Assembly: GCA_027452045.1 (NCBI GenBank)
Contig: DAIDHH010000146.1
Coordinates: 1 to 50,823 of the forward strand
DNA: 50,823 bases
Direction: 5' to 3'
Source of the DNA: Gammaproteobacteria bacterium
GTDB taxonomy: Bacteria; Pseudomonadota; Gammaproteobacteria; Steroidobacterales; Steroidobacteraceae
Below, piece by piece: positions 1-50,823 of this stretch; positions within the stretch are counted from its first letter, which is position 1; every line of letters begins with the position of its first letter. The translations under genes were made by a program, and so were the position numbers. Below the pieces are notes generated by a model, which made no database searches, was not told the DNA's origin, and worked only from the letters and a program-made list of their open reading frames with translations.

Positions 1-2
1 GG

Positions 3-71
3 CGCGGCGCCCTGTTCCATGGCAAGATGACGCGGGTCCATGCGATGCACCACAACGGCATGAAGCACTGA
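3..71 (+). CDS. C-terminal end of an upstream protein (partial)
   Basis: An open frame enters from the left edge and stops with TGA at 69-71, five bases before the next start. Only about 22 residues are visible. They are rich in His and Met and end in HHNGMKH. Tight spacing suggests it is the last codons of a gene co-transcribed with the cytochrome b that follows. No family can be assigned from so short a tail, and it might be a chance frame. Confidence 0.35.
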   Translation, partial: RGALFHGKMTRVHAMHHNGMKH

Positions 72-75
72 TGTC

Positions 76-939
76 GTGAAGCATTCATCGGGGTTCTCGG
101 AAGGCGCGGACCGGAAGGTCTATATCTATCGCCATACGCTCGCGGTTCGCGTGCTGCACTGGGTGAACTTCCTCACGCTCGCCATCATGTTGATGAGCGG
201 GCTGCAGATCTTCAATGCGCGTCCGGACCTTTACTGGGGTGCGAGCTCTGACTTCTCGCACCCGATTCTCGCGCTGTATGCTATGCAGGATGACCGGGGT
301 GACACCAAGGGTGTGACCGCCATCGGCTCACACACCTTCGTGACCACCGGGTTCCTCGGCTGGTCCCGGGGCGCCGATGGCCAGTACACGGAGCGCGGCT
401 TTCCGAGATGGGCCACGCTCCCGAGCGACACCTGGCTCGCCATGGGGCGCCTGTGGCACTTCTTCTTCGCCTGGGTCCTGGTGGTCAATGGGGCGCTCTA
501 CGTGCTCCTCGCCCTGATCTCCGGTCACCTGCGCCGGGACCTGTGGATGAGGCGGACCGATTGGCGGCGCCTCGGGCACACGTTACTCGAGCATCTGCGC
601 CTGCGATTTCCCAAGGGCGAGGAGGCTCGCCGCTACAACGGACTGCAGAAGCTCGCCTATCTGTGCGTCATCTTCGGTATCGCGCCGCTCATCGTGCTCA
701 CCGGCTTGACCATGTCTCCGACGATCGACGCCGGCTACCCATGGCTGCTGTGGCTGTTCGATGGCCGCCAGAGCGCGCGCACGATCCACTTCGTGTGCGC
801 CATGGCCCTGCTGGGTTTCTTTCTGGTGCACCTCGCGATGGTGTTGCTCTCTGGGGTGTGGAACAACCTGCGCTCGATGATCACGGGGCGCTATGCGATC
901 GAGGTGGCCGCGCCGGCCACGGAGTCCGAGCATGAGTGA
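76..939 (+). CDS. Cytochrome b561/Ni-Fe-hydrogenase-type membrane cytochrome b
   Basis: Multi-helix inner-membrane cytochrome b of about 287 residues. It probably passes quinol-pool electrons to or from the periplasmic molybdoenzyme encoded directly downstream. Hydrophobic helices lie near residues 25-48, 125-148, 195-217 and 238-262, with candidate haem-ligating His in RVLHWVNF (H28), LWHFFF, TIHFVCAM and FLVHLAMVL. A soluble stretch of about 75 residues follows the first helix, as in thiosulfate-reductase or hydrogenase cytochrome b subunits. The start is a GTG at 76, and the gene overlaps the next start in ATGAGTGA. The family call is from helix pattern and His placement; the redox partner is inferred from the overlap. 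Confidence 0.8.
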   Translation: MKHSSGFSEGADRKVYIYRHTLAVRVLHWVNFLTLAIMLMSGLQIFNARPDLYWGASSDFSHPILALYAMQDDRGDTKGVTAIGSHTFVTTGFLGWSRGADGQYTERGFPRWATLPSDTWLAMGRLWHFFFAWVLVVNGALYVLLALISGHLRRDLWMRRTDWRRLGHTLLEHLRLRFPKGEEARRYNGLQKLAYLCVIFGIAPLIVLTGLTMSPTIDAGYPWLLWLFDGRQSARTIHFVCAMALLGFFLVHLAMVLLSGVWNNLRSMITGRYAIEVAAPATESEHE

Positions 940-1705
940 GATCATCAGCGTGCGCCGCCGGCGGCTCATTCTCGGACTCGGCGCGGGGGCCGGGTCGCTG
1001 CTGCTTGGCGGCTGCGACCGGCTCTCGAACCTGCCTCAGACCGAAAGCGTGCTCGGCTCCGCCGAATGGCTTACTCGCGCCGCGCAACGCGCCATCGTCT
1101 CGCGAGATGCGCTGGCCCCGCAGTTCACGCGCGCCGACATCGCGCCCGTGTTTCGGGCCAACGGCACCACCGATCCCGCCAATCCGGACTATCAGGCGCT
1201 GGCGCGCAATGGCTTCAGGGACTGGCGGTTGCGCGTCGATGGGCTCGTGGAGCGCCCGGGCTCGTTCTCGCTGGACGACATCCGCTCGATGCCGGCGCAG
1301 ACGCAGATTACACGCCACGATTGCGTGGAGGGCTGGAGCTGCATCGGTGAATGGACCGGCCCCAGGCTGCGCGAGGTGCTCTCCAGGGTCGTGCCCCGGC
1401 CGCAGGCGCGCTACGTGATGTTCTTCTGCGCCGACCCTATGGATGATGGGAGTGATTTCTACTACGAGAGCATCGACATGCGCACGGCTGCGCACCCCCA
1501 GACGCTGCTCGCCTATGCGCTGAACGGCGAGACGCTGCCCATGGCTTACGGCGCTCCGCTGCGACTGAGGTTGGGCCGTCAGCTCGGCTACAAGATGGCG
1601 AAGTACGTGATGCACATCCAGCTGGTGCAGAGCTATCGGCCCTTCGGACAGGGCGGGGGCGGTTATTGGGAGGATCAGGGCTACGCCTGGTACGCGGGGA
1701 TTTGA
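932..1705 (+). CDS. Exported molybdopterin-dependent oxidoreductase (YedY/sulfite-oxidase fold)
   Basis: Periplasmic molybdoenzyme of 257 residues in the sulfite oxidase/MsrP superfamily. The N-terminus has a Tat-like run of arginines (RRRR at 8-11), a hydrophobic stretch, then a lipobox-like LLGGC with Cys28, so it may be a Tat-exported lipoprotein. The HDCVEGWSC motif supplies the molybdenum-coordinating cysteine (C131). ATG at 932 was chosen over an upstream in-frame start because it overlaps the cytochrome b stop and places the twin arginines near the N-terminus. The pair resembles MsrP/MsrQ or other cytochrome b-linked molybdoenzymes. The substrate cannot be read from sequence. Confidence 0.85.
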   Translation: MSEIISVRRRRLILGLGAGAGSLLLGGCDRLSNLPQTESVLGSAEWLTRAAQRAIVSRDALAPQFTRADIAPVFRANGTTDPANPDYQALARNGFRDWRLRVDGLVERPGSFSLDDIRSMPAQTQITRHDCVEGWSCIGEWTGPRLREVLSRVVPRPQARYVMFFCADPMDDGSDFYYESIDMRTAAHPQTLLAYALNGETLPMAYGAPLRLRLGRQLGYKMAKYVMHIQLVQSYRPFGQGGGGYWEDQGYAWYAGI

Positions 1706-1771
1706 CGGCCTGGCGGCTGTACGCCTCGATGCGCTCGGCGATTTCCGGCCGCACCGAGGGTCATCGGCGGC

Positions 1772-2245
1772 TCAGACGAGCCTCTGCGCAGACACGAGCA
1801 CGCCATCGGCGTCGCAGTAGGCGAAGTGACCCGGGATGAACTGCGCGCCGCCGAAGCTCACGGCCACGTCCCGCTCCCCGGCGCCGTTCTTCGAGCTCTT
1901 CTTCGGGCTCGTTGCAAGGCCGAGCACGCCCACCTCCAACTGATCGATCTCCGCGCAGTCGCGGATCGCTCCGTTGATGATGATGCCCGCCCAGCCTCGG
2001 GACTTCAGGATGAGCGCCATCTGATCGCCCAACAGTGCCCGCCGGGTGGACCCTCCCCCGTCCACCACCAGCACCCTGCCGTTGCCGGGCTGCTCGAGGG
2101 ACGCTTTGACGAGCGCATTGTCCTCGAAGCACTTCACTGTGGCGATCGGACCCCAGAACGCCCTCACGCGGCCAAAGTGGCGCAAGGGCAAGTCGCAGAA
2201 CTGCAGCAGCGCATCGTGCGCATCGACGAGATCGGCAGTCTTCAT
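1772..2245 (-). CDS. rraA: RraA-family protein (RNase E inhibitor or HMG-type aldolase fold)
   Basis: A 157-residue protein of RraA length. It has the conserved run GWAGIIINGAIRD (about residues 84-96) and the preceding GDQMALILKSRG segment typical of the fold. The family contains both the RNase E regulator RraA and class II pyruvate aldolases acting on 4-hydroxy-4-methyl-2-oxoglutarate-like acids, and sequence alone does not separate them. It starts four bases after the stop of the dehydrogenase upstream on the same strand, so the two are almost certainly one operon. That partnership slightly favours an organic-acid role over RNA decay. The start is ATG with a weak ribosome binding site. Confidence 0.8.
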   Translation of the reverse strand: MKTADLVDAHDALLQFCDLPLRHFGRVRAFWGPIATVKCFEDNALVKASLEQPGNGRVLVVDGGGSTRRALLGDQMALILKSRGWAGIIINGAIRDCAEIDQLEVGVLGLATSPKKSSKNGAGERDVAVSFGGAQFIPGHFAYCDADGVLVSAQRLV

Positions 2246-2249
2246 CGTC

Positions 2250-3323
2250 TCACGCTCCAGCAGTCAGGGCCTCGGCCACACGCTCGCCGAAGGCGCGCGT
2301 GCCGAGCGTGCCACCGAGGTCGCGTGTGCGGGAGGCCGGATCGGCCAACACCCGGTCGACGGCCGTATCAATGGCCCGACCGGCGGCCACCAGCGTCGGG
2401 AGCGCGCGATGCTCGCCGAGCCAGCCGAGCATCATCGCCGCCGAGAGGATCAGGGACGTTGGATTGGCGATGTCCTCGCCCTGGATGTCGGGGGCGGAGC
2501 CGTGCTGCGCCTGGGCGCAGACCAGCCCCTGCTCGGCATTGGCGTTGATCGAGCCGGCGAGACCGAGACTCCCGGACAGCTCGCTCGCGAGGTCCGACAG
2601 GATGTCGGAATAAAAGTTGGTCGAGACGATCACATCATAACGCGAGGGGTCGCGCACCAGGTGTGCGGCCATGGCATCGACGAGCACCTCATCGAGCGTG
2701 ACCTCGGGGAATTCGGCGTGCACCTTGCGGACCTGCTCGAGGAACAGGCCATCGGTGATGATGAAATTATTGGCCTTGTGGACCGCCGTGACGTGTCTGC
2801 GTCGCCTCATCGCAAGGGCGAATGCGGCGCGCGCGATGCGTTCGCAGGCGTGGCTGGTCACCTTGCGCACCGAGAGGGCGACATCGGGTGTGGGCATGAA
2901 CTCTCCCACCCCCTTGAACATGTTGCGGTCGGGATAGAAGCCCTCGGTCGCCTCGCGCATGATCACGAGATCCATGTTCCGGGCGCCGCGCCCGAGGAAC
3001 GCCCGGGACCGCGCCGGACGCACGTTGGCGTAGAGGTCCAGTCCGACTCGAAAGCCCGCGGAGACATTGCGCCCGCCTTGCTCGCGCGGCGGATAGTCCA
3101 TGTGCGACTGGGGCCCGAGAAGGATCCCGTCGTACGTGCGCGCCCTGGCGAGAGTCTCATCGCGCAGCGTCGTGCCGTATTTCTCCAGGCTCGAAAAACC
3201 CACCTCGTCGTAGTCGAATGACAGGCCGAGCCGGAAGAGGCGATCGGCGGCCCCGAGCACCGCGAGTGTCGCTGCGCTGATCTCGGGACCGATCCCGTCC
3301 CCGGGCAATACGATGATCCGCAT
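2250..3323 (-). CDS. Isocitrate/isopropylmalate dehydrogenase family oxidoreductase
   Basis: NAD(P)-dependent beta-decarboxylating dehydrogenase of 357 residues. It opens with LPGDGIGPEI (6-15). It carries the arginine-containing substrate segment near DLYANVRPARSR, the VHKANN lysine motif, and the metal-binding aspartate segment YDVIVSTNFYSDILSDL. The family includes isopropylmalate, isocitrate, homoisocitrate and tartrate dehydrogenases. No leu or TCA genes lie nearby, and pairing with an RraA-fold protein suggests catabolism of a hydroxy-dicarboxylic acid, but this is inference. A short GGAAAG precedes the ATG. The region between this gene and the divergent GST (3324-3595) carries their promoters. 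Confidence 0.85.
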   Translation of the reverse strand: MRIIVLPGDGIGPEISAATLAVLGAADRLFRLGLSFDYDEVGFSSLEKYGTTLRDETLARARTYDGILLGPQSHMDYPPREQGGRNVSAGFRVGLDLYANVRPARSRAFLGRGARNMDLVIMREATEGFYPDRNMFKGVGEFMPTPDVALSVRKVTSHACERIARAAFALAMRRRRHVTAVHKANNFIITDGLFLEQVRKVHAEFPEVTLDEVLVDAMAAHLVRDPSRYDVIVSTNFYSDILSDLASELSGSLGLAGSINANAEQGLVCAQAQHGSAPDIQGEDIANPTSLILSAAMMLGWLGEHRALPTLVAAGRAIDTAVDRVLADPASRTRDLGGTLGTRAFGERVAEALTAGA

Positions 3324-3533
3324 GGGGCTTTCCGGCGCCTGGGAATGAGGGGAGGTATCTCGGGTGCGGTGGGTGTCGATCGCCCGTCATGCTCGCTTTC
3401 ATCGCAGGCAAAAGCAAGCATGCCGCACCGATGCCGCTGCGTGGCCGGGCGTTGCGGCTCCGTGGCGAAAGTCCGCCAGCCGGCGCGAGGCGCCCGTCCT
3501 GGCTATCCAGGGCGGTGCGTGACTTCCCGCTGG

Positions 3534-3564
3534 TTGGACGAGCCGGAAAGGCCGGCCATATACT
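3534..3564 (+). promoter_or_regulatory. Candidate sigma-70 promoter for the GST gene
   Basis: TTGGAC at 3534-3539 and TATACT at 3559-3564 are separated by 19 bases and lie about 30 bases before the GST start codon. The -10 is close to consensus; the spacer is a little long. Transcription would begin near 3571, giving a short leader that includes the AAGGAG ribosome binding site. Confidence 0.45.
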
Positions 3565-3595
3565 GGATGTCCGTACACCCTAAGGAGCGATCACC

Positions 3596-4231
3596 ATGAG
3601 CCTGACGTTCTACTATTCACCCATGAGCACGGCGATGATCACGGATGTCGTGTTGGAAGAGCTCGACATGCCCTGCGAGCGGGTCGTGATCGATCTGAAA
3701 AAGAGCGAGACGCATACACCGAAGTACCTCGGCCTCAATCCCAACGGCAAGGTTCCCCTGCTGGTGCACGATGGCACGCCCATCTGGGAGTCGGTCGCCA
3801 TCACGTTGTATCTGGGGGAGATCTTCGGGGTGGCGAAGGGTCTGTATCCCGCCCCGGGGCCTGAGCGGGGTGCGGCGATGAAGTGGGTTGCATGGGCGAA
3901 TGTGACCCTGGGGGAGGCTGCGGGACGCTGGATGCGAAACACCAGCGAGTACTATCCGGCCGAGCAGCACAACGCCAAGGCCGCGGAGGCGGCGTCGGCG
4001 GACATCCACCAGTGTCTGCGCATTCTCGAGCAGGCGTTGCTCGGCAGAGAATACCTCCTGGAGGGTTTCACGCTGGCCGATGCCCACGTCAACTCCGTGA
4101 TCGACTGGCTGCGCTTCATGCAGCTGGATTTCACGCCGTATTCGAGTCTCAACGCCTGGAGTCGGCGCTGTGCCGCGCGAGCAGCATATGGGCGCGCCAT
4201 GGCGCGGGCCGCAGGTTCCGCGCCCACCTGA
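3596..4231 (+). CDS. Glutathione S-transferase family protein
   Basis: A 211-residue cytosolic GST. The N-terminal thioredoxin-like half begins LTFYYSPMSTA. It contains the glutathione-binding segment NPNGKVPLLVHDG with its cis-proline, and the ESVAITLYLGE motif near residues 64-74. The all-helical C-terminal half includes LLEGFTLADAHV, the usual N-capping box region of GSTs. AAGGAG lies eight bases before the ATG, supporting the start. It stands alone, divergent from the dehydrogenase operon. A role in detoxification or a glutathione-dependent isomerisation is known for the family, but the substrate is not visible here. Confidence 0.9.
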   Translation: MSLTFYYSPMSTAMITDVVLEELDMPCERVVIDLKKSETHTPKYLGLNPNGKVPLLVHDGTPIWESVAITLYLGEIFGVAKGLYPAPGPERGAAMKWVAWANVTLGEAAGRWMRNTSEYYPAEQHNAKAAEAASADIHQCLRILEQALLGREYLLEGFTLADAHVNSVIDWLRFMQLDFTPYSSLNAWSRRCAARAAYGRAMARAAGSAPT

Positions 4232-4357
4232 CGGGGAGCGCGGCCGCAGGAGCCCGTTTCGGCGCTTCTGGCAAGAGCGTATTTCGCCGAAAATCACTCC
4301 CGTCGTCCGCTGCGTCTCAGGCCGTGCGTCGCTGTCGCGCTCGGGCGATAAACGCAC

Positions 4358-4513
4358 TAATATAGGGTCCGCTTGGAGCTCAGGACGCCTGAGGCTCAGC
4401 TCCTCGCCGGGCGTTGCACGCCGGGGCGAGGGGGCCGCAGGGCGCATGTGGGGTCATGATGGCCGGACTTCCTTGCGGCACCCTGGGGCAGCCAGCAGGC
4501 TGCTCCAGGGTGC
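4358..4513 (+). other. Structured intergenic region, candidate small RNA or 3' UTR element
   Basis: The 350 bases between the convergent GST and the next gene (4232-4581) hold no convincing gene but fold strongly. There are three hairpins in a row. The first, 4375-4403, has GGAGCT/AGCTCC arms enclosing CAGG-ACG-CCTG. The second, 4402-4431, has CCTCGCC/GGCGAGG arms plus an inner GGCGT/ACGCC stem. The third has 16-base arms at 4478-4493 and 4498-4513 around a four-base loop, with one wobble pair. A TAATAT (4358-4363) sits just upstream as a possible -10, but the -35 is poor. No T-run follows the last hairpin, so it is not a standard intrinsic terminator. Confidence 0.35.
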
Positions 4514-4581
4514 GCGAAGGCCGCGTCACGTGTCGCAATTCGCGGAGGAAGGCCATGGGCAGGCGTTCATTCATCAGCGGC

Positions 4582-5295
4582 CTACGCGGTCGCATCCGAT
4601 CCGGAGGCTGCGAAATCCCAGCCTGCGTCGGCAAGCTGGAAGGCCTGCAGATGCAGCACGTAGAGCGCATCGCGGTCATCGTTGCGGGCCGCGGTGAGCA
4701 GCCGGCCCCAGAACGCGCTCAAGTGCTCCCAGCGCGGCCGCAGGTCGTGATGGTGGTGATCGGTGATGTGGCGCAGGTGACCGAGGCCGAGCTGCGCAAC
4801 GATCCGGGCAACCTCCTGCGACATCGCGAGCAGGGTTGCCGCAAGGCGGGTGTCCTCGCGGGCGGTGCTCCAGGCGACGATGAGCGCGTCCCGCGTCAGC
4901 TCGATGGCGGGCTTCGTGGGGAACAGCGGTGGCGCGCCCGGCGGGCTGTCGGAGTGTCCCGCGGGGTGATGCTGCACCTGCTGCCACCATGTCAGGTTGC
5001 GGAACCGGATGTCGGCGAGCAGAAACGGACAGTGACTCGCGCGCCGGCGCGCCGCGGCATCCAGGCCCGCCCAGAGTTCGCGGTGCGATCGCACCATCTG
5101 CGGCGCGCCGGCCACATCCTCGCCGCGGGCGACCTCGGCCAATTCCCCGATGAACAGCTCGTTGAACTCGTGAACGAGCTCGAGGAAGGGAGTCCCCGTC
5201 CAGGGCGGGGCTGATGGGGAACGCGGTGTGTCACCTTGGGCTTTCTTCGTGGATCGTTTGGACATTTTCAGGCCACGCCTCTTGGGGGTGGCCAT
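4582..5295 (-). CDS. Uncharacterised protein, His-rich central segment
   Basis: Roughly 237 residues with no family I recognise. The N-terminal 30 residues are basic and Ser/Thr/Pro-rich and look disordered. The rest is probably helical, with long amphipathic stretches such as TPFLELVHEFNELFIGEL, and includes ITDHHHHDLRP and a Trp pair in LTWWQQ. There is no signal peptide or membrane helix. It is divergent from the FlhC-like gene, 100 bases apart. The start is uncertain: ATG at 5295 is used here, and ATG at 5265 has a slightly better upstream AAGAGG. High GC3 like its neighbours supports real coding. Confidence 0.65.
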   Translation of the reverse strand: MATPKRRGLKMSKRSTKKAQGDTPRSPSAPPWTGTPFLELVHEFNELFIGELAEVARGEDVAGAPQMVRSHRELWAGLDAAARRRASHCPFLLADIRFRNLTWWQQVQHHPAGHSDSPPGAPPLFPTKPAIELTRDALIVAWSTAREDTRLAATLLAMSQEVARIVAQLGLGHLRHITDHHHHDLRPRWEHLSAFWGRLLTAARNDDRDALYVLHLQAFQLADAGWDFAASGSDATA

Positions 5296-5395
5296 TGTGG
5301 GCCGCAAAGTGGTTTACGCGGCACCCCCAATTCACGTGATTTTTCATCGAAATCCGGCCTTGACCTAATCACTTCAACAGCAAGCAGGGAGGATC

Positions 5396-6004
5396 ATGGA
5401 CATTCCAGCCAGTGACGGCGCGCTGCGCCACATCAGGCGTTATCGTCTCGCCTGGAGACTCATGGCGCACCAGGTGCGCGCGGGCATGATCTCGGCGATG
5501 ACGAGCTTCTCCTGCCACCAGCTCGCGACGCTGCGCCGGCGCTGGGGGATTGCCACCAACAAGCACCTGCGCGGGCGGTCGCCGATCTCCCTGAGCCGTT
5601 ACGTTCGCCCGCCCCGGGCGCGCAGCGAGGGGGCGGTGCTCGCGGCATTCTGCCGCATCTACGGGGTGGCCCTGCCGCGCCACCTCGCACACGCGCCTCG
5701 CAAGAGCCTGCTCACCCTGGAGCTCGGGGAGCGGTTGTGCCCGACCTATGAGGCGTTTTGCGCCTGCTTTCCCCAGTGCACGCTCGATTTCGAGAAGGCG
5801 GTCAATCTGATTTTCGCACTCGCGAAGGACGAGCTGATCGGGCTCGAGCAGTGCGAATCGTGCGGCGCGACGGTGCTCATCGATCGCCTCGCGCGGCGCA
5901 AGCCGGTCTGCGAGTCCTGTGAGCAGGAGCGGCGGCTCCGGCGGGCGCTGTCGCGCCCGAGCCCGAGGAGGAGGAGGGACCGGGGAGCGGACGCGCGGCG
6001 CTGA
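5396..6004 (+). CDS. FlhC-like transcriptional regulator
   Basis: A 202-residue protein resembling FlhC, the zinc-containing half of the FlhD4C2 activator. The N-terminal helical region includes a helix-turn-helix-like segment (about residues 33-60, FSCHQLATLRRRWGI followed by RGRSP). The C-terminus has CESC at 153-156 and CESC at 172-175, a CX2C-X15-CX2C zinc site almost the same as the FlhC one. The tail is Arg-rich. No flhD or flagellar gene is nearby, so it may work with a distant FlhD or control something else. GGGAGG lies just before the ATG. Confidence 0.65.
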   Translation: MDIPASDGALRHIRRYRLAWRLMAHQVRAGMISAMTSFSCHQLATLRRRWGIATNKHLRGRSPISLSRYVRPPRARSEGAVLAAFCRIYGVALPRHLAHAPRKSLLTLELGERLCPTYEAFCACFPQCTLDFEKAVNLIFALAKDELIGLEQCESCGATVLIDRLARRKPVCESCEQERRLRRALSRPSPRRRRDRGADARR

Positions 6005-6119
6005 AGCCGGGGAAAGAGGCGATGGAGGGCGGTGTCGCAAGCGGGCGCGTGGCGCTAAGATGACCGCTGCGCATCTCGCAGCGCACGCACCGAACCACTC
6101 AACCGAGAGGAGTCCCGTG

Positions 6120-6629
6120 ATGGACAACAAACCCCGAAAGACTGCCACTCTCGACACGCCGTCCGGGCTCTCGCCGCAGGCCGTCCGGGACATCCCGCCG
6201 GCGCTTACCGCGCTGCTGGCGGATGCGTTCGCGCTCTACCTCAAGACGAAGAACTTCCACTGGCACATGTCGGGACCCCATTTCCGCGACTACCACCTGC
6301 TGCTCGACGAGCAGGCGACGCAGATCCACGACATCACCGATGCCATGGCGGAGCGGTCGCGCAAGATCGGCGGTACCACGCTGCGCTCGATCGGGCACAT
6401 CGCGAAGCTGCAGCGCCTGCGTGACAACGATGCGGCGTTCGTCACGCCGCGCGATATGTTGGCGGAGCTGCGGGAGGACAACAGGCAGTTCGCCGCCTCC
6501 ATGCGCGAGCTCCATGGGCTGTGCGAGGAGCAGCAGGACGTGGCGACGGCGAGCCTGCTCGAAGTGTGGATCGACGAGGCGGAGCGCCGAACGTGGTTTC
6601 TCTACGAAGCCACGCGTCACGCGGAGTGA
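6120..6629 (+). CDS. dps: Dps family DNA-binding ferritin-like protein
   Basis: A 169-residue Dps protein that oxidises and stores iron and protects DNA in stress. The ferroxidase signature is clear: LKTKNFHWHMSGPHF followed by LLLDEQATQIHDITDAMAER, which supplies the His, Asp and Glu ligands at the dimer interface. The N-terminal 20 residues are a short Lys/Arg-containing tail of the kind that can bind DNA. GAGAGG is nine bases before the ATG; a GTG directly before it is a less likely start. The gene stands alone downstream of the FlhC-like gene. No obvious OxyR site could be assigned. Confidence 0.93.
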   Translation: MDNKPRKTATLDTPSGLSPQAVRDIPPALTALLADAFALYLKTKNFHWHMSGPHFRDYHLLLDEQATQIHDITDAMAERSRKIGGTTLRSIGHIAKLQRLRDNDAAFVTPRDMLAELREDNRQFAASMRELHGLCEEQQDVATASLLEVWIDEAERRTWFLYEATRHAE

Positions 6630-6669
6630 TTCGGCGGCCGGGCGCGGTAGCGCCCTCTGCGTAGACTCC

Positions 6670-7611
6670 TCAAGTCAACGTCTCGACGACGCGCGTCCAG
6701 GCGCGCGCCAGGTTGTGCCGGTCGTAGCCGCCGCCGCCCATTGCGAGCAGACGGCCTTTGCAGTGGCGGTCCGCGAGCGCGCGTAGCCGCTCAGCCGCGT
6801 GGGCGTGCGCGGCCTCCGTGTACATGAGGTGCGTGATCGGATCGCCGGCCAGGGAGTCCGCCCCGCATTGCAGCAGGATCAACTCCGGCCGTCGCGCATC
6901 GACGTACGCCTCGACCTTCTCGAAGGCGGCCAGGAACTGTGCATCCGTGGCGCCGGGCGGCATGGGAAGGTTCAGCTTCGTGCCGGCCGCGGCGCCCCGG
7001 CCCGTCTCGGCGCGATCCCCGGTGCCCGGATACAAGTAGCGGCCGTCTTCATGCACGTCGGCGTCGGCAAGGTCCGGATCGTCCTCGAAGGCGTAGAACA
7101 CGCCGTCACCGTGATGAGCATCGATGTCGACATAGGCCACTCGCCGCAGACCATGGCGGCGCCGGGCCGCTTCGATGGCGACGCCGCAATCGTTGAACAC
7201 GCAGAATCCCGCGGCGTGGTCGCGCCCGGCGTGATGCAGCCCCGCAATGGGGATGAAGGCGCGCGGGATCGGGCCTGCGAGAATGCGGTCCAGTGCCTCG
7301 AGAGTGCCGCCGACGACACTCGCGGCCGCCTCGTATACGCCGGGGAAGGCCGGCGTATCGCCTGCGTCCAGGAATCCGCCGCCAGACTTCGAGGCCGCGA
7401 TGACGCGCTCGATGTAGGCCGGCGTGTGGAAGTATTCCAACTCCTGGCGCGTCGCGGTTCGCGCCGCGTGCCGCTCGATCCGCGCCCAGCACGGCGAGCG
7501 CTCGAGCTCACGCAGGAAGGCGTCGTGGCGGTCGGGCCCGAAGGGGTGTCCCGCTGGGAATCCGTACGCTGCGATTTCGGGACCGGCGATGAGGATGGCC
7601 GTCGGCTGCAT
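6670..7611 (-). CDS. Histone deacetylase-like amidohydrolase (AcuC/class II HDAC family)
   Basis: Zinc-dependent deacetylase of 313 residues. The active-site pieces are all present: LHHA (H126, H127), the DIDAHHGDG segment with zinc ligands D164 and H166, the third ligand D252 in CGADSLAGD, and the glycine loop GGGGYD near residue 293. Bacterial members remove acetyl groups from polyamines, small amides or proteins, and AcuC-type enzymes act on acetyl-CoA synthetase. No acetoin or acetate genes are adjacent, so the substrate is open. The gene is read toward dps and ends about 40 bases from it. Confidence 0.9.
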   Translation of the reverse strand: MQPTAILIAGPEIAAYGFPAGHPFGPDRHDAFLRELERSPCWARIERHAARTATRQELEYFHTPAYIERVIAASKSGGGFLDAGDTPAFPGVYEAAASVVGGTLEALDRILAGPIPRAFIPIAGLHHAGRDHAAGFCVFNDCGVAIEAARRRHGLRRVAYVDIDAHHGDGVFYAFEDDPDLADADVHEDGRYLYPGTGDRAETGRGAAAGTKLNLPMPPGATDAQFLAAFEKVEAYVDARRPELILLQCGADSLAGDPITHLMYTEAAHAHAAERLRALADRHCKGRLLAMGGGGYDRHNLARAWTRVVETLT

Positions 7612-7751
7612 GTCTGCCCATCTCCCCTGTCACTCTCCCTGCCGACCCTATACGCGCGGATCCCTGGCGGCAAGCTCGTGCCGCCAGGGTGGGGCGCCTC
7701 GTATGGCACGCAGGCGCAATACGCCCGTGTGACGCGTAACGCTGGTCCCGC

Positions 7752-8765
7752 TCAAGCCTCGCGCAGGCGAGCCGGTCTGAAGCGGTCCGAAGCGCGCACG
7801 GTGTGTTGCGCGGCGAAGGAGCGGCGATCTCCGGACCAGCTCGCGCGGCCGGCGGCCGCCTCGAGCGCCGCGAGAACATCCCCGGAAAGGGACAGCCGCT
7901 CGGCCGCAGCGTTGTCTTCCAGGTGCTTGGCCTTGCGTGTTCCGGGTATCGGCACCACGGCATCGCCCTGCGCGAGCAGCCATGCCAGGGCGAGCTGGGC
8001 GGTGCTGACGCCGAGCGCCGCGGCAATCCCCTTCACCTCGCGAACCGCTTCGAGATTGCGCGCGAGTGCGGGGCCGCTGAAGCGCCCATCGCCGCTGCGC
8101 ATGTCGTTGGCCGCGAGCGTTGCCGGAGGCGCCTCCTCCGTGAGGAAGCCGCGGCCGAGGGGACAGTACGGCACGATGCCGACCCCGAGCCGCCGCGCTG
8201 CCGGAATCACCTCATCTTCGGGCTCGCGCCACCAGAGCGACCACTCGAGCTGCAGCGCCGCGATGGGATGGACGGCGGTGGCGCGCTCGAGTTGATCGGC
8301 GGTGACTTCGCTCACCCCGAGATGGTGGACCATGCCTCGCGCCACCAGTTCGGCCATGGCGCCGATCGAGTCCTCGATGGGCACCTCGGGGTCGACGCGA
8401 TGCAGGTAGTAAAGATCGATGTAATCGGTGCCGAGCCGCCGCAGCGATGCCTCGCAATAGCCTTGAATGCGCTCCGGCCGGGCATCGAGGCGCACGCCTT
8501 GGGCGGTGCGCACGATTCCCACCTTGGTCGCGAGTTGGATGCTTGCGCGTCTGCCGGCGAGAGCGGTTCCGATCAGTGTCTCGTTGTGGCCAGCGCCATA
8601 GCTTTGCGCCGTGTCCCAGAACGTGATGCCGAGCTCGATGGCCCGTTGCAGCGTGTCGGCAGATTCAAAGTCGCTGGTCGGTCCGTAGCCCTGGGACATG
8701 CCCATGCAACCGAGCCCGATCGCGGCAACCGACGGGCCGGATGCGCCAAGCTGGCGTTGCTTCAT
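7752..8765 (-). CDS. Aldo/keto reductase, SoxR-controlled
   Basis: NADPH-dependent aldo/keto reductase of 337 residues, similar to the AKR11/AKR13 bacterial group. It has the family tetrad: Asp in FWDTAQSYG and the Tyr that follows, Lys in LATKVGI, and His in YLHRVD. The C-terminal [16 protein letters not shown] segment is the typical cofactor-binding loop. AGGAGG precedes the ATG. It is divergent from soxR across about 100 bases, and its promoter spacer contains a SoxR box. That implies induction by redox-cycling compounds, so the enzyme may detoxify quinones or reactive carbonyls. Confidence 0.9.
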
Positions 8766-8826
8766 GGTCGTTCCTCCTGTCTCCTGGATGGGGGAGATTC
8801 CGCCCGCTTGCAGGCGGATGGCGGTC

Positions 8827-8857
8827 AGTGTAGAACCTCAAGTTGACTTGAGGTCAA
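8827..8857 (-). promoter_or_regulatory. SoxR-dependent promoter with SoxR box
   Basis: Read toward the aldo/keto reductase, -35 TTGACC (8852-8857) and -10 TACACT (8827-8832) are separated by 19 bases, the over-long spacer typical of MerR/SoxR-activated promoters. Inside and overlapping it, 8835-8854 is CCTCAAGT/ACTTGAGG with ACC and GGT outer bases, a near-perfect match to the known SoxR operator of soxS. The neighbouring soxR gene supplies the regulator. Confidence 0.88.
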
Positions 8858-8866
8858 GGGCGCGCC

Positions 8867-9325
8867 ATGGCTCCGATCACTCCCGAGGAATACGACCGGC
8901 CGCTCTCAGCGGGGGAGCTCGCCAGACGAAGCGGTGTTGCGGTGTCGACCGTGCACTTCTACGAGGCGCAGGGGCTCATCGCGAGTTGGCGCAGCGCCGG
9001 GAATCAACGCCGCTACGCGCGCGATGTGCTGCGCAGGGTCGCCGTCATCAAGGTGGCGCAGCGGCTTGGCGTGCCGCTTGCGACGATCCGTGAGGCGCTG
9101 CGCTCGCTGCCGGAGGGCAGAACGCCCACCGCGGCCGACTGGAAGCGCCTTGCGGCGCATTGGCGCGCGGATCTCGACCGCCGCATCGCGTTGTTGACCC
9201 GTCTGCGGGGTCAGCTCGAGGACTGCATCGGCTGCGGCTGCCTCTCGCTCAAGGTGTGTCGCTTGCGCAATCCCTGGGACCGGCTGGCCGAGGAGGGACC
9301 GGGTCCGCGCCGCCTCGATCCCTAG
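8867..9325 (+). CDS. soxR: Redox-sensing transcriptional activator SoxR
   Basis: MerR-family regulator of 152 residues. The N-terminal winged helix (about residues 12-50, including [21 protein letters not shown]) is followed by a long dimerisation helix. The C-terminal CX2CXCX5C cluster (C120, C123, C125, C131 in [12 protein letters not shown]) holds the [2Fe-2S] centre that senses redox-cycling drugs. The start is the ATG at 8867, directly after the SoxR box, so SoxR probably also controls itself. Its 3' end overlaps the convergent hydrolase gene by four bases. No soxS is present, as is usual outside enterics. Confidence 0.97.
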
Positions 9326-10116
9326 GCGCCCGCGGCGGAAAAGAGCAGGCTGCAGCAGGTAACGCCACCCTCCGCCTTTTCCGTCTCCGACATGTCCACG
9401 ATGTGCACCGGGATGCCGAGCCGCTGCAGACGCTCCGCGGTCCTCGGATGGGAGGCCGGGTAAATGACCTGATCGTCGATCAAGCCCGCGTTCGCGCCGA
9501 AGGGCTCCGCGCCATCGACCTCGACGTACCGCATGCCGGCGAAGTCCGCCCGGTCCACCCAGTTGGGGTTGATGAGCAGCCGGCCCTCGGCTACCTGCGT
9601 GACCGCAGTCTTCAGGTGCAGGCAGCCGCGGACCGCCACGGGCCGCACGAGGTAGCCGAGCGGTGCGAGCAGCGCGGTGAGCTGTTCGATCGCCTCGGGA
9701 TTGCTGCGCCCGGAGGTTCCGACATACAGCGTCCGCCCGATGCGCAACACGTCGCCGCCATCGAGCGTCCCGGGGGCCTCGATGCGCAGCAGCTTGCGAT
9801 AGCGGGCGAGGGCACCGGCAATGGAGGGCGTCTCGGGTCTGCGCGAGGGCGAGCCGGGCCGGGTGATGACCGCCGCCTCCTCGAGCACGATGGCGGTGTC
9901 CTCCACGAACACCGAATCCGGCAGCTCCGGCTCCTCGGGAAGCGTCTCGACCTGGCAGCCGAGCCTGCGCAGGAGCTGCTCATAGTCCTGGTGCTGCTTT
10001 CGCGCACGGCCGATGTCGATCGGAGCGCGCTGCACGTAGGTGAGCTCGCATCGCTCGATGGCCGAACTGATCTGCCGCGTCAGGGCGATGCGCGCGGGGG
10101 CGGGCGGCATGGGCAT
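9322..10116 (-). CDS. Dimethylarginine dimethylaminohydrolase (DDAH)
   Basis: A 264-residue member of the guanidino-modifying superfamily, best matching DDAH, which turns N-omega-methylated arginines into citrulline and methylamines. The catalytic Cys is in [10 protein letters not shown] (C254 or C255), the catalytic His in GCLHLKTAV (H167), and the acidic substrate-binding residues in [11 protein letters not shown] and [10 protein letters not shown] citrullinase-like specificity is possible but the CLHLKT and TCCS motifs favour DDAH. It is divergent from an amino acid permease, which may supply the substrate. Confidence 0.88.
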
Positions 10117-10210
10117 GGCAGGGCTCCGGAGGCTGCGCCGTACTCACGGGGGAGAATATCAGGTAGTGTACGGGTCTCGAAGGCCGCCGGAATACGATAA
10201 CAAGCCGCAC

Positions 10211-11512
10211 ATGCCTGCCGGTGTCGAACCTCGTCGCAGTCTCGGTCTGATCACCACCACCTCGATGGTGATCGGCAACATGGTGGGTTCCGGCGTGTTT
10301 CTGCTGCCCGCCTCCCTCGCCGTGTACGGGGTCTACAGCCTCTGGGGCTGGATCATCAGCAGCGCCGGCGCGCTGATTCTCGCCTGGGTATTCAGCTCCC
10401 TTTCCCGGCGCGCGCCGCGTGCGGGCGGTCCGTATGCCTACACGCGCGAGGCGTTCGGGGACTTCGCGGGCTTCCTCATCGCATGGATGTACTGGATCAG
10501 CATCGCGGCCACCATTGCGGCCATCGCCACGGCGTTCGCGAGCTACATGACGGACTTCGTGCCGGCGCTCGCCACGCATGCGAAAGAGGGCGCCGCGGCG
10601 GCGCTCGTGGCTTGCTGGGTGCTCACCGGTGTGAACATCTGGGGAGTGCGTACCGCCGGACGGGTGCAGTTCATCACGGTGGTCCTGAAGCTCTCGCCCC
10701 TCCTCGCACTCGCCTTGTTTGGCATTTTTCACCTCGATCCGCACGTGCTCACCTCGGGCCATGTCTCCCTCTCGCCCGCATCCGCCATCGATGCGAGCGC
10801 CGCGCTCACCATGTGGGCGTTCCTGGGTCTCGAGTGCGGCACCATTCCGGCCGGACATGTGAAGGATCCGCAAAAGACCATTCCGCGCGCCACGCTGCTC
10901 GGCACGGGGCTCGCAGCAGTGTTCTACATTGCCTGCACCACCGCGGTGATGGGGGTCATCCCCGCAGGGTCTCTCGCGCATTCCAATGCGCCGTTCGCCG
11001 ATGCGGCAAGACTCCTGTGGGGCAGCTGGGCGGGCTATCTCATCGCCTTCGCCGCCGTCGTCTCCTGCTTCGGTGCGTTGAATGGCTGGATCCTGATGGC
11101 GGGCCAGTTCCCCCAGGCGGTGGCGGCGGACAATCTGTTCCCGAATCTGTTCGCCCGTGAAGGCCGCCGCGGCACGCCCGCCCTGGGCCTCCTGTTCTCG
11201 ACCGCCATCGCCACCGTGCTGATCGTGATGAACTACAGCCACGGGCTGGTGAGCACCTTCAACGTCATCATCCTCATCGCCACGTTCTTCACTTTGGTGC
11301 CGTACATGATGTGCTCCATGGCGGAGGTGCTGCTCGCTCTGGGGGCGAAACGGCGAACCCGCAACATCGTGCTGGCCTCGCTCGGATTTCTCTTCGCCCT
11401 GTGGGCGGCGGCCGGTACGGGCGAGGACACGCTCTACTGGGGTACGCTCGTGATGCTCGCCGGACTCCCGGTCTACGTGTGGCAGAAGCGCACGCCGGGC
11501 GCTGCGTCCTGA
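10211..11512 (+). CDS. APC superfamily amino acid permease/antiporter
   Basis: Inner-membrane transporter of 433 residues with about 12 hydrophobic helices. The first carries VIGNMVGSGVFLLP, the helix-breaking glycine motif of the basic amino acid/polyamine antiporter branch that includes AdiC. ATG at 10211 was chosen because translation upstream of it is Arg-rich and unlike a transporter; no strong ribosome binding site is visible. It is divergent from DDAH across about 95 bases, suggesting transport of arginine, methylarginine or citrulline, but specificity is inferred only from the neighbour. Confidence 0.85.
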   Translation: MPAGVEPRRSLGLITTTSMVIGNMVGSGVFLLPASLAVYGVYSLWGWIISSAGALILAWVFSSLSRRAPRAGGPYAYTREAFGDFAGFLIAWMYWISIAATIAAIATAFASYMTDFVPALATHAKEGAAAALVACWVLTGVNIWGVRTAGRVQFITVVLKLSPLLALALFGIFHLDPHVLTSGHVSLSPASAIDASAALTMWAFLGLECGTIPAGHVKDPQKTIPRATLLGTGLAAVFYIACTTAVMGVIPAGSLAHSNAPFADAARLLWGSWAGYLIAFAAVVSCFGALNGWILMAGQFPQAVAADNLFPNLFAREGRRGTPALGLLFSTAIATVLIVMNYSHGLVSTFNVIILIATFFTLVPYMMCSMAEVLLALGAKRRTRNIVLASLGFLFALWAAAGTGEDTLYWGTLVMLAGLPVYVWQKRTPGAAS

Positions 11513-11522
11513 CCCGGCCCGA

Positions 11523-12840
11523 TCACCGGGCGGAGTGCTCTTTCCAGACCGCACCGTCCGGAAAGCGGTGCCGGGCGAGCGTCTCGGGGCGCATCTCGGC
11601 GGAGAATCCGGGGCGCTGGGGCGCCAGGTAGCGGCCATTGCGCACGCGCACCGGATCGAGGAAATGCTCGTGCAGGTGGTCGACGAACTCGATCGCCCGA
11701 TCCTCCATCGCGCCGCTCACCGCCACGTAGTCGGCCATGGCGAGATGCTGTACCAGCTCGCACAGCCCCACGCCGCCAGCGTGCGGGAAGACGCGCACGC
11801 CGAACTTCGCGGCCATGAGGAGAATGGCGAGGTTCTCGTTGACGCCTCCGACACGCGCCGCGTCGATTTGCACCAGGTCGACGGCCTTCGCCTGGAAGAG
11901 CTGCTTGAACATGACGCGGTTGTGGGTGTGTTCGCCGGTCGAGATCGGCACCGGGGAGACCGCCCGCCGGATCGCGGCATGACCCAGGATGTCATCCGGA
12001 CTGGTCGGCTCCTCCGCCCAGGCGAGGTCGAACTGCGCAAGCGCCTTCAGCCAGGTGATGGCGGTGGGCACGTCCCATCGCTGGTTGGCGTCGACGGCGA
12101 GGGCCACTGCGGGTCCAACCGTCTCGCGGGCGATCCGGCAGCGGCGGATGTCATCTCCGAGGTCCCTGCCGACTTTCAGCTTGATCGTGCGGAAGCCATC
12201 CGCGACCGCCTGCCTCGCCAACGTGGCGAGCTTCTCGTCCGAGTACCCGAGCCAGCCCGGGGACGTCGTATAGGCCGGATAGCCGTCAGCGAGCAGTGTC
12301 TCGATGCGCGCCGCCCTGCGCGGTTCCGCGGCCTTCAGCAGCGCCAGCGCGTCCGCGCGCGTCCGCGCGCGTCAGCGCATCGCCGATGTATTGAAAATCG
12401 ATCACATCGACGATCTGCTCGGGACTCATGTCCGCAAGCAGCCGCCAGAGCGGCTTGCCGGCGCGCCGCGCGGCCATGTCCCACGCGGCATTGATCACCG
12501 CGCCGATCGCCATGTGCATCACGCCCTTCTCGGGGCCGAGCCAACGCAGTTGGGAGTCCCCGGTCAGCTCGCGCGCGAAGCCGCCCAGGTCATCGAGCAC
12601 GCTCTCCACGCTGCGGCCGAGCACGCGATGGCGCAGTGCGCCGAGGGCAGCGGTCTGCACGTCGTTGCCACGGCCAATCGTGAACACGAAACCGTGGCCG
12701 CAGAGCTCGGGCACGTCGGTGCGCAGTATCACGTACGCCGCAGAATAATCCGGATCGGGGTTCATCGCGTCCGATCCGTCCAGGTGCCTCGAGGTCGGAA
12801 AGCGGATGTCGTGGGTTTCGAGATCGGTGATGAGGGTCAA
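11523..12840 (-). pseudogene. L-fuconate dehydratase, frameshifted by a 10-bp tandem duplication
   Basis: Enolase-superfamily L-fuconate dehydratase, which makes 2-keto-3-deoxy-L-fuconate. The 5' part ([19 protein letters not shown] up to [13 protein letters not shown]) and the 3' part (from [20 protein letters not shown], with the VDANQRW and EEPTSPDD metal-binding segments and STGEHTHN) are in different frames. They meet at 12351-12370, where a 10-base unit is doubled. Reading with one copy removed gives an uninterrupted 435-residue protein, including [20 protein letters not shown], at the normal family length. The likely start is a TTG at 12840 after GCAGG. As written the product would end after about 184 codons, so the pathway would be blocked unless the shift is an error or reversible. 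Confidence 0.88.
12351..12370. repeat. 10-bp perfect tandem duplication inside the fuconate dehydratase gene
   Basis: The unit GTCCGCGCGC occurs twice head to tail in an alternating GC context (top strand). It adds ten bases and therefore shifts the reading frame. Such a repeat can arise by polymerase slippage and can be lost the same way. Confidence 0.95.
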
Positions 12841-12868
12841 GCGGGTGAGCCTGCGTGGGTTGTGCGTT

Positions 12869-13705
12869 TCATTCGGCGAGGCGATAGAAGCGCGCGGCGT
12901 TGCGCGCGAAGACATCGTGCTCGTGTCCCGGGGCGTGCCGCCGTACGAGCTCGATCGCCATGTCGAGCCATTCCGTGTAGGAGGTGCGCAGCGTCACCAC
13001 CGGCCAGTCGCTTCCCCAGAGGATGCGCCCGGGACCGAAGGCGCCGAACAGCGTCGCCACCACGAAATCCAGGTCCGCGGCGCTCGCGCCCGGGGCGGCC
13101 TCGGTGATAAGACCCGAGAGCTTGCAGTGGAGCGAGGGCAGGGCCGCGAGCGCCTTGATCTCGGTGGTCCACTCGGCGAGCGCCCCGCCAGACATATCGG
13201 GCTTGCCGCCGTGATCGAGGACGGCGCGCAGCGCCGGGTTGCGGTGCAGCCGCTGTAGCAGCGCCGGCAGCTGCGCGGGGCGGACCAGCGCATCGAACGA
13301 CAAGTCGCACTCGATGAGCGCCTCGAACGCGGGGTCGAGCGAGGGCCGCGCGAGCCAGCGCGGATCCTCGATGTCCTGGACCATGGGGCGCAGGCCCTTG
13401 AGCTTTCCTTCGCTCTCGCGCAGCAGCGCGCGCATGCGCGCGGGCGCCTCCGGTGACTCGAAGTCGACCCAGCCGACCACGGCGGCGAACTGTCGGTGTC
13501 GCCGCGTCAGTTCGAGCAGGAAGCGGGTCTCGGCTTCGGTCGCCGCGGCCTGGATGAGCACGCTTGCGCCGATCCCGGCGGCCGCGAGCGTGGGCAGGAT
13601 GTCCTCGGGTGCGAAGTCGCGGTAGAGCGCCCCCGCGGCGGGAGTCAGCCAGAGGTAATCGCCCCGCGCCAGATGCCAGAGGTGCTGGTGAGCATCGATC
13701 CGCAT
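12869..13705 (-). CDS. Amidohydrolase-family lactonase, probable L-fuconolactonase
   Basis: A 278-residue amidohydrolase-2 (TIM-barrel, metal-dependent) protein. It starts [11 protein letters not shown] with the HxH metal ligands, has LDHGGKPD around residue 175 with a further His, and ILWGSDWPV with the catalytic Asp. Family members hydrolyse sugar lactones such as L-fuconolactone and L-rhamnonolactone. Its ATG overlaps the stop of the aldo/keto reductase upstream in TAATG, so the two are translationally coupled, and the fuconate dehydratase follows 28 bases on. That order gives dehydrogenase, lactonase, dehydratase. Substrate identity rests on this context. Confidence 0.87.
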
Positions 13706-14772
13706 TACGGCGTTGGCGTCTGCGGCGCGAGCAGCCCGGCGTGGCGCAGCCGCTCCCAGAGCGAGCGAGGCAGGGTGGCGCTCAAACGTGCGAGCGCGCT
13801 CGAGACCTCCTCGGGCGAGCGCATGCCTGCGATCACCGACACGACGGCTGGATGCGCCAGGGGGAACTGCAGCGCCGCCGCGCCCACCTCGATGCGCTCC
13901 TCGGCGCAGAGGGAGTAGATCCGCCGCGCCCGCTCGAGCATGCCGGCCTCGGCCGGCCGGTAATTGTAGGTGCTGCCGGGCTCGCGGGCGCCGGCCAGCA
14001 GGCCCGAGTTGAACGGCCCGCCAACCAGGATGCCGACGCCGCGCCGCTGCGCCTCGCTGAACAATGCGCCGACGGGCGTGTCGGCTTCGGCATGCGGCTC
14101 GAGCAGCGTGTAGCGGCCGGCGAGCAGGATGCAGTCGAGATCGAAGCGCGGCAGTATCTCCAGGCACACCGCCGCCTCGTTCACTCCGATGCCGATGGCG
14201 CGGCAGGCGCCCGAGGACTTCAGGTACTGCATCGCGGGCAGCGCTTCCTCGAGCGCCTGGCGCAGCATCGCCTCGTGCCGTACGCCGTGCGTCTCGCGGC
14301 CGACATCGTGCAGCAGCAGGATGTCCACCCAGCCCCGGCGCAGCCGCTTCAGGCTCGATTCGAAGGATCGCAACACGCCATCGCGCGAATAGTCGAACAC
14401 CGCGCGCCGTCCGCTCACGGCGAAACCGTCATCGGGGGCCGCCGCATCGCGTGCGGCGGGCACGATCAGACGGCCGACCTTGGTGGAGATGCGGATGTCG
14501 GCCGGCGTCGAGGCGAGCGCATCCCCGAGCCGCTGCTCGCTCAGGCCGTAGCCGTAGTAGGGCGCGGTGTCGAAATAGCGGATGCCGAGGCGCAACGCCT
14601 CCTCGACCGCCGCGTGTGCCACCGCATCGTCGATTGCGGTGTAGAGGTTGCCGAGCGCGGCGGCACCGAACCCGAGGATGGGCACCTGCAGGCCGGCCTT
14701 GGGCAGGAGCCGCTCGGTGTGTGCGGCCGGGCCGAGCCCGGAGACGAGACATGGATTCATGAATGAAAACAC
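13705..14772 (-). CDS. Aldo/keto reductase, probable L-fucose (D-threo-aldose) 1-dehydrogenase
   Basis: A 355-residue AKR that would oxidise L-fucose to L-fuconolactone with NAD(P). The tetrad is visible as Asp/Tyr in YFDTAPYYGYGLSE, Lys in ISTKVGRL and His in ILLLHDVG. The form LPILGFGAAALGNLY near the N-terminus is typical of D-threo-aldose 1-dehydrogenases. A GTG at 14772 has AAGGA six bases upstream; an in-frame ATG at 14760 is the alternative start. It heads the catabolic operon and is divergent from the IclR gene. Confidence 0.85.
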   Translation of the reverse strand: MFSFMNPCLVSGLGPAAHTERLLPKAGLQVPILGFGAAALGNLYTAIDDAVAHAAVEEALRLGIRYFDTAPYYGYGLSEQRLGDALASTPADIRISTKVGRLIVPAARDAAAPDDGFAVSGRRAVFDYSRDGVLRSFESSLKRLRRGWVDILLLHDVGRETHGVRHEAMLRQALEEALPAMQYLKSSGACRAIGIGVNEAAVCLEILPRFDLDCILLAGRYTLLEPHAEADTPVGALFSEAQRRGVGILVGGPFNSGLLAGAREPGSTYNYRPAEAGMLERARRIYSLCAEERIEVGAAALQFPLAHPAVVSVIAGMRSPEEVSSALARLSATLPRSLWERLRHAGLLAPQTPTP

Positions 14773-14776
14773 ATTC
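14761..14776. promoter_or_regulatory. Inverted repeat at the fucose operon start, candidate IclR operator
   Basis: GAATG-AAAACA-CATTC, a perfect five-base inverted repeat with a six-base centre, overlaps the beginning of the L-fucose dehydrogenase gene and faces the divergent IclR gene. IclR proteins bind short palindromes of this kind near +1. Assignment to the neighbouring regulator is inference. Confidence 0.4.
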
Positions 14777-14876
14777 TATCCTTGAAAGCATAAGCCGGTC
14801 CCCCGGCCTGTCAAGCGGCCCCGCATGACGTAGACTGCGCCGGATCCGCGCATCATTCATTACACGGGAGGCAGGC

Positions 14877-15656
14877 ATGGCGGTCTCGCAGCGCTACCGG
14901 GCGCCGGCTCTCGAGAAGGGGCTGGAAATCCTCGAGTTCCTCGCGCCGAGATCCGCACCCCTGACCCTGTCGGAGATTTCCTCGGGCCTCGGAAGGTCCA
15001 AGAGCGAGATCTTCCGCATGCTGCAGGTCCTCGAGGAGCGCGGCTATCTCACGCGTGCGCACGGCGCGGAGGGCTATCTGCTCAGCAACCGCCTGTTCAT
15101 GCTCGGCATGGAGCATCCGCCCATCAAGGGTCTGCTGGAGGTGGCGCTGCCCGTGATGCACGCGCTGGCGACGACCATCCTGCAGCCTTGTCATCTCGCC
15201 GTGGCCTCCGAAGAGATCATCATCGTGATCGCCCGCGTGGAATCCCCCGGCGACCTCGGGTTCGTGGTGCGGGTGGGGCATCGCCGACCCATTCCGCACT
15301 CCACCTCGGGGCTGGTGCTCTACGCCTTCCAGAGCGAGTCCACCCGGAACCGGTGGCTCGAGATGCTCGATCGCAGGCAGGTCCGCTACGACCGTGGGCG
15401 TATGATCGTCGCGGCGCGCTCCATCGCTTCCCGCGGCTACGCCAGCATTGCAAGCGAAGTGGTCGCCTGCGTCACGGACCTGTCCGCGCCGATACTCCTG
15501 AACGGGGCGCCCATCGCCGCGCTCACCGTGCCGTTCGTCGAGCAGCGCGGCGCAAGGGCCGGGCGGCGCCAGGCGATCGAGCGGCTGTGCGCGGCCGCCG
15601 CCGAGATCTCGCGCGGGCTGGGGTCGGGTGGCTGCCCCGGGGAAGGTGGTGCTTGA
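14877..15656 (+). CDS. IclR family transcriptional regulator of the fucose locus
   Basis: A 259-residue IclR protein. The N-terminal winged helix-turn-helix (about residues 10-65) includes LTLSEISSGLGRSKSEIFRMLQVLEERGYL. A C-terminal GAF-like effector domain with HSTSGLVLYAF follows. GGGAGG is well placed before the ATG. It lies between the divergent fucose catabolic operon and the fucP transporter gene, so it most likely controls both in response to L-fucose or a pathway lactone or acid. No second copy of the operator at fucP could be found by eye. Confidence 0.92.
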   Translation: MAVSQRYRAPALEKGLEILEFLAPRSAPLTLSEISSGLGRSKSEIFRMLQVLEERGYLTRAHGAEGYLLSNRLFMLGMEHPPIKGLLEVALPVMHALATTILQPCHLAVASEEIIIVIARVESPGDLGFVVRVGHRRPIPHSTSGLVLYAFQSESTRNRWLEMLDRRQVRYDRGRMIVAARSIASRGYASIASEVVACVTDLSAPILLNGAPIAALTVPFVEQRGARAGRRQAIERLCAAAAEISRGLGSGGCPGEGGA

Positions 15657-15769
15657 CCCGCGGGCGCCACGCGTTTTATATGTAGCTCACAATTTCACCG
15701 GCGAGATTCTCTGCCCCGGCGGGGCGGGCGGGTCGCGTCCGGAGCCGGATTTTCATGGGGGGAGCGGGT

Positions 15770-17074
15770 ATGCCCGAGTCGGGTGAGGCGGCACTCACGA
15801 GAGAGGCGCGCTACGCATCGGTGGTGCGCAACGGCGTCCTGCCGCTCGTGCTCGTGGTGAGTCTGTTCTTTCTCTGGGGTGTCGCGAACAATCTCAACGA
15901 CATTCTGATCCGTCAGTTCAAGAAGGCGTTCGAGCTCACGGATTTCCAGTCCGGGCTCGTGCAGTCCGCGTTCTACCTCGGCTACTTCCTGTTCGCGATG
16001 CCCGCGGGGCTGCTCATGCGCCGCTACGGGTACAAGGCGGGCATCGTCGTGGGCCTGGCACTCTACGGCGCCGGCGCGTTTCTCTTTTACCCCGCGGCGG
16101 CGCTGCGTACTTACGGGTTCTTTCTGTTCGCGCTGTTCGTGATCGCGAGCGGACTGTCCTTCCTCGAGACCTCCGCCAATCCCTTCGTGACGGTGCTCGG
16201 GCCGCCGGAGGGCGCGGAGCGCCGCCTCAATTTCGCGCAGGCCTTCAATCCTCTCGGGTCCATCGCCGGGGTGGCGATCGGGCGCTTTTTCATCTTCTCG
16301 GGAGCCGACTTCACGCGCGCGCAGGTGCGCTCCATGGCGCCGGCGGCTCGTGCGGCCTACTACGCCTCGGAGTCGACCGCGGTACAGATGCCCTACGTGG
16401 TGATCGGGGTGATCGTGATTGCCCTGGCGCTGCTCATCCTGATGACCCGGTTCCCGGTGGCGCACGAGGCACACGCCGGTCCGCGCGAGCAGGCCCGGTG
16501 GCGGCAATTGCTCGGCCGTCCGCGCCTCGCCTGGGCGGTCGCGGCGCAGTTCTTCTACGTGGGCGCGCAGGTCGGGGTGTGGAGCTATCTCATCCGCTAT
16601 GCGGAAGGGACGATCCCCGGAACCTCCGACCGGACCGCCGCCGACTACCTGATTCTCTCCCTGGTGTTGTTCATGCTCGGGCGTTTCGCGGGCGCGGGGC
16701 TCATGCGCATCGTGAGGCCGGTGAAGCTTCTCGCCGCATTTGCTGCGGTGAATGCGCTGCTTGCGGCCGTTGCCATCGCCGAGCCGGGCAGGATCGGGCT
16801 CGCAGCGCTGATCGCGATCAGCTTCTTCATGTCCGTCATGTATCCGACGATCTTCGCGCTCGGAGTCCACGGCCTCGGGGAGCTGCGCAAGCTCGCCGCC
16901 TCGGTGCTCGTCATGGCGATCGTCGGCGGCGCGGTGTTGACTCCGGCGATGGGGGCGCTCTCGGGCTCGGCCGGCATCAACTGGTCGATGGCGGTGCCGA
17001 TGACGGGTTTCGCCGTGGTGTTGGCGTTCGCGCTGCTCGTTGCGCGCGGCGTGTGGCGGGAAAGGCAGGCTTGA
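15770..17074 (+). CDS. fucP: L-fucose:proton symporter, FucP family MFS
   Basis: MFS sugar transporter of about 434 residues with 12 hydrophobic helices. The signature SLFFLWGVANNLNDILIRQFKKAFELTDFQS in the first helix and loop is diagnostic of FucP and its relatives. FLETSANPFVTVLGP and LNFAQAFNPLGSIAG are the other conserved family segments. ATG at 15770 follows GGGGGAG at good spacing; an in-frame ATG lies 15 bases upstream. Placement next to IclR and the fucose enzymes supports L-fucose as substrate, though some FucP relatives carry other hexoses. Confidence 0.92.
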   Translation: MPESGEAALTREARYASVVRNGVLPLVLVVSLFFLWGVANNLNDILIRQFKKAFELTDFQSGLVQSAFYLGYFLFAMPAGLLMRRYGYKAGIVVGLALYGAGAFLFYPAAALRTYGFFLFALFVIASGLSFLETSANPFVTVLGPPEGAERRLNFAQAFNPLGSIAGVAIGRFFIFSGADFTRAQVRSMAPAARAAYYASESTAVQMPYVVIGVIVIALALLILMTRFPVAHEAHAGPREQARWRQLLGRPRLAWAVAAQFFYVGAQVGVWSYLIRYAEGTIPGTSDRTAADYLILSLVLFMLGRFAGAGLMRIVRPVKLLAAFAAVNALLAAVAIAEPGRIGLAALIAISFFMSVMYPTIFALGVHGLGELRKLAASVLVMAIVGGAVLTPAMGALSGSAGINWSMAVPMTGFAVVLAFALLVARGVWRERQA

Positions 17075-17215
17075 GGCCCGGGAGTTCGCGCTCGATCGGG
17101 CGGATGTCCGGCGGCCGATAGTCGAGTTCGAGGGTTGGTGCTACGCCGGGCGATGCCGCCCGCTTTCCGGGCGCGGCGAATGGTAGTATCTCGGGCAGCG
17201 CTCGAGGGAGATGTC

Positions 17216-17707
17216 ATGAAAGTCATCGTGTCACTGGTTGCCGGTTGCATGTTCGCGACCCACGCGCTCGCGGATAACGCGGCTGCCGCGCGGCTGCGCT
17301 CGGCCAACCTGCTGCTTCATGTCATGGATGCGCAGCATGCCTCGCAAGCGGGCAGCAAGGCGATGGTCGATGCCATGATCCAGGGCAATCCCATGATGGC
17401 CCCCTACCGAAGCGTCATCATCGAATGGGCGCGCAGGTACGTCGCCTGGCGGCAGCTGGAGCCCAGGCTCGCGGCGCTCTACGCCGGAGCCTTCACCGAA
17501 GGCGAGCTTCAGGACCTGGTGCACTTCTACCAGACCCCGACCGGGCGCAAGGCGGCCCGGGTGATGCCGGGGCTCGCGCGGCGCGCCGCCCTGATCGGCG
17601 CGGGCGTTGCCCGAGCACACATCCCGGAGCTTCGGCGGATGATCGAGGCGCGCGCGGCGCAGCTGCAGAAGGTGGCGCCGCAGCAGAAAGCCGCCCCGCA
17701 GCACTGA
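17216..17707 (+). CDS. Exported DUF2059-containing protein
   Basis: A 163-residue protein with an N-terminal signal peptide (MKVIVSLVAGCMFATHALA) and a DUF2059 domain. The domain is recognised by the pattern LYAGAFTEGELQDLVHFYQTPTGRKAARVMP near residues 85-120. The family is periplasmic and of unknown function. The C-terminus is a Gln/Lys/Ala tail with a short PQQKAAPQ repeat. GAGGG precedes the ATG at 17216, which also begins the signal peptide, so this start is preferred over upstream in-frame starts. It follows fucP by about 140 bases without obvious functional linkage. Confidence 0.82.
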   Translation: MKVIVSLVAGCMFATHALADNAAAARLRSANLLLHVMDAQHASQAGSKAMVDAMIQGNPMMAPYRSVIIEWARRYVAWRQLEPRLAALYAGAFTEGELQDLVHFYQTPTGRKAARVMPGLARRAALIGAGVARAHIPELRRMIEARAAQLQKVAPQQKAAPQH

Positions 17708-17779
17708 AGCCAACGAATCGGCCGGGTCCCGGGCGGCGCGTGGCGCGCCTGAGGCCGCGCACGGGCCCGGCGTTCGCCC

Positions 17780-18721
17780 TCAGGGCTCGCCGGCCGGATG
17801 GGCAGCGGCCGGCAGTTCCTCGGCGGCGGGTCGCCCGCGCGCCAGCGCGGGCAGCGCGAGGATGGCGATGAGGAGAACCACTAGACACAGGAGCGATCCC
17901 TCGGGCCCGTCCGTGCCGCCGCTGAACGAGATGTTGCCCTGTGGCAGCAGCGTGAACAGCCGCCCCGAGGCGTGCGTGCCGCTGTCGGCACTGCCGAAGA
18001 AGTAACTCTCGGCCCAATCCCATCCCGCGTGGCAGCCGATCACCCACCACAATGCGCCGGTGCGGCGGATGGCGAGACAGAAGAACACGCTCACCACGCC
18101 GGTGGTGAGCAGGCCGATGGGATTCTCACCGGCATTGTGGCCGTGACCGAGCATGAACAGCGCCGTGACGAGCGCCGTCCCCGTCCAGAATCCATATTCC
18201 TCGCGCACGATGGTGAACAGGTAGCCACGGAAGAAGATCTCCTCGAAGGCGCCGATCAGCAGCGCCGCCGCCGCCCAGGCCAGCCCCGAGCGCAGCCCCG
18301 CCAGGAATCCCGCCGTCGCGGGCTCGAGCCGCCCGAAACCGAGGGCGAGCAATCCCGCCACCAGCACGCCCAGCATGGCAAACCCGATGCCGCAGCCTGC
18401 TGCGAGCTCACGTACCCACCTTTGTCGCGGCAGGCCGATACGGGCAAGTGGCCGATCTTCGAGCCGGGTCATGATCCAGGTGGCGAGCAGCGCGCAGCCG
18501 AGCAGCATCAGCTCGTTGATCATGAGAAACCACGGTGGGATGTCTGCCCCGGATTTCACGGCGTGCTTCGCCGCGTGTAGGCGCTCATGCAGGCCGGGCA
18601 CGAAGGAGATGACCAGATCGATGACCTTCGCGACCGCGAGCAGGATGAGCACCGAGAGGGCGACGAACAACACTGCGCGGGCCCACGGGCGTACGCCGCG
18701 CTCGTCGAACACCAAACGCAT
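17780..18721 (-). CDS. CPBP/CAAX-type intramembrane metalloprotease
   Basis: Polytopic membrane protein of 313 residues with the three CPBP motifs: EEIFFRGYL with the catalytic Glu pair, LFMLGHGHN with metal-binding His residues, and GCHAGWDWAES. Bacterial members include bacteriocin self-immunity proteins and proteases of unknown substrate. ATG at 18721 was chosen because it begins MRLVFDERG, the usual family start, and has GGGGA six bases upstream; the frame stays open to 18805. The gene ends convergent with the DUF2059 gene. Confidence 0.87.
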   Translation of the reverse strand: MRLVFDERGVRPWARAVLFVALSVLILLAVAKVIDLVISFVPGLHERLHAAKHAVKSGADIPPWFLMINELMLLGCALLATWIMTRLEDRPLARIGLPRQRWVRELAAGCGIGFAMLGVLVAGLLALGFGRLEPATAGFLAGLRSGLAWAAAALLIGAFEEIFFRGYLFTIVREEYGFWTGTALVTALFMLGHGHNAGENPIGLLTTGVVSVFFCLAIRRTGALWWVIGCHAGWDWAESYFFGSADSGTHASGRLFTLLPQGNISFSGGTDGPEGSLLCLVVLLIAILALPALARGRPAAEELPAAAHPAGEP

Positions 18722-18933
18722 CAGGCGTCCCCGGATCCCGGAGCCGGGCACCCCCACGGGGCGCTGCAGACAGCCACGAAGTTGCATGGTACCCCCGCCG
18801 GACAATGATCCAATCTGTGACGCCCATCATACTCCGCGGCTTCCGGCCCGCACGCCGTTCAGCTTCCAGTCAGCCACGGTGAGAGAAGCTTCGTCCCACG
18901 GCCCCCGGCCGCTTGACGAAGTGGGAGAACTCC

Positions 18934-19416
18934 ATGAAACGCACCATCATCGCAGCCCTGTCGCTCTCGCTGCTGGCGAGTTCGCTGGCGCTGGCCGATC
19001 CGCCGCCTTGGGCCGGCCACGGGCGTGGCGACGACCATCACGACTGGCGTCATGAGGATCACGACCGGCGCGACCACGACTGGCGCCGCGAGGATCGCGA
19101 TCGCGAGCACCGTGACGACCGCTGGCGCCGTGACGATCGCTGGCGCCGTGACGATGACCGCGGCGATCATCGCTGGGTGCACTTCGACGCGGACGGGTAT
19201 CGGCGGCCCCCGGGCTACTACTACCGCGTATGGGGGCGGGGCGAGCGCCTGCCGATCGCATTCCGCGCGCCGCAGTACATCGTTCCCGATGCGGTCGTCT
19301 ACCATCTGGCGCCACCGCCTCCCGGGTATTGCTGGGTCCGCGTCGACAACAGAGCCGTGCTGGCGGCAGTTGCCACCGGCGTCATTCTCGATGTTGTCAA
19401 CAACGCATTCCGATAA
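18934..19416 (+). CDS. RcnB-like periplasmic protein with Asp/Arg/His repeats
   Basis: A 160-residue exported protein. A signal peptide (MKRTIIAALSLSLLASSLALA) is followed by about 55 residues built almost only of D, R, H, W and E, with near-repeats such as DRWRRDDRWRRDD. The C-terminal domain matches RcnB (YRRPPGYYYRVWGRGERLP, then APPPPGYCWVRVDNRAVL and a final hydrophobic segment). RcnB proteins affect nickel/cobalt homeostasis in enterics, and the charged stretch could bind cations. No metal efflux gene is adjacent. GGAGAA precedes the ATG. Confidence 0.8.
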   Translation: MKRTIIAALSLSLLASSLALADPPPWAGHGRGDDHHDWRHEDHDRRDHDWRREDRDREHRDDRWRRDDRWRRDDDRGDHRWVHFDADGYRRPPGYYYRVWGRGERLPIAFRAPQYIVPDAVVYHLAPPPPGYCWVRVDNRAVLAAVATGVILDVVNNAFR

Positions 19417-19585
19417 CTGACCGCCCGCAACGGCCGCGGGGGAGTCCCCGCGGCCCGGGCAACCGCTGCGCCGCCTGTGGCGCAGGGCCCTCTGCCCACC
19501 CCCGCGCCTCGGACCCTGCCTCGAAACGCACGCTGCGCTGAATCCCGTGCTGCACGGGAGGGCGGCGCTGCACATCCCTCCGCGC

Positions 19586-19629
19586 TTGACAACTTCCCGC
19601 GGCCAAGTGCACCATCAGAAACCGGTTTC
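19586..19629 (+). promoter_or_regulatory. Promoter and LacI-type operator of the sugar porter-lacI-GH1 unit
   Basis: TTGACA at 19586-19591, an 18-base spacer and a weak -10 CACCAT (19610-19615) are followed two bases later by the perfect palindrome GAAACCGGTTTC (19618-19629), with another ACCGGCCGGT palindrome at 19632-19641. The layout is repeated before the TonB receptor at 23592. The central CG with flanking AAAC/GTTT is typical of LacI-family operators, and the LacI gene lies in the unit this promoter drives. Confidence 0.75.
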
Positions 19630-19683
19630 AGACCGGCCGGTTCCAGCATTCCAGAGCGTCGTTTTCCATCAGTCGGGCACTCT

Positions 19684-21123
19684 ATGGCGGCACCTTCTCG
19701 CAGCATCGGCATTGCCCTTGTGGCGGCGCTCGGCGGGTTCCTCCTCGGCTTCGATGCGACGGTGATCTCCGGAGCGGTGCCGCTCATCCGCGAGTATTTC
19801 GGGCTCGGCGGGGCCGCCGGGAGCCTGCGGCTCGGCTGGGCGGTGAGTTGTCTCGGCTGGGGTGCCATGGCGGGCAATCTCGGCGCAGGCGCGCTGAGCG
19901 ATCGCCTCGGGCGCCGGTCGGTGCTTTGGCTGACCGCAGCGCTGTTTCTCGGCTCCTCGCTCCTCGCGGCCACTGCGCACACCTTCCTCACCTTCATCGT
20001 GGCTCGAGTTCTCGGCGGACTCGCGGTCGGAGCGGCCATTCTCACCGCCCCCCTGTACATCTCCGAGCTCGCGCCGGCTGATCGGCGCGGGCAGCTGGTG
20101 GCCATCAACCAGCTGATGATCGTCATCGGCATCTCGGCGTCGTTTTTCTCCAATGACCTCTTGCTCGCCTCGGGCGCCGGGAGCTGGCGCTGGATGTTCG
20201 GGGTGGAGGCAGTCCCCTCGCTGCTGTTCCTCGCGTTGCTCATGAGGGTGCCGGAGAGCCCGCGCTGGCTCCTCGCCCGGGGCCGCAGGACTCAGGCTCT
20301 CGCGGTCTTGAGCGCCCTCCAGGGATCCGCTGCGGGGAGCGAGCTCGCGCGGATCGAGAGTGTTGTGGCGCTGACTGCGCGCACGGGCCGCTGGTCGGCG
20401 CTGTTCGGCGCGCGTCTGCGCTTCGTCATGGTGTTCGCCGCGGGCCTGGCATTCTTCCAGCAGATCACGGGCATCAACGCCGTCTTCTACTATCTGCCCA
20501 CGATCTTCGCCCAGGCGGGCGGAGGCCTCGCGAGCGCCTTCCGCCAATCGGCGCTGGTGGGGCTCGTCAACGTCGGCATGACGCTCGCCGCCATGCGCTG
20601 GATCGACCGCCTGGGCCGCAAGCCCCTGTTGGTCCTTGGCGCCCTCGGCATGTCAATATCCCTGCTGAGCATCAGCTGGGCGTTTCGATCCGCGGCCGGA
20701 CCGGGCGCCCCGGTCGCCCACCCGGAGCTCGTTCTTGCGGCCATCATGACCTTCGTCGCCTCCTTCGCGATCTCGCTCGGGCCGGTCATGTGGGTGATGG
20801 TGTCGGAGATCTTCCCCAACGGTGAGCGTGCGCTCGCCATCTCGGTCATCGGGTTTTGGAACTCCCTCATCAGCGCCACCGTCACGCTGGTCTTCCCATG
20901 GGAGATACGGCACTGGGGGCCCGCGGGAACCTTTCTCGGTTACGGACTGCTCGCGCTCGCCGCACTGGTGTTCGTCGTGCTGCTAGCTCCCGAGACTCGC
21001 GGCAGGACGCTGGAGGAGATCGAGCAGCTCTTTTCAGGGCGCTCGCCGTGGCATCGCTCGCTTCCGGATCCCGGACAGGACATGAATGCGGCCGAGCAGC
21101 CGGCGCCGAGGGCCGCGGTATGA
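19684..21123 (+). CDS. MFS sugar porter (sugar:proton symporter)
   Basis: A 479-residue, 12-helix transporter of the XylE/GalP sugar porter family. The usual signatures are present: GFLLGFDATVISGA in helix 1, DRLGRRSVL after helix 2, PESPRWLLARGR before the central loop, GLAFFQQITGINAVFYYLPTI in helix 7, DRLGRKPLL, and PETRGRTLEEIE at the C-terminus. ATG at 19684 starts a standard family N-terminus. It overlaps the lacI start by four bases. It is probably the inner-membrane uptake step for the mono- or disaccharide released by the locus. Confidence 0.92.
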   Translation: MAAPSRSIGIALVAALGGFLLGFDATVISGAVPLIREYFGLGGAAGSLRLGWAVSCLGWGAMAGNLGAGALSDRLGRRSVLWLTAALFLGSSLLAATAHTFLTFIVARVLGGLAVGAAILTAPLYISELAPADRRGQLVAINQLMIVIGISASFFSNDLLLASGAGSWRWMFGVEAVPSLLFLALLMRVPESPRWLLARGRRTQALAVLSALQGSAAGSELARIESVVALTARTGRWSALFGARLRFVMVFAAGLAFFQQITGINAVFYYLPTIFAQAGGGLASAFRQSALVGLVNVGMTLAAMRWIDRLGRKPLLVLGALGMSISLLSISWAFRSAAGPGAPVAHPELVLAAIMTFVASFAISLGPVMWVMVSEIFPNGERALAISVIGFWNSLISATVTLVFPWEIRHWGPAGTFLGYGLLALAALVFVVLLAPETRGRTLEEIEQLFSGRSPWHRSLPDPGQDMNAAEQPAPRAAV

Positions 21124-22160
21124 GCGAGCGGATTCCCGAGCGGGGTAAACGCGGGCCAAGGCCGCGTCGCGCTGTCACACTGCGCGTGATTGCCCGCGAG
21201 GCGGGGGTATCGGCCAGCACAGTTTCGCGCATCATCAACGGAACGGTCAAAGTCAGCGACGAGCTCAAGTCGGCCGTCGAAGCGGCGATCACCAAACACG
21301 ACTTTCGTCCCGACGCCGCGGCACGCGGCCTCGCGCTCGGCCGGACGCTCACCATCGGAGTGCTGAGCCAGGCCATCGACAGTCCGTTCTACGCCGAGGG
21401 GCTGCGTGGCGTCGAGCGCCGGCTGCTCGAGGCGGGATATGCGGCCCTGTTCATGAGCGGCAACTGGAACGAGGTGGATGAGGAGCGCTGCCTGCGGGAG
21501 TTCATCGACCGGGGCGTCGATGGCATCATCATGTTCTCCGGTCGCCTGGGTGATGCGGCGGTCAAGGAGTTCGCCAAGCGGGTGCCCGTGGTCGTCACGG
21601 GCCGCAGCCTGCGGGCAGCCCACACGTACAGTCTGCCCATCGACGACCGGCGCGGCGCGTTGCTCGCGATGCGCCATCTGATCGGTATCGGGCACCGGCG
21701 CATCGCCTTTATCGCCGGATCGGAGAATCATCCCGATGCGCTCGAGCGGCTCGCCGGCTATCAGGCGGCCCTCGGCGAGGCCGGCATCCCGTTCGACCCG
21801 CGCCGCGTGGCGAGCGGCGACTGGCACGAGGAAGGCGGCTTGCTCGCGACCTCACGTCTGTTGGAGTCTGGCGTCGACTTCACCGCCATATTCTGTGTCA
21901 ACGACCAGACGGCCTATGGGGCTTACCTGGCGCTTTTCCGCAAAGGGCTCAATGTCCCGAAGGACGTCTCCGTCGTGGGCTTCGACGATCTGCCGGCATC
22001 CTCCTACAGCCTGCCGCCCCTCACCTGCGTGCGCCAGTCCGTGCGCACCCTCGGGGAGCGCGCGGCGGAGGCGGTCCTCGCGCTCATTGCGGGACGGCGC
22101 CCGAGGATAGATTCGCCGCCGGTGGAGATCGTGGTGCGTGACTCCACGCGCCGGATTTGA
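21120..22160 (+). CDS. LacI family transcriptional regulator
   Basis: A 346-residue LacI repressor. The helix-turn-helix (about residues 20-45, VIAREAGVSASTVSRIINGT) is followed by a hinge and a periplasmic-binding-protein-like sensor domain with IGVLSQAIDSPFYAEGLRGVE and VSVVGFDDLPAS. It is translationally coupled to the porter (ATGA overlap) and 56 bases upstream of GH1. Two promoters in the locus carry AACCGGTT-type palindromes, so it probably represses both its own operon and the TonB receptor gene until a sugar ligand binds. Confidence 0.94.
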   Translation: MSERIPERGKRGPRPRRAVTLRVIAREAGVSASTVSRIINGTVKVSDELKSAVEAAITKHDFRPDAAARGLALGRTLTIGVLSQAIDSPFYAEGLRGVERRLLEAGYAALFMSGNWNEVDEERCLREFIDRGVDGIIMFSGRLGDAAVKEFAKRVPVVVTGRSLRAAHTYSLPIDDRRGALLAMRHLIGIGHRRIAFIAGSENHPDALERLAGYQAALGEAGIPFDPRRVASGDWHEEGGLLATSRLLESGVDFTAIFCVNDQTAYGAYLALFRKGLNVPKDVSVVGFDDLPASSYSLPPLTCVRQSVRTLGERAAEAVLALIAGRRPRIDSPPVEIVVRDSTRRI

Positions 22161-22216
22161 TTCCCGATGAGCATGAGCCAAGAAAGGCGGCCAGTGCCGC
22201 AAGGTGACACGTACGC

Positions 22217-23578
22217 ATGACCGATTCACGAGCCGGCACTCTGGCGCAGCGCTTTCCACGGGATTTCGTCTGGGGTGTCGCGACCAGCGCCTATCAGATC
22301 GAAGGAGCCGCCACGGCCGATGGCCGGGGTCCGAGCATCTGGGACGATTTCTGCCGCATGCCGGGGATGATCGCCGACGGCTCGAGCGGAGAGAGGGCCT
22401 GTGACCATTACCACCGCCTTTCCGCGGACCTCGATCTGATGCGCCGGCTCGGCATCCCCGCGTATCGTTTCTCGATCGCCTGGCCGCGCATCCAGCCCGA
22501 GGGTGTCGCCGTCAACGAGGCGGGTGTGGCCTTCTACGATCGCCTGGTTGATGGACTGCTCGAGCGCGGCATCACACCATACGCGACGCTCTACCACTGG
22601 GACCTGCCCTCCCGATTCCAACGCGACGGTGGGGGCTGGGCGGATCGCGCGACGGCGCAGGCGTTCGCCGATTACGCGGGCATCCTGGCCGCGCGCCTCG
22701 GCGACCGGGTGAAATCCTTCACCACCCACAACGAGCCGTGGGTGACCGCCACCCTGGGGTACGAGCGGGGTGTTTTCGCGCCCGGTGTGCGCCACCGAGC
22801 TACCGCGCTGCAGGTTTCGCACAACTGTCTGTTGAGTCACGGCTGGGCTGCCCAGGCGATACGCGCCGCGCGGCAGGACGCGCAGGTGGGTATCGTGTTG
22901 AATCTCTCGCCCATCCATCCGGCAAGCGATGCGCCGCAGGACGAGATGCAGGCCAGGCGCGACGACGGCCTGCTGGTGAGGTGGTACCTCGATGCGCTGC
23001 TGCTCGGCCGCTATCCGGATGACGTGCTCGAGTACCTCGGCTGCGATGCGCCGCGACCCGGCGCGGATGACGGCGCGCTCATCGCGCAGCCGCTCGACTT
23101 TCTTGGTGTCAACTTCTACCACCCGCTGATCTCCGGCGCGCAGCGGCGCTGGGTGCCGGCGCGCGAGGGCGCGCCCGTGACCGACATGGGCTGGGAGGTT
23201 TCGCCGCGCGATTTCACGGGACTGCTGCTGCGCCTGCACCGCGACTACCGTCTGCCGCCGCTCTATATCACCGAGAACGGCGCCGCGTACGAGGACCGCC
23301 TGGTGGACGGCGAGATCGAGGACGAGCCGCGCCGCGCCTACCTGGAGTCCCATCTGCACGCGGTGGCGGAGGCCCTGGATCAAGGTGTGGACGTACGGGG
23401 GTATTTCGTGTGGTCGCTGCTGGATAACTTCGAGTGGGCCTTCGGCTACTCCAAGCGGTTCGGCATCGTCCACGTCGACTACACCACGCTGGAGCGGACA
23501 CCCAAACGCAGCGCGCTGTGGTACGCCCAGCTGTTGCGCGCATGCAAAACGTCTGCGCCGGTGCGAGCCCGAGCTTAG
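22217..23578 (+). CDS. GH1 beta-glucosidase, cytoplasmic
   Basis: A 453-residue glycoside hydrolase family 1 enzyme. The N-terminal signature FVWGVATSAYQIEGA (17-31) is present. The acid/base Glu is E173 in HNEPWV, and the nucleophile is E353 in ITENGAAYED. The C-terminal VWSLLDNFEWAFGYSKRFGIVHVD is the conserved aglycone/sugar-binding region. No signal peptide, so it acts on beta-linked disaccharides imported by the porter. It sits 56 bases after lacI and probably shares its transcript. Confidence 0.96.
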   Translation: MTDSRAGTLAQRFPRDFVWGVATSAYQIEGAATADGRGPSIWDDFCRMPGMIADGSSGERACDHYHRLSADLDLMRRLGIPAYRFSIAWPRIQPEGVAVNEAGVAFYDRLVDGLLERGITPYATLYHWDLPSRFQRDGGGWADRATAQAFADYAGILAARLGDRVKSFTTHNEPWVTATLGYERGVFAPGVRHRATALQVSHNCLLSHGWAAQAIRAARQDAQVGIVLNLSPIHPASDAPQDEMQARRDDGLLVRWYLDALLLGRYPDDVLEYLGCDAPRPGADDGALIAQPLDFLGVNFYHPLISGAQRRWVPAREGAPVTDMGWEVSPRDFTGLLLRLHRDYRLPPLYITENGAAYEDRLVDGEIEDEPRRAYLESHLHAVAEALDQGVDVRGYFVWSLLDNFEWAFGYSKRFGIVHVDYTTLERTPKRSALWYAQLLRACKTSAPVRARA

Positions 23579-23591
23579 TGAGGTCCGGCTC

Positions 23592-23650
23592 TTGACAATC
23601 CGGGAGAGCGCGAGCAGTATTTCTGCAACCGGTTTCAGAAACCGCTTGCA
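23592..23650 (+). promoter_or_regulatory. Promoter and LacI-type operator of the TonB receptor gene
   Basis: TTGACA (23592-23597), a 17-base spacer and CAGTAT (23615-23620) are followed by a 27-base near-perfect palindrome at 23624-23650: 13-base arms starting TGCAACCGG and ending CTTGCA, one mismatch, a single central base, and an inner GGTTTC-A-GAAACC. The core repeats the AACCGGTTTC found at 19618. The order and distances match that first promoter. Confidence 0.75.
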
Positions 23651-23711
23651 ACCATGGTACATGCCATGGGGCGGGCGGTGAACAGACAACCAGTCCGAGG
23701 GGGAATTCAGC

Positions 23712-26708
23712 GTGAATGAGACCAAGAACACCCGACGCCGCGGCGAGCGGCGCGCGGGAGGCGTGGCGGCCACGGCGCAACTGAAGGCCATGTCCGTGCC
23801 CGTGGCCGTGCTGATGGCGATCCACGGTCCGGCGGTGCTCGCCGCGCAGAAGCCGCAGCCGCAGCCGCAATCGCAGCCGCAATCGCAGTCGCAATCGCAG
23901 TCGTCACAGCAGCCGCCCGTCGCGCCGCCGACGCTCGAGGAGGTCACCGTCACGGCACTGCGCCAGTCGCTCATCAATTCCGAGGCGATCAAGCGCCGCA
24001 GTTTCGGCATCGTCGATGCCGTCACGGCCGAGGACATCGGCAAATTTCCGGACACCAATCTCGCCGAGGCCATCCAGCGCATCCCCGGCGTGACCATCGA
24101 CCGCGTGGACGGGGAAGGGTCGCGCATCACCGTGCGCGGCTTCGGTCCGGAATTCAACCTCGTGCTGCTCAACGGCCGCGAAATGCCGGGCGCGATAAGT
24201 CCCGACTCGGCCTCAGCCACCCGCTCGTTCGATTTCGCGAACCTCTCGCCGGTGGGCATCTCGCGCATCGAAGTATACAAAACGGGTCGCGCCGACCTGC
24301 CCTCGGGCGGCATCGGCGCCACGGTGAACATCGTCACGCCCCGGCCATTCGACTACCACGGCCTGCAGGCCACCGCCGAGGTGCTGGGGAACGACGACAC
24401 CTCCACCCGTATCGGCTCGAAGGTGACTCCCTCCGTCGCGGCGCTGCTCAGCGATACCTTCTTCCATCGACGCCTCGGGTTGCTGCTCAGCGGCTCCTAC
24501 GACAAGCGCAACAGCTCGCAGCAGTTCGCTGACGTCGGCGGCTGGCTCGAGAACCCGGCGCTCGGCACCGCGACCGTCACGAACAACAACCAGAACCCCT
24601 ACGGCAACTACTGGGGGCCGCAGAGCGAGGATTGGGGCTTCTACGATCACCAGCGCGTGCGCAAGAACGGTCAGGTCGTGCTGCAGTTCCGGCCGTTCGA
24701 TTCGGTGGTGGCCACCACCGACTACACCTACTCGCTGTTCGAGGACAACCAGCAGCGTCACTCCATGGGCGCCTGGTTCGGCTATGGCGGCGACCTCACC
24801 AGCGCCACCATCAACAACGAGGGCACCATCACCAATCTCGTGGACGCCGGCAACGATCTGTCCTATTTCGCTTCGGACGACCACTTCCGCGACGAAGGCA
24901 AGTCGGCCGGGGTCAACGTGAAGTGGCAGGCGACCGATGACCTGCTGTTCACCCTGGATGCGCACCACTCGTCCGAGACCTCGGGCGGCGGTCCGGGGGG
25001 CAACAACTCGTTCTTCATCGTCGGGCAGCAGCCGGCCCTCTCGATCTCCAAGATCTTCACCGACACCGGCACTCAGATCCCGCTCACAACCTGGACCTAC
25101 CAGGCGCCGTACTCGGTGAACAACCTCGGCACGAGCACCATCTCGCCACTGTTCGCCCAGGCGAACTCCACCAACTTCAGCAACGTAATCCGCCAGGTGC
25201 AGCTCGACGGGCAGTGGACCAATCCCTCGGACGGCCTGTTGCGAGAGATCAAGGGCGGCATCGATCGCACCAACTTCAGCACCGACGCGGCAAGCTACAA
25301 TTCCTTCTACCCAACGGGATTCTACAATCCCGCCAACGATGGACTGCTGCCTGCGGCTGACTTCACGAGGATCTCCTCGTGCAGCATCCTGCAGAGCTTC
25401 AGCGGCGGCGGCTGCGGCATCCAGGTCCCGTACTTCTACTCGTTCAACCTGCCGCAGGCGGTAGCGGCCACCACCGGGACGTTCAATTACCAGTTCGTGG
25501 TGCCGACCACACCCACCAATGACGATCACATCCGCGAGCGCACGGATGCCGCGTTCGTGCAGATGAGCCTGGGTACCAACATTCTCGGCCGCAGGTTCAA
25601 GGCGCTCGTAGGCCTGCGCTACGAACACACCTTCATCACCGCGAACAGCCTGGAGGAAGTCCCGACTGCAATCTCGTGGGACAACCCCACGGAGTTCCAC
25701 ACCATCTACTCCGCGAACGCGGCCTACTCGGACATCCGACGCTCCTACCACGAGTTGCTGCCGAACATCGACACCAGTTTCCGGGTCGTGCGCAACGTGC
25801 TGCTGCGGGCCTCCTTCAGCAAGACCATCACCCGGCCGGATCTCACCCAGATGGTTGGCACGACCTCGGTCTCCTCGACCCCGAAGCCGGGCGCGCGCAC
25901 GGCGACCGCCGGCAACCCCGGCCTGATGCCCTACACCTCCCGCAATTACGACCTGGCAGTGGAGTGGTACCCGACGCCGGACGACTATGCCTCGGTGAAC
26001 TGGTTCATGAAGAAGGTGAGCAACTTCCTCACCGAAACCACCACGCAGCAGTCGCTCTACGGCATCACCGATCCGGCCAACGGGGCGCTCGCCAAGACCG
26101 CGGAAGCCCAGCTCGCCGCCGCCGGCCAGCCGCTCACCGCCGCCAATGTATTCAACCAGATGGTCGCGGACACCGGCCAGAGCTCCTTTACGGGCCAGCC
26201 CGGCGATCCGCTCGTGATCTGGGACGTTACGGCCCCGAGCAATGCGAACGAGACCGAGATCCGCGGATTCGAGTTCGCCGTGCAGCACATCTTCGGAGAC
26301 AGCGGTTTCGGCCTCCAGGCGAACCTCTCTCTGCCGACCGGCAGCGCCTCATTCAACAACGAGGCGATCGGCTCGCAGTTCGCGCTGCCCGGTCTCAGCA
26401 AGTCGTACAATATCGTGGCCTTCTACGAGAAGTATGGCTTCCAGATGCGGCTCGCCTGGACGCATCGCAACGCGTATCTGACGGCGTTAAGTCAGTCGCA
26501 GTCGGCCAACGAGCCGCAGTACGTTGCGGCCTACGGCCAGCTCGACATGAGTGCGAGCTACGCCTTCAACGAGCACTGGTCGGTGCTGTTCAACGCCATC
26601 AACCTCAATTCGGCCTCCGAGCGCTTCTACGGCCGCTATCGGGATCAGTTCCTGTACGCCTACGAGCAGGACCCGCGCTTCCAATTCGGGGTACGCTTCA
26701 GAGAGTAG
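23712..26708 (+). CDS. TonB-dependent receptor, glycan-locus type
   Basis: Outer-membrane receptor of 998 residues. A basic N-terminus and a hydrophobic export signal ending near VLAAQ precede a low-complexity linker of Gln/Pro/Ser pairs (about residues 49-72). A TonB-box-like LEEVTVTAL and the plug domain follow (KFPDTNLAEAIQRIPGVTIDR, ITVRGFGPEFNLVLLNGREMPG, DLPSGGIGATVNIVTPRPF), then the beta-barrel ending in an aromatic-rich strand (FQFGVRFRE). This sequence type is the one common in sugar-induced receptors of Caulobacterales and Xanthomonadales. It would import an oligosaccharide released outside the cell. It is preceded by its own LacI-type operator. Confidence 0.95.
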   Translation: MNETKNTRRRGERRAGGVAATAQLKAMSVPVAVLMAIHGPAVLAAQKPQPQPQSQPQSQSQSQSSQQPPVAPPTLEEVTVTALRQSLINSEAIKRRSFGIVDAVTAEDIGKFPDTNLAEAIQRIPGVTIDRVDGEGSRITVRGFGPEFNLVLLNGREMPGAISPDSASATRSFDFANLSPVGISRIEVYKTGRADLPSGGIGATVNIVTPRPFDYHGLQATAEVLGNDDTSTRIGSKVTPSVAALLSDTFFHRRLGLLLSGSYDKRNSSQQFADVGGWLENPALGTATVTNNNQNPYGNYWGPQSEDWGFYDHQRVRKNGQVVLQFRPFDSVVATTDYTYSLFEDNQQRHSMGAWFGYGGDLTSATINNEGTITNLVDAGNDLSYFASDDHFRDEGKSAGVNVKWQATDDLLFTLDAHHSSETSGGGPGGNNSFFIVGQQPALSISKIFTDTGTQIPLTTWTYQAPYSVNNLGTSTISPLFAQANSTNFSNVIRQVQLDGQWTNPSDGLLREIKGGIDRTNFSTDAASYNSFYPTGFYNPANDGLLPAADFTRISSCSILQSFSGGGCGIQVPYFYSFNLPQAVAATTGTFNYQFVVPTTPTNDDHIRERTDAAFVQMSLGTNILGRRFKALVGLRYEHTFITANSLEEVPTAISWDNPTEFHTIYSANAAYSDIRRSYHELLPNIDTSFRVVRNVLLRASFSKTITRPDLTQMVGTTSVSSTPKPGARTATAGNPGLMPYTSRNYDLAVEWYPTPDDYASVNWFMKKVSNFLTETTTQQSLYGITDPANGALAKTAEAQLAAAGQPLTAANVFNQMVADTGQSSFTGQPGDPLVIWDVTAPSNANETEIRGFEFAVQHIFGDSGFGLQANLSLPTGSASFNNEAIGSQFALPGLSKSYNIVAFYEKYGFQMRLAWTHRNAYLTALSQSQSANEPQYVAAYGQLDMSASYAFNEHWSVLFNAINLNSASERFYGRYRDQFLYAYEQDPRFQFGVRFRE

Positions 26709-26729
26709 CGTTCCCCGCGCTCGAGCGGC

Positions 26730-27752
26730 TCACTTTCCGCGGGTGAGTCGCTCGAGCAGTGCGGCGCGGATGCGTCCGGCGGCGTCGGCCGTGAGATCCC
26801 CGAACAGGCCGCGCCGCTCGGGCGGCAGATGATCGAGCGCCGCGCCGGGCTGGAAGATGAGGTAGTCGAACAACGCCTGCCAGCGCGCGCGCTGCGCCGC
26901 CGGCAGACCCTTTACGCTGAGTAGGCAATGCAGCAGGCTGTGCATCGGTGGCTCGCAGAACTCCGGGACGTCCTGCCACCAATAGTTCACCAGCACGTTG
27001 AACGGCTCGAGTCCCTCGACCGCGTGCCACCACAGCGCCGGTATGTAGATGGCATCTCCTGGCAGCAACTCGGCGGTCTCGGCATGCGCAAGCGCTGCGG
27101 CATAACGAGGGAAGCGCTCGAGATCGGGCCGGCGTATGTCGACCAGGCTGATCGGCTGGCCGGCGGGCGTGTGATCGAGTGGCCCGATGTACAGGTTTGC
27201 CACCTGCTCCATGGGAAACACCGTGAAGCGGCGTCGGCCGCCTACCACACACGCGATGTTCTCGCTGGCATCGAAATGCGGGGCGACGAAGGTGCGGTTG
27301 CCGATCCAGATCGACTCGAGGGGCGCGTGGGCGCCTATCAGGGCAGGTGGTGGATGAACAGCGGAAAAGCCAGGCAGGTAGATCGGGATCGACACCGAGC
27401 CGCTGTAGAGCGTTGGGGGCTGCGGCGCATCGAGCAGTTCCATCAGCCGCCCGATGACCTCCCCGAGCGGCGCGCGACCGCTCTTGAAATTGAAGCCCGT
27501 CAGCGTCTCATCGTAGAAGAAGCGGCCCTCGGCCTGCGCGCTCGCCTCGAAGAGGGGCACAGGCACCCCGGAGTACATCGAAAGCAGATACTGCGCGAGC
27601 GCCGCGGCGGACGTGCGGCCGGCGTTGACCGCGGGCCATCCGGCGGCAAGTCCCCGCAGCACCGCAGGGCGCCCGCTCGGCAGGATGCGCGTTCTGAAGG
27701 TCTCGGCGTCGACGTCGTGCCATTCGGCGACGGGTGTTGCGGCGGGGGTCAT
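26730..27752 (-). CDS. Cupin-8/JmjC-like Fe(II) oxygenase domain protein
   Basis: A 340-residue protein of the JmjC/cupin_8 fold. The iron facial triad is visible: H159 and D161 in VAPHFDASENI and H243 in IPALWWHAVEG, with the conserved GRRRFTVFPMEQ strand between. Related enzymes hydroxylate protein side chains or small molecules using 2-oxoglutarate. It is encoded on the opposite strand between the receptor and SapC, divergent from SapC over about 70 bases. Such proteins recur with SapC and tryptophan-halogenase-like genes beside TonB receptors, but the substrate is unknown. No signal peptide, so it is cytoplasmic. Confidence 0.85.
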   Translation of the reverse strand: MTPAATPVAEWHDVDAETFRTRILPSGRPAVLRGLAAGWPAVNAGRTSAAALAQYLLSMYSGVPVPLFEASAQAEGRFFYDETLTGFNFKSGRAPLGEVIGRLMELLDAPQPPTLYSGSVSIPIYLPGFSAVHPPPALIGAHAPLESIWIGNRTFVAPHFDASENIACVVGGRRRFTVFPMEQVANLYIGPLDHTPAGQPISLVDIRRPDLERFPRYAAALAHAETAELLPGDAIYIPALWWHAVEGLEPFNVLVNYWWQDVPEFCEPPMHSLLHCLLSVKGLPAAQRARWQALFDYLIFQPGAALDHLPPERRGLFGDLTADAAGRIRAALLERLTRGK

Positions 27753-27820
27753 GGGAGGCCGTGCGCTATGATGTGGCCCGGCGATTCTAGCGTAGTCAAC
27801 GTTATGTGGAGGAGGGGTTC

Positions 27821-28573
27821 GTGACGCATTGGGTGGAGCTCGATCCGGCCGCGCATCGAGACTTGCGCGTCATCACCAATGCCTCGGCACGCTTCGGCGA
27901 TGACATCGGGGTGTTGAGCGTTCTACCTTGCGAATATCCGCGGCTGCTCGCGCACTATCCCATCCTGTTCCGCAAGAGCGCGCAGACCGGACGGTTCGAA
28001 CCGGCGGCGCTGTTGGGTTTCAGCGGCCGTGAGAACCTGTTTCTATCCGGGGACCGTTGGGACGCCGAGTACGTGCCACTGCAGGTGCAGCGACAGCCGT
28101 TCACCGTCCTGCCGCCCGCCGGGGGCGAGGACGCGCTACGCATCGCCTTCGATGCCGAGAGTCCCAGGATGACGGCGGCGGTGCAGGCTCCGGCCGGCGC
28201 CCAGGCGCTCTTCACGGATCGAGGTCAACCGAGCGCATACCTGCAGCGCATCGCGGGCATCCTGCGGACCTTCACCCAGGGCGCGATCGAGGCGCTCGAT
28301 TACGCCGCGGCGCTGGCCGGACTCGATCTCATCGAGCCGGTGAGCATCGACGTGCAGTTCGTCGATGGCAGCAAGGCAGCCCTGCACGGTCTTTACACCA
28401 TCGACTCGGACCGCCTGAAGTCTTTGCGGGCAGAGGCGTTCCTCGGCCTGCGCGATCGCGGCTACCTGCAATGGGCGTATTTCCAGCTCGCCTCGCAGTC
28501 GCAGCTCGCCGCTCTGGTGGCGCGCAGGAATCGGCGGCTGACCGGGCTTGCGACGCGGTCCCAGGACCCGTGA
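27821..28573 (+). CDS. SapC family protein
   Basis: A 250-residue SapC-domain protein. It has the characteristic HWVELDPAAHRDLRV N-terminus, FARFGDDIGVLSVLPCEYPRLLAHYPILFRK-type core (residues about 20-50) and DGSKAALHGLYTIDSDRLKSL near residue 185. The name comes from a Campylobacter S-layer locus; in proteobacterial glycan loci its job is not known. The GTG at 27821 lies five bases after AGGAGG; an earlier GTG at 27806 is less likely because the ribosome site would fall inside the gene. The stop TGA is immediately followed by the ATG of the halogenase-like gene, indicating a single operon. No signal peptide. Confidence 0.88.
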   Translation: MTHWVELDPAAHRDLRVITNASARFGDDIGVLSVLPCEYPRLLAHYPILFRKSAQTGRFEPAALLGFSGRENLFLSGDRWDAEYVPLQVQRQPFTVLPPAGGEDALRIAFDAESPRMTAAVQAPAGAQALFTDRGQPSAYLQRIAGILRTFTQGAIEALDYAAALAGLDLIEPVSIDVQFVDGSKAALHGLYTIDSDRLKSLRAEAFLGLRDRGYLQWAYFQLASQSQLAALVARRNRRLTGLATRSQDP

Positions 28574-30133
28574 ATGAGTGCTCTCGGGCAACCCGTCAAA
28601 CGAGTCCTCATCGCCGGCGGTGGCACGGCCGGCTGGATCACGGCCGGCGTGCTCGCCGCGCGTTATCCGCGCCGTGGCCCCGATGGGATCGAGATCACGC
28701 TGCTCGAGTCGCCGGGGCGTCCGCCCATCGGTGTTGGCGAGGGCACCTGGCCGACGTTGCGTACCACGCTGCAGCAGATCGGCATCTCCGAGACCGATCT
28801 GCTGCGCCAGTGCGACGCCTCGTTCAAACAGGGCTCGCAATTCAACGGCTGGGAGGATGGCGATGAACGTCACGGCTATCTGCATCCGTTCACAGCGCCC
28901 GCGGCGTTGTCGGGGCAGATGCTGGCCCCGCATTGGATCGAGGACCCGCCGGCCGCCTTTGCTGAGGCGGTGTGTTACCAGAGTGCGCCGGCTCTTCAGG
29001 GCTGTGCGCCGAAGCTGATCACCACCCCCGAGTATGCAGGTCTCGCCAACTACGCATATCACCTGGACGCCGGCAAGTTCGCGGGCCTGCTCAAGGAGCA
29101 CTGCACGGCGCGGCTCGGGGTGCGGCACGTGCTCGATGAGATCATCGACGTCGAGTCAGCCGAGGATGGTGACATCCGGCGGCTGCGCACTCGAGCCGGG
29201 GCCTCTCTGGAGGCTGATCTGTATGTCGATTGCACGGGGCTCGCTTCGCGTCTGATCGGTCAGCATTTCGGACGGGCGCTGCTCTCGAGGCGCGATGTGT
29301 TGTTCGTGGACAGGGCATGGGCCACGCAGGCGCCCCATGCCGATGAGGCGGCGCCGATCGCTTCGCTCACGGTCTCGACGGCGCGCCGGGCCGGCTGGAT
29401 ATGGGACATCGCGCTGCCACACCGGCGCGGCATCGGGCACGCATATGCGAGCGGCTACCTCTGCGATGAGGCGGCTCTCGAGGAACTGCGGGATTACCTG
29501 CGAATCCGGGGGCTGCTCGCCGACACGCTCGCCTTTCGCCGCCTCGAGATCAATCCCGGATTTCGTGACGAGTTCTGGGTACGCAATTGCGTGGCCGTCG
29601 GGTTGTCGGCGGGCTTCCTGGAGCCGCTGGAAGCGTCCGCGATAGTGATGGTCGAGCTCTCGGCACAGATGATTGCCAATCTCCTGCCGCGAACGCGTTC
29701 CGCCATGCATCAGGCGGGCATCGCGTTCAACCGCGCGTTCCGCTACCGCTGGGAACGCGTCGTCGAGTTCCTGAAGCTGCACTATGCGCTCAGCCGGCGC
29801 GAGGATTCTGATTTCTGGCGCGACAACCGCCGGCCCGAGACCCTTCCCGGGGAACTCGCAGCGCGGCTCGCGTACTGGCGCTCACAATGTCCCGGACATG
29901 ATGAGTTCCTCCATCGCGAGGAGGTGTTTTCGGCGGCGAGTTACCAATACGTGCTCTACGGGATGGGGTTCGAGACTGCGCCCGCCCCATGGGCGCTCAG
30001 TGAGCCTTCGCGTGCCCTGGCTCGGGAGCAGTTTGCCGCCACCGGCCGCCGCGCGCGGGAGCTGTGCGCCCAGCTTCCCCGCAATCGCGATCTGTTGGAT
30101 CGCATCCGGCGCTTCGGCCTGCAGCGCATCTGA
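28574..30133 (+). CDS. Tryptophan-halogenase-like flavoprotein
   Basis: A 519-residue protein of the flavin-dependent tryptophan halogenase family. The FAD-binding GGGTAGWITA (15-24) and GVGEGTWPTL are clear. K85 in SFKQGSQFNGW is placed like the catalytic lysine of PrnA, and FLEPLEASAI carries the Glu next to the active site. The halogenase fingerprint WxWxIP is present only as GWIWDIALP, with Ala for Pro. No separate flavin reductase is nearby. Members in TonB-receptor loci form a group whose substrates are mostly unknown. It is sandwiched between SapC and GH3, overlapping the latter's region at TGATG. Halogenation itself is unproven. Confidence 0.88.
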   Translation: MSALGQPVKRVLIAGGGTAGWITAGVLAARYPRRGPDGIEITLLESPGRPPIGVGEGTWPTLRTTLQQIGISETDLLRQCDASFKQGSQFNGWEDGDERHGYLHPFTAPAALSGQMLAPHWIEDPPAAFAEAVCYQSAPALQGCAPKLITTPEYAGLANYAYHLDAGKFAGLLKEHCTARLGVRHVLDEIIDVESAEDGDIRRLRTRAGASLEADLYVDCTGLASRLIGQHFGRALLSRRDVLFVDRAWATQAPHADEAAPIASLTVSTARRAGWIWDIALPHRRGIGHAYASGYLCDEAALEELRDYLRIRGLLADTLAFRRLEINPGFRDEFWVRNCVAVGLSAGFLEPLEASAIVMVELSAQMIANLLPRTRSAMHQAGIAFNRAFRYRWERVVEFLKLHYALSRREDSDFWRDNRRPETLPGELAARLAYWRSQCPGHDEFLHREEVFSAASYQYVLYGMGFETAPAPWALSEPSRALAREQFAATGRRARELCAQLPRNRDLLDRIRRFGLQRI

Positions 30134-30156
30134 TGCCCGTTGGAGAGTTTCAAGCG

Positions 30157-32403
30157 ATGAGCGTGTCCAGACTGGTCCCGTGCATTCTGCTGCTGTGCGC
30201 GATCGCGCCCGTGCGGGTCATCGCCTCGGGCGTCCCGGCCGCGGATGCCGTGCGCCCGTGGCTTGACCCTGGGCTTTCGCCGGGGGAGCGGGCGCGGCTT
30301 GCGGTGCGGGCGATGAGCGAGGGGGAGGAGCTCTCGCTGGTATTGGGGGACTTTGGGTCGGTGATGGCGCAGAAGGGGTATCGGCCGCCGGCGGGTGCGC
30401 GCATGGGGTCGGCGGGGTATGTGCCTGGGATTGCGCGACTTGGGATTCCGCCGCAGTGGATTTCGGATGCGGGGCTGGGTGTTGCGACGCAGCGTGCCTC
30501 GAGGGATGCATACCGAGAGCGCACGGCGCTGCCCTCCGGGTTGGCGACGGCGGCGACGTGGAACGTGGGGCTGGCGCAGCGCGGGGCGGCGATGATCGGT
30601 GCGGAGGCGCGTGCTTCGGGGTTTGACGTGTTGCTTGGGCCGGGTGCGGACCTGGTGCGCGAGCCGCGCGGGGGCCGGGACTTCGAGTACGCGGGGGAGG
30701 ATCCGCTGCTGGCGGGGATGATGGCGGGGGCGCAGATCCGCGGGATCCAGTCGCAGCACGTGATTGCGGTGCTCAAGCACTTTGCGCTGAACGATCAGGA
30801 GACCGGGCGCACGGTGCTGAGTGCGGACATTGCGCGGGGGCAGGCGCGGATGTCGGATCTGCTGGCCTTTGAGCTGGCGATCGAGCAGGGGCATCCCGGG
30901 GCGGTGATGTGCGGGTACAACCGGGTGAACGGGCAGTACGACTGTGAGAACCGGTGGCTGCTCGATGAGGTGCTGAAGGGGGACTGGGGGTATCGGGGGT
31001 ATGTGATGTCCGACTGGGGCGCGGTGCACAGCACGGTGCGCTCGGCGCTCGCGGGGCTGGACCAGGAGTCGGCATACACCTTCGATGAGAAGCCGTATTT
31101 TGGGGCGCCGCTTGCGGAGGCGGTGCGCACGGGGCGGGTGCCGCGGGAGCGTGTGGATGAGATGGCGGAGCGGATTGTGCGCACGCTCTTTGCGGTGGGG
31201 GTGGTGGATCATCCGATCGACCCTGAGGCGAGGATCGAGTTTGGGGCCGACCGGCGGGTGGCCGAGGCCGATGAGGCGCAGGGGATCGTGCTGCTGAAGA
31301 ACGCGGGAGGGATATTGCCGCTGGCGCGCACGGTGAAGCGATTGGTGGTGATTGGCGGGCATGCCGACCGCGGGGTGATGAGCGGCGGGGGCTCCTCGAC
31401 GGTGTTTCCGGTGGGAGGCGACGCGGTGGCGGGTGTGGGGCCTGCGGGGTGGCCGGGGCCGGTGGTGTACCTGCCCTCGTCCCCGCTTGGGGCGATGATG
31501 GGGGAGGCGCCGCAGGCGAGGATCCGGTATGTGTCGGGGCGGGACGTGGCGCAGGCGGTGCGCGCGGCGAAGTGGGCGGATCGGGTGGTGGTGTTTGCGA
31601 CGCAGTGGGCGGCGGAGAGCGAGGATGTTTCGCTCACGCTGCCGGGCGGGCAGGATGCGCTCATAGAGGCGGTGGCGCGGGCGAACCCGCACACGGTGGT
31701 GGTGGTGGAAAGCGGCGGTCCGGTGCTGATGCCGTGGGTGTCGCAGGTGGCGGGGCTGCTCGAGGCGTGGTACCCGGGGAGCGGCGGGGGAGAGGCGATT
31801 GCGCGGGTGTTGTTCGGGACGGTGGATCCGTCCGGGCACCTGCCGGTGAGTTTTCCGAGAAGGCTCGCGCAGCTGCCGCACCCGCGGCTGGCGGGAGCGG
31901 GGCTGGCGGCGAACCGGCCGTTTGAGGTCCGCTACAGTGAAGGGGCGGCGGTGGGGTACAAGTGGTACCAGCGTGAGCGTCTCACGCCGCTTTTTGCCTT
32001 CGGGTATGGGCTGTCGTACACGCGCTTCGGGTACGGTGACCTGCGGGCGCGGGTGCGCAACGGGCAGCTCGTGGTCACCTTCACGGTGAGCAACCTCGGG
32101 CAGCGCTCGGGTCGGGCGGTGGCGCAGGTGTACGTGGGACCGAAGTCCTGGCGCGCGCTCGGATGGGAGGCGCCGCGGCGGCTCGGGGGCTGGTCGAAGG
32201 TATCGCTCGCCCCGGGAGCCTCGCGCACGGTGAGGCTCACGGTCGATCCGCGGCTGCTCGCGGTGTTTGATTCCCGTGCGCAGCGCTGGGAGCGATCGCC
32301 CGGACCGTACGAGGTGTGGCTCGGGGACTCCTCGGACCCTCTCGGCCCGCCCACCGTGGTGAGCCTGCCCGCCTGGCAGCATAGTGCACGGTGGAATGAA
32401 TGA
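30157..32403 (+). CDS. GH3 beta-glucosidase, exported
   Basis: A 748-residue glycoside hydrolase family 3 enzyme. A signal peptide (about residues 1-25) is followed by the GH3 barrel with LLGPGADLVREPRGGRDFEYAGEDP, KHF (207-209) and the nucleophile D286 in YVMSDWGAV. The alpha/beta sandwich and a C-terminal fibronectin-III-like domain (FGYGLSYTRF onward) follow. It would trim beta-linked oligosaccharides in the periplasm. ATG at 30157 has GGAGAG upstream and starts the signal peptide; an ATG at 30133 overlaps the previous stop. From about 30270 to 32020 the codons are unlike the neighbours: Gly mostly GGG, Phe mostly TTT, very high G on the coding strand. Confidence 0.93.
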   Translation: MSVSRLVPCILLLCAIAPVRVIASGVPAADAVRPWLDPGLSPGERARLAVRAMSEGEELSLVLGDFGSVMAQKGYRPPAGARMGSAGYVPGIARLGIPPQWISDAGLGVATQRASRDAYRERTALPSGLATAATWNVGLAQRGAAMIGAEARASGFDVLLGPGADLVREPRGGRDFEYAGEDPLLAGMMAGAQIRGIQSQHVIAVLKHFALNDQETGRTVLSADIARGQARMSDLLAFELAIEQGHPGAVMCGYNRVNGQYDCENRWLLDEVLKGDWGYRGYVMSDWGAVHSTVRSALAGLDQESAYTFDEKPYFGAPLAEAVRTGRVPRERVDEMAERIVRTLFAVGVVDHPIDPEARIEFGADRRVAEADEAQGIVLLKNAGGILPLARTVKRLVVIGGHADRGVMSGGGSSTVFPVGGDAVAGVGPAGWPGPVVYLPSSPLGAMMGEAPQARIRYVSGRDVAQAVRAAKWADRVVVFATQWAAESEDVSLTLPGGQDALIEAVARANPHTVVVVESGGPVLMPWVSQVAGLLEAWYPGSGGGEAIARVLFGTVDPSGHLPVSFPRRLAQLPHPRLAGAGLAANRPFEVRYSEGAAVGYKWYQRERLTPLFAFGYGLSYTRFGYGDLRARVRNGQLVVTFTVSNLGQRSGRAVAQVYVGPKSWRALGWEAPRRLGGWSKVSLAPGASRTVRLTVDPRLLAVFDSRAQRWERSPGPYEVWLGDSSDPLGPPTVVSLPAWQHSARWNE

Positions 32404-32516
32404 CATGACTTCGCGCGCCTGGTGCCCGAGAACTGGCGTCGACCATACCCCGCCGCACGCGTGCCCCAGCACATTGCACGGGTACCCTCGCCCTAGTCTG
32501 CCTTTTCGGATTAATA

Positions 32517-32530
32517 TGATAACGGTATCA
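32517..32530. promoter_or_regulatory. Palindrome before the SGNH hydrolase gene, candidate operator
   Basis: TGATA-ACGG-TATCA, a five-base inverted repeat around a CG-containing centre, lies 16 bases before the ATG at 32547 in an AT-rich patch (ATTAATATG). It resembles LacI-family operators from sugar loci but differs from the AACCGGTT motif at the other two promoters, so a different regulator may bind it. Confidence 0.4.
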
Positions 32531-32546
32531 ATCCGCGGAGAAGACC

Positions 32547-33839
32547 ATGGGCGACGCTGGAACTGACGGGCAGGGACGGAGCGCTGGGCGCTCGAGACTC
32601 AGGACGGCGAGCGGCTTGATCGCGGTGCTCGCCTGTGCGGTGCCGTCCGCGTGGGCGGCAAGTCCGGCGACCCACTGGATCGAGGCCTGGTATTCCCCGC
32701 CCGTGGCGCCGGCACCCATCTGGGGCGGCAACCAGGTCCGCACCTTCGACCATCAAACCGTCCGCCAGGTGGTGAGGCTCGAGGCCGGCGGTCAGGAGGT
32801 TCGCATACGGCTCACCAATGAGCTCGGCCGCTCGGCGTTGCAGGTGAGCGAGGTTCGCATCGCGCTCACTTCGCCGAACGGGGTGACGGAGGCTGCGACC
32901 GATCACCTCGTCACCTTCGGGGGCAAACGCAGCGCGGTCTTGGTGCGCGGCCAGGCGCTCGTGAGCGACCCCATCGACATGACCGTGCGGCGTTTTCAGA
33001 ACCTCGCCGTCTCGATCTATTTCTCCGGGCGCGTGACGCCGAGCGGCCATCTGCACCAGGTTCTGATCTCACCGCCCGGCGATCATGCGGCGCAGTCCGA
33101 CTGGCCCCGAGCCAACCTCGAACAGGCGCCGGGCATTGCGAGCGGCGTCGAGGTCAAGTCCGACGCGGCGCGGCCTGTGCTGGTGGCCTTCGGGGATTCG
33201 ATCACGGAAGGGTACTGCGCGACGGCGGGGACGCATCGGGATTACCCCGAGCAGCTGGCCCGGCTGCTCGCGCGCCAGCCGGCGGATCGCGGCTGGGTGG
33301 TGATCAACTCCGGGATCAGCGGCAACCAGGTGCTGCGCGATGGCGCGGGGCCGAAGGCGCTGTCGCGCTTCGGGCGCGACGCGCTCGACATCCCGGGCGT
33401 GCGCGCCATCGTGTTGCTCGAGGGGATCAACGACATCGGCGGTCAGGACGGGCCGCAGGGGCATCGCGATCTGTCCGCCGCGACTCTCATCGCCGCCTAC
33501 CGTGAGTTGATTCGCCGCGCGCACGCGAAGGGACTCGAGATCTACCTCGGCACGCTGACTCCGTACGAGGGTGCGGGCTACTACAGCGCCGCGGGTGAAC
33601 GGGTGCGGGAGCAGGTGAACGCCTGGATCCGCGAGGCCCGGGGATTTGATGGCGTGATCGATTTCGACGGCGCGCTGCGCGACCCGGCTCACCCCAGGCA
33701 CTTCATCGGCGCCGATGAGTGCTCCGATGAGCTTCACCCGAACGATGCCGGCTATCGCTTGATGGCGCAGACGGCATGGCGGCAATTGTTCGCCCCCGGG
33801 GCGCCGCTCTCGGGTGCCGCCAGCGCCCAAGGGCGATAG
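32547..33839 (+). CDS. Exported SGNH/GDSL hydrolase (esterase/lipase family)
   Basis: A 430-residue protein. The hydrophobic segment SGLIAVLACAVPSAWA near residues 22-37 is an export signal preceded by a long basic N-region. A beta-rich N-terminal domain (about 40-200) is followed by the SGNH domain: block I FGDSITEGY with S218, block II NSGISGNQ, block III EGINDI with N295, and block V DELHPNDAGY with D394 and H397. It would remove acyl groups from a secreted or periplasmic glycan, fitting its place beside GH3. It has its own candidate operator, so it may be a separate transcript. Confidence 0.9.
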   Translation: MGDAGTDGQGRSAGRSRLRTASGLIAVLACAVPSAWAASPATHWIEAWYSPPVAPAPIWGGNQVRTFDHQTVRQVVRLEAGGQEVRIRLTNELGRSALQVSEVRIALTSPNGVTEAATDHLVTFGGKRSAVLVRGQALVSDPIDMTVRRFQNLAVSIYFSGRVTPSGHLHQVLISPPGDHAAQSDWPRANLEQAPGIASGVEVKSDAARPVLVAFGDSITEGYCATAGTHRDYPEQLARLLARQPADRGWVVINSGISGNQVLRDGAGPKALSRFGRDALDIPGVRAIVLLEGINDIGGQDGPQGHRDLSAATLIAAYRELIRRAHAKGLEIYLGTLTPYEGAGYYSAAGERVREQVNAWIREARGFDGVIDFDGALRDPAHPRHFIGADECSDELHPNDAGYRLMAQTAWRQLFAPGAPLSGAASAQGR

Positions 33840-33931
33840 CGGGCAACGCCCGGACGGGCGATTTGAGGTCTGTACACCGCATCGGGGCTGACGCGTTATG
33901 GTGCAGGAGACCGATTTGCGGAGACTCTTGC

Positions 33932-34276
33932 ATGCCCATTCCCGCGTCCCGCTTGCGCAATGCGGCGATCGTCCTCGGCCTGTCCCTGGCGCTCAGCGCC
34001 TGCGTGGTCGCGCCGCGAGGCTATTACGCTCGCGGCTACTACGGTGGGGCCATTGTCGTCGCGCCACCCGCGCCGCGCGTCGAGTATTACGGACCACCGC
34101 CGTATCCCGGAGACATCTGGATAGCGGGCTACTGGCGATGGGGCGGGCGTCGATACCGCTGGGTGCCGGGCTATTGGACGGCGCCGCGTCCGGGTTATCG
34201 CTGGGTGCCGCGTCACTGGGTGCACGGGCCGAGGGGTTGGCACATGACCGGTGGTCGCTGGCGCAGAGAGCGGTAA
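33932..34276 (+). CDS. YXWGXW/WXXGXW-repeat lipoprotein
   Basis: A 114-residue lipoprotein. The signal peptide ends in the lipobox LSAC. The mature part is Tyr/Arg/Pro/Trp-rich and repeats a W-x-x-G-Y-W pattern: GDIWIAGYWRW, YRWVPGYWT, YRWVPRHWV, GWHMTGGRW. The family is common in proteobacterial envelopes and has no settled function. The ATG at 33932 begins the signal peptide; upstream in-frame sequence is unlike coding. It stands alone after the hydrolase gene. Confidence 0.8.
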   Translation: MPIPASRLRNAAIVLGLSLALSACVVAPRGYYARGYYGGAIVVAPPAPRVEYYGPPPYPGDIWIAGYWRWGGRRYRWVPGYWTAPRPGYRWVPRHWVHGPRGWHMTGGRWRRER

Positions 34277-34361
34277 TTGGAGCCCGACCGGGTCCCCGGT
34301 CCAAAGGCGCGGCGGATCGTGCGCCCCGAGGGCTCGCCGCGACGGCGGCGAGCCCGGTCGC

Positions 34362-34763
34362 TCAGCGATCGAACCCTCCGCGTCCCTGCGGGTAGCCCTT
34401 CTCCCACTCCTGCCCGTTGAAGGGCGCCACCGTCATCTCCTGCACGGTGCCGGCATCCAGGCAGCGGGCATTGACGCTGAAGCCATCCGGGTGGGAGCGG
34501 GGCACGTAGAAGGACTTGATGCCGCAGACCGAGCAGAATCGGTGTCGGGCAGTGCCGGTGTTGAAGGTATAGGTCGTCAACACGTCCTCGCCCGACAGCA
34601 GCTTGAAATGCTCGGCGCGCACGATCAGGTGCAGGAATCCCGCCTTGCTGCAGATCGAGCAATTGCAGTCCGACACGCGGATCCTCGCCGGGGCCTGCAC
34701 TTCGAAGCGCACGCGGCCGCAGTGGCAGCCGCCGCGATGGGTGATCAGCATGTCGTCCGGCAT
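34362..34763 (-). CDS. GFA/CENP-V domain zinc protein
   Basis: A 133-residue GFA-family protein (glutathione-dependent formaldehyde-activating enzyme-like). The zinc ligands are all present: C13 and C15 (GGCHCGRVRF), C33, C35, C38 (DCNCSICSK), and C77, C80 (FCSVCGIKSFY). Most members have not been shown to act on formaldehyde. AGGAGA precedes the ATG at 34763, so the longer frame upstream is not used. It converges on the lipoprotein gene. Confidence 0.9.
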   Translation of the reverse strand: MPDDMLITHRGGCHCGRVRFEVQAPARIRVSDCNCSICSKAGFLHLIVRAEHFKLLSGEDVLTTYTFNTGTARHRFCSVCGIKSFYVPRSHPDGFSVNARCLDAGTVQEMTVAPFNGQEWEKGYPQGRGGFDR

Positions 34764-35128
34764 CTCGAGTTCTCCTGCATCCGAGAAAGCATCGCTCCGC
34801 GATGGGAACGAAAGGATACACCGGCAAAGGCGCTGTCGAGCGGGTGGCCGCTCCATCGGTGGGCCCTGGCCGTACTTCCGATGGCGGTGCCATCATCAGC
34901 CCCCCGCAGCACGTTGCCTTCAGGCAACAGCCGGCGCTGCGCTCACGGGCCGTCAAACCGTTCGTCGCCTTTGTCACTCGGTTCGGCTCGCAACGGCGGA
35001 CCGCTTGAGCAAATTGGACGCCGCATCGTTAAATTGACCCGCTTACGGTCGGGGGTTGTCCGGGAGCCGCGCGGCGGCCGCCGGAGCATGCCGCTCCCGC
35101 CTCGTCCGCGATCCATGGGAGGCTTCCG
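34764..35128. other. Intergenic region with two small hairpins
   Basis: A 365-base gap between divergent genes (GFA and the Asp-box protein). No convincing gene was seen. Two neighbouring stem-loops occur: GATGGC-GGT-GCCATC at 34880-34894 and GTTGCC-TTCA-GGCAAC at 34913-34928. Neither has a T-run. The 3' end holds GGGAGG, the ribosome site of the next gene. Promoters must lie here but none matches consensus well. Confidence 0.4.
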
Positions 35129-38100
35129 GTGAGATTCGCCACAGCTTTGCTCGTCCTCGGAACGGCCACGGCCCTGGTGGCCCACGCCGATTCCTCACCG
35201 ACGGCTTCGAGAGCCGCGCGCCTCGTGCCAGCGGCGGCCCCTGCCGCCGTGAATCCCGCCGATTACCAGGCGCTCACCTGGCGGCTGATCGGGCCGTTTC
35301 GCGGTGGTCGAGTGTTGGCGGTCACCGGCATTCCCGGCGACACCCGTCATTTCTACTTCGGCTCGGTCGACGGCGGGGTCTGGGAAACCGCAAATGCCGG
35401 TCGCACCTGGCAGCCGATTTTCGATCACGAGCCGGTCGGTTCCATCGGTGCGATCGCCATCGCCCCCTCGCAACCGAATACGATGTACGTCGGCACGGGC
35501 GAGGCGGACATGCGCTCGGACATCGCTCAGGGCGATGGCATGTACCAATCGACCGACGGCGGTGAGCACTGGACCCACATCGGTCTGACGGACACCCGGC
35601 AGATCGCCCGTATCATCGTCGATCCCAACGATCCCGAGCGCCTGTTCGTCGCCGCGCTGGGCCATCCATACGGCCCGAACGCCGAGCGCGGCGTGTTCCG
35701 CTCGGACGACGGAGGTCAGCACTGGCGCAAGGTGCTCTACCTGAATCCCAACACCGGGGCGGTGGACGTGGCTTTCCAGCCAGGCAATCCTGACACGGTC
35801 TACGCGGCGATGTGGCAGACGCGACGCCCGCCGTGGAGCGTATATCCGCCCTCCAATGGTCCGGGCAGCGGCCTGTACGTGTCTCATGACGGCGGCAATC
35901 ATTGGACGCAGATCGTCGGGAATGGCTTCCCCGCCCACCCGGGACGCATCGGGCTCGCGGTCGCCCCGACCAATCCCAAGCGCCTCTACGCGCTCGTCGC
36001 GGGCGGCTGGAAGAGCGGTGGGTTGTATCGCTCGGATGACGGTGGCGTCCACTGGCGGCACGTCTCCCGTGACCAGCGCATCTTCGGCCGCGGCTGGTAT
36101 TTCTGCTCCCTCACCGTCGATCCGAGCGATGCCGACAGGGTGTACGTGATGAACACCATCGTGCTGCGATCCGATGACGGTGGCGCCCACTTCATCGCTC
36201 TCAAGGGCGATCCGACCGGAGACGACTTCCACCAGCTGTGGATCGATCCGACCGACACCGAGCGGATGATCCTCGGGAGCGATCAGGGCACCCAGATCAC
36301 CGTCGATGGCGGCAAGACCTGGAGCAGCTGGTACAACCAGCCCACGGCGCAGATCTATCACATCAGCACCGACAACCGCTTCCCCTACTGGGTATACGGA
36401 GCGCAGCAGGATTCCGGCGCGGTGGCGCTGCCGAGCCGCACCATGACCTACGACGGCATCACCATGGAGCAGTTCCACGAGATTAGCCCGGGCGGGGAGA
36501 ACGGCATGATCGCCCCCGATCCGAAGCACCCGTGGCTCATCTACGGGGACGGCACGGGCGAGACCACCACCGTGCAGAAGCTCGACCTGCATACCACCCA
36601 GGTGCGCGAAGTCGATCCGACGCTGGCCTATCCGGGCGTGCACTACCGGACGGCCTGGACGCTGCCGCTCGTGTTCTCGCCCCATGATCACAAGACGCTC
36701 TACTTCGCCGACCAGCGGCTCTTCAGCACCGCCGATGGCGGCCTGCACTGGCGGCGCGTCAGCCCCGATCTGACTCGCCCCGAGGCCGGCATCCCGCCGA
36801 ACCTCGACCCGGTGACCGCCGCGGACAATGACCACGCCGGCAAGCGCTCGGGCGTCGTCTACTCCATTGCGCCATCGCCGTTCAGCACGCGCATCATCTG
36901 GGCCGGCACCGACGATGGCCTGGTGTGGCGCACGCAGGATGGCGGCCGGCACTGGAGCAACGTCACGCCGAAGGCGCTCACCCCCTGGTCAAAGGTGGCC
37001 GGCATCGAGCTGTCGCATTTCCAGCGCGGCACCGCCTACCTCGCCGTCGATCGACATCGCCTCGATGACGAGACGCCCTACATCTACCGCACGACCGATG
37101 ACGGCAAGACCTGGATGCGCATCGACTCCGGGATCCCGCGCAAGGACTTCGTCAATGTGGTGCGGGAGGACCCGGTCACGCCGGGGCTGCTCTACGCCGG
37201 CACCGAATACGGAGTGTTCGTTTCCTTCGATGACGGGGGGCAGTGGCAATCCCTGCAGCAGAACCTGCCGGTGACCTCGGTGCGCGACATCAAGGTGCAC
37301 GGTGATGACCTGGTTCTGGCGACGCACGGCCGCGGCATCTGGATCATGGATGACATTACCGCGCTCAGGCAGATGAGCAGCGTCCACGCGGGCGTCGCCA
37401 CACTGTTCAAGCCTGCCGTGGCCATCCGTGTCAGGCCGCTGTCTTTCACCGGCACACCCTTCCCCAAGGACGAGCCCACGGCCGCCAATCCGCCCAACGG
37501 CGCCATCATCGACTACGCGCTGCCGCGCGGGGTCAAGGGGCCCGTCACGGTCAGTATCCTCGACGCACGGGGCGGCCTCGTGCGCCGCTACAGCAGCGAA
37601 GAGCGCGTGGCGGCGCCCGATCCGGCCACCCTCAAGTACGCGCCGGAGTGGGTCGAGCCGCCAATGATTCCCTCGGCAGCACCCGGCATGCAGCGTCTCG
37701 TGTGGGGTTTGCATTACGCAAAGCCCGAGGCGCCGGATGCGAAGGGGCCGCAACAGCCGGGCGTCTGGGCGCCGCCAGGGACCTATACCGTCGAGTTGAC
37801 GGTAGACGGCCACGAGTATCGCCAGCCGCTCCTCGTCAGATCCGATCCGCGCGTTAAAGTGTCGGCGGCGGCGCTGCAGCGTCAGTTCGAACTCGCGCGT
37901 GAGGTGGAGCAGGACCGATTCCAGGCCGACACGGCCATCGCGGCCTCGATCAAGCTGCTCGATGCGCTCGATACCCGTATGGCCTCGGCGGGACCAGCGC
38001 GTGCGGCGGTGGCCGCTCTCCTTACGCGAGCCAAGAATCTCTCCGGGGAGCGGCCCTTCCCTGATCACGATACGGCCTCTGTGATGATGACGCCCCACAA

Positions 38101-38320
38101 CCTCATGGGTCTCACGTTCCTCTCCCAGGAGCTTGCTCACCTCGAGCGGGCAGTCGATGGCGCAGATGCCGCTCCGAGCCCCGATGCGTTGACCGCCTAC
38201 GGGCGCCTGTCGGACGAGTTGAAAGCGACGCTGGCGCAGTGGCAACACCTCGAGCAAGTGCAGGTCCCGGCTCTCGACGCGCAGCTGAAGAAAGAGGGCG
38301 CTGCCCCCCTTTTCGAGTGA
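35129..38320 (+). CDS. Large exported Asp-box/BNR (sortilin-like) beta-propeller protein
   Basis: A 1063-residue protein with a signal peptide (MRFATALLVLGTATALVAHA). Residues about 45-750 form one or two beta-propellers marked by at least nine Asp-box motifs of the form S/T-x-D-G-G-x-x-W, for example STDGGEHWTH, RSDDGGQHWRK, TVDGGKTWSS, RTQDGGRHWSN and RTTDDGKTWMR. The rest is a C-terminal region with a possible Ig-like segment and a helical end. Propellers of this type occur in sialidases, xyloglucanases and Vps10/sortilin-like binding proteins, but no catalytic set was identified. GTG start at 35129 follows GGGAGG. Confidence 0.87.
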   Translation: MRFATALLVLGTATALVAHADSSPTASRAARLVPAAAPAAVNPADYQALTWRLIGPFRGGRVLAVTGIPGDTRHFYFGSVDGGVWETANAGRTWQPIFDHEPVGSIGAIAIAPSQPNTMYVGTGEADMRSDIAQGDGMYQSTDGGEHWTHIGLTDTRQIARIIVDPNDPERLFVAALGHPYGPNAERGVFRSDDGGQHWRKVLYLNPNTGAVDVAFQPGNPDTVYAAMWQTRRPPWSVYPPSNGPGSGLYVSHDGGNHWTQIVGNGFPAHPGRIGLAVAPTNPKRLYALVAGGWKSGGLYRSDDGGVHWRHVSRDQRIFGRGWYFCSLTVDPSDADRVYVMNTIVLRSDDGGAHFIALKGDPTGDDFHQLWIDPTDTERMILGSDQGTQITVDGGKTWSSWYNQPTAQIYHISTDNRFPYWVYGAQQDSGAVALPSRTMTYDGITMEQFHEISPGGENGMIAPDPKHPWLIYGDGTGETTTVQKLDLHTTQVREVDPTLAYPGVHYRTAWTLPLVFSPHDHKTLYFADQRLFSTADGGLHWRRVSPDLTRPEAGIPPNLDPVTAADNDHAGKRSGVVYSIAPSPFSTRIIWAGTDDGLVWRTQDGGRHWSNVTPKALTPWSKVAGIELSHFQRGTAYLAVDRHRLDDETPYIYRTTDDGKTWMRIDSGIPRKDFVNVVREDPVTPGLLYAGTEYGVFVSFDDGGQWQSLQQNLPVTSVRDIKVHGDDLVLATHGRGIWIMDDITALRQMSSVHAGVATLFKPAVAIRVRPLSFTGTPFPKDEPTAANPPNGAIIDYALPRGVKGPVTVSILDARGGLVRRYSSEERVAAPDPATLKYAPEWVEPPMIPSAAPGMQRLVWGLHYAKPEAPDAKGPQQPGVWAPPGTYTVELTVDGHEYRQPLLVRSDPRVKVSAAALQRQFELAREVEQDRFQADTAIAASIKLLDALDTRMASAGPARAAVAALLTRAKNLSGERPFPDHDTASVMMTPHNLMGLTFLSQELAHLERAVDGADAAPSPDALTAYGRLSDELKATLAQWQHLEQVQVPALDAQLKKEGAAPLFE

Positions 38321-38487
38321 CCTGGACGCCGGGCGGAGGCGCATGAGGCCCTTTAGTCAGGCGCGCTCACGTCTCGTCCGATCACGGGCGGGCCGACAGG
38401 ATCTCGCGCACATGCGAGCTGGTGCGACATCGTTGGCACGGTGCGTAGACCCGTCCAGCGGGATCCACGCGTGGAGTCGGACGTGAA

Positions 38488-38631
38488 CTATTGGACGATG
38501 TGCCGGCTTCGTACGAGCAGCAGTGCGATCGGCACGGCGATCAGCGCCTCCCCGACCCCGAAGGTGGAACGCACGAGCGACGCCAGGAAAAGTACCGCGG
38601 GGATCGCGATGGTCAAGGAGTTGAGCGGCAT
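38488..38631 (-). pseudogene. Remnant of a TauE/SafE-type permease (N-terminal part)
   Basis: The 523 bases between the propeller protein and the flavodoxin (38321-38843) contain a 47-codon frame whose product matches the first helix of TauE/SafE sulfite-exporter-like permeases: a hydrophobic helix, then STFGVGEALIAVPIALLL. It stops after this helix, far short of the usual 240-260 residues. Downstream, another frame reads RLHAWIPLDG, which might be a decayed C-terminal piece. The rest of the gap shows nothing recognisable. The identification rests on one motif. Confidence 0.45.
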
Positions 38632-38843
38632 CTTGCATCGACACCTCGGCGGGTCTGGTGCCGATGCTGACATTCGTGAGGTGCGTCAGGCTCGCCGCGG
38701 ACTCGGTTTCGCGTGCGAGGCGAGCGCGCCGCGTAGGGGTACCTACGCATTGTCCGCTCGTCGAGCCGGAGCGATCCTGCGCATGGGACATCGGCGCGAG
38801 CGCGTTCGATCGCCGATTGAAGGCTCGCCTTGGATCCGCTCGG

Positions 38844-39416
38844 ATGCAGATGCCGATGAATCTCTTGCTGATCTACGGCACCACAGAGGGGCAGACCCGC
38901 AAGGTTGCCGCATTCGTCGCGGACCATCTGGCCGCTCGGGGACACAAGACGAGGGTGGTAAGTGTCGGCGACTGCGCTGCCGCGGACATCGATCCGTCCG
39001 CATTCGATGCGGTGATCGTCGCGGCGTCGATCCATCGAGGCTGCTACCAGCCCGCCGTAGTCCGGTACCTGGAACAGCATCCGGCGGCCCTACGCGCTCG
39101 TCCCGGGGCGTTTCTCTCCGTGTCGCTCGCCGCCGCGGGTCGTGCTCCGGATGACCTCGAGGGGCGTGAGGCCTGCGTCGCGCGTCTGAGCCAACGGACG
39201 GGGTGGACCCCACCCATGATCCATCACGTCGCAGGCGCCTTCCGCTACACCGCTTACTCGCCTCTGAAGCGATGGGCAATGAAGTACATCGCCTACCGCA
39301 AGGGCGGGCCCACGGATACGAGCCGCGACCACGAACTCACCGACTGGGCGGATCTGGCCCGGTTCGTGGATGCATTCCTGCAGCAGATCGGGCGCGGGGC
39401 GCTCGCCGGCGCGTGA
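38844..39416 (+). CDS. Flavodoxin-domain protein, HemG-like protoporphyrinogen dehydrogenase
   Basis: A 190-residue flavodoxin-fold protein. IYGTTEGQTRKVA (about residues 9-21) is the FMN phosphate-binding loop, and VIVAASIHRGCYQPAVVRYLE and LSVSLAAAG are typical of HemG, the menaquinone-dependent protoporphyrinogen IX dehydrogenase. The C-terminal FRYTAYSPLKRWAMKYIAYRKGGPTDTSRDHELTDW also matches that group. ATG at 38844 is used; another ATG lies 12 bases on, and neither has a strong ribosome site. No other haem genes are adjacent, so a different quinone-linked reductase role is possible. Confidence 0.82.
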   Translation: MQMPMNLLLIYGTTEGQTRKVAAFVADHLAARGHKTRVVSVGDCAAADIDPSAFDAVIVAASIHRGCYQPAVVRYLEQHPAALRARPGAFLSVSLAAAGRAPDDLEGREACVARLSQRTGWTPPMIHHVAGAFRYTAYSPLKRWAMKYIAYRKGGPTDTSRDHELTDWADLARFVDAFLQQIGRGALAGA

Positions 39417-39553
39417 CTTGATGCGCGCGGCCGCATCGCTCGTCTTCGTCCTTGCGAAATTCGTGCACTGATCCGCGCGAGTCGTGGTCCACGGGAGATC
39501 GTGCCTGAAGCCCCAAGCAGCAGCGGGAACCGGACGAATTGCCGCCAGGATCG

Positions 39554-40108
39554 TTACCGGCGGACGTCCCGCTCGGCTCCGCGATCCTTTCCGGCGGGGG
39601 GCAGGGAAAAATCCAGCTCGGTCGCAAGGGCTCCCTCCAGCGCCAGCAGTGCCTGCTTGATCGGCAGGCCGCCGCCGAAACCGGTGAGCGAGCCGTTCGC
39701 GCCGATCACCCGATGACAGGGCACGACGATGGGCAGCGGGTTTGCGCCGTTCGCGAGCCCGACCGCGCGGGAGGCCCGGGGATTGCCGATGCGGCGCGCC
39801 AATTCGCTGTAGCTGATCGTCTGACCGTACGCAATGGTGGTCAGCTCACGCCAGACGCGGCGTTGAAAGTCCGTGCCCTGGGGCGCAAGCGGCAGGTCGA
39901 ACTCGCGGCGCCGGCCCGCGAAATACTCCTCGAGCTGCGTGATTGCGGCCTCGAAGGGTCCGCGTGCGGCCGTCCAGTCCCGCTGCGGGCGCTGCGGGTG
40001 CGGTCCGCCTTGGAAGCCGACGTGCGTCAGCCGGATGCCGTCCCCGGCGAGCAGCAGCGCGCCGATGGGAGAGTCGATCTCGTGCCAGTACGTCACCGCG
40101 GGTGTCAT
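39554..40108 (-). CDS. ogt: Methylated-DNA-[protein]-cysteine S-methyltransferase
   Basis: A 184-residue O6-alkylguanine repair protein that takes the alkyl group irreversibly onto C131 in IVVPCHRVIG. The helix-turn-helix region TDFQRRVWRELTTIAYGQTISYSELA and the RAVGLANGANP segment are conserved. It begins in an ATGA overlap with the end of the Ada-AlkA gene, so the two repair proteins are co-translated. The fused upstream protein lacks this domain, so the pair together covers the functions of Ada plus AlkA. Confidence 0.95.
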   Translation of the reverse strand: MTPAVTYWHEIDSPIGALLLAGDGIRLTHVGFQGGPHPQRPQRDWTAARGPFEAAITQLEEYFAGRRREFDLPLAPQGTDFQRRVWRELTTIAYGQTISYSELARRIGNPRASRAVGLANGANPLPIVVPCHRVIGANGSLTGFGGGLPIKQALLALEGALATELDFSLPPAGKDRGAERDVRR

Positions 40109-41643
40109 GAAGCCTCCTTCGATTCCGGCTCGCTGTGCAGGGTGCGGTATGCGCGGCGGCGGACGACCCGCGAATCGCGCGCGCCTGAGGTTGGGTCGGC
40201 TGCCGCACACCAGAGGTGCAGCACCGCGTAGCTGCGCCACGGACGCCAGCGCTCGGCCCGCTGCTCCATCGCCTTCGTCGACAAGAGGCCGCGTCCATTG
40301 CCGGCCATGCGCCGCAAAACCAGATCGGCACCAGGCAGCGCGTCCGGTTCGCCGAGCGCGCGCATCGCAATGTACTGCGCGGTCCACTCGCCGAACCCGG
40401 GTAACTGTTTGAGGTTTGCCGCCACCTCGGCCACCGGACGCTCGAAGTCTATCCGGCCGTCGACGATGGCCTGCGCCAACGCCTTAAGCGCGGTGATCCG
40501 CGCGCCGGTGATGCCCAGACCGTCGAGTGCCACGGCGGACAGGATCTGTGGCGTCGGGAACAGATGGGTGAGTCCTTCGGTACCGACGACGGGATCACCG
40601 ACGCGCTGAACGAGCCGTGCCGCCAGGGTGCGCGCGCCAGCCACCGTCACCTGTTGCCCCAACACGGCCCGCACGGCGCACTCGAATGGATCCCAGGCTC
40701 CGGGAACACGCAGCCCCGGACGCCGGCCGAGCAATGGCCGCAACAGCCGGTCTCGCTCCAGGCCATCCGCGATCCACTGGGGGTCGGCCGACAGATCGAA
40801 CATGCGGCGTGCCGCGGAGGCGATCTGGAACAGAGCGCCGGCGGGCGCGCCACGCACGCGCAACTCGAGCGCGTCCCGTCCCGGCAGCGGGCTTACTCGG
40901 ATTTCGGCGTGGCCATCCGCCGTGCGGATGAGGCGCGCATAACTTTCCGCATCTACCCTCTCGACGCCCAGGATGGCACGCGCGCCGAGAAACGTGCGCA
41001 AGTGATTCCAATCGTACGGGGGGCGATAGGAGAGGGCGAGACGCACTTCGCCGGCTGCTGCGCGCCGCTGTGTGTCGCCGCGACGGTGTCGCAGGGCGCT
41101 GGGTGACAGTGCGTACGCGCTTTTGAATGCGTCGTTGAATCGCCGCAGACTTCCGAACCCGGCCTCGAGTGCGATCCGGGTCATCGGCAGATCGCTCTCA
41201 TCGATCAGGCGCTTCGCGAAGTGCAGGCGTCGCGTCTGCGCGAGCGCGAGGGGCGAGGCGCCCACGTGTTGTGCAAACAGCCGGTCGAGGTGGCGCGATC
41301 CGATGCCGAGACGCGCAGCGAATTGCGTGACGGTCTGTCCATCGAGCGCCCCTTCCTGGATGAGGCGCAGCGCGCGCCGTACCACCGCGGAGGTGCCCGC
41401 CCACGCCGGCGTGCCGGGTGCGGCCTCGGGCCGGCAGCGCAGGCAGGGGCGAAAGCCGGCCTCATGCGCCGCGGCGGCCGTACCAAAGTAACGGGTGTGG
41501 CGGCTCCGGGCGTTGGGCGCGGCCGGGCACACCGGCCGGCAATAGATGCCGGTGGAGGTCACGCCGATGAAGAATCTGCCGTCAAAGCGCGGATCACGGC
41601 TGAGCCGGGCCCGCTCCAGTACCGACAGATCAAAGGGAAGCAC
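40105..41643 (-). CDS. Ada-AlkA fusion: methyl sensor, AraC regulator and 3-methyladenine DNA glycosylase
   Basis: A protein of about 512 residues with three parts. First is the Ada N-terminal zinc/methylphosphotriester domain (GIYCRPVCPA and RPCLRCRPE supply the four Cys). Next is an AraC-type DNA-binding domain (ARLGIGSRHLDRLFAQHVG, then MTRIALEAGFGSLRRFNDAF). Last is an AlkA glycosylase: N-terminal domain, then HhH-GPD with LKQLPGFGEWTAQYIAMRALG and the catalytic Asp in PGADLVLRR. It senses methylated DNA, probably activates its own operon and removes alkylated bases. The start is uncertain; a GTG at 41643 gives the family-like N-terminus and a GTG at 41652 is the alternative. Confidence 0.9.
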   Translation of the reverse strand: MLPFDLSVLERARLSRDPRFDGRFFIGVTSTGIYCRPVCPAAPNARSRHTRYFGTAAAAHEAGFRPCLRCRPEAAPGTPAWAGTSAVVRRALRLIQEGALDGQTVTQFAARLGIGSRHLDRLFAQHVGASPLALAQTRRLHFAKRLIDESDLPMTRIALEAGFGSLRRFNDAFKSAYALSPSALRHRRGDTQRRAAAGEVRLALSYRPPYDWNHLRTFLGARAILGVERVDAESYARLIRTADGHAEIRVSPLPGRDALELRVRGAPAGALFQIASAARRMFDLSADPQWIADGLERDRLLRPLLGRRPGLRVPGAWDPFECAVRAVLGQQVTVAGARTLAARLVQRVGDPVVGTEGLTHLFPTPQILSAVALDGLGITGARITALKALAQAIVDGRIDFERPVAEVAANLKQLPGFGEWTAQYIAMRALGEPDALPGADLVLRRMAGNGRGLLSTKAMEQRAERWRPWRSYAVLHLWCAAADPTSGARDSRVVRRRAYRTLHSEPESKEAS

Positions 41644-41749
41644 GTCGTCCACGACCGCAACGATACGCCGGGGGTGAGGGTGGAACCAGCCGAATTCGGA
41701 CCTGGACCCGCCGGTGGCCGAAGCATTGGCCGCGGTGGGGCCGGACCGC

Positions 41750-44230
41750 TCAGGAGCGCCCGACGAATTCCGCGAGCGCAAGCCTGAGGTCCAGCAGTCT
41801 CGGCGGCTTGTTGAGTACCCGATCTACGTGCGGAGGAACTTCGTCGTCGGTCTTCAGGCGCTGCCCCCAGCCCGTCAGGAGAATCACGGGCGTGCCGGGC
41901 GAGCGGGCCTTGACCGCGGCTGCCACCCGCCGGCCATCCACGTGAGGCATGCCGAGGTCGGTGATCACCAGTTCGAACGGCTGGCCGCGATCGAGCGCCG
42001 CACCGAACGCATCGACACCCGCCTGGCCGCCGTCCGCCGCCGTCACGGCGTGGCCATCGTTGCGCAGAGCCTCCCCGAGTGACTGGATGATCGACGGGTC
42101 GTCATCCACGATCAGGATGCGGGCCGGGCGGGGCGGTCGCCCATCGACGCTCGACTTGCCGGCCGTCGGAGCGTTCTCGGACACGGTCGGGAAAACGAGG
42201 CGCACGGCCGTACCGCGTCCGGGCTCGCTGTCTATCTCGATCTCCGCGCCGTGCCGCCCGGCCATGCCGTAAACCATCGCAAGACCCATGCCGGTGCCCC
42301 GTTCCCCCTTGGTGGTGAAGAAGGGTTCCAGGCATCGCCGGCGGGTTTCCTCGTCCATGCCGACGCCGGTATCGGAGACCTCCAGCCACACGCCGCGGCT
42401 CACGGCGATGCGCGCACTCGCCGACGTGTTGTCCAGGTGCGCGTTCGCGCCCTCTGCCTGGTCGCTGCGCATGATCGTCGTCCCGGTCGTCACCGACAGC
42501 ACTCCGCCATCGGGCATCGCATCGACGGCATTGAATACGAGATTCGTCAGCGCGTCCCGGATCTCGCTTTCTGCCCCGAGGACGAATGCGCCGCCGTCCA
42601 CGAGCCTGGTGCGCAGCTCGATCACCGCGCCGCGCTCCTGCGCCTGGTCGCGCCAGCGGGCGCGAGTCAGCTCCAGCACGCCGCGGACCACGACGTTCAA
42701 ATCCACCCTGGCATCGGGCAGTTTGGTCTCGCGCGGACGATAGAACTCCCGCATGCGGCTCACGGTCTCCGATACATCGTGGATCGCCTGCTGAATGATG
42801 GCGAGGTAACTGCGGGCCCGCTCGCTCAAGCCGACCTCGGTCTCGAGCAGGGTATCGGCGTAGAGCGAGATCGGCGAGATCGCGTTGTTGATGTCATGGG
42901 CCACACCGCTCGCCATCTGTCCGAGCGCCCGCAGTCGCTCCTGCTGCAGGAGCGACTGCTGGCTCTGGCGCAGGTCCTCGTATGCGCACTGCAGCGCGTC
43001 ATAGAGCTGGGCCTGGTGCGCGGCGAGCGCCACATGCTCGCTCAGCTGACGCAGGAACTCGCAGTCGGCGCTGCTGAAGGACCCCGGCGCGCGGCGCGCG
43101 GCCACCAGCATGCCGAATACGCGGTTCTCGCCGAGCAGCGGCGCCACCACGAGCGCACGCAACCCGCCGCGGGCCAGTCTCTGCGGGAACTCGAACAGGG
43201 TTGGCGCAATGTCGGCCTCGTACACCAGATCACCGCGCAGGCAGCGCGCGAGACCGTCGCGATCGACCGGCACCTTGTCCGCTTCGCGCAGGGCGACTTC
43301 GGGTGCTGACCCGCGTGTGCCGACGCTTGCGACCTTGAGTGCGTCTTCCTCGGGATCCGCGAGCAGAATGCACCCGAAATCGATCGGCAGGTTGTCCTCG
43401 AGGTGACCGATCACGACGCGAAATATGCTCGGCAGATCCTGACGCTCGCCAATGGCGCGCGTTATGCGCTGCAGCAGGTCGAGTCTGGAAAGCTGCCGCT
43501 GCAGTCGCTCGCGCGCACGGCTCCGCTCGGCGACGTCGGCGGTGATCTGCTCCAGCATTTGATTGAAAGCGTCGGTGAGCACCCCGAGTTCATCGTTGCC
43601 GATTTTGGCGACACGCACCGAATAGTCGCGCCGGTCGGATACGGCGCGTGCGGCCTCGGCCAGCACCAGCACCGGGCGGGAGACCTGGCGGCGCACGGGC
43701 CGGGAGATCACATAGGCGATCAGCACGCCGAGACCGGCGAGGACGGTGGCAATCAGGCTGTAGAGGAGGATCTGCCGATGGAGCGCGGCGAGGCTCCAGC
43801 GCAGATAGAGCGCGCCGAGCGCGCCGTTGGTTCCCTGGCGCACGATCCGGTAGCCGACCAGCGCACCGTTCTCGAACCGCACGCCCGGGCGGCCGGGCGA
43901 GCGCGGAAAGGCCCCGGGGGGCAGACTGCCCGGGTAACGGGCGAAGAGAGCGCCGTGTGCGTCGTAGAGCGCCGCGCGCGTGATGTGTTTCTCAGCGCGC
44001 AGTGCGCTCAGGACGCTGCGCGCATCCGAGGTGTTGTCGAAAGCGAGCGCCGCGGTACTGTTACTTGCGATGACGCGGCCGAGGGTTGCAAGGTTGTGTC
44101 GCGCAGCGTCGCGGTACGCCACATACTGATAGCCGATGAAGGCCGCACAGGTGAGTGCGAGCACCAGTCCGGTCGTTGCAAACAGCATCACCATGAGTTT
44201 GCGCTGGATGGGGAGGTTTCTGAGTGGCAT
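41750..44230 (-). CDS. Hybrid sensor histidine kinase with CHASE8, HAMP, GAF and receiver domains
   Basis: An 826-residue membrane kinase. TM1 (about 13-35), then a periplasmic CHASE8 domain recognised by LATLGRVIASNSTAALAFD and ITRAALYDAHGALFARYP, TM2 (about 155-177), HAMP, and a GAF domain (about 265-400). HisKA has the phospho-His in SGVAHDINNAISPI, HATPase_c has the G1 box EVSDTGVGMDEE, and a C-terminal receiver has the phospho-Asp in VITDLGMPHVDG. CHASE8 is the sensor of YfiN, the diguanylate cyclase repressed by YfiR. A yfiR gene lies four bases upstream, so this kinase is probably the YfiR target here. GAGGGG precedes the ATG. Confidence 0.93.
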   Translation of the reverse strand: MPLRNLPIQRKLMVMLFATTGLVLALTCAAFIGYQYVAYRDAARHNLATLGRVIASNSTAALAFDNTSDARSVLSALRAEKHITRAALYDAHGALFARYPGSLPPGAFPRSPGRPGVRFENGALVGYRIVRQGTNGALGALYLRWSLAALHRQILLYSLIATVLAGLGVLIAYVISRPVRRQVSRPVLVLAEAARAVSDRRDYSVRVAKIGNDELGVLTDAFNQMLEQITADVAERSRARERLQRQLSRLDLLQRITRAIGERQDLPSIFRVVIGHLEDNLPIDFGCILLADPEEDALKVASVGTRGSAPEVALREADKVPVDRDGLARCLRGDLVYEADIAPTLFEFPQRLARGGLRALVVAPLLGENRVFGMLVAARRAPGSFSSADCEFLRQLSEHVALAAHQAQLYDALQCAYEDLRQSQQSLLQQERLRALGQMASGVAHDINNAISPISLYADTLLETEVGLSERARSYLAIIQQAIHDVSETVSRMREFYRPRETKLPDARVDLNVVVRGVLELTRARWRDQAQERGAVIELRTRLVDGGAFVLGAESEIRDALTNLVFNAVDAMPDGGVLSVTTGTTIMRSDQAEGANAHLDNTSASARIAVSRGVWLEVSDTGVGMDEETRRRCLEPFFTTKGERGTGMGLAMVYGMAGRHGAEIEIDSEPGRGTAVRLVFPTVSENAPTAGKSSVDGRPPRPARILIVDDDPSIIQSLGEALRNDGHAVTAADGGQAGVDAFGAALDRGQPFELVITDLGMPHVDGRRVAAAVKARSPGTPVILLTGWGQRLKTDDEVPPHVDRVLNKPPRLLDLRLALAEFVGRS

Positions 44231-44234
44231 GGAG

Positions 44235-44792
44235 CTACCCCTCCCCCGGTGTGACGCGCTGTGCGGCGCTCAGCAGCTTGGAACTCAGAGTGAGTCCGTC
44301 CGCCCGCGCGGAGGCCGCATTGATGCGCAACCTCACGTGCTCGTTGACCAACACGAAATGTACGATACCGCCCTTCTGCGCGAAGCCATCGATGTCGCTG
44401 ACTGTGAGTACGCTGCGGCCTCGCACGGCCTGCAGAATCTGCGGCAGGCTCGCGGCCTCGGACGAGGAGACGTAGAGGATGTGGCAGCCCGCGTCGTGAT
44501 CCGGATCGCGCATGCGCCGCACGAGGATCGGGCGGCCATCGACCCGCTCTCCCGCGACGGCATCGTCGAGGGCGCCGTCGAAGGGATCATCGCCGAGTAT
44601 GCAGATGACGATCGGCGCCCTAGGGCCGTCGAAGGCGCCCGAGGGCCAGGTGACGAACTCGGAAAAATAGTAGAGGAAGACGGCCTCGACCTGCCGCGCG
44701 GTTGGCGCTGCGGCCGCGCGTGGACTGGCGCAGAGCGAGGCCGCCAGCAGCGCCGTGGCGGTCACGGTGCGTGAGGCCCTCAGAAGCGCCAC
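44235..44792 (-). CDS. YfiR family periplasmic regulator
   Basis: A 185-residue exported YfiR-like protein. The signal peptide (about residues 1-28) is followed by VEAVFLYYFSEFVTWP, the family opening, CILGDDPF, and the closing GGIVHFVLVNEHVRLRINAASARADGLTLSSKLL. In Pseudomonas, YfiR binds the CHASE8 domain of YfiN and holds it off. Here the downstream gene codes for a CHASE8 histidine kinase instead. It overlaps the end of the receptor gene by 13 bases, giving the operon order receptor, yfiR, kinase. Confidence 0.92.
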   Translation of the reverse strand: MALLRASRTVTATALLAASLCASPRAAAAPTARQVEAVFLYYFSEFVTWPSGAFDGPRAPIVICILGDDPFDGALDDAVAGERVDGRPILVRRMRDPDHDAGCHILYVSSSEAASLPQILQAVRGRSVLTVSDIDGFAQKGGIVHFVLVNEHVRLRINAASARADGLTLSSKLLSAAQRVTPGEG

Positions 44793-46819
44793 GTCATTCG
44801 CCCGAATACGCTGCGCCTGATGCCGCTGCGGTCTCCGGGCCCGGCAAATTCGACGTGCTGCGCGTGCAGGAGGCTGCGGCCCTCGAGCGAGAGCTCGAGG
44901 TGCCGCGTCGCGCGCCAGCTCGCATGGACATCGAGCTCCTGGTAGCCCGGGTCGCCATTCGGCGCGTCCAGCAGGGTGCGAATGGCCGATACCGCTCGCA
45001 GGCCCGCGAAGAGCTCGATCCGGTGCGGCAGATCGAAATAGGATTGCAGGCCGAACTGGTTGAGGGGCGTCGCCCCTTCGAAGTACCGCTCGTGATTGAG
45101 ATCCTGCCCGAGGGGCGTCAGAGTCATATCAAGGTAGGAGTAGCTGAGCGACACGCGCCACCAGGAAAGCGGGGCGTAGGTGATCTCGCTCTCGGCCCCG
45201 ATCGAGTGTCCGTCGACGAGATTGCGATTCTTGACCGGAACGATGAGTTGTCCGGTGGCGGGATCCACGAACGGGGTCCCGGCCTCGAGAGAGGCGAGGC
45301 CGGTGTACCGATTGCGGAACACCGCGAGGTCGAGCGACAGGTTGCCGAGCGGCTGCCAGCGGTAGCCGAGCTCGTAGGCGAGCACCTGCTCGGCCTTGAA
45401 GTTGCGATTGCCGAGCAGCATGAAAACGACGCTCGCGGTAGGATCGTTCAGGGCGATGTTGACGTCGCGCTCGAGACGGGTCGGTACGCGTACGGCGCGG
45501 GAGATCGCGCCCCACAGCGTTTGCATTTGCGACGGGCTCCAGGCCGCCCGCACGCTCGGCTGTGCCTCGAAGCCGCTGAAGTCGTTGTGCTCGAGCTTCG
45601 TGCCGAGCGTCACGCGCACCGAGCTCGGGAGCGATATCACATCCTGGATGAAGCCGCTCTCGAGGTTGTCGCGTGAGTTCGGCGGATTGAGCGCCCACAG
45701 GCCTTTGCCGAGATTGTGATCGTACATGGTGCGCACGGTGAGGCCCCAGGTGAGGGACTGCATCGCGCCAAGCGGCAGCTGGTCCTGGAAGTCGACATCG
45801 AACGTCGATAGATCATCGAGGAAGGCCGGGTCGTTGCGATGGGTGTAGTCGTAATAGACGCGCAGCTCGAAATCCGATCCTGCCCCATATGCATGACGCC
45901 AGTGTCCGAGGATGTTTCCGCCGCTGACGCCCACGACGAGCGGGCCGGCGGGACCGGGCCGGCCCGCGACGATGACGGCGGGGCTCACCTGTCCGATCCG
46001 GCCGCCATAAAGGTCGCCCTGTACCGTGAGCGCATCGGCCGTGTCGGCCTTCCAGTCGGCGCGCAGTCCTGCGTGCCCGAGGCGCCAATCATCGACGCCG
46101 GAACTCGGCGGGTACTGCTCGGCGCCATGATCCTGGTACTTGGCGAACACGCGGTAGTAGATGCGGTTCGCCGTCTCGCCCCCGTACTGGGCCGCGACCC
46201 GCGCACGCTCTTCGGTGCCGGATCCGGCTTCGAAGAGCGATCCTTGAGTCTCCTTCGCGTTCTTGGTGATGATGTTGATGACGCCATTCACGGCGTTCGA
46301 GCCCCAGAGCGCGGCACCCGGTCCGCGGATCACTTCGATGCGATCGATATCCCGCATGAGGTAATCCTGGACGTCCCAGAACACTCCGGAAAAGAGCGGC
46401 GTGTAGAGGTTTCGTCCGTCGCTCAAGACCAGCAGGTCCGGAGAATCGGCGCTCGCGAAGCCGCGCGAGCTGACGGCCCACTGGCTGGCCGTGATCTGCG
46501 AGACGTTGAGTCCCGGGACGTAACGGATGGCCTCGGGAATGTTCGTGGCGCCTGAGCGGCGGATCTCGTTGCTCGTCACGACGGCAACCGCAGCGGCCGA
46601 ACGCACGAGGGGCTGCGGCGTCCGGGTGACCGAGGTCACCACAACGTTCATGAGCTGTTCGATGGAGAGCTGTTTGAGGCGGCGAATCTGTTCGCCAGAA
46701 GGCGTCGGCCCCGCATGGGCCGGGGATGTGCCTATGGTCAGCGCGCACGTCAACAGCGCAACGCGCAGTGGTGTCGATCCGCGGACCGTGGGTCCGTACG
46801 TCCAGTCAGAGAGCGACAT
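44780..46819 (-). CDS. TonB-dependent receptor of the YfiR-kinase operon
   Basis: A 679-residue outer-membrane receptor. A signal peptide ends near TSPAHA. The short N-terminal segment LKQLSIEQLMNVVVTSVTR is typical of receptors found with YfiR. The plug follows (NIPEAIRYVPGLNVSQI, SSRGFA, LVLSDGRNLYTPLFSGVFWD, RIEVIRGPGAALWGSNAVNGVINIITK), then the barrel ending in FGRMTWRF. It may import a siderophore or other ligand, or act as a signal input for the coupled kinase. It is transcribed first in the operon, away from the PilZ gene. Confidence 0.95.
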   Translation of the reverse strand: MSLSDWTYGPTVRGSTPLRVALLTCALTIGTSPAHAGPTPSGEQIRRLKQLSIEQLMNVVVTSVTRTPQPLVRSAAAVAVVTSNEIRRSGATNIPEAIRYVPGLNVSQITASQWAVSSRGFASADSPDLLVLSDGRNLYTPLFSGVFWDVQDYLMRDIDRIEVIRGPGAALWGSNAVNGVINIITKNAKETQGSLFEAGSGTEERARVAAQYGGETANRIYYRVFAKYQDHGAEQYPPSSGVDDWRLGHAGLRADWKADTADALTVQGDLYGGRIGQVSPAVIVAGRPGPAGPLVVGVSGGNILGHWRHAYGAGSDFELRVYYDYTHRNDPAFLDDLSTFDVDFQDQLPLGAMQSLTWGLTVRTMYDHNLGKGLWALNPPNSRDNLESGFIQDVISLPSSVRVTLGTKLEHNDFSGFEAQPSVRAAWSPSQMQTLWGAISRAVRVPTRLERDVNIALNDPTASVVFMLLGNRNFKAEQVLAYELGYRWQPLGNLSLDLAVFRNRYTGLASLEAGTPFVDPATGQLIVPVKNRNLVDGHSIGAESEITYAPLSWWRVSLSYSYLDMTLTPLGQDLNHERYFEGATPLNQFGLQSYFDLPHRIELFAGLRAVSAIRTLLDAPNGDPGYQELDVHASWRATRHLELSLEGRSLLHAQHVEFAGPGDRSGIRRSVFGRMTWRF

Positions 46820-47062
46820 CGGTCCCCCTGATTTCCGTGTATCTCCCCCCGTGCGCGGCCCGTATGCCTCCCGCTCTATGGCCTGCGCCGCGCAGTCTGC
46901 ACGGGGCTCGAGAGAGATAGTAGCGCAATCACGGTCGCGGATGTGCCAGCGAGGCCGGTATCGGCTACTCTCGCCGCAGCTTTGACGGGGCTCGATCGTA
47001 GGACGGAGCGCGAGACCGGTCGACCGTCGCGCCTATGCGACGGTTGGAGGGGGCCAATGTGC

Positions 47063-47347
47063 CTACAACGCCCGGGCGGTGTTGTATGTTTCCATCATCA
47101 GGCCCGTGCCGCCGCGCGAAACGTGGGCCACGATGGCCGAGCGCCGGTGCAGCTTGGTGACCGTGCCGAGGTTGATGGCGAAGGACAGCGTAACCTGTTG
47201 GCCCTTGCGCAGGCCGAGATTGGTGGTCTCGATGAACACGCCGGTGGCGCTCAGGTTGATCGCCTTGCAGAGCCTGTGACAGCCGCCCGGCACGCTGACA
47301 TAGACTGTGGTGCGGGCGCGATGCCGCGTATGCAGCCGACGTTCCAC
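47063..47347 (-). CDS. PilZ domain protein
   Basis: A 94-residue single-domain PilZ protein, a cyclic di-GMP receptor. The RxxxR-type motif lies in HTRHRARTTVYV (about residues 6-17) and the (D/N)xSxxG motif in NLSATGVFIET (about 32-42). It starts with GTG after a weak GCGAGA. It is encoded beside the receptor-yfiR-kinase operon on the same strand, 240 bases upstream of it, so a link through cyclic di-GMP signalling is plausible but not shown. Confidence 0.87.
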   Translation of the reverse strand: MERRLHTRHRARTTVYVSVPGGCHRLCKAINLSATGVFIETTNLGLRKGQQVTLSFAINLGTVTKLHRRSAIVAHVSRGGTGLMMETYNTARAL

Positions 47348-47445
47348 GGGGATTCTCGCGAGGCGATCGCCATCTTGGGAGTGGTTCTGGGGCGATTATG
47401 CATCCGATCGCGCTCCATGATGGTGCGATTGAACTTATCTTATTG

Positions 47446-47471
47446 GCGCAAATCGCCCAGGCGATTTGCGC
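47446..47471. repeat. Perfect 12-bp inverted repeat
   Basis: Arms GCGCAAATCGCC (47446-47457) and GGCGATTTGCGC (47460-47471) are perfectly complementary with a two-base centre. The right arm runs into the first copy of the 80-bp tandem repeat. It could form a cruciform or, in RNA, a stable hairpin between pilZ and metX. Confidence 0.85.
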
Positions 47472-47620
47472 AAGACCCTACACGATTGCCGCGGGCTCGG
47501 GAGCGGCCCATCGCCCGCTGGGCCGTAGCGAGTATCCGGGGCAATTTGCGCAAGACCCTACACGATTGGCACGGGCTCGGGAGCGGCCCATCGCCCGCTG
47601 GGCCGTAGCGAGTATCCGGC
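47461..47620. repeat. 80-bp intergenic element in two tandem copies
   Basis: Copies at 47461-47540 and 47541-47620 differ at only about four positions. Each contains TTTGCGCAAGACCCTACACG and an internal stem of GCGGCCCA/TGGGCCGT around an eight-base loop. They fill most of the 322-base gap between the PilZ gene and metX, which otherwise holds no gene. The 3' end of metX, just beyond, is followed by a smaller CGGCAA/TTGCCG inverted repeat at 47618-47640. Confidence 0.9.
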
Positions 47621-47669
47621 AAGGCGCTGCGCATTTGCCGAGGGTGGCGGGGTGCGCCCCTCGGGGCGC

Positions 47670-48806
47670 TCAGCCGCCGAGGAAGTCGCGGATCTCGCGA
47701 CCGAAGCGCTCGGTGTCGATGAGGAAGGCGTCGTGCCCTTCGATGCAGCTGAGCGGGGCGAAACGGGTTTCGGTGCCGGCGCCCTCGAACGACTGGGCGA
47801 GCGCGCGTTGTTCGCCGATCGTGAACAGGAGATCCGACTCCACCCCGATCACCAGGGCGCGCTCCACCTTTGCCTTGCGCAGCACCGCTTCGGGCTCGCC
47901 ATGGGCGGAGAGGTCGAAGCGGTCGATTGCGCGGGACAGATACAGGTAGCAGTTCGCATCGAAACCGTTGACGAAGCGGTTCGCCTGCGCCGTCAGGTAT
48001 CCCTGGACGGCGAACTCCGAGGTGAACGGGGTGCTGTCCTTCAGATCGGGGCGGATGGGCTGACGATCGAAGCGCTGTTGCCACTCGGCGGCCGAGCGGT
48101 AGGTGAGCGTACCGAGCTTGCGCGCCAGGCGCATGCCGGCGGTCGGCGGCCGCTCGGGGCTGTACTGGCCGTTGCGCCAGGCCGGATCCGAGGTGATTGC
48201 ATCGCGCTGGACCGAGCGCAGTGCGATCGCGAAGGGCGAAGCCGCGGGCGTTCCGGAGATGCTGACCAGCTGCCGTGCGGCACCGGGGAAGAGCGCCACA
48301 TACGCCAGCACGACCATGCCGCCGAGCGAAGGGCCCATGACGGTATCGAGGCGCAGGATGCCGAACGAGCGCACCACCTCGTGACCGGCGCGAGCGATGT
48401 CCTCGACGGACAGGTCCGGGAATTCGAGCCGGTAGGGTCCTCCGGTGGCCGGATTGATCGAGGCGGGACCCGTCGAGCCGAAGCAGCTGCCGAGCGAGTT
48501 GACGCAGATGACGAAGTAGCGATCGGTGTCGAGGGCGAGCCCGGGTCCGATCATGCGCTGCCACCAGCCCTCTCGCGGATCGTCCGCAGAGGAAGCCGCA
48601 TGGGCCGAAGGCGAGAGACCGGTGAACAGCAGCAGCGCGTTGTCCCTCGCCCGATTGAGCTTGCCCCAGGTCTCGTAGGCGATCTGCGCGCCGTGCAGCT
48701 CCCCACCTCGCCACATCGGGAAGGGCGAAGGAAGCTTCACGTACCGCCGGGCGTCGGGCTTGGCGTGCTCGGTCGGGGCGGGAGTGGCCATTGCTGTGCT
48801 TCTCAT
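47670..48806 (-). CDS. metX: MetX-family acyltransferase, possible serine O-succinyltransferase
   Basis: A 378-residue alpha/beta hydrolase of the MetX family. The nucleophile is S160 in MGPSLGGM, with the catalytic Asp in GVESDLLF and His in IEGHDAFL. VNSLGSCFGSTGPASINPATGGPY is the conserved substrate loop. MetX proteins acylate homoserine, but some in Xanthomonas-like bacteria succinylate serine for cysteine synthesis. Here the ATG overlaps the cysK stop in ATGA, so the two are coupled, which favours serine as substrate. An ATG at 48791 is an alternative start. Confidence 0.9.
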   Translation of the reverse strand: MRSTAMATPAPTEHAKPDARRYVKLPSPFPMWRGGELHGAQIAYETWGKLNRARDNALLLFTGLSPSAHAASSADDPREGWWQRMIGPGLALDTDRYFVICVNSLGSCFGSTGPASINPATGGPYRLEFPDLSVEDIARAGHEVVRSFGILRLDTVMGPSLGGMVVLAYVALFPGAARQLVSISGTPAASPFAIALRSVQRDAITSDPAWRNGQYSPERPPTAGMRLARKLGTLTYRSAAEWQQRFDRQPIRPDLKDSTPFTSEFAVQGYLTAQANRFVNGFDANCYLYLSRAIDRFDLSAHGEPEAVLRKAKVERALVIGVESDLLFTIGEQRALAQSFEGAGTETRFAPLSCIEGHDAFLIDTERFGREIRDFLGG

Positions 48807-49744
48807 GGCTCCGGATCGCCGCCTTCGGAGATTCCCTCGAACAGCGGCGTCGACAGGTAGCGCTCGCCCGTGTCCGGCAACATGGCGAGAATGACTGCGC
48901 CGCGCTCGGCCTCGGCGGCGACCTTGAGGGCTGCTGCGAAGGTTCCACCCGAAGAAATGCCGCAGAATATGCCTTCGCTGCGCGCCAGCGCCCGAGACGT
49001 CTCGATCGCCTCCTGGTCAGTTACCGGCACGATGCGGTGGGCGACCTTCCGATCGAGTACCTCGGGAATGAAGTCCGGGGTCCAGCCCTGGATCTTGTGG
49101 GGCGAGAAGGGCTGTCCCGAGAGGAGTGCGGCCGCGGTCGGCTCGCTGGCGATGATCTGCACGTCCGGCCGGGCCAGGCGGATCATCTGGCCGACGCCGG
49201 TCAGGGTGCCGCCGGTGCCCCAGCCGCTCACAAAGTAATCGAGCCGGGCACCCGCGAAGTCCTCGAGGATTTCGGGCCCGGTGGTGCTGCGGTGATAGGC
49301 GGGATTGGCCGGGTTCTCGAACTGCCGGGCGAGGAACCAGCCGTGCTTGCCGGCGAGCTCCTCGGCCTTGCGGACCATGCCCGTGCCCCGCTCCGCGGCC
49401 GGTGTCAGCACCACTTTCGCTCCGAGCATGCGCATGATCTTGCGCCGCTCGATCGAGAAGCTCTCGGCCATGACAGCCACGAATGGGTAGCCCTTCGCGG
49501 CGCAGACCATAGCCAGGGCGATCCCGGTGTTTCCCGAGGTGGCTTCGACCACCGTCTGGCCGGGCTTCAGGGTGCCTCGGCGCTCGGCGTCTTCGATGAT
49601 CGCGATGGCGAGGCGGTCCTTGACCGAGCCCATCGGGTTGAAGTACTCGCACTTGACGTACATCGTGACATCCGGCGGAGCGAGCCGCCCGATACGAACG
49701 ATGGGAGTGCGGCCGATCGTCTCGAGAATGCTGTCGTAGATCAC
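48803..49744 (-). CDS. cysK: Cysteine synthase (O-acylserine sulfhydrylase)
   Basis: A 313-residue PLP enzyme that replaces the acyl group of O-acetyl- or O-succinyl-serine with sulfide. K42 in NPMGSVKDR is the PLP lysine, EATSGNTGIALA the substrate loop and SGWGTGGTLTGVG the phosphate-binding loop. It is first in an operon with the MetX-like gene. No cysE serine acetyltransferase is present, consistent with MetX making its substrate. It is divergent from rluB across about 130 bases. Confidence 0.96.
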   Translation of the reverse strand: MIYDSILETIGRTPIVRIGRLAPPDVTMYVKCEYFNPMGSVKDRLAIAIIEDAERRGTLKPGQTVVEATSGNTGIALAMVCAAKGYPFVAVMAESFSIERRKIMRMLGAKVVLTPAAERGTGMVRKAEELAGKHGWFLARQFENPANPAYHRSTTGPEILEDFAGARLDYFVSGWGTGGTLTGVGQMIRLARPDVQIIASEPTAAALLSGQPFSPHKIQGWTPDFIPEVLDRKVAHRIVPVTDQEAIETSRALARSEGIFCGISSGGTFAAALKVAAEAERGAVILAMLPDTGERYLSTPLFEGISEGGDPEP

Positions 49745-49872
49745 GGGTTTTCCCTTTGCCAGGGATTCGTTCTACGCCCGCCCGGGTCATCGCCACAAGT
49801 ATTGGTGGGCTATCTCCTGATGCCTGCGGGTTATCATGCCCTCCCCACCCTGACCCCGGTTCTCGCACTCGC

Positions 49873-50670
49873 ATGACTCGCCTGCAAAAACTGCTGGCCT
49901 CCGCCGGGATCGGCTCCCGCCGCCAGGTGGAGCAGTGGATCCGGGAGGGACGGCTGACGGTGGGCGGACGGGTGGCCCAGCTCGGGGATCGGGCAGGGGG
50001 GAGAGAGGACATCCGCCTCGATGGCCGCCCGCTGAAGCTCGAGCCGTTGCCCGGGGCCGCTCGACAGGTCCTCCTCTATTACAAGCCGAGTGGGGAGGTG
50101 ACCACCCGGCGCGATCCCCAGGGCCGTCCCACGGTCTTCGATCACCTGCCCGCGCCGCGCCAGGGCCGCTGGATCGTCGTCGGACGCCTCGACGTCAATA
50201 CCTCCGGGCTTCTGCTGTTCACCACCGACGGCGAGCTGGCGCATCGCCTGATGCACCCATCCAGCCAGATCGAGCGTGAGTACCTGGTGCGGTTGCGGGG
50301 ACGACCTGGACCTGAGACCTTGCAGCGGTTGCTGCGGGGGGTCACCCTGGAAGACGGTCCTGCCGCCTTCGACCGGATCACCGAGCAGCCGCCAGGGGAG
50401 ACTGGACCAGAGTCTGCTGGCGATGTGCGCCATGGCGCCTATCGCGTGGTCCTGCACGAGGGCCGCAACCGAGAGGTAAGAAGGCTCTGGGAGGCGGTCG
50501 GTCATGAGGTCAGCCGACTACTGCGCATCCGCTATGGCCCCATCGGACTACCCCGGGATCTGAAACCTGGGGGATGGCGGCACCTCGATGACGAGCACAT
50601 GGCCGCCTTGGCCGAAGCGGCGCATCCCGCCCCACCCGGCGGTGCAAATTGCGCGCCAAAAACGGATTGA
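49873..50670 (+). CDS. rluB: 23S rRNA pseudouridine synthase, RsuA/RluB/E/F family
   Basis: A 265-residue pseudouridine synthase. An N-terminal S4 RNA-binding domain (about 1-50, LQKLLASAGIGSRRQVEQWI) precedes the catalytic domain with D107 in GRLDVNTSGLLLFT and the closing EGRNREVRRLWEAVGHEVSRLLRIRYG. These features fit RluB best, which modifies U2605 of 23S rRNA in E. coli, although RsuA and RluF share them. The stop overlaps the -35 element of the tRNA-Tyr promoter. ATG at 49873 starts the S4 domain directly. Confidence 0.92.
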   Translation: MTRLQKLLASAGIGSRRQVEQWIREGRLTVGGRVAQLGDRAGGREDIRLDGRPLKLEPLPGAARQVLLYYKPSGEVTTRRDPQGRPTVFDHLPAPRQGRWIVVGRLDVNTSGLLLFTTDGELAHRLMHPSSQIEREYLVRLRGRPGPETLQRLLRGVTLEDGPAAFDRITEQPPGETGPESAGDVRHGAYRVVLHEGRNREVRRLWEAVGHEVSRLLRIRYGPIGLPRDLKPGGWRHLDDEHMAALAEAAHPAPPGGANCAPKTD

Positions 50671-50695
50671 CACGGGCATTGTCCGAAATCAGAAT
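50667..50695 (+). promoter_or_regulatory. Promoter of tRNA-Tyr
   Basis: TTGACA (50667-50672), a 17-base spacer and CAGAAT (50690-50695) lie just upstream of the tRNA. Transcription would start near 50702, about ten bases before the mature 5' end. Confidence 0.65.
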
Positions 50696-50712
50696 ACGCG
50701 GCTCGTTTTCGC

Positions 50713-50798
<86 letters not shown>

Positions 50799-50823
50799 GA
50801 CCGAATCCGTGGGGCGGGTGCGG

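Follow-up and report, generated by a model that had tools for sequence, protein, structure and literature searches.

A TonB receptor-linked module of SapC, a FIH-like cupin and flavin-dependent halogenases as a candidate receptor-modifying system

Carbohydrate utilisation loci with a TonB-dependent receptor (CUT loci) have been described in Xanthomonas and Caulobacter, where they combine the receptor with degradative enzymes, an inner-membrane sugar transporter and a regulator (PMC1790865). A second point of comparison is provided by flavin-dependent halogenases (FDHs). BrvH and the Xanthomonas FDHs accept indoles in vitro and are reported with no known native substrate (PMC5945002, PMC7336383); free tryptophan is not a substrate of these enzymes (PMC7336383). 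BrvH (PDB 6frl) prefers bromide and is encoded next to a second FDH (PMC5945002), and the related structure 2pyx is described as unpublished (PMC7336383). The third is QhpG, a halogenase-related flavoprotein that dihydroxylates a protein tryptophan in the cytoplasm before export; its substrate channel is the counterpart of the halogenase HOCl tunnel (PMC7876137).

The window analysed here, a stretch of 50,823 nucleotides from a gammaproteobacterial assembly that is 75% complete, contains a locus of the CUT type, in which a TonB-dependent receptor, glycosidases, a sugar transporter and a regulator occur together. It differs from the described CUT loci in a trio of additional genes, encoding a SapC-family protein, a Cupin_8 oxygenase and an FDH, which have 0 occurrences in the main text of PMC1790865 and are constant partners of the receptor here. 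The families themselves are already known and routinely annotated. We found no paper on the combination or its role in the open-access literature searched; where PMC11337851 mentions tryptophan halogenase transcripts (phage, Colwellia) and receptors, it does so in separate places and not as a module.

A CUT-type locus with three additional genes

The features of the locus, as positions in the window, are the following.

19617..19630, no strand: LacI-type operator-like palindrome with 1 mismatch, 5' of the sugar transporter
19684..21123, plus strand: MFS sugar porter (PF00083, 331 bits; TIGR00879, 324 bits, cut-off 237.8); its frame P0012 opens at 19477, with ATG 19684 the likely start
21120..22160, plus strand: LacI-family regulator (PF00356 and Peripla_BP_3); its frame P0008 opens at 20856, and ATG 21120 overlaps the MFS stop
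22217..23578, plus strand: GH1 beta-glucosidase (TIGR03356, 591.6 bits, cut-off 478.5)
23624..23637, no strand: LacI-type operator-like palindrome TGCAACCGGTTTCA, 5' of the receptor
23712..26708, plus strand: TonB-dependent receptor P0002, TonB-Xanth-Caul class (TIGR01782, 572 bits, cut-off 310)
26730..27752, minus strand: Cupin_8/JmjC-type oxygenase P0003, FIH-like (PF13621, 215 bits)
27821..28573, plus strand (open frame 27806-28573): SapC-family protein P0004 (PF07277, 198.1 bits, cut-off 28.9)
28574..30133, plus strand: FDH homologue P0005, HAL1 lineage (PF04820, 377.5 bits, cut-off 21)
30157..32403, plus strand: GH3 glycosidase P0006 (PF00933/PF01915), likely start ATG 30157
32547..33839, plus strand: SGNH/GDSL hydrolase P0007 (PF13472, 105 bits), a locus neighbour

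A first-pass annotation of this DNA had placed the receptor, an opposite-strand cupin-8 gene, SapC, a halogenase-like gene, GH3 and an SGNH hydrolase together, and every named gene was found. It had also described SapC, the halogenase-like gene and GH3 as abutting or overlapping. This holds for SapC and the FDH, with a spacing of 0 nt; the FDH and GH3 frames are separated by a 23-nt gap with ATG 30157 or overlap by 1 nt with ATG 30133, depending on the GH3 start. For SapC, GTG 27821 is the likelier start, lying directly 3' of GGAGGAGGGG as judged by eye. The cupin gene converges on the receptor gene, the two frames lying 21 nt apart, and is divergent from SapC. The GH3 protein, which by eye has a hydrophobic stretch at its N-terminus, is a locus neighbour outside the module core. 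Downstream of the locus, positions 35129-38320 encode a 1063-aa protein with sortilin/BNR repeats (PF15902).

The receptor frame opens at 23712, and position 23592 is that of an upstream TTGACA hexamer; a scan for the sigma-70 consensus promoter gave no match. TGCAACCGGTTTCA at 23624 is the sole exact match to TGNAACCGGTTNCA in the assembly. At 2 mismatches, three or more matches to the palindrome occur in the window and also in 5 of 100 shuffles. Because the palindrome precedes the receptor gene and its exact form is not repeated elsewhere in the assembly, the adjacent LacI protein may exert control through this putative operator.

Recurrence of the trio and its receptor

The cupin was surveyed with a profile of the linked cupins against 398 Pseudomonadota genomes, and members of this subfamily were found at 62 places in 33 of them. 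Within 5 kb, 40 of the 62 places had both SapC and an FDH, 13 had an FDH only and 9 had neither, compared with chance expectations of 0.39 for SapC, 1.39 for an FDH and 0.01 for both. Co-occurrence, which had been proposed as a check on the locus, is thus far above chance. The 40 places are spread over 28 genomes, so that the trio occurs in about 7% of those sampled. SapC (PF07277) was present in 32 of the 33 cupin genomes versus 138 of the 398 overall (Fisher p 3e-15), and the genes lie close together, with a gap of at most 160 nt between cupin and SapC in 38 of the 40 places and between cupin and FDH in 34 of the 40.

These 40 places correspond to 38 loci, two of which have a second cupin, and the addition of L050, from Bowmanella dokdonensis, gives 39 loci with SapC, cupin and FDH. 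A receptor was present in all 39, which had not been picked for it; recognition was by profiles grown from P0002, so that other receptor types count as absent. This agrees with the earlier observation that the trio recurs beside the sugar-type TonB receptor class. In SapC's direction, the receptor is the first gene of the unit in 38 of the 39 loci. The order is receptor-SapC-cupin-FDH in 18 loci and receptor-FDH-SapC-cupin-FDH in 11, the remainder being variants; the trio cupin is inverted in the window alone, and in one locus the FDH and receptor are divergent from SapC-cupin. Receptor, SapC, cupin and FDH almost certainly form a real, heritable module. A scan of genome contigs with a single protein as query returned one locus, and a search of viral contigs with one SapC gave no match. 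One stretch (L156) has a receptor of the trio group with a cupin, but neither SapC nor an FDH.

Two matches each to SapC and Cupin_8 were found in the window's own assembly, forming two pairs that adjoin an FDH, one in the window and one on contig C31. Three FDH pairs of the same assembly lie beside other TonB receptors (L014, L016 and L017, on contigs C31, C92 and C193), and no SapC or cupin match was found in these three stretches.

The window SapC scores over the cut-off for Pfam SapC (PF07277) and belongs to that family, whose name was presumably taken from a Campylobacter surface-array gene. SapC was sampled as 60 neighbourhoods, one each for 60 of the 78 SapC genera among the matches listed, omitting two places near contig ends; with the window, L013 and L050 added (n = 63), 18 had an FDH, and among these 18 a receptor was found in 17 and a cupin in 12. 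The SapC tree contains one clade (support 100/98) in which 13 of 13 rows are FDH- and receptor-linked and 12 have the cupin, as well as a second group of five rows, four with FDHs and receptor but without cupin and the fifth near a contig end. Unlike most sampled PF07277 rows, the clade of the window SapC has an FDH and a receptor beside it. PDB sequence searches with SapC gave no convincing relative, with best E values of 0.29 and 1.5, and a structure model built from two sequences had a pLDDT of 39.4, too low to be of use.

Of 98 SapC loci, 45 lack every partner by these profiles, and SapC is therefore not confined to this role. Eleven of the 45 partnerless loci have genes for other exported proteins at most 5 kb away and the remaining 34 do not; because of these eleven, the data fit a role for SapC as a general accessory for export-bound proteins. 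The same eleven loci are also compatible with a different target, namely another envelope or regulatory protein (a TonB/ExbB partner, a periplasmic glycosidase or SapC itself) to which the receptor would only be linked, and FIH and QhpG do have protein substrates. We consider such a target unlikely. The most widespread non-module neighbour, a GH3 cluster, is found in 24 of the 39 loci versus 39 of 39 for the receptor, and no aromatic residue distinguishes trio SapC, with H12, E38, N72, D111 and S225 common to partnerless SapC as well.

In these eleven loci, with cluster members named after one scanned representative, SapC is near RTX-type exoproteins at L052, L060 and L110, near a giant gene at L056, L063, L073 and L076, with an ShlB-type gene in the first three, and near another TonB receptor at L061, L091, L094 and L107.

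Active sites of the module enzymes

K85 and E353 of the window FDH align with the catalytic Lys and Glu of the tryptophan 5-halogenase 8fov; the equivalent pair of PrnA we take to be K79 and E346. Both residues are kept in 72 of 73 FDH genes of SapC loci. At the WxWxIP site, which we take to be the motif of flavin-dependent tryptophan halogenases, W275, W277 and I279 are present, with Ala in place of Pro. The closest solved relative is 2pyx (E 6.7e-150; 503 bits versus 240 for 6frl), which shares with the window FDH the Ala after the catalytic Glu. BrvH, Xcc4156 (presumably PDB 6y1w) and 2pyx belong to the same protein family as the window FDH, which differs from them in being part of a largely SapC-linked lineage. 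The NCBIfam QhpG model matches the window FDH weakly, at 23.6 bits against a cut-off of 240 (E 2.1e-5).

In a FastTree phylogeny of 116 FDHs, the HAL2 lineage has 36 members, 35 of them within 2.6 kb of SapC and mostly 3' of the cupin; members of HAL1, which includes the window FDH, lie mostly between receptor and SapC. A separate branch holds 36 of the 47 FDHs that have no SapC within 2.6 kb. In loci without SapC, five of 43 FDHs have neither the Lys nor the Glu (Arg/Gly, for example): L146:7853-9478, L147:7960-9711, L149:10738-12270, L155:7842-9725 and L165:16589-18202. All five are in cupin+FDH loci with three or four FDH frames each and, judged by these substitutions, are possible pseudo-halogenase partners.

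The cupin has an HxD...H iron site, as do FIH and JMJD5, which are both protein hydroxylases; each of the 62 cupins from the fetched loci has H159, D161 and H243, together with N165. Among PDB entries, the family profile is matched best by FIH, which hydroxylates protein residues (E 1.4e-26, over positions 23-263 of the 338 in the profile). The place aligned with the 2-oxoglutarate-binding Lys of FIH, K214, is Arg174 in the window and Arg in 62 of 62 cupins. Because of this replacement we class the protein as a FIH-like Cupin_8 and not as FIH. Arg174 might serve in place of the Lys.

A further protein, DUF6445 (PF20043), occurs in 15 fetched module loci as 17 frames (for example L062:12943-13680), that of L050 being split, and in 11 of these loci its frame overlaps a same-strand FDH frame or is no more than 40 nt from one. 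H124, D126, H216 and R234 are invariant in 14 aligned rows, and HxD...H...R is the pattern of Fe/2-oxoglutarate oxygenases. DUF6445 may therefore be an iron/2-oxoglutarate oxygenase and a further oxidative enzyme of the module. A PDB search gave no convincing relative (best E 1.4), and a DUF6445 search of the window's assembly gave no match, with control genomes equally silent.

Candidate substrates of the module

One alternative is that the trio produces or alters a small aromatic compound, such as a signal or cofactor derived from indole or phenol, whose production is coupled to sugar uptake; the receptor would then only be co-regulated or import the precursor of the product. The characterised FDH relatives do halogenate free indoles in vitro (PMC5945002, PMC7336383), the catalytic residues of the module FDHs are intact, and sugar genes and LacI are in the same locus. 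We nevertheless regard this alternative as doubtful, since neither a metabolite pathway nor any natural-product family appears among the 25 most frequent of 121 and of 101 families in the two halves of the 196 flanking genes scanned (one neighbour set, A5, omits two of 99 genes, one FDH and one cupin). The top flanking families are instead GH3, GH1, LacI and MFS, with GH67, GH16 and GH127 also among the 25 most frequent Pfam families. No biosynthetic genes are annotated next to one receptor-trio unit, that of a Sphingomonas parapaucimobilis plasmid, over the stretch covered, and it would be uncommon for a pathway of this kind to contain a FIH-like oxygenase. A RiPP precursor gene was considered and rejected: among 1808 small frames within 4 kb of the 39 modules, only one family occurs in at least three loci, comprising 3 frames in 3 loci. 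The absence of such families among the commonest flanking ones, and of a conserved small peptide frame, bears out the first-pass view that this is not a natural-product pathway.

Beta-glucoside and xylan genes predominate around the 39 loci, with BLAST clusters of GH3 in 24, LacI in 15 and GH1 in 8 loci. Plasmid units with the full trio adjoin xylan genes and an SGNH hydrolase, GH16/GH3/GH43 (in Sphingobium sp. RAC03), GH8/GH3 or GH3, and plasmid units with SapC and FDH but without cupin adjoin GH3, an agarase or GH95. The receptor-SapC-cupin-FDH unit of the S. parapaucimobilis plasmid has no glycan enzyme annotated up to 9 kb from the cupin; the stretch covered extends 4.9 kb upstream of the receptor and 7.5 kb downstream of the FDH, and the gene tables for the plasmids are incomplete. 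In all nine plasmid loci the receptor matches a profile built from the window receptor, with scores of 738-1077 bits, and of 989 bits for S. parapaucimobilis.

This spread of neighbours bears on the proposal that the enzymes act on glycan-borne aromatics (feruloyl esters, aryl glucosides), for detoxification or access. GH1, GH3 and an SGNH hydrolase do lie beside the window trio, and the xylan locus with an SGNH hydrolase has all four module genes. However, because the unit occurs with differing glycan enzymes and once with none annotated, a glycan-borne aromatic group, one of the targets first suggested, is weakened; with the GH3 cluster confined to 24 of the 39 trio loci and its low correlation with the module, we consider it very unlikely.

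In a FastTree phylogeny of 74 receptors, the trio label requires 3 changes versus 20.7 when shuffled, and receptor type follows module type. Mantel correlations of protein distances across 38 loci were 0.72 for SapC-receptor, 0.67 for cupin-receptor and 0.61 for FDH-receptor, and within the trio 0.69 for SapC-cupin and 0.47 for both SapC-FDH and cupin-FDH; operon linkage alone would raise the receptor values. In the 23 trio loci with GH3, the correlations with the receptor were 0.80 (SapC), 0.72 (FDH) and 0.71 (cupin), compared with GH3 values of 0.25 (receptor), 0.27 (SapC), 0.32 (cupin) and 0.17 (FDH), which may be lowered by the use of the nearest member of one BLAST cluster, possibly mixing GH3 subfamilies. 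The 15 loci with LacI gave 0.49 for both receptor-LacI and SapC-LacI, 0.77 for SapC-receptor and 0.56 for cupin-receptor.

Because FDH profile A3 mixed two lineages (the window and L013 rows being HAL1 and the other 11 rows HAL2), the test was repeated on fewer loci. Without the window, L013, L115 and L124 (34 loci), FDH-receptor was 0.44. When L118, with a HAL1-type FDH, was also removed (33 loci, one lineage), the values were 0.79 for FDH-receptor, 0.69 for SapC-receptor and 0.61 for cupin-receptor, and in the 19 of these loci with GH3 they were 0.85, 0.80 and 0.54, with receptor-GH3 at 0.14. Speaking against a tie to the receptor, across 11 same-genome module pairs SapC-cupin was 0.81, with only weak values for SapC-receptor (0.24) and cupin-receptor (0.22). 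L133, a near copy of L132, was dropped from the correlations and the receptor-residue analysis, and L125 from the latter. Linkage and correlations indirectly favour the receptor over any one glycan, in keeping with the suggested tie to receptor function.

A plasmid of Novosphingobium sp. KACC 22771 (L168) has the order and orientation of the window, inverted cupin included. Identity to the window is 52% for the receptor, 50% for the cupin, 48% for the FDH and 42% for SapC, compared with 29% for GH3 and 28% for LacI, and in two further Novosphingobium records cupin and SapC are in the same divergent position. On these comparisons, the four genes were retained or transferred together across classes, and GH3 and LacI were not. 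Within the receptor, W656 of P0002 is the most diagnostic aromatic of trio receptors (35/37); it was rejected as a motif for the enzymes, as it marks the receptor group and does not track the presence of one enzyme.

In a rough test for a signal-type hydrophobic stretch before the domain, 1 of 39 SapC, 0 of 41 cupins and 0 of 54 FDHs scored, compared with 24 of 42 receptors; the test misses many true signals, 18 of the 42 receptors being under the threshold. Since signal-like stretches are nearly absent from them, SapC, cupin and FDH are probably cytoplasmic. The kept Lys and Glu of the FDH suggest halogenation, and the FIH-like site of the cupin suggests protein hydroxylation. QhpG offers a precedent for a halogenase-related flavoprotein acting on a protein before export, although it hydroxylates, acts on a small cross-linked subunit and matches the window FDH only weakly in sequence.

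From the constant linkage to the receptor, the probably cytoplasmic enzymes, their kept sites, the QhpG precedent and the occurrence of SapC near exported-protein genes, we infer the receptor as substrate, the halogenation and hydroxylation chemistry and the role of SapC. The module is set inside a beta-glucoside utilisation locus, and in the favoured mechanism both oxygen-dependent enzymes would act in the cytoplasm. SapC would be an accessory that holds or presents the receptor precursor, the FDH would halogenate, perhaps brominate, residues of the precursor and the FIH-like oxygenase would hydroxylate others; the modified receptor would then undergo Sec export and outer-membrane insertion. 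We put at roughly 40% the probability that a cytoplasmic module halogenates and/or hydroxylates, ahead of export, either the receptor or something associated with it. It is more tentative still that this is a dedicated post-translational system that both halogenates and hydroxylates TonB receptors or export-bound precursors, which would consist of SapC, the FIH-like oxygenase and one or two FDHs, with DUF6445 as an extra in some bacteria.

The constant linkage to the receptor names one testable candidate substrate and a small set of genes for deletion. If the receptors proved to be unmodified, strains lacking these genes would assign the trio to a metabolite pathway. If the proposed mechanism is correct, the substrate-less halogenases of carbohydrate loci would gain a native role, halogenation would become a regular bacterial protein modification, and the module would carry out a bacterial protein modification of a new class, one that affects how nutrients are taken up at the cell surface.
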